From a virus: DNA of 20,662 nucleotides. Positions 1 to 20,662 of the stretch are shown piece by piece (position 1 is the first letter of the stretch; every line of letters starts with the position of its first letter). Below the pieces are notes generated by a model. That model was not told the origin of the DNA, made no database searches, and saw nothing but the letters and a program-made list of their open reading frames with translations. The DNA lies in IMG/VR virus record IMGVR_UViG_3300031620_000001, positions 1 through 20,662 of that record; one strand, 5' to 3'. The translations under genes were made by a program, and so were the position numbers.

Positions 1-2
1 TG

Positions 3-392
3 GAGCAAATCTATACTTGGGCTCATCGGAACCGGCTACCTAAAGATTGGGCTGATAATTTCCAAAAACTCCCTTTCTCTGATGATATCAGAAAACAATG
101 TCAGGAATGCAAGGAAATGACTCTGAGGAGCGAAAATCACCCCCCAGGATCGAAGAACTCCGTATCCCACATAGGAGAGCATTCAGAGAATTATAATAAG
201 GCCGTGACGGAGCTATTTTCGCTTATCGAAAATCCTGAAATGGCGAGCAAATTCGCTCAGGGCATGGTTAGCGTCATAAAAAAAGATCCTGAACGGTTTT
301 ACGATAAATATTATTCTGGGATTATAGGCGATTGTGACATGCTGAAAGGCATACAAAAAAATCGAAGAAAACATTTGAGGATAATGAATTGA
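3..392 (+). CDS. C-terminal part of a small helix-turn-helix-like protein (5' end outside window)
   Basis: The frame is open from the first bases of the window, so the gene starts upstream and only about 129 residues are visible. The first visible residues, IYTWAHRNRLPKDW, look like the recognition helix and following turn of a small phage Cro/YdaS-type helix-turn-helix repressor (pattern 'v-x-x-W-x-x-R-x-x-I/L-P-x-x-W'). The rest is a polar, largely helical tail with a Lys/Arg-rich end. An ATG at 117 would start a shorter 91-residue product, but it would cut off the HTH-like part and has no good ribosome binding site, so I prefer read-through from upstream. It ends 4 bases before the integrase start codon, so the two are probably cotranscribed, which fits a role as a lysogeny or integrase regulator. 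The function is inferred from a short motif only. Confidence 0.55.
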   Translation, partial: EQIYTWAHRNRLPKDWADNFQKLPFSDDIRKQCQECKEMTLRSENHPPGSKNSVSHIGEHSENYNKAVTELFSLIENPEMASKFAQGMVSVIKKDPERFYDKYYSGIIGDCDMLKGIQKNRRKHLRIMN

Positions 393-396
393 ATAA

Positions 397-1479
397 ATGT
401 CCGTACATAAACTGAAAGACGGCCGGTGGATCGTTCAATACAGGGCCGGCGCCAAATATAAGCGGGAATACTTTGGCCGGGGCCTGGAGGCAGAGACCAA
501 AGCCAGGGCCAGAAATGATGAGCTTGCGCCGAGGCCGTATAAAAAACGCACACAACCAAAAAAATCTCCTCTCTTCGAGGACCTGGCCAATGCCTATCTC
601 ATAGCGAACCGTGCCACCATAGAAGATTCCACCAGAAAAATCCTTCAATATAAACTATCAAGCACCATTCTTCCGGAGCTCGGCGCTCTCTATGCCTCAC
701 GAATAACGCATTACAGAATGGATCAGTATGTTGCCAAACGCCTGGATGCCGGCAGAAAAAAAAGCACCATTCACCGGGAAATTACAGACATTCAGACTAT
801 CCTCAATTGGGCTGCCGGTCCTGATCGTCGCTATATAGAAAAAAATCCTTTAGCAGGCTATAAGAAGCCGTCCCTGGACGATGAAATAATCCAGCCCGTT
901 ACGCACGCCGAAATTACCAGGATCCTCACACACGCCGTAGAACATCTGATTAAGGCATTAATAATCAGTTATTACACGGGCCTCCGTCCGGGAAAAGAAC
1001 TGTTCACTCTGAGATGGACAGATATGGATTGGGATCAAGAAATGATCCTGATCCGGTCCGCCAGAAAGAAGGGGACCCCGTTCCGATTCGTGCCGGTGCA
1101 CCGTGATTTTTTAGATCACCTGAAGACATGGTATAAAACTGATGGCCAGGAGGATGTGCATATTATTCGATACAACGGGAAACCGATTAAATCGATAAGG
1201 AGGAGCTTTGCCGCAGCAAAAAAAAAGGCGGGAATAACCAGAAGGCTCAGGCCGTATGATTTCAGGCATGCATTCGCTACCTGGGTACTCGGTGAAGGTG
1301 CGGACCTGAAATCCACCTCTGAGATCCTTGGCCATAGCAGTACAAAGATCACGACCAGGGTTTATCAACATACAAACATGGCCATGCGAAGAGAGGTGAT
1401 TAATAAACTCCCGGTCCTGGAAATACCAAAAGAGAAAAGAAAGTTTCGGCAGCAAAATAAACGGATTAAAAAAGAATAA
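397..1479 (+). CDS. int: Tyrosine-recombinase phage integrase
   Basis: A 360-residue site-specific recombinase for phage integration and excision. The catalytic set of the tyrosine recombinase family is visible in order: Arg197 in TGLRPG, the beta-hairpin Lys at 224/225 (ARKKGTPFR), the box RPYDFRHAFATW with Arg290, His313 in LGHSSTKITT, and nucleophile Tyr323 in RVYQHT. Tyr287 stands where many members have His in HxxR, a common substitution in phage integrases. Residues 1-50 look like an N-terminal arm-binding domain (KDGRWIVQYR), and residues 57-150 form the SAM-like core-binding domain. The basic tail (KRKFRQQNKRIKKE) may add DNA contacts. The start is 4 bases after the upstream stop, with only a weak, distant GAGG, so translation is probably coupled. 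The tRNA-derived att core lies about 0.9 kb downstream. Confidence 0.95.
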   Translation: MSVHKLKDGRWIVQYRAGAKYKREYFGRGLEAETKARARNDELAPRPYKKRTQPKKSPLFEDLANAYLIANRATIEDSTRKILQYKLSSTILPELGALYASRITHYRMDQYVAKRLDAGRKKSTIHREITDIQTILNWAAGPDRRYIEKNPLAGYKKPSLDDEIIQPVTHAEITRILTHAVEHLIKALIISYYTGLRPGKELFTLRWTDMDWDQEMILIRSARKKGTPFRFVPVHRDFLDHLKTWYKTDGQEDVHIIRYNGKPIKSIRRSFAAAKKKAGITRRLRPYDFRHAFATWVLGEGADLKSTSEILGHSSTKITTRVYQHTNMAMRREVINKLPVLEIPKEKRKFRQQNKRIKKE

Positions 1480-1501
1480 AGATATCTGCCGAACAACCTC
1501 C

Positions 1502-1533
1502 TTCAGCGGATCACAAAAAACGTGTCCGCTGAA
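1502..1533. repeat. Inverted repeat / stem-loop after the integrase gene
   Basis: TTCAGCGGA (1502-1510) is perfectly repeated in inverse as TCCGCTGAA (1525-1533). An inner CAC/GTG pair (1512-1514 and 1522-1524) extends the stem around an A-rich loop, with one bulged T. No T tract follows, so it is not a clear intrinsic terminator. It could be a weak terminator, a regulatory hairpin, or an arm-type or excisionase binding site near the attachment site. Confidence 0.5.
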
Positions 1534-1582
1534 TCGCGGTGTTAGAAAACCTGATTAATATTTATTAGTTACAGGCATCTAT

Positions 1583-2113
1583 ATGAGCATCGTTATTTGC
1601 ACAGTTTATAACAACAGCCGCTTGTTCTTTGGATCAGATACAAGAGCGATTAAAAATAATATAGTCAATGACGATTTTAAGAAAATCTTTAACATTAGAC
1701 CCGATATCTACTCAGGAATGACAGGAGAAGCTGAACCGGGATTTTGGTACATCGATCGAATAAAACAACTCAATCACCTCGATACTATTTCTCTGCTTAA
1801 TTGGATAGAGTTAGATTTTCCTACTCACAATTTCCCAAAATTGGCAATAATTTTGGCAGGAAAAGATGAACAAGGTAATTTCTTTATTTACTCACAAAAC
1901 CATGAGGGGTTGATATCCAGACCTTTTGTTCCCCAAGAAGGCTTAGCATTTGCGGTTAGTGCTAATGCCAATATCTCACTTTTTGGAGAATATCTTGAAA
2001 GGTGTTTTAGGAATGAAATTGCAATAGAGCAGGCGATACAAAACACTATATCTTATGCTTCTACTATCGACTCCTCAATATCAGATAAATGTGATTTAGT
2101 AATATTAGATTAA
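1583..2113 (+). CDS. Proteasome-fold (Ntn-hydrolase-like, HslV/beta-subunit-like) protein, phage cargo gene
   Basis: A 176-residue protein that aligns by eye with proteasome beta subunits and HslV. The N-terminus MSIVICTVYNN matches the 'T-I-V' first strand. FFGSDTRA matches the 'L-A-A-D-T-R-A' segment carrying the Asp17 equivalent. DDFKKIF matches the region of the Lys33 equivalent, and YSGMTGEA matches the following 'G-x-x-G' strand. Later strands (LAIILAGKD, LAFAVSA) and a closing helix fit the four-layer fold. Ser2 would become the N-terminal residue after Met removal and is the only candidate nucleophile. The classical Thr is absent, and spacing to the Asp is one or two residues long, so activity is uncertain. 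The gene is visibly AT-richer than the structural genes and sits between int and the att core, a usual place for lysogenic cargo. The RBS is weak (CAGG). The fold is inferred with fair confidence; the biological role is unknown. Confidence 0.7.
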   Translation: MSIVICTVYNNSRLFFGSDTRAIKNNIVNDDFKKIFNIRPDIYSGMTGEAEPGFWYIDRIKQLNHLDTISLLNWIELDFPTHNFPKLAIILAGKDEQGNFFIYSQNHEGLISRPFVPQEGLAFAVSANANISLFGEYLERCFRNEIAIEQAIQNTISYASTIDSSISDKCDLVILD

Positions 2114-2140
2114 ATAATTTCTAACCAGCAAGTGGAGCTG

Positions 2141-2326
2141 ATGGCTTATTCCGTGGCGATTTTTACAATATATAGTCTCTTTTTTGCGCTTTTAAAAACT
2201 ATACCATATATTGAATTTTTTCCTGTTTCCGGAACTGCTGCAGAGGCCTCCGCAATAACAACATATAGTATGATCAAAGAAAAGTTCTCAATGACAATTT
2301 TATACCACAAGAGAAATGACTGGTAA
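2141..2326 (+). CDS. Possible small membrane protein (doubtful)
   Basis: A 61-residue frame starting at ATG 2141 has a GGAG four bases upstream; a GTG at 2132 would add three residues. The first 25 residues (AYSVAIFTIYSLFFALLK) would form one membrane helix, followed by a short polar tail. I recognise no family. It follows the proteasome-like gene by 27 bases on the same strand, so it could be cotranscribed. The region is AT-rich and an opposite-strand frame of similar size also exists, so this may not be a gene. If it is not, bases 2114-2513 hold only the palindrome, the tRNA half and the terminator described separately. Confidence 0.25.
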   Translation: MAYSVAIFTIYSLFFALLKTIPYIEFFPVSGTAAEASAITTYSMIKEKFSMTILYHKRNDW

Positions 2327-2343
2327 ATCATTTGATTTACCAG
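2320..2343. repeat. Perfect 11-bp palindrome upstream of the att core
   Basis: CTGGTAAATCA and its exact reverse complement TGATTTACCAG are separated by two bases. The palindrome lies about 50 bp from the tRNA-derived core. It has no T tract. It suits a protein-binding site (integrase arm, excisionase or host factor) or a transcript end hairpin for the cargo gene. Confidence 0.6.
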
Positions 2344-2390
2344 AATAGCAATCTTTAAATCCACATCAGATAAGGCTCTAAATCCAAACC

Positions 2391-2437
2391 ATACCTTGAC
2401 ACGGTAGAGGTCACGGGTTCAAATCCCGTCGTGCCTA
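2391..2437 (+). tRNA. 3' half of tRNA-Val(GAC), probable attP core
   Basis: Bases 2391-2437 fold as the 3' part of a tRNA. They give an anticodon stem-loop with stem 2391-2395/2403-2407 and loop TTGACAC (anticodon GAC, valine), a five-base variable loop AGGTC, and a perfect T arm ACGGG-TTCAAAT-CCCGT (2413-2429). The acceptor 3' strand CGTGCCT and discriminator A2437 follow. No CCA is encoded. The outermost anticodon-stem pair (A2391-G2407) does not match, and no D arm or 5' acceptor strand lies upstream, so the molecule is not a complete gene. Such 3' halves are the usual identity block by which integrases use tRNA genes as attB; integration restores the host tRNA. Homology seems to begin at about 2392, at the anticodon stem, a known crossover class. 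Confidence 0.8.
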
Positions 2438-2456
2438 TTCAATAAAATCAATAAGT

Positions 2457-2493
2457 TAGCCGCTTTTAATCTTAGCGGCTATTTTATTTTTTT
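2457..2493 (+). terminator. Intrinsic terminator after the tRNA half
   Basis: An 8-bp stem TAGCCGCT (2457-2464) / AGCGGCTA (2474-2481) with a 9-base loop is followed by TTTTATTTTTTT. On the plus strand it would end the tRNA or the cargo-gene transcript. On the minus strand the hairpin lies about 20 bases after the holin stop codon and is followed by a weaker T-rich stretch, so it may also end the late operon. Confidence 0.85.
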
Positions 2494-2513
2494 GGTAATG
2501 TATTACCAGAGAT

Positions 2514-3077
2514 TTACAACGGGAATGTAGCGCCATTATTTTGAAGGGCATTCTTCTGTTTGAGTTTATTCCTGCCCCACGCAGTGATCCCTAATATAGC
2601 GCCCGGGATGCCGAATAAGGTTGTGAAAGCCCCTATCAGGAGAGGGATCATTCCTATAGAATTGGAATCTTTCTCTACGATTGCCTTCCATGCGAGCATA
2701 CACACAAAAACGCATACAGCGCCAAATGCTGTGCCTGAGATAATCCCCCAGTATGGTCTCCAGAACCATTGAGGCCAGTGTTCGCTTTTCCCCTCTGCCT
2801 GCATGGTTTGATTGACAATGGCCATTTGCTGTGTAAATTCGCGTTCTTTGCCAAGCGCAAATTCATTGGCCTGTTCCTGGAATTTCAACTGTAGTTCCGG
2901 GCTTTGGTTAATAGCTTCGACTGCTTGCTGTGGATCCTGATACCCGGTTACAACCTTCGCGATATCAATAACTTTTTCTGCTGTGTCCTCGGCCTCCTTA
3001 TGCCCGATAATCCAGCCGACCAGCTTGGGGGCATATTGGGCCAGGCTCATGGCTAATGGTATTAATGGTAATGGCAT
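2514..3077 (-). CDS. Holin, 3TM gene-transfer-release type
   Basis: A 187-residue protein that would form membrane lesions for lysin release. Its layout matches the 'holin of 3TMs, for gene-transfer release' family: an N-terminal hydrophobic stretch (about 1-25), then the conserved AEKVIDIAKVVTGYQDPQQA segment (33-52). A Gln/Glu-rich helical linker and the aromatic WPQWFWRPYWG (101-111) precede two clear membrane helices at about 110-130 and 142-167. The tail is short and basic (GRNKLKQK). The start has a good RBS (AAAGGAG, about 9 bases upstream). It is the last gene of the late operon, 14 bases after the L,D-transpeptidase-like gene, forming a lysis pair. Confidence 0.85.
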   Translation of the reverse strand: MPLPLIPLAMSLAQYAPKLVGWIIGHKEAEDTAEKVIDIAKVVTGYQDPQQAVEAINQSPELQLKFQEQANEFALGKEREFTQQMAIVNQTMQAEGKSEHWPQWFWRPYWGIISGTAFGAVCVFVCMLAWKAIVEKDSNSIGMIPLLIGAFTTLFGIPGAILGITAWGRNKLKQKNALQNNGATFPL

Positions 3078-3091
3078 AATTATTTCTCCTT

Positions 3092-3691
3092 TTAAAAAGA
3101 AAAATCATTTTCCTCTAACAATGTATAAGTGAAATTATTCCCGAATTTCTTGCGTGCCCGTTCACATAGTGTCAAAAGAAATGCGAAATGATCCGGATCT
3201 TGGACAACTTGACAGCCGGCACTCCATTTTCCAACGGAGATAGATGGCCGATAGGCGTTCGCCCGGTGGATATTAATCGCATTGATTCCTGTTTCTTCTA
3301 ACATGCCCTTTGTATTAATTATGCTGTCTCTATTAGAATCTCGATATACCGTGATAGGTCCTTTTTGCTGCAAGGCCTTATATCCTCGGTGCTTTCCTAT
3401 CATGTAGGCGTTGCGATACTGGCCTTCTTTCATCACTGCCGTACCTCGAATATTAATCGGGTCCTCTCTATAAAAGATTCCTGGATCGGTTGTGGCAGGG
3501 AAGGCAAAGAAATTCCAAATCCCATCAAAGATATAAAATACTATAATCCAATCATTAAATGCATTGGCAGATATATCGCTGGTTCGGATACCAACAATAT
3601 TGAGATCATGGCCTTTGCTATTAGTAAAAATCTTATACCTTTTGGCATCCATTACAGCAATGATCGCCTCTATATCCGGTTTAAATGACAT
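3092..3691 (-). CDS. L,D-transpeptidase-like (YkuD-type) presumed lysis enzyme
   Basis: A 199-residue protein with no signal peptide or membrane segment. The key signature is His142 in INIHRAN, followed 15 residues on by SAGC (Ser157 to Cys160, within GKWSAGCQV). This resembles the H...(S/T)-x-G-C active site of L,D-transpeptidase/YkuD-fold enzymes, which act on peptidoglycan tetrapeptides through the Cys. The C-terminus ends in the pattern GNNFTYTLLEE, seen in related phage proteins. It overlaps neither neighbour, has an AGGAAAA RBS, and sits just before the holin gene. I therefore infer a peptidoglycan-targeting lysis role, with export depending on the holin. A role in wall remodelling or a virion wall enzyme is possible. 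There is no classical lysozyme or amidase gene in the window. Confidence 0.6.
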   Translation of the reverse strand: MSFKPDIEAIIAVMDAKRYKIFTNSKGHDLNIVGIRTSDISANAFNDWIIVFYIFDGIWNFFAFPATTDPGIFYREDPINIRGTAVMKEGQYRNAYMIGKHRGYKALQQKGPITVYRDSNRDSIINTKGMLEETGINAINIHRANAYRPSISVGKWSAGCQVVQDPDHFAFLLTLCERARKKFGNNFTYTLLEENDFSF

Positions 3692-3723
3692 ATCATTTTC
3701 CTATATTGATAGATATTTTTCAT

Positions 3724-5664
3724 TTAATTAGTGCTTCTGCCCATTTCATGCCAATTTGTACCATCACATACCAAAGTTATTGTATCGTCTGCTGTAGTTA
3801 CAAAATCGCCTTCAATTTTTATATTATTTCCATCTGTAAAAGTTAAAATTCCAGCAAATTTTAATGTGACTATGCGAGAAGCCCAGGAAGCAATAAGGGT
3901 GGTAATGTTAGTGGTTCCTGTGATATTGAAATAGTCACCATCTTGGGGCAAGGTAACGGTAGCGGCAGATGCCACATCTGTTGAAACACTGGATATATTA
4001 TTTTTAATCTGATTATGGGTTGCGGTTCCGAAATCAATAGGGATACATCCACTATAATCATTTCCCTCAAAGATGTTATAATCACAGTCATCATCAAACA
4101 GAATCCCCGATCCAGCTTGTACTGCATCAAAATAGCATCCAATAATTCTATTGTGCGTAGAAGCTGATTTAAGCCGTAAAGCAAAATATGAATTTGCACA
4201 GGATTTTCGTACTGTTACCCCAATAATAGTATTATAGTTTGCCCCCGATAAATAAACGCCACTAACCCAAAGATCAGATAATACAGTTCCCATCACGGTA
4301 TTATAATCACCCTGTATAACAATCCCACTTCCACCAAGCGGGGCATCTAATCTCATGCCCTGCGCTGAACCGCCAATTATTGAAGAATGCGTAGTTCCAG
4401 CATCAAGGATGAAAGCCCTATATCCTCCATTTTCAGCATCACAGCTTATAAAATGTATTCCTGTAGAGGTCATTGCTTTATACGCGAAACCATCGTAGCC
4501 TTCTGCATAGCAACCATAAAAGTTGACATCAAAACAATAATATGAAGCATAGAAAGGGGTATAACTTCCCTTGATGCTTTTGCAGTTTATTATATTTCCC
4601 CTGTAACAATACCTGAGGTAAAAAGAATACATATCAGAGGCAGCAGTAGTCGGCATATTTTGAACTTTTACATTGCTAATTACAAAATCTTTTACACTAT
4701 ACATTTTTACTGCCATAGCGTAATTACCATTATCAAGGACCATATTTTCAAGTCTGATGTTCTCAATAAATGGAACTTTTGTAACTGAATGAACCGCATC
4801 GGTAGTTTCGTAAGTGTGGCTCAACTTTTTCTTCATTGTCAGGGTATCGGCGGCAATACTATCTATTTGCCCATACTCCCAATCATCATCATCTTGAATT
4901 ATTATCCATTCATCTGCTGCGTAACTTGCGCCTCCGCCAGCCTCAAGAACAATATCCGATTGAAAACTATCTGCATTGGCTGAAAGATCTTTTGAAGTAC
5001 CTAAAGTACTGATTACTTGAATTACTGTATTTGTGGTGGCATTTGTAACGGCAGCTCGACCAGATTTGCATGTAAGGGTCATTTCAGCAGATATTACAAT
5101 AGGTGCAGCGCATGTATAAGTTTTAGCTTGAAGTTCAACACATTTTATATTTGCTGCTGCTGTGATAGCCTTATTGATTTGTACCTCGTCTGCCGTCCCA
5201 TCTATGCCCCACCATTCGGGATATACTTCTTTAACCGCTCCATCTCCAAAAACAGGAATAAAATCGTCATCAAAACATTGTGTTAAGCCATGCTCAAAAG
5301 GCCCATTGATTGTGAGGGTTCCTGGACCATCAAGAATCGCTCCATTTTCCATTTTAAGGGTTATGTTGGACGTGATGGTTTCACTGGTTGTGAGAGTGTA
5401 AGTTGTTTCATTATTAATACTGGTATGCAGGCATTTTATCGTGGCTTTCCTGGAGGTACCTATTGCGTCCACATACGCCTTGATCGACTTGCGATTGCCT
5501 GTTGCTCCCTGGTCTGCTTCTGAACCATCCACGACATATTCTATGCCAACCTGGCTTGCTACAAAGGCTTCAACTTTGTCTGTATAGACATGCTGCAAAG
5601 GTTGCCCGAATACGAACAAACAACTAAGGATTAGAATACTTACCAGGATATATACTCTTCTCAT
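3724..5664 (-). CDS. Secreted-type right-handed beta-helix tail spike / depolymerase-like protein
   Basis: I place the start at the ATG at 5664 (646 residues) because an AAAGGAG box lies just upstream. An upstream in-frame ATG would add 17 residues ahead of the signal peptide. Residues 1-21 (MRRVYILVSILILSCLFVFG) form a Sec signal peptide. VYPEWWGIDGTADE (148-160) is the entry motif of pectate-lyase-3-like phage spikes, and many short rungs rich in N, G and I/V follow (for example SIIGGS, YNTIIG, HNRIIG, YNIFEGN). The last ~90 residues (VTLPQDGDYFNITG...FVTTADDTITLVCDGTNWHEM) are a common phage fibre end module. A role in binding or cleaving a surface polysaccharide is inferred; no catalytic residues can be assigned. 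The gene is AT-richer than the virion genes and follows a terminator, so it may be differently expressed or recently gained. Confidence 0.75.
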   Translation of the reverse strand: MRRVYILVSILILSCLFVFGQPLQHVYTDKVEAFVASQVGIEYVVDGSEADQGATGNRKSIKAYVDAIGTSRKATIKCLHTSINNETTYTLTTSETITSNITLKMENGAILDGPGTLTINGPFEHGLTQCFDDDFIPVFGDGAVKEVYPEWWGIDGTADEVQINKAITAAANIKCVELQAKTYTCAAPIVISAEMTLTCKSGRAAVTNATTNTVIQVISTLGTSKDLSANADSFQSDIVLEAGGGASYAADEWIIIQDDDDWEYGQIDSIAADTLTMKKKLSHTYETTDAVHSVTKVPFIENIRLENMVLDNGNYAMAVKMYSVKDFVISNVKVQNMPTTAASDMYSFYLRYCYRGNIINCKSIKGSYTPFYASYYCFDVNFYGCYAEGYDGFAYKAMTSTGIHFISCDAENGGYRAFILDAGTTHSSIIGGSAQGMRLDAPLGGSGIVIQGDYNTVMGTVLSDLWVSGVYLSGANYNTIIGVTVRKSCANSYFALRLKSASTHNRIIGCYFDAVQAGSGILFDDDCDYNIFEGNDYSGCIPIDFGTATHNQIKNNISSVSTDVASAATVTLPQDGDYFNITGTTNITTLIASWASRIVTLKFAGILTFTDGNNIKIEGDFVTTADDTITLVCDGTNWHEMGRSTN

Positions 5665-5710
5665 AATACTCCTTTCTACCTGCATACGAGGGCAGGCGAG
5701 TTTTAAGGCA

Positions 5711-5765
5711 AACAAAAAGGGCAGCGAGATAAGTGGGTAAGCACTTACCTGCTGCCCTTTTGTTT
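5711..5765 (-). terminator. Strong stem-loop terminator between holin-like and spike genes
   Basis: A near-perfect long hairpin: AAACAAAAAGGGCAGC on one side and GCTGCCCTTTTGTTT on the other, with one bulge. An inner AAGTG/CACTT pair sits around GGTAAG. Read on the minus strand, the GC stem is followed by TTTTTGTTTG, so it should end or attenuate transcripts that have passed the holin-like gene, 47 bases before the spike start. The T run on the other side makes it potentially bidirectional. Confidence 0.85.
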
Positions 5766-5851
5766 CTTGCGCCGGCCTTGGTTTAGCTATAACTTCAGCC
5801 GGGCCCTAATTATTATTTATTATTTGCCGTCCTTCGACTTTGACCTGTCGA

Positions 5852-6088
5852 TCAGCCTTTCGGCAGAGAACCGTTTATCGAACCATTCTTTCTTTCTAAA
5901 TATTTCTGGGCTACTTTACCGCTGAAAAGACCTGTCATCAGAGCGGCGTCGCCCAACTCAAAAGAAAAAAGCTGGTTGTTTCTTATGCAGACGACAGCCC
6001 ATACAGCCATGATAGTGAGCACGCAGACAGCCCATATCAGCCGCATAGACGATTTGTTGCCATTATCGTCCTCGAATGCTTTTGTCAT
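5852..6088 (-). CDS. Small membrane protein, holin-like (gp17.5 position)
   Basis: A 78-residue protein with an excellent RBS (AGGAGGT). Residues 16-35 (RLIWAVCVLTIMAVWAVVCI) form a membrane helix. A second hydrophobic stretch, about 42-57 (FELGDAALMTGLFSGK), is followed by a basic tail (VAQKYLERK). The pattern of one or two helices ending in 'G-x-x-x-G-K-V-x-Q-K' is common in small phage membrane proteins next to tail-fibre genes. In T7 the holin gene 17.5 occupies exactly this place after gene 17. A second, better holin candidate lies at the operon end, so this could be a holin partner, an antiholin, or an unrelated membrane protein. Confidence 0.6.
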   Translation of the reverse strand: MTKAFEDDNGNKSSMRLIWAVCVLTIMAVWAVVCIRNNQLFSFELGDAALMTGLFSGKVAQKYLERKNGSINGSLPKG

Positions 6089-6105
6089 TTTTTACCTCCT
6101 ATATT

Positions 6106-6867
6106 TTAATACCAAATAGATCCGTCCCAAATGAATGTACCGAGTTGGCCCGGGGCGATATTCTGGGCAGACACGGCGGAATCGAACGTTATGATCTCTT
6201 CCCCTTTATTGACAATTTCGATCTTGAATCCGCTCGGAAAACTCCCGGACGGATTGAAATTCCTGTTTGCGCCTCCGGGATCCAGGAAACATCTTAGATG
6301 ATTGCCCCCAGGATATGTGAAGGTCTCGTTCTCTGTCATTGTCTTGCCATAGCAATTAGGCACATCGCCGAAATCACCGCTTGCTATATTCTCCAGGCCT
6401 TTCAAATCCGCTTTCCATCGGAGATATTGTCCTGCTACGGGACTCGGAAGGGTAAGGTCTTTAAACTCAGAGGTAATTTTCAGGAAAAGTGTCCTGTTCA
6501 ATTTTTCCAAAAGTTGCTGCGCGATCATCATGAGTCTATCAAGCTGTTTTTCGTGCGTTTCAGCGGGGAAAGCATCGCCCTCAAGATAATCCGCGCCTTG
6601 AACGAGATCTAATTGCCGTATGATGGTTAAAGTGTAGCCAGAGGCATAGGCATCTTCATCCAAGGTGGTTATCGAGCCTCCCGTTTCCCACGGTTCCTCG
6701 CTTACGCTGTAATCGGTATTCTGGACCAGAATGGTTTCCGTGTTGTTCGGATCTTTCAAAATGACAACGAGATTTTCTTCTTCAAGGATCTTGAAGTTGA
6801 AGGGAAATTCCTTCTGAGATCCATTGCAATTGTAAGTAATCCTATTTGTTGTTGATGATATGGTCAT
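6106..6867 (-). CDS. T7 gp17 N-terminal-domain tail-fibre/adaptor protein (paralogue 2)
   Basis: A 253-residue protein. Residues 1-130 match the N-terminal attachment domain of T7 tail fibres: MTISSTTNRITYNCNGSQ, then KEFPFNFKI, a TDYSV strand, GGSITT, and the hallmark FPAETHEKQLDRLMM helix (100-113) with the following coiled segment. That domain docks the fibre to the tail. It is a clear paralogue of the next gene upstream over about 160 residues (same MT-x-SSTTNRI start and FPAETHE motif). The C-terminus is different and short (GDVPNCYGKT to FIWDGSIWY), a beta-rich end module. It lacks a long shaft, so it is more likely an adaptor or short fibre. RBS AGGAAAA is rather far (about 14 bases), but the paralogue fixes the start. 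Confidence 0.85.
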   Translation of the reverse strand: MTISSTTNRITYNCNGSQKEFPFNFKILEEENLVVILKDPNNTETILVQNTDYSVSEEPWETGGSITTLDEDAYASGYTLTIIRQLDLVQGADYLEGDAFPAETHEKQLDRLMMIAQQLLEKLNRTLFLKITSEFKDLTLPSPVAGQYLRWKADLKGLENIASGDFGDVPNCYGKTMTENETFTYPGGNHLRCFLDPGGANRNFNPSGSFPSGFKIEIVNKGEEIITFDSAVSAQNIAPGQLGTFIWDGSIWY

Positions 6868-6905
6868 GAGGTTTTTTTATTTTCCTGTCATATTAGAAAC
6901 TATTA

Positions 6906-7856
6906 TTAAATTACATACCAAATTGTTATCCAACCTCGGTTGTAAGAAGTTGCATCAAAATCAATATGGTCAAATATACCGTTAACTCTCCTAAACAATT
7001 GAACATAAGTCTGGTTGATATAAAATCCTCCGTCATTTGGATTAACTTGATCGTTATAATCTAAGGGATAATAATCGTTACCATCATCATCTCTAATGAG
7101 AATAGAGATTTGTCGTATCTTATCTCGTGTTAAACCATGGCCTATTTGAACATTTACAGTAATGTCCATGTTCCAATCCCCAATCTCGATAACTTTCTGG
7201 TTGAGAGAAAGAATAGGGACTCCAAGTGTAGCTCTTGCTGTAGCTGCATCCTCATCATCCAATAGTGTCTTAATGAAAGTAGTTACACCCAAAGTCGTCA
7301 GGGCAGCCGAAGCATTCTCATCATCGAGCAGAGTCTTTATATAATCGGTGACGGAGAGGTCCCCATGGCTCTTGAGCTCTACGTTCTTTATCCCGCTGAG
7401 ATCGTCTTTCCATGCAAGGAGTTTGCTGGCCACCGGGTCAGGCAAGCTCAGATCGAAATAGCTGGAGCTTTTCGCAAGAATGAGCATTCGGCCCAATTTT
7501 TCGATAATTTCTTGAATCAGCATCACGCCCCGGTCCAGCCCTTCTTCATGTGTTTCAGCAGGAAAGGAATCATTTTCCACGTAATCCACATCCTGGGTCG
7601 GCGGCATTTCCCTGATTATCACAAGCGTATTTTCCTCCGCATACGCCTTGACAGTGGTGACGGTCCCACCGGTCGGCCAGAGGCCCGCGCTCACGGTGTA
7701 ATCCGTTGTCAATGTCAATGTGGTTTCCTTTCCCTCGGAATCACATAGAATCACGATAAGGTCCGTTTTGGCGAAAATCTTGAAATTGAACGGAAACTCC
7801 TTTTGCCATCCATTGCAACTATAGGAAATCCTATTGGTTGTTGATGATACAGTCAT
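6906..7856 (-). CDS. T7 gp17 N-terminal-domain tail-fibre protein (paralogue 1)
   Basis: A 316-residue tail-fibre protein. Residues 1-130 form the T7 fibre attachment domain (TVSSTTNRISY, KEFPFNFKI, FPAETHEEGLDRGVML). A short DLSLPDPVASKLLAW segment follows. Next come two 20-residue linker repeats, (Y/F)IKTLLDDE-x-A-TLGV (172-191 and 194-213), typical of phage fibre shafts. A beta-rich C-terminal domain of about 100 residues (LNQKVIEIGDW to ITIWYVI) may trimerise or bind. The ATG overlaps the stop codon of the 76-residue gene (ATGA) and GGAG lies 9 bases upstream, so translation is coupled. Its role is to bind the tail and probably a host receptor or a further fibre. The beta-helix spike encoded downstream could be a partner. 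Confidence 0.88.
   Translation of the reverse strand: MTVSSTTNRISYSCNGWQKEFPFNFKIFAKTDLIVILCDSEGKETTLTLTTDYTVSAGLWPTGGTVTTVKAYAEENTLVIIREMPPTQDVDYVENDSFPAETHEEGLDRGVMLIQEIIEKLGRMLILAKSSSYFDLSLPDPVASKLLAWKDDLSGIKNVELKSHGDLSVTDYIKTLLDDENASAALTTLGVTTFIKTLLDDEDAATARATLGVPILSLNQKVIEIGDWNMDITVNVQIGHGLTRDKIRQISILIRDDDGNDYYPLDYNDQVNPNDGGFYINQTYVQLFRRVNGIFDHIDFDATSYNRGWITIWYVI
7218..7343 (-). repeat. Two-unit tandem repeat inside tail fibre
   Basis: Two copies of a 20-codon unit with a 66-base period encode YIKTLLDDENASAALTTLGV and FIKTLLDDEDAATARATLGV. Such units lengthen fibre shafts and vary in number between related phages. Confidence 0.75.
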
Positions 7857-8083
7857 GATTTTATCTCCATACTATTGTTTTTTATTTCATCCGGAGGCTC
7901 TATCGTAGGTTTGATTTTTTGGGCCTTCATGATATCCCATATATGACTTTCCAATCGTATCCCCTGGGCTACGATAAGTTCAAATTCCTTGCGACCGACC
8001 TTATTCCTCAATCTTACCTCAAAGGAGGCTATCCAGGCGCCAACGATGGGAATTACAATTAATTCTTTCATAAATCCGTTCAT
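7853..8083 (-). CDS. Small phage protein with N-terminal membrane-like segment, unknown function
   Basis: A 76-residue protein. Residues 6-21 (KELIVIPIVGAWIASF) form a short hydrophobic segment. An amphipathic charged helix follows (EVRLRNKVGRKEFELIVAQ), then WDIMKAQKIK and an acidic end. Its ATG overlaps the stop of the giant ejection-protein gene (ATGA), and its own stop overlaps the fibre start (ATGA), so it is part of a tightly coupled block. I recognise no family. The position between the gp16-slot and gp17-slot genes suggests a virion-assembly or membrane-associated accessory. Confidence 0.7.
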   Translation of the reverse strand: MNGFMKELIVIPIVGAWIASFEVRLRNKVGRKEFELIVAQGIRLESHIWDIMKAQKIKPTIEPPDEIKNNSMEIKS

Positions 8084-11000
8084 TTTTCTTTGGCCATTTT
8101 CTTTACTTGCTCAACGATGTCATTCCCGCCCCTGGCCATATCGATCATCTGATAATAAATCAGATCGATAAGCTGCCGTTTTTCATCTGGGGAGATCTCG
8201 GGATTTTCATAAATAAAAGAGATTGTCTTTTGAGCATTTGAGAGTCCCTTATAGATCCCTGTCAATCTGATAGCGACTTGCTCCGCGTTCTCTTCCAGAA
8301 TGCCGATAGCCTCTTCATACTTTAACTCTTTCTTGCTCAGGGTCTTGATCGTTGCAATGATCTGCTCGATATCCTGGTAATTGTCATAGAACTTCTTGAT
8401 GCTCTCGGCCTGGCCGGACGGATGCCGGACAGCGAATCCCTTTATTAAAGGAATATCGGCCCACGTGCGGGCCGGTTTGATTGTCTCAGGTACTATGCCC
8501 GTTCTACGTAGTGCCTCGTCAGCTACTTTCAGGATATGAATACCCAGGCCTCCGGACCATCCCCTGATGAGATTTTCTATCCGGGCAGGAGAGATAAAAG
8601 GGCTTTTTTCCAGGGCAGGCAATTCGCCGAGCGTCCTTCCTATAAGCTTCGCTACTTCCGTTGTATATGGCTTATACTGGTATTCAGGGAGCACCTTTTC
8701 TCTGGCTGCGGGTACTATAGGCCTGTCAAGGAAAAGGCTTCTATTCGCCCAATTCTCCATCCATGGGATCGCTACTGTGGGGATCATGCCGGGAGAGGCG
8801 CCCCGGACTATTGCCTGAATGGTTCCGTCGAAGGCATGGGGATCCTGATCAAGAATGTATTCGGTGATTCTTTCAGGGACGGTGCCGAAAAGAATACCAA
8901 GTTCAAAGGGTTTGGGAATTCTCCAGATATGATTTTCGGTCATGACGATCCAGAAAAGATCCTTTTGCCATTGCGGTATTTCCTTCCAGCGCTCATCCTG
9001 CCGATTGACAATGGTAAGAATGACTGAGGGCAAGGTTATTCCAGCCGCTACCTTGGCCGTGGTCATTGCAGGTTGCTCTATGAAGGTCCGCCTCATCTTA
9101 TCTATACCCTGCACATTGGCATTCCAAAAGGCGATAAGGATATTGACCGCCCTTGTTTTCGCGCCTACCCTGGCAAAATCCAGGGTCACTTCCCGACTGG
9201 CATACGCGGCCTCGAGCATTCCTGTCTTAGTGACTCCTTCTTTCTTTATTCCTTTCTTGAATTCGCCTAACCTGGTCCCTGCCTCCATAATCTCGCTCAG
9301 GATCCTGAGTGCCTCGATAGGATTCTTAATGATGTTTCGCACCGGAGTTTTTTGAAGTACCTGGCCGAGGTTCTTTTGCAGATATTTCCGGTCCATGGAT
9401 ACCAGCATCGACCGCAGGCCTCCCCCTTTTTTCCATTGCCAGTAAGCCTCATCTTTCTTGGCCAGGGAAAATACGCCTTTGGCCAGGTCATAGCCGGGAG
9501 CAAAGTTATACTTGGAATAGGCAAAGGCTGAAAACTGATCACGAAAGGGGTTTCGTGCGATAAACTCAGGGGTAAGGGTAGCACCGGCCCTCAGCCAGCT
9601 TGCAGGCATACCCAGGATTCGTATCAAAAGATTGACACTTTCCCGGTCCAGGGCAAGCATGGTTTTGGCCACGTCGGGATGCACCTGGTAAAGGGTTCTT
9701 TTCCCGGCTCTCCAGACAGCGATTACATTATCTTTGGGCATAAAGGCAGAGGGACGAAAGATCTCAGCCACGCCCTCGGGAAGATCCAGGCCAAATTCTT
9801 TTGTAGTTTCTATGACTGCGACTTTCTCAATCGTCCTTTCTATGATCTTACTTTTCGCTTCTGAAGTCTTTGCCCCTTTCAAACGCTCGATGATCTGGCT
9901 GGTCTCGCCCTTGGAAAACCCTCTGGTTGTGAGAGCTTCACGAACCCTCTCTTCTACTTTATCAAGGGGTTTTAATTCTTCCCCTTCACCGATCTTTACC
10001 TTTTCCTCTATCTCACGCTTCAGTTCCTTGTATTTAGATGTTTCTACCCATTTGCCGTATTTTTGCAGGAGGCCCCACAGCTCCGGCTCCCTGATCTTGA
10101 TTACTTGCTTAGGCTCGGGAATTCGCTCAACATATTTTCCCATCCCCTCGGTACTCTCAGCTAAGTTTACTAAGGCCCTTCCAACTGCGTTCTTCTCAGC
10201 CAGGTTGATGTAGAGATAGGTATTCTTGATGATCGATTCGAGGGGATCCTGAATATCTCTCCATGAGCCCTTGATCCGTTTTATCGGTTGCCGCGCCTGC
10301 AGGCCGACACCGGTTCCTCTGCTTCTGTCCGTTTCCATAACCCGGTAAAAAGGCACGTAATCACGGTTCAGTTGCTTCATTTTAATGGCGGTCTTTGTGC
10401 TGACCAGGCCGCTATCGACCAGATAGGCAAGCGTAGCATCCTGGTATTTGATGAGATCCTTGAAGATCTCTCCATAGACAGGGTCATATTTATTGACAAC
10501 AAATTCAGCGTCCTCGATCAAAACACCGGTTTCAATGCCTCGCTTGTGGAGCTCTATGGCCCTCTTGGAAACGATAAAGGCGCGAAACTCGTCCAGATTA
10601 TCTTTGACAGGCTCAAGGATTGCCCTCAACGGCTTGCCGACGTTCTCATAGGTCTTGAATAAATAAGGGCTATGCTCCAGGAAATGTTCTGCCCTGCCAT
10701 GCCAGCCGCGCATAAGCCGGACCAGCTTGTAGGGATCTTTCTCAGCGGAGATCTTCTCGCCCTTGGTCATTGCTTCGACAACCCGCTTGAGGAAATGGAG
10801 ATCGTCTACCGCAGCGGTATAGAGATCCGGCCAGCTGGGGAGTCTTTTTTCCCTGGCACCGACGGAGACCTGCGAAAGCACACGCATCTCTGCCGGTTGC
10901 TTGATCCATTTCTCAAACTCTTTCCGGGTTTCAAGCAGAATCTCCTTTGCTTCCGGGGATTTCTCGCCGAGCATGGCTTCAAACGCCTTATAGAATTCGG

Positions 11001-14000
11001 GTGCCTTTTCCAGGGCCTGCTTCTCATTCGTGACGTAAAGCCTGATAAACTCCGCGAATCCTTCAGGGAGTTTTGCCTGTCCGCCCCGGGGTTTTGTGGC
11101 TATGGCCAGGAGTTCTTTTCTCCAGGGCTCAAGGGGTTTTGAGGAAAGACCTTGCCGTGTAATTGCCTGCGGCCAGAGAAACTTTTGAAGACCATGGCCG
11201 GCCTCATGGCAGATAGTCTCAATGTCATTGGCAAACTTGGTGCGGACTACTTCTTCTTTGAGCTTGAAGATGCCGAGATATCGCCTGCCGGCTCCCCAAA
11301 AGCGCCCGGTCCTGATAGGCACATCCAGCTTTTCCTTGAGAAAATTGACAATATCGGATCGCCTGATCGGTTTTTCGATCTCACCAGGGGGTTCCGGCTT
11401 GCGCCTGAATCCTTTCTCGGGGGCAAAGGCCATTGGCGCGGTATCGGTTGATAAAAAGCCATACCCTTCGGCCTCTGCTTTTAAAGGTGGCTCATCATAG
11501 AGGGGACCTTTTGTTTCTTCCAAGGGTTTGAAAGGCATTAGGCCTGCAACTGGCTTTTGATCTTTATACGCAACTAACATCCCATCCTCGGGATTGACTT
11601 TATATTCAGCGTCAGGAAAACGATTTCGGACAACATTGAATTTATCTTGCATATAGGCGGTGTACTTGTCTCCGCACTTAAAAATCACACCGGAACTATA
11701 AATATCGCTCAATCGAGCAACCGGTTCTTTAGATACAACATAATCAAGGGCTTCAATATCGGTGGAATAGTAATATAAACGTTCAGTTGCTATGGTGCGA
11801 TCATAGTCCATTTGTTTGAATACATCCTTTGGATCGAATTCGGGAAATTCAGTGAATTTTTTGTTTTTTGGTAGTTCCCCTTTGATGAGAATATTACCAT
11901 CAGAAAACCAACCAGGAGCATTTTCAAGTTTTATTAATTCTTCAATATGCTCTCGTTTTGCCGCTACCGGAGATGGTTTCGCCGGCGCTTTTCGCAGGGC
12001 GGGCGTGAGAACTATCTTCTCTTTCTCAGGCGTCTTTTGAATCCTCCGCCTGAATTCTTTCAAAGCGTCTTTCCATGGTGCGATCCTTGCCGTAGCCCCA
12101 TCAATCTTAAATTTGATCCATTCTATTTCTGTTGCTTCCTCCGGTACCTTCTTGATCGCCTCATCGATCTCTTTCAGGAGTCCTGCTTTATCGCTCAGGA
12201 TCGCGCCTGGCTTGCCGGTAATTTTCGGTTCCGGTTTTTTAGGCACTTTCTCTACCTTCTCCACTGGCTTGTCGAGCATCACGATCCGGCTTTTTACTCC
12301 GGTCTGCCGGAAGGATTCAGCGCCTTTAAAGGCCCCTTCCAGCTCGTAAGTCGTTCCCTTTCTTTCCTCGAACCATTTCCTGAATGCCTCTGATTTCTTA
12401 TCCGTTTTAAAGAAAGGCCCCTCGCTCATGACGGAGATCAGTCTGCCTCCCGGATTCAAATGCTCGTAAGCATGATAGACATGATCGACATCCTGGCCCT
12501 TTTCAAACGGGGGATTCTGTACGATCCGGTCATATTTGCCTTCATGCTTCAAGAAATCGTCACCGATCACCTTGAATTTTTTGAGGTTCAGGAGTTTCCG
12601 GAGAGAATAATTCCACTCGAGTACGGACAGAGGAGCTTCAGGATGAGCGCCACGGATCACCTCGGCAAGATTCCCCATGCCGGCGGAGGGCTCCAAGACC
12701 GTGCTTTGGGGTTCTATTCCTGCCAGGTCCACCATCATTTTTCCGACCGGCTCGGGTGTAGGGAAAAATCCGGGAATTTTCCTACCGATAAATTCAGCCT
12801 CTTTTGCCTTGAGTGCCTTTTCTCTCAAAACTTCCTCGGAAGGACCTTTGATAAATGCCTGAATATCGGCCTGGGCTTGTTTCAATTCCTCCAGTTTGTT
12901 TATATTGGCTGATTTGAGCCGTTTTGCCTGTGTAGCGATCCAATCATTGAGCGCATTGATATCAGGGTAGACGTTACCCCGAAAATCTATCAATGTCTCG
13001 ATTTGCGCCTTGTTGGTAACTCCTTTGAGACTTTCCGGCAAGGTTCTGTTTTCAATCGCATCGGCAATGCCGTTCATGACGTTCTGGGTCTGTTCTAATC
13101 GATCCGCATCAGCGGCCATGCTCTCGGCAATCCGGGCACGTCGGGCCGTTAGGGCTTGCTTTGAAATCGCCGGTTCTCTTTTCTCCTTGATTTGGCTTGT
13201 CAGCTTCTCAGCGGCCTCACGGAATTTGCCTATAAGTTTTTGGTCCTCGGGTGAGACTTTCAGTTCCGGGGCAGGTTCTTCAATCGGAGGTTTTAGTTCT
13301 ATCTTCGGTTTCTCAGGTATTTCAATCTTTGCCGGTTCCGGTTTTTTATATTTATCCGGGAATTCCTTAACCTCCTCTACCCCTTTAGGAGTAAATTTCA
13401 CAATTTTAATCTCATCACCTACTTTCATCTCATAGGTGTCTTTACCTATATCAAACCTTCTTTTAAGTTTTGGTTTTTCTGGAGCTTTATATTTATCCGG
13501 GACGTCCTTATTATCACTGAACAAATCTTCCTTGATCGAAGGATCTTCCTTGATATCCTCGATTACCTCAGCGGGTTTCTTCCCTGATCGCCAGTAAATA
13601 TTTCTGAGCTTCCCGGCGATATGGGTACTAAAGCGCATTCCACCGATCAGAATAGCTCCGTCAATGAATTCCCGGGGCTCCGGGATCTGTCCCTCGAGCG
13701 CATCCCCCACTGTAACCATTGTCACCACTTCAGCGGGTACTCTCCCGAGTCCCGGCACTCTTACGCCTACGGCTCCGGTGGCCATGCCTATGATCTCAGC
13801 TTTGGCCGTTTCCCAAACAGCATCGGTAAGCCTCTTCCAGAATTCGGAAAAGGAATGGATCTCTCCCTTCTCGTATTTATCCATAAGAACCTTGCGGAGT
13901 CCTGCAGGCAGGGCGAATACTCCCCCTACTGCGGTCACCGGTCCTCCCCCTGCGCCGATGAGGCCTCCCATGGTCATAAAGGGCAGATCCCCGAGCAAGG

Positions 14001-14544
14001 TCGATCCCTGCATGAGAATCCGCTGCGCCGGCGTCATATATTTTTCCGCGCTTTCGGGCAGGGGTTCCGGTACTTTGCCCGTTGCAAGCAGTCCTGTGAC
14101 CGATGCCTTGAATCCCTTGCTGATAACCTCTTCTGTTGTGGGCTCGAATTCATAGGGCCGTCTGCCTGTCTTTTCTGCGGCTTCGACTGCCAAGGTTGCC
14201 CGTGCCCGTTTTTCTTCCCATGCAGGCTCAAAGATCCTTACAAACTTCTGGATCCAGGAAGGCTCTTTTTCCGGATAAATTCCCGGTTCCTTTCTTTTCG
14301 GTTTTTCGCTTTCTTTGAGTTCTTCAGGCGGTTCCTCTTTTTCAGGTAAATACTCAAGTTCTAACTGGAAGATATTGGTGAGCTCATCGGTTAAAGCTTT
14401 CCGGTCAAAGGACTTGATTCCGAAATACTCATCGATCTCTTTACCACTGAAACCGGCTTCGGAAAGCAGACTCCTCTTTTTCTGCATCCAGGCGTTGATT
14501 TCAATGTCGTTAAATTCGGCTTCTTTAAGTTGTTCGATGTTCAT
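8080..14544 (-). CDS. Giant polyvalent internal virion/ejection protein with methyltransferase and HEAGH zincin-like domains
   Basis: A 2154-residue protein in the T7 gene 16 position, probably packaged in the head and injected. I chose ATG 14544 (AGGAAG 11 bases upstream) over a TTG 12 codons earlier. Visible parts: a Pro/Lys/Glu-rich N-terminal half, with a Gly/Ala-rich hydrophobic region near 185-260. A class I adenine-methyltransferase-like domain spans about 585-760, with motif I LEPSAGMG (617-624) and motif IV QNPPF (676-680). A beta-rich stretch (about 915-1010) precedes a zincin-like HEAGH (1113-1117) with downstream EGFAEF as a possible third ligand. Long helical regions follow, and near 1665-1700 a segment ARNPFRDQFSAFAYSKYNFAP resembles large-polyvalent-protein-associated domains (LPD38-like). 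No transglycosylase motif like that of T7 gp16 is seen. Anti-restriction or host takeover after entry is inferred from known polyvalent proteins. Confidence 0.82.
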   Translation of the reverse strand: MNIEQLKEAEFNDIEINAWMQKKRSLLSEAGFSGKEIDEYFGIKSFDRKALTDELTNIFQLELEYLPEKEEPPEELKESEKPKRKEPGIYPEKEPSWIQKFVRIFEPAWEEKRARATLAVEAAEKTGRRPYEFEPTTEEVISKGFKASVTGLLATGKVPEPLPESAEKYMTPAQRILMQGSTLLGDLPFMTMGGLIGAGGGPVTAVGGVFALPAGLRKVLMDKYEKGEIHSFSEFWKRLTDAVWETAKAEIIGMATGAVGVRVPGLGRVPAEVVTMVTVGDALEGQIPEPREFIDGAILIGGMRFSTHIAGKLRNIYWRSGKKPAEVIEDIKEDPSIKEDLFSDNKDVPDKYKAPEKPKLKRRFDIGKDTYEMKVGDEIKIVKFTPKGVEEVKEFPDKYKKPEPAKIEIPEKPKIELKPPIEEPAPELKVSPEDQKLIGKFREAAEKLTSQIKEKREPAISKQALTARRARIAESMAADADRLEQTQNVMNGIADAIENRTLPESLKGVTNKAQIETLIDFRGNVYPDINALNDWIATQAKRLKSANINKLEELKQAQADIQAFIKGPSEEVLREKALKAKEAEFIGRKIPGFFPTPEPVGKMMVDLAGIEPQSTVLEPSAGMGNLAEVIRGAHPEAPLSVLEWNYSLRKLLNLKKFKVIGDDFLKHEGKYDRIVQNPPFEKGQDVDHVYHAYEHLNPGGRLISVMSEGPFFKTDKKSEAFRKWFEERKGTTYELEGAFKGAESFRQTGVKSRIVMLDKPVEKVEKVPKKPEPKITGKPGAILSDKAGLLKEIDEAIKKVPEEATEIEWIKFKIDGATARIAPWKDALKEFRRRIQKTPEKEKIVLTPALRKAPAKPSPVAAKREHIEELIKLENAPGWFSDGNILIKGELPKNKKFTEFPEFDPKDVFKQMDYDRTIATERLYYYSTDIEALDYVVSKEPVARLSDIYSSGVIFKCGDKYTAYMQDKFNVVRNRFPDAEYKVNPEDGMLVAYKDQKPVAGLMPFKPLEETKGPLYDEPPLKAEAEGYGFLSTDTAPMAFAPEKGFRRKPEPPGEIEKPIRRSDIVNFLKEKLDVPIRTGRFWGAGRRYLGIFKLKEEVVRTKFANDIETICHEAGHGLQKFLWPQAITRQGLSSKPLEPWRKELLAIATKPRGGQAKLPEGFAEFIRLYVTNEKQALEKAPEFYKAFEAMLGEKSPEAKEILLETRKEFEKWIKQPAEMRVLSQVSVGAREKRLPSWPDLYTAAVDDLHFLKRVVEAMTKGEKISAEKDPYKLVRLMRGWHGRAEHFLEHSPYLFKTYENVGKPLRAILEPVKDNLDEFRAFIVSKRAIELHKRGIETGVLIEDAEFVVNKYDPVYGEIFKDLIKYQDATLAYLVDSGLVSTKTAIKMKQLNRDYVPFYRVMETDRSRGTGVGLQARQPIKRIKGSWRDIQDPLESIIKNTYLYINLAEKNAVGRALVNLAESTEGMGKYVERIPEPKQVIKIREPELWGLLQKYGKWVETSKYKELKREIEEKVKIGEGEELKPLDKVEERVREALTTRGFSKGETSQIIERLKGAKTSEAKSKIIERTIEKVAVIETTKEFGLDLPEGVAEIFRPSAFMPKDNVIAVWRAGKRTLYQVHPDVAKTMLALDRESVNLLIRILGMPASWLRAGATLTPEFIARNPFRDQFSAFAYSKYNFAPGYDLAKGVFSLAKKDEAYWQWKKGGGLRSMLVSMDRKYLQKNLGQVLQKTPVRNIIKNPIEALRILSEIMEAGTRLGEFKKGIKKEGVTKTGMLEAAYASREVTLDFARVGAKTRAVNILIAFWNANVQGIDKMRRTFIEQPAMTTAKVAAGITLPSVILTIVNRQDERWKEIPQWQKDLFWIVMTENHIWRIPKPFELGILFGTVPERITEYILDQDPHAFDGTIQAIVRGASPGMIPTVAIPWMENWANRSLFLDRPIVPAAREKVLPEYQYKPYTTEVAKLIGRTLGELPALEKSPFISPARIENLIRGWSGGLGIHILKVADEALRRTGIVPETIKPARTWADIPLIKGFAVRHPSGQAESIKKFYDNYQDIEQIIATIKTLSKKELKYEEAIGILEENAEQVAIRLTGIYKGLSNAQKTISFIYENPEISPDEKRQLIDLIYYQMIDMARGGNDIVEQVKKMAKEK

Positions 14545-14563
14545 AAAAAAATTGACTTCCTGT

Positions 14564-14580
14564 TTGATAAAAAGTATCAA
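14564..14580 (-). other. Leader hairpin before the giant ejection-protein gene
   Basis: TTGATA-CTTTT-TATCAA forms a 6-bp hairpin on the minus strand, 3 bases upstream of the AGGAAG ribosome binding site, in a 155-base leader (14545-14699) that has no convincing gene. It may mark an RNA processing site or tune translation of the giant protein. Confidence 0.4.
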
Positions 14581-14699
14581 AATTTTATGGGTCTATTGGT
14601 TTACAAGATTTGTCTCTATATCTCCGGGATCTTTTTCATCCTTCTTTTGGTCTTCCTGATTTATTATCATTTTTTTTATAAGCCGGATGATAAAGACCT

Positions 14700-16181
14700 T
14701 CATCTTTGACCGGTGCGCTTTAAATACTCCTCGATAGTCTCCCCCTTCTTGCGTTTTGGTATTTCGCCCTCGATCTTCTCCGGTTTAGTTTTTTCCCTGA
14801 TTTTATCCGCTGTTTCTCTCAGCCGGGTGATAGGCTTTTTGAGGTACGGTGCAAGGACTTTATCGACAACATACTCCGGTGTACCGGGAGTCAGCATATT
14901 AAGCCGTTTCGTCCGATCTTTTTCATCTTCAAGTCTCTCTCTGAGGGCATGTTCAAAGAGATAGGCGTCCCTGATCTCCCCTGCGTCAAAGCCGGTGAAG
15001 AGGTTGCCCTTGATAACCATGTTAGATCCGGTTGTTGTAGCCAGATCCATGAGCTCCGCTTCATGCTGATCTGCCTTATCTTTCCGTTTTTGAATAACCG
15101 CCCTGATGTGTTCGGCATCCTTGGCACTGAGGCCTTTGCCGATATAGCTTATGGGAACATTTAAGCCGATTTCGCCTGCATAGCCTTGTTTCAGCATGGT
15201 CATATAGAATTCCGGATCTGATTTGCCTATTGTATCTTCTTTGGCCTTGAGCTTTGCCTTCTTTTGTGTATCAACTAAGCCTATCCAGTGTTCTTTTCTT
15301 CCGGTGGTCAACGGAGAGAGCATAATATCCTGAAACTTCAGTTTTCCTTCATGCAGCTTGACAAGGGCTTCGTTTTGCCAGGTCTCGGTGATCGCCTCTT
15401 CTTTCTCTTTTTCCCCTGCCAATCGTTCTGTTTCCTCCCTGTTGAGTGCCGTGCCCATGGAGTTTTTATCAGCCGATGGTAGTTTCGATTCATTAATAAA
15501 CTTTACTGCCTCTTCAAATCCAATGGTTCGCAATCGGTTTAATGCTTCAGTCCATAGCATTGTTTTTTCGCGTTTGACCTTGATTTCTTCGGAATCGGCA
15601 CTAAACTTTTCTATCAGCCTTTTTGCTTCTTCCGACTTGATGTAGCCAGCTACCTGAGCCCCGGCCGTATGGATCTGGAAAGTATTGACGATTTCGCGTT
15701 GCTGGTTCTCGTCAGCTTGATTCAGTAATCGCCGTAGGGTCATTTCGTTATTGAAATAATCGGATCTGCCCTGGTCGATGAGCTTTTTCCGGTAAAGGCC
15801 TTTGACTTTAATTTCTGATTGAACGGCAGTTCGCTTGATATAAGGCTCTAATCTTCGCCAGACTTCGCTATCGGTAGTGGATTTCTGGTATTCGCCATGC
15901 AGGTCCTCAAAGAATTTTTTATGCTCCGGTACAAAGGCCTCAAAATCATTCCTGGTCTCCAGACCGGCGACAAATTCCGCGTTTTTCTGCATGACCTCAA
16001 TCTCGGCATTGGACAGCTCCGTAAATTGACGTGCCTGCTGCATCTTTTCAGCGACAAGGCCCAGGATTCTGCCGGTTTGCGTCAATCCGGCGCCGATAAT
16101 CTCGGGGACCTGAGCGCCTTTGGAGATCGGAGCCCTTGGCAAGCTCACCGGTTTTGTTTGATATGTGGGAATTCGTGGCAT
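14700..16181 (-). CDS. Internal virion (core) protein, T7 gp15 position
   Basis: A 493-residue, almost wholly helical and highly charged protein. The N-terminus (MPRIPTYQTKPVSLPRAPIS) is a short polar arm. Then comes IIGAGLTQTGRILGLVAEKMQQARQFTELSNAE, the kind of opening seen in internal core proteins of T7-like phages. The rest has long Glu/Lys heptad-like stretches (for example AEHIRAVIQKRKDKADQHEAELMD and the Lys/Glu-rich C-terminus ending GETIEEYLKRTGQR), suggesting a coiled or multimeric core. No enzyme motif is seen. It lies between the gp14-like gene (14 bases upstream) and the gp16-slot giant gene, with GGAG 8 bases before ATG. The function as part of the ejected core/DNA conduit is inferred from position. 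Confidence 0.7.
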   Translation of the reverse strand: MPRIPTYQTKPVSLPRAPISKGAQVPEIIGAGLTQTGRILGLVAEKMQQARQFTELSNAEIEVMQKNAEFVAGLETRNDFEAFVPEHKKFFEDLHGEYQKSTTDSEVWRRLEPYIKRTAVQSEIKVKGLYRKKLIDQGRSDYFNNEMTLRRLLNQADENQQREIVNTFQIHTAGAQVAGYIKSEEAKRLIEKFSADSEEIKVKREKTMLWTEALNRLRTIGFEEAVKFINESKLPSADKNSMGTALNREETERLAGEKEKEEAITETWQNEALVKLHEGKLKFQDIMLSPLTTGRKEHWIGLVDTQKKAKLKAKEDTIGKSDPEFYMTMLKQGYAGEIGLNVPISYIGKGLSAKDAEHIRAVIQKRKDKADQHEAELMDLATTTGSNMVIKGNLFTGFDAGEIRDAYLFEHALRERLEDEKDRTKRLNMLTPGTPEYVVDKVLAPYLKKPITRLRETADKIREKTKPEKIEGEIPKRKKGETIEEYLKRTGQR

Positions 16182-16195
16182 TTTTCTACTCCAGG

Positions 16196-16627
16196 TTATC
16201 CTTTCCTGAACTTCCCAAGGTTGTATCCCATGTATCCCGCTTCAGCACCGCCGGTCAGTAAGCTCGTTCCAGCCTTCCACATGCCGGCCCTCTTTGCTTC
16301 CTTGCCTTTTATCCGATACCTTTCAGCTTCGATTTGGGAGCCGTACCGGGCCAGGCTTATATCGCGCTCTATGTCCCTGGCAGTTTGGTCCATGACCTCC
16401 AGCGGGGTCCCTTTCAGTTGCACACCGGCGGCAGCATACGCCGCCCTCTGGCTGGAGAGGATCTGCAGTTTTTGCTTTTTCATTTTTTCTTCGCGTATCT
16501 GCGATTCATACCGGGAAATAGCTGCGTTGTAATCGGCCCATTTTTTTTGCGTTTGAGCCGTCTGATAGTGGCCGTAGGCTGTCATTGCGGTGCCGCCTAT
16601 CATCATGGCGAGAATTAACCATTCCAT
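16196..16627 (-). CDS. Internal virion protein, T7 gp14-like (core protein B)
   Basis: A 143-residue protein. An N-terminal hydrophobic segment (LILAMMIGGTAMTAYGHYQTA) is followed by a helical basic/Gln-rich part, YESQIREEKMKKQKLQILSSQRAAYAAAGVQLKGTPLEVM. The phrase 'R-A-A-Y-A-A-A-G-V-x-L-x-G-T-P' is highly typical of gp14-type core proteins of podoviruses. The C-terminal Gly-rich segment (AGTSLLTGGAEAGYMGY) may insert in membranes during DNA ejection. The RBS is AAGGAGT. Order after gp12-like and before gp15-slot matches T7 exactly. Confidence 0.85.
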   Translation of the reverse strand: MEWLILAMMIGGTAMTAYGHYQTAQTQKKWADYNAAISRYESQIREEKMKKQKLQILSSQRAAYAAAGVQLKGTPLEVMDQTARDIERDISLARYGSQIEAERYRIKGKEAKRAGMWKAGTSLLTGGAEAGYMGYNLGKFRKG

Positions 16628-16654
16628 ATTTTACTCCTTATGGATTATGAATTT

Positions 16655-16707
16655 AGGAATTGAGGGATTTAGGAATTCGCAATTCCTCAATTCGAAATTC
16701 CTCAATT
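16655..16707. repeat. Cluster of AATTCCTCAATT/AGGAATTGAGG palindromic repeats
   Basis: In the 88-base gap between the gp12-like and gp14-like genes, AGGAATTGAGG (16655-16665) faces two direct copies of AATTCCTCAATT (16681-16692 and 16696-16707, 3 bases apart). The central AGGAATT-CGC-AATTCCT (16671-16687) is a perfect palindrome. The sequence can fold into alternative hairpins on either strand. On the minus strand it would sit in the mRNA just upstream of the gp14-like gene's own partner order. It looks like a small dispersed palindromic repeat, not a terminator. Confidence 0.7.
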
Positions 16708-16715
16708 TTTTCCTT

Positions 16716-19205
16716 CTAATCATCGGTGGTTCTTATCTGTGGCATCAAGGCCACGACCGTTAAAGGTAACGGAAGGTCTTGAACAACCGTTATGTGCGCA
16801 TCGGTCTCATACCCTTCCGGGTAATCCAGCTCCTTGTCTCCGGTGAAAAGATCCGGGGGGACATCCATGGGCATCGAGGAATCGCGGAAAAAGATCGTAT
16901 CCAGGGTATTTTCATCGGGACCGATCTTGCAGCCCAGCGTCTTGTAGAATCGTGCAATCACCTTGGAAATACGCTTTATTCTTCCCTGTGCCGTTCCATC
17001 GATAGCTCCGGCTTCAAGTCTCATGGTCTGCAAGACGGACCTATATCCGAGGCCCACATGTACCTTACTTGCCTCTCTATCAAGAGTAATGCCGTTGCCT
17101 GAAACGGTTTTATTCGGATGCGTGGCGCCATCGGCCAAAACGGTCACTTCTTTGCCTTCGAGATGATTGAGGCCGCCTATCGTGGTAGTAGGGGCACCAT
17201 CATAGGAAATACCGCTATCCACGAAAAATGCGCTTTTCGTGTCCGTATCGTCGAACGGGGATTCGAGCATCTCCACATAGCGTTTTGTCGCTGCGCCGAT
17301 CGTTCTTTTTACCACGGCCCAGAGCTCATCTTCCTGGGTTCCCGGAATGACCGCCACGCTCTCGAATTCCCCATCGGTTGTATGCCTGTGCCAGGCCACG
17401 ACCTCCTGTTCCCTCAGATACGTCAATCCAAGCAGAACGCCGTCGCTTCGCACACACCACACAATAGAAAACGGCTCTTGATGATAGGACATATCATTGA
17501 TCTGGGGCTTGGTGATATGGTTTGCCAGCAAGGTCATGTCCGGAGCCACATAACTATCAACCTCAAGTTTGTAGGTTAATTCCCTGACTTTCTTTCCGGC
17601 TTTTTGAACAAACAGAACTACATGCCCGACACGAACAGCATGAATGTTTTTGCTCCCATGAGCAGTTTCCCGGACTACCCTGGTATTGGTCGGTGTAAGC
17701 GGATCATCCAAGCCGGACGATCCTAAATTCCATTCACCACCTACGGTTCCGATCAATAACCGCTTACCCGGACTCATCCAGCGGATTGCATTTACCTGGT
17801 CGGCAGCCAGAGCATACGTGATGGGATCGGCGTCGCTCACCCCGGGAGTAAACCCGTCATAATCGCCGGAGGCCGATAGCCAGACCGTCTGAGGATAGCC
17901 CTTGGATCCGGCAAAACCTAACCGCTCTTCATAGAACGCAACGCAAGAGGGATATCCTAATTCCTCACACCATGTCCCTAATCGGAAGGGGCTGGATTTG
18001 TTTGTATTCGGCAGGTCATTGCCTTTTACCGTGGCAGTTACATTTTTTGGATTTGCATAGGTCGTAATTTCAAACCAATACCAGTTTGTATCGTCGGCCT
18101 GCCATCTCAACAGTCTGCCCTCATCGGTTGCTTTGAAAATGTTGAGATCGGCTTCGATAGTGACGCTTCCTGTAACGCCGCTCGGCTTCAGATTATTCTC
18201 GTTGTTGTAGGTGACTTTTTTTACCGAGACATCGTCGATCTTGCCATTAAAATCCGACGATTTCTCAAATGCAATAGTCGCCGCGCCCGCCCCGCACGTT
18301 ATCCTTTCCGTGTATGGCCCATTTTTGTTACGGGAAAGTCCCTCTGTGCCTCCAACCTTCGGTGTAATCGTTCCATCCGTTCTATCGGACAATGTGACCA
18401 CGACTTCATAATCTTCGTCCTGCGTGACTGAGATAGATTGATAAATATCGCTTTCCGATCCGGGAACTCCAACGGCTTTTCCGCCGGTGATCGACCATCC
18501 GGTTCCTTTCGTCCAATAGTCATCCGTATTAAAAGGTCCATTGATAACCAGGTCGTTCCCCAGGGTTGCCTGCTCTTCGCCGGATGAGGGTTCATACGGC
18601 CCATCGATGAAATCCACTTCGGTCAAGGTCCAATTAGTATGTGCCGTTCTGGATAATTTTCTCGGCTTATGGTTCGGATGGGTGAGCCACATTACATCGG
18701 CAGATTGGGCGTATTTGATCTCAAACAACTCACTCTCTTGGTAGGGAGAGGCAATTTCATAAATATCAGTGACTACCCAATAGGTTGCATTGGGAGGCTC
18801 TTGATTGGTATGGGTCAGAATACAGCGATAAATAACGCTATCATGTTTTACATAATCATAAGGGTCGTATTCCGTTGAATCATTCCAGGCATTAACAGTC
18901 TCCAGAGTATGAACAATCTGTCCCTGATCCATGTAGAACCTGATATATTCATGGCCGAATTCCAGCATATAGGCCTGGACGATCGAGAATTCAAAGGGGA
19001 TAAGGCGGGATTTTTTTAAACTGTCCTTGGTAGTCGCTATATAGCGAAAGCCGGATCTGTTTGAAGCAGGTCCATGCGGATGGACAACCATGTTCTTGAG
19101 AATCCGGCCGGCATTGAAATATTTGTTGAGATCTATCCTGCCTTCGAGCAGAGGAGAAAATTCTCCGCCCGTGAAGTTAGTCCATATCGGATGCGCCTTG
19201 GCCAC
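16716..19205 (-). CDS. Tail tubular protein B / nozzle (T7 gp12-like) with inserted carbohydrate-binding-like modules
   Basis: An 829-residue tail nozzle protein, next to gp11-like as in T7. The N-terminus (TNFTGGEFSPLLEGRIDLNKY, then CKNM-type NMVVHPHGPASNRSGFRYIA) is the classic gp12-family opening. Two extra modules interrupt it. Residues 105-145 (NAWNDSTEYDPYDYVKHDSVIYRCI, then PPNATYWV) look like a CBM5/12-type chitin-binding fold. Residues 215-331 (DLVINGPFNTDDYWTKGTGWSI to IDDVSVKKV) look like a beta-jelly-roll CBM4/9-type module. The family body resumes with LGYPSCVAFYEERLGFAGSKGYPQTVWLSASGDYDGF (about 420-460). It starts at a GTG 3 bases after the upstream stop, with GGGAGGT as RBS. 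It closes the tail and guides DNA exit; the modules may grip host glycans (inference). Confidence 0.88.
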   Translation of the reverse strand: MAKAHPIWTNFTGGEFSPLLEGRIDLNKYFNAGRILKNMVVHPHGPASNRSGFRYIATTKDSLKKSRLIPFEFSIVQAYMLEFGHEYIRFYMDQGQIVHTLETVNAWNDSTEYDPYDYVKHDSVIYRCILTHTNQEPPNATYWVVTDIYEIASPYQESELFEIKYAQSADVMWLTHPNHKPRKLSRTAHTNWTLTEVDFIDGPYEPSSGEEQATLGNDLVINGPFNTDDYWTKGTGWSITGGKAVGVPGSESDIYQSISVTQDEDYEVVVTLSDRTDGTITPKVGGTEGLSRNKNGPYTERITCGAGAATIAFEKSSDFNGKIDDVSVKKVTYNNENNLKPSGVTGSVTIEADLNIFKATDEGRLLRWQADDTNWYWFEITTYANPKNVTATVKGNDLPNTNKSSPFRLGTWCEELGYPSCVAFYEERLGFAGSKGYPQTVWLSASGDYDGFTPGVSDADPITYALAADQVNAIRWMSPGKRLLIGTVGGEWNLGSSGLDDPLTPTNTRVVRETAHGSKNIHAVRVGHVVLFVQKAGKKVRELTYKLEVDSYVAPDMTLLANHITKPQINDMSYHQEPFSIVWCVRSDGVLLGLTYLREQEVVAWHRHTTDGEFESVAVIPGTQEDELWAVVKRTIGAATKRYVEMLESPFDDTDTKSAFFVDSGISYDGAPTTTIGGLNHLEGKEVTVLADGATHPNKTVSGNGITLDREASKVHVGLGYRSVLQTMRLEAGAIDGTAQGRIKRISKVIARFYKTLGCKIGPDENTLDTIFFRDSSMPMDVPPDLFTGDKELDYPEGYETDAHITVVQDLPLPLTVVALMPQIRTTDD

Positions 19206-19208
19206 ACC

Positions 19209-19769
19209 TTACCTCCCTGCTGCCTGCCAATCGGTTTCGTGCGTATCTTCCGGTGGATTGCCCTCGATCGCATTCAGCCGGTAGGCCTGTTTGATCTGGA
19301 TAAGATATTCCTTTAAAATCAGATTTTTGAGTGTCTTGCTGTCAGCCAGCCTAATAGAAAGCTCCGCGGCCAGCTTGAGGGCAAGGCAAATCAGGAAAGC
19401 CGGATTGAACTTATTAGGGTCCGTGATCCGGGCAATGTATTTCAGATAGACAACATCCTCGTTGATGAGGAGCCTGTCACCCTCGATCACGTAATTGGCC
19501 GTGCTGTTGTAGAGCTCCCTGTCACGCAGGTAATCAGTGGGGAGCTGGTATTGATAGACGTATTCAAAATCGGGAACCTCGCTAAGCTGGGCCAGGCTCT
19601 TCCTTTTCATGGCGAAATTCCAATAGTGGGAATGAAGCAAGAGATCCCTTTCCGGCTCATAGAGCAATTTGCAGGTCCGGGCCTGCTTGGAATTCTCATT
19701 TAGATCGGTAATCAGCGTGTCCCCGATTCTGGACAGGGCTATATTGCAAATTTCAACATTCGAGCTCAT
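19209..19769 (-). CDS. Tail tubular protein A / head-tail adaptor (T7 gp11-like)
   Basis: A 186-residue protein of the gp11 tail-tubular A family, of usual length. The features are SNVEICNIALSRIGDTLIT at the start, LNENSKQARTCKLLYEPERDLLLHSHYWNFAMKR (about 23-57) and YQYQLPTDYLRD. A late helical segment (ALKLAAELSIRLADSKTLKN) packs the adaptor ring. It joins the portal to the nozzle. The RBS is AAGGTGA; the stop is 3 bases before the nozzle gene's GTG, so the two are coupled. Confidence 0.9.
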   Translation of the reverse strand: MSSNVEICNIALSRIGDTLITDLNENSKQARTCKLLYEPERDLLLHSHYWNFAMKRKSLAQLSEVPDFEYVYQYQLPTDYLRDRELYNSTANYVIEGDRLLINEDVVYLKYIARITDPNKFNPAFLICLALKLAAELSIRLADSKTLKNLILKEYLIQIKQAYRLNAIEGNPPEDTHETDWQAAGR

Positions 19770-19777
19770 GATTCACC

Positions 19778-20023
19778 TTACTTTTTCTCGCTGGCTTTTT
19801 CTTTTTTTGACTTTTCCGCCTTTTCAGCTTCTTCAATTTCTGTAGGCTCCTCAAATTCTACATCTTCTGAAAGCTCTTCAATATCTTCGGGCTTTATTTG
19901 CTTTTCGGGCATCTCCTCAAAATGCCGGGGGACTTTAACATCATCCTCAACCATGAACGGAGGATCGCTTGGATAATGGCGGGTCCGCCACCAACAATCC
20001 CGGATACACCTAATTTGTTTCAT
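19778..20023 (-). CDS. Small acidic/lysine-rich phage protein, unknown function
   Basis: An 81-residue protein. The first 35 residues (MKQIRCIRDCWWRTRHYPSD, then DDVKVPRHFEE) resemble a short conserved head found in small phage proteins near capsid genes. The rest is a low-complexity Glu/Lys tail (EEAEKAEKSKKEKASEKK), probably disordered. It lies between the cement protein and gp11-like genes, 8 bases before the latter. The RBS AGGAGG-type is in the upstream hairpin-bearing gap. A role in capsid or head completion is only a positional guess. Confidence 0.75.
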   Translation of the reverse strand: MKQIRCIRDCWWRTRHYPSDPPFMVEDDVKVPRHFEEMPEKQIKPEDIEELSEDVEFEEPTEIEEAEKAEKSKKEKASEKK

Positions 20024-20039
20024 GATATTCCTCCCTCGA

Positions 20040-20059
20040 GGGGAGCCCGGAGGCCCCCC
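20040..20059 (-). other. GC-rich stem-loop between cement and small-protein genes
   Basis: GGGGAGCC (20040-20047) and GGCCCCCC (20052-20059) pair with one mismatch around a CGGA loop. No T run follows on either strand. On the minus strand it lies in the late mRNA just downstream of the cement gene, so it may stabilise the mRNA end or be a processing site. Confidence 0.6.
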
Positions 20060-20080
20060 TTCTATGTTATGAATCTTCGG

Positions 20081-20485
20081 TTAATGAGTGATCTGTCCGG
20101 TCATATCGATCCAGGCGTCGAACTTACCAAGGGTAAGAACATTTACCGTGATCTCATAGACGATCTTGAGATATTGCCGTACCGTGTGGGGCAAGGGCAT
20201 CCTGAGCACTTCATGTCCTTTAACAAGTACCGCTTCGGCAATAGCAGGGGTTTCAAAGATCGAGACAAAAGTACTATCATCCGCACTGTCCTGCACCTTA
20301 AACGTCACCTTAGACGTAGTTCCCACAACCGCCTCATTCACCGTAATATTCAGCCAGAGCGGTGTCCCTATGCCCGGTTTTTGGATAGCATCGCCGAGAT
20401 CAATCGTATTGGTTGAATCGTGCTCCGCCACCGTGGTTTCTGCCTGGGCATCACTGAGCACCAGTTTGTTGTCCATTATTGTCAT
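20081..20485 (-). CDS. Bbp16-family capsid cement protein
   Basis: A 134-residue protein. The pattern LVLSDAQAET, STNTIDLGDA, GIGTPLWLNITVNEAV, FKVQDSADDSTF, LPHTVRQYLKIVYEI and then GKFDAW fits the Bbp16-like cement family from phage BPP-1 and relatives, of the usual length. Such proteins decorate the capsid exterior as trimers and stabilise it. ATG 20485 has GGAG 8 bases upstream; a second ATG three codons on has poorer spacing. It follows the major capsid gene, as in BPP-1, with a stem-loop between. Confidence 0.85.
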   Translation of the reverse strand: MTIMDNKLVLSDAQAETTVAEHDSTNTIDLGDAIQKPGIGTPLWLNITVNEAVVGTTSKVTFKVQDSADDSTFVSIFETPAIAEAVLVKGHEVLRMPLPHTVRQYLKIVYEITVNVLTLGKFDAWIDMTGQITH

Positions 20486-20505
20486 GATAAAATCTCCTCT
20501 ATTGA

Positions 20506-20533
20506 GGGGCTCCTTTGGGAGCCCCGGTTTTTT
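20506..20533 (+). terminator. Stem-loop between capsid and cement genes, terminator-shaped on the plus strand
   Basis: GGGGCTCC (20506-20513) and GGAGCCCC (20518-20525) pair perfectly around TTTG, then GG and six T follow on the plus strand. This is a canonical intrinsic terminator shape, but it points against the late operon. On the minus strand it lies just after the capsid stop and has no T run, so it may be an mRNA-end stabiliser, or it may block antisense transcription. Confidence 0.65.
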
Positions 20534-20662
20534 ATGCTACTGTGGTTTCGTTATTGAGCAGCGCATCCACCCGGCGGACCGGAATGCCCTGGAACTGAGT
20601 AATTGCCTGGCCGAAGGCCTCTCCCGGCTGCCAGTTGACATTTGACTTGTCCTTGGCCAGGA
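20532..20662 (-). CDS. Major capsid protein, C-terminal end (5' end outside window)
   Basis: The last 43 codons run to the TAA at 20532-20534 and the gene continues past the right edge. The visible end is rich in the motif FQGIPVRRVDALLNNETTVA, strongly like the C-terminus of HK97-fold podoviral capsid proteins ('F-x-G-I-P-x-R-x-x-D-A-L-L-x-x-E'). The 'NWQPGEAFGQAI' segment precedes it. The Bbp16-type cement gene downstream supports the assignment. Without the N-terminal part, family membership (BPP-1 or another group) cannot be fixed. Confidence 0.7.
   Translation of the reverse strand, partial: LAKDKSNVNWQPGEAFGQAITQFQGIPVRRVDALLNNETTVA

Follow-up and report, generated by a model that had tools for sequence, protein, structure and literature searches.

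The window analyzed here, a linear phage fragment of 20,662 bases that makes up one whole IMG/VR record, carries between its integrase gene and its attP site an open reading frame for a 176-amino-acid protein. On balance, this protein is probably a very divergent, minimal proteasome-like Ntn hydrolase that uses Ser2 as its nucleophile and is carried as lysogenic cargo by a temperate, podovirus-like phage from sediment. Its membership in the proteasome-like superfamily appears very likely from profile and alignment evidence, and, given that membership, we consider it likely that catalysis is active. Phage-borne solitary proteasome homologues are already known; the protein described here is a divergent addition to them, represented by one orphan sequence rather than a demonstrated family.

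The reading frame (positions 1583 to 2113, plus strand) is intact from ATG to TAA, exactly as the initial annotation had it, and its length alone makes a chance origin very unlikely, as a stop-free run this long has a probability of approximately 2e-6 at the local base composition. Codon usage gives moderate support for the reading frame, with the antisense frame scoring similarly. A weak ribosome-binding site, AGG (1573 to 1575, plus strand), can be read directly 7 nt 5′ of the ATG. The gene had been called AT-rich, and this is borne out by a GC content of 34.8% (31% at third positions), compared with 47 to 49% in the integrase, holin, tail, and internal protein genes; its base composition is foreign-looking. 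The interval between the integrase gene and the reading frame contains an imperfect palindrome, TTCAGCGGA...TCCGCTGAA (1502 to 1533, plus strand), which occurs once in the window. The RNA fold of the segment containing it (1478 to 1585) has a predicted energy of -28.6 kcal/mol and a z-score of -4.1, and the palindrome is possibly a terminator or a regulatory site. Downstream of the reading frame, a possible 61-amino-acid protein with a hydrophobic N terminus (2141 to 2326, plus strand) follows the sequence GTGGAG; we rejected it as a partner gene because its coding status is doubtful, with a better score in another frame. It is followed by a terminator-like, perfect 10-bp palindrome, CTGGTAAATC-ATTT-GATTTACCAG (2320 to 2343).

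The resemblance to HslV and proteasome beta subunits that the initial annotation pointed out proved to be above chance. A scan of the 176-amino-acid protein against the whole Pfam library returned a single family, PF00227 (Proteasome), with an E value of 0.0013 and 18.8 bits, under the curated cutoff of 22.4 bits. All four sequence matches in the PDB were to proteasome beta-7 (E values of 1.2 to 1.7), in a register that keeps the G-x-D-T-R-A motif and the lysine. We also scored the protein with two profiles from which the window was left out. The first, composed of HslV, phage HslV-like proteins, and human beta-7 (PSMB7, a sequence entered by hand and partly taken from the PDB match alignment), gave 20.8 bits (p = 1.6e-8; hhalign P = 2.9e-5). 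When this profile was run on 2,255 open reading frames, HslV, phage proteins, and one proteasome-like homologue from the host phylum ranked highest, followed by the reading frame at 1583 to 2113 with 20.7 bits; the best open reading frame that is not proteasome-like scored 6.3 bits. The second profile, composed of 17 proteasome-like proteins from the host phylum, gave 16.4 bits (p = 4e-7) and an hhalign probability of 91%, with residues 1 to 152 aligned. This profile is not fully independent because its collection partly used a seed containing the window, which introduces a mild circularity. It ranked the reading frame 21st, after 18 homologues, one adjoining open reading frame, and one HslV, and ahead of the other HslV sequences. 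Based on these comparisons, the protein is best described as very divergent, with a family assignment that is distant though well supported.

Searches for closer relatives returned none. With tblastn, the protein had no match among 50,697 phage records even at an E value of 10, and nothing was found in plasmids at an E value of 0.1. Viral and genome contigs scanned by pattern likewise yielded no homologue, and DNA motif scans for G-x-D-T-R-A followed by K-I gave three matches, all unrelated. The homologue searches covered about 500 genomes of the phylum in all: no close homologue was found in 395 host-phylum genomes, and the complete set of 85 host-order genomes gave four weak matches, one of which proved, when inspected, to be of the radical-SAM type. 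The protein matches the PHROG family phrog_36497 weakly, and this family was not found in 398 genomes from the phylum of an Erwinia. A search with PSMB7 gave no match in phages. AlphaFold prediction from the single sequence reached a pLDDT of 38 and a pTM of 0.29, and a Foldseek search with this low-confidence model returned nothing meaningful. The assignments of an Ntn-sandwich fold and of a working Ser2 nucleophile thus derive from remote sequence similarity and from the alignments, since no close homologue was found and the single-sequence structure prediction failed.

These alignments nevertheless place the residues expected of an active site. Met1, Asp19, Arg21, Lys34, and Gly48 are invariant relative to the three host-phylum homologues that score above the Pfam cutoff, in keeping with the earlier claim that the Asp and Lys equivalents are kept. 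Ser2 (codon at 1586 to 1588, plus strand), immediately after the initiator Met, falls in the Met-Ser/Thr column of the 17 proteasome-like proteins and is predicted to become the N-terminal nucleophile upon Met removal; less certainly, Asp163 may be a further active-site position. In the proteasome, the catalytic triad consists of Thr1, Lys33, and Asp17, with Lys33 as the general base (PMC4792962). The spacing between Ser2 and Lys34 is 32 residues, equal to that between Thr1 and Lys33, whereas the spacing between Ser2 and Asp19 is 17 residues compared with 16 in the proteasome, reflecting an S1-S2 hairpin longer by one residue. A Ser nucleophile is chemically plausible because the yeast proteasome in which Thr1 is replaced by Ser is active, albeit less efficient (PMC4792962). 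In the mechanism that we propose, Met1 would be cleaved off by a methionine aminopeptidase of the host, leaving Ser2 exposed as the N-terminal nucleophile, and Lys34 would serve as general base. Asp19, together with Arg21, would hold Lys34, Gly48 would form the oxyanion hole, and an amide bond would be cut or transferred without a dedicated ATPase. We infer Met removal and catalysis, as well as a role in lysogeny, from these features and from the position of the gene.

We considered whether the protein could instead have kept a proteasome-like fold and lost catalysis, acting by binding in a manner comparable to proteasome alpha subunits, for instance to inhibit a host protein, or the host HslUV, or to serve it as an adaptor. 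Consistent with such a loss, the C-terminal motifs are degenerate, with VSANAN in the usual place of Gly-Ser-Gly and SISDK in the usual place of Val-Gly-Gly. A target for a binding protein would also exist, as HslV is almost universal in the host order: a PF00227 protein is present in 72 of the 85 host-order genomes. On the other hand, Ser2, Asp19, Arg21, Lys34, and Gly48 all align, and their joint survival would be unlikely in so divergent a protein had catalysis been lost; in addition, Ser2 is not preceded by a blocking N-terminal extension. We therefore regard the loss of catalysis as improbable.

The genomic position of the reading frame argues for its role as cargo. The gene was said to lie in a slot beside an attachment site, and this is what we find, with a tyrosine integrase gene upstream (397 to 1479, plus strand; PF00589, E value of 5.2e-25; phrog_1 integrase, E value of 2e-50) and an attP core downstream (2392 to 2437, plus strand). 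The core corresponds to the 3′ part of tRNA-Val(GAC), its last 46 nt beginning with the anticodon stem, and is identical to tRNA-Val genes in genomes of the candidate host clade. The next segment (2438 to 2501, plus strand), which contains a hairpin and a T-rich tail, resembles the sequence downstream of a host tRNA-Val gene in genome G823, and the whole stretch from 2392 to 2501 is 84.5% identical to that genome. The 46-nt part is present, with at most 3 mismatches, in 8 of 198 genomes from the phylum of a Geobacteraceae metagenome-assembled genome (MAG). In the order to which the best match belongs, a 42-nt core is found exactly in 5 genomes and with one mismatch in 7 more. The loci examined with ARAGORN were tRNA-Val genes, one with anticodon TAC and the others with GAC. 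The integrase lies on the left of the core and the phage late genes on its right, beginning with a holin-like gene (2514 to 3077, minus strand; PF11351, E value of 1.1e-4 and 23.2 bits, just under the cutoff; phrog_3427 holin, E value of 2.3e-5). The 5′ half of the tRNA-Val gene is absent from the 20,662-nt window, as expected for attP. Because the late genes lie to the right, the simplest reading is that the core is attP rather than a phage-to-host junction with the phage on the left. The phage thus probably integrates into a bacterial tRNA-Val gene, with its candidate hosts in a single order of the Geobacteraceae phylum, and in a lysogen the cargo gene would be the last or next-to-last gene ahead of host DNA. 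Since attP is the 3′ part of tRNA-Val and lies beside the reading frame, it both supports the cargo reading and suggests a probable host clade. In genome G824, we observed a second exact tRNA-Val 3′ part (L082, near 10593) that is not surrounded by a tRNA gene and lies 625 kb from the intact one; the intact tRNA-Val gene has a different integrase just downstream, with 27% identity to the window integrase.

The window also encodes an endolysin-type protein, a spike-like protein, and podovirus-type tail proteins. Another of its products is a 2,166-amino-acid protein of the large internal or polyvalent type (8080 to 14580, minus strand), which by eye is similar to a 2,480-amino-acid protein in locus L086. 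Other metagenome samples contain sister phage contigs (L002 to L005 and L015) that match positions 5700 to 20662 and are either near-identical or 87 to 96% identical; none of them extends as far as the cargo gene. In contig L015, the spike protein differs and the endolysin appears amidase-like by eye, which indicates variation among the sisters in the genes for host recognition and lysis. Contig L004 contains a 76-bp, 89% match (932 to 1007) to the start of the spike region (5707 to 5781), which is out of order, and also matches the tail end of the window.

A temperate, podovirus-like phage would have acquired the hydrolase gene and carries it between integrase and attP. An accessory role serving the lysogen, rather than one in replication or in the virion, is most likely, as the gene would sit at the extreme edge of the integrated prophage, beside host DNA. 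Slots between integrase and attP often hold superinfection-exclusion or defence genes, and such a function, suggested by position, would be compatible with a proteasome-like hydrolase. However, the protein had no PADLOC match, no defence neighbour was recognised in the window, and nothing specific favours defence over host modification or phage regulation; we consider an anti-phage or superinfection-exclusion role quite unlikely. More speculatively, the proposed Ser hydrolase might represent a separate phage-borne lineage, distinct from the phage HslV-like proteins (PPH) and from HslV, of solitary hydrolases or ligases with which prophages in sediment bacteria from the phylum of Geobacteraceae would cleave or ligate a single, specific host protein in the lysogenic state. 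We offer this idea tentatively, as an outside chance.

Most proteasome-like proteins that are not part of the classical complexes have yet to be characterised. One of them, connectase, is a precise protein ligase. If borne out, a prophage cargo protein of 176 amino acids with a Ser nucleophile and no ATPase would offer a small model, easy to express, in which to study the function of solitary proteasome homologues and the reason phages retain them. Interest in it is limited by the evidence being one orphan sequence with a distant family assignment.

Such homologues have been described before, and the suggestion of an undescribed phage-borne family was accordingly too strong. Fuchs et al. (2021) reported 22 new families of proteasome homologues, including the phage-borne PPH and AAH, and could identify no co-occurring AAA+ ATPase for them (PMC8665760). 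The initial annotation had presented the protein as standing alone, without an HslU-like ATPase. This holds within the 20.7-kb fragment, in which hslU was not recognised among the genes identified; for the whole phage it does not follow, as the record is linear and probably an incomplete contig, and a partner gene may sit elsewhere in the phage. Nor is the lack of an ATPase a peculiarity of this protein, given that these homologues are generally found without an AAA+ partner.

PPH proteins, which occur in phages and their hosts and are often annotated as "peptidase HslV family," are the most obvious relatives to consider. Each is likewise a single small proteasome-like protein of tailed phages with no ATPase, of approximately 140 to 200 amino acids, and they are common: a PPH-like probe, written by hand as a consensus of such phage HslV-like sequences and used only to locate real records, matched 237 phage records. 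The 176-amino-acid protein could therefore be an ordinary member of this group that has drifted. Yet its pairwise z-scores with six phage proteins are 0.2 to 2.4, compared with 10 for PSMB7 and 2.7 to 7.1 for HslV. PPH proteins have Thr where it has Ser and a hairpin of another length, and the distance from nucleophile to Asp, read off the alignment, is approximately 12 residues in PPH but 17 here, which is that of the proteasome and HslV plus one. The failure of tblastn to recover any phage record points the same way. We rejected a drifted PPH as very improbable because the protein is too dissimilar to the phage HslV-like proteins. Slimmer still is the chance that an unrelated orphan protein fortuitously matches the motif G-S-D-T-R-A plus K-I, as a subthreshold Pfam score, the absence of close homologues, and the lack of a structure model might suggest, because two window-free profiles agree in register, one over nearly the full length, and the score gap to unrelated open reading frames is wide.

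The proteasome-like proteins of the host phylum provide a second comparison. These proteins (L117 to L135), approximately 200 to 330 amino acids long, several with insertions, are encoded in bacterial genomes, and our 17 were gathered from approximately 5% of the phylum's genomes together with the host order. They share with the phage protein a Met-Ser or Met-Thr start, an A/G-x-D-S/T-R motif, K-I/L-F, and a near-full-length alignment, but pairwise similarity is weak, with z-scores of at most 3.7. Eight of the 17 begin with Met-Ser, one of them via an inferred non-ATG start. The prediction of an N-terminal Ser2 in place of the classical Thr therefore stands by alignment, whereas the missing Thr, once seen as distinctive, does not set the protein apart. 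When five Met-Ser proteins were scanned singly, one passed the Pfam cutoff and four scored below the phage protein. Proteins of this type, many of them Met-Ser, occur in approximately 5% of genomes in the phylum of a Geobacteraceae MAG, and they are probably under-annotated, as several miss the Pfam cutoff. In locus L121, an open reading frame beside one homologue (2819 to 3559, minus strand) scored 18.7 bits with a proteasome-like profile, suggesting a tandem pair; in L120, an integrase-like open reading frame (2106 to 3143), integron-integrase-like by eye, adjoins another bacterial homologue. The group probably corresponds to PHD, PMI, and kindred families among those that Fuchs et al. place in group II, which also includes GPH, FC, and others; the phage protein itself may belong to one of the less common families of that study.

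By these comparisons, the protein is an outlier that resembles neither HslV nor PPH and does not clearly join the host-phylum group. Its likeness to HslV (ClpQ) is distant, and HslV has D-G-Q where it has D-T-R. Complete host HslV proteins match PF00227 with E values of 1e-21 to 1e-28; we rejected a captured host HslV because the protein is too dissimilar, its PF00227 score is far weaker, and the window has no recognised hslU. Relative to proteasome beta subunits, it has Ser instead of Thr, no propeptide, and the longer hairpin, its Ser-Gly and Gly-Gly motifs are degenerate, and no alpha subunit or ATPase is seen in the fragment. Even so, a beta subunit, PSMB7, is its best single match, aligning over most of the protein and having in common with it the D-T-R-A motif, the lysine spacing, and the oxyanion-hole Gly.
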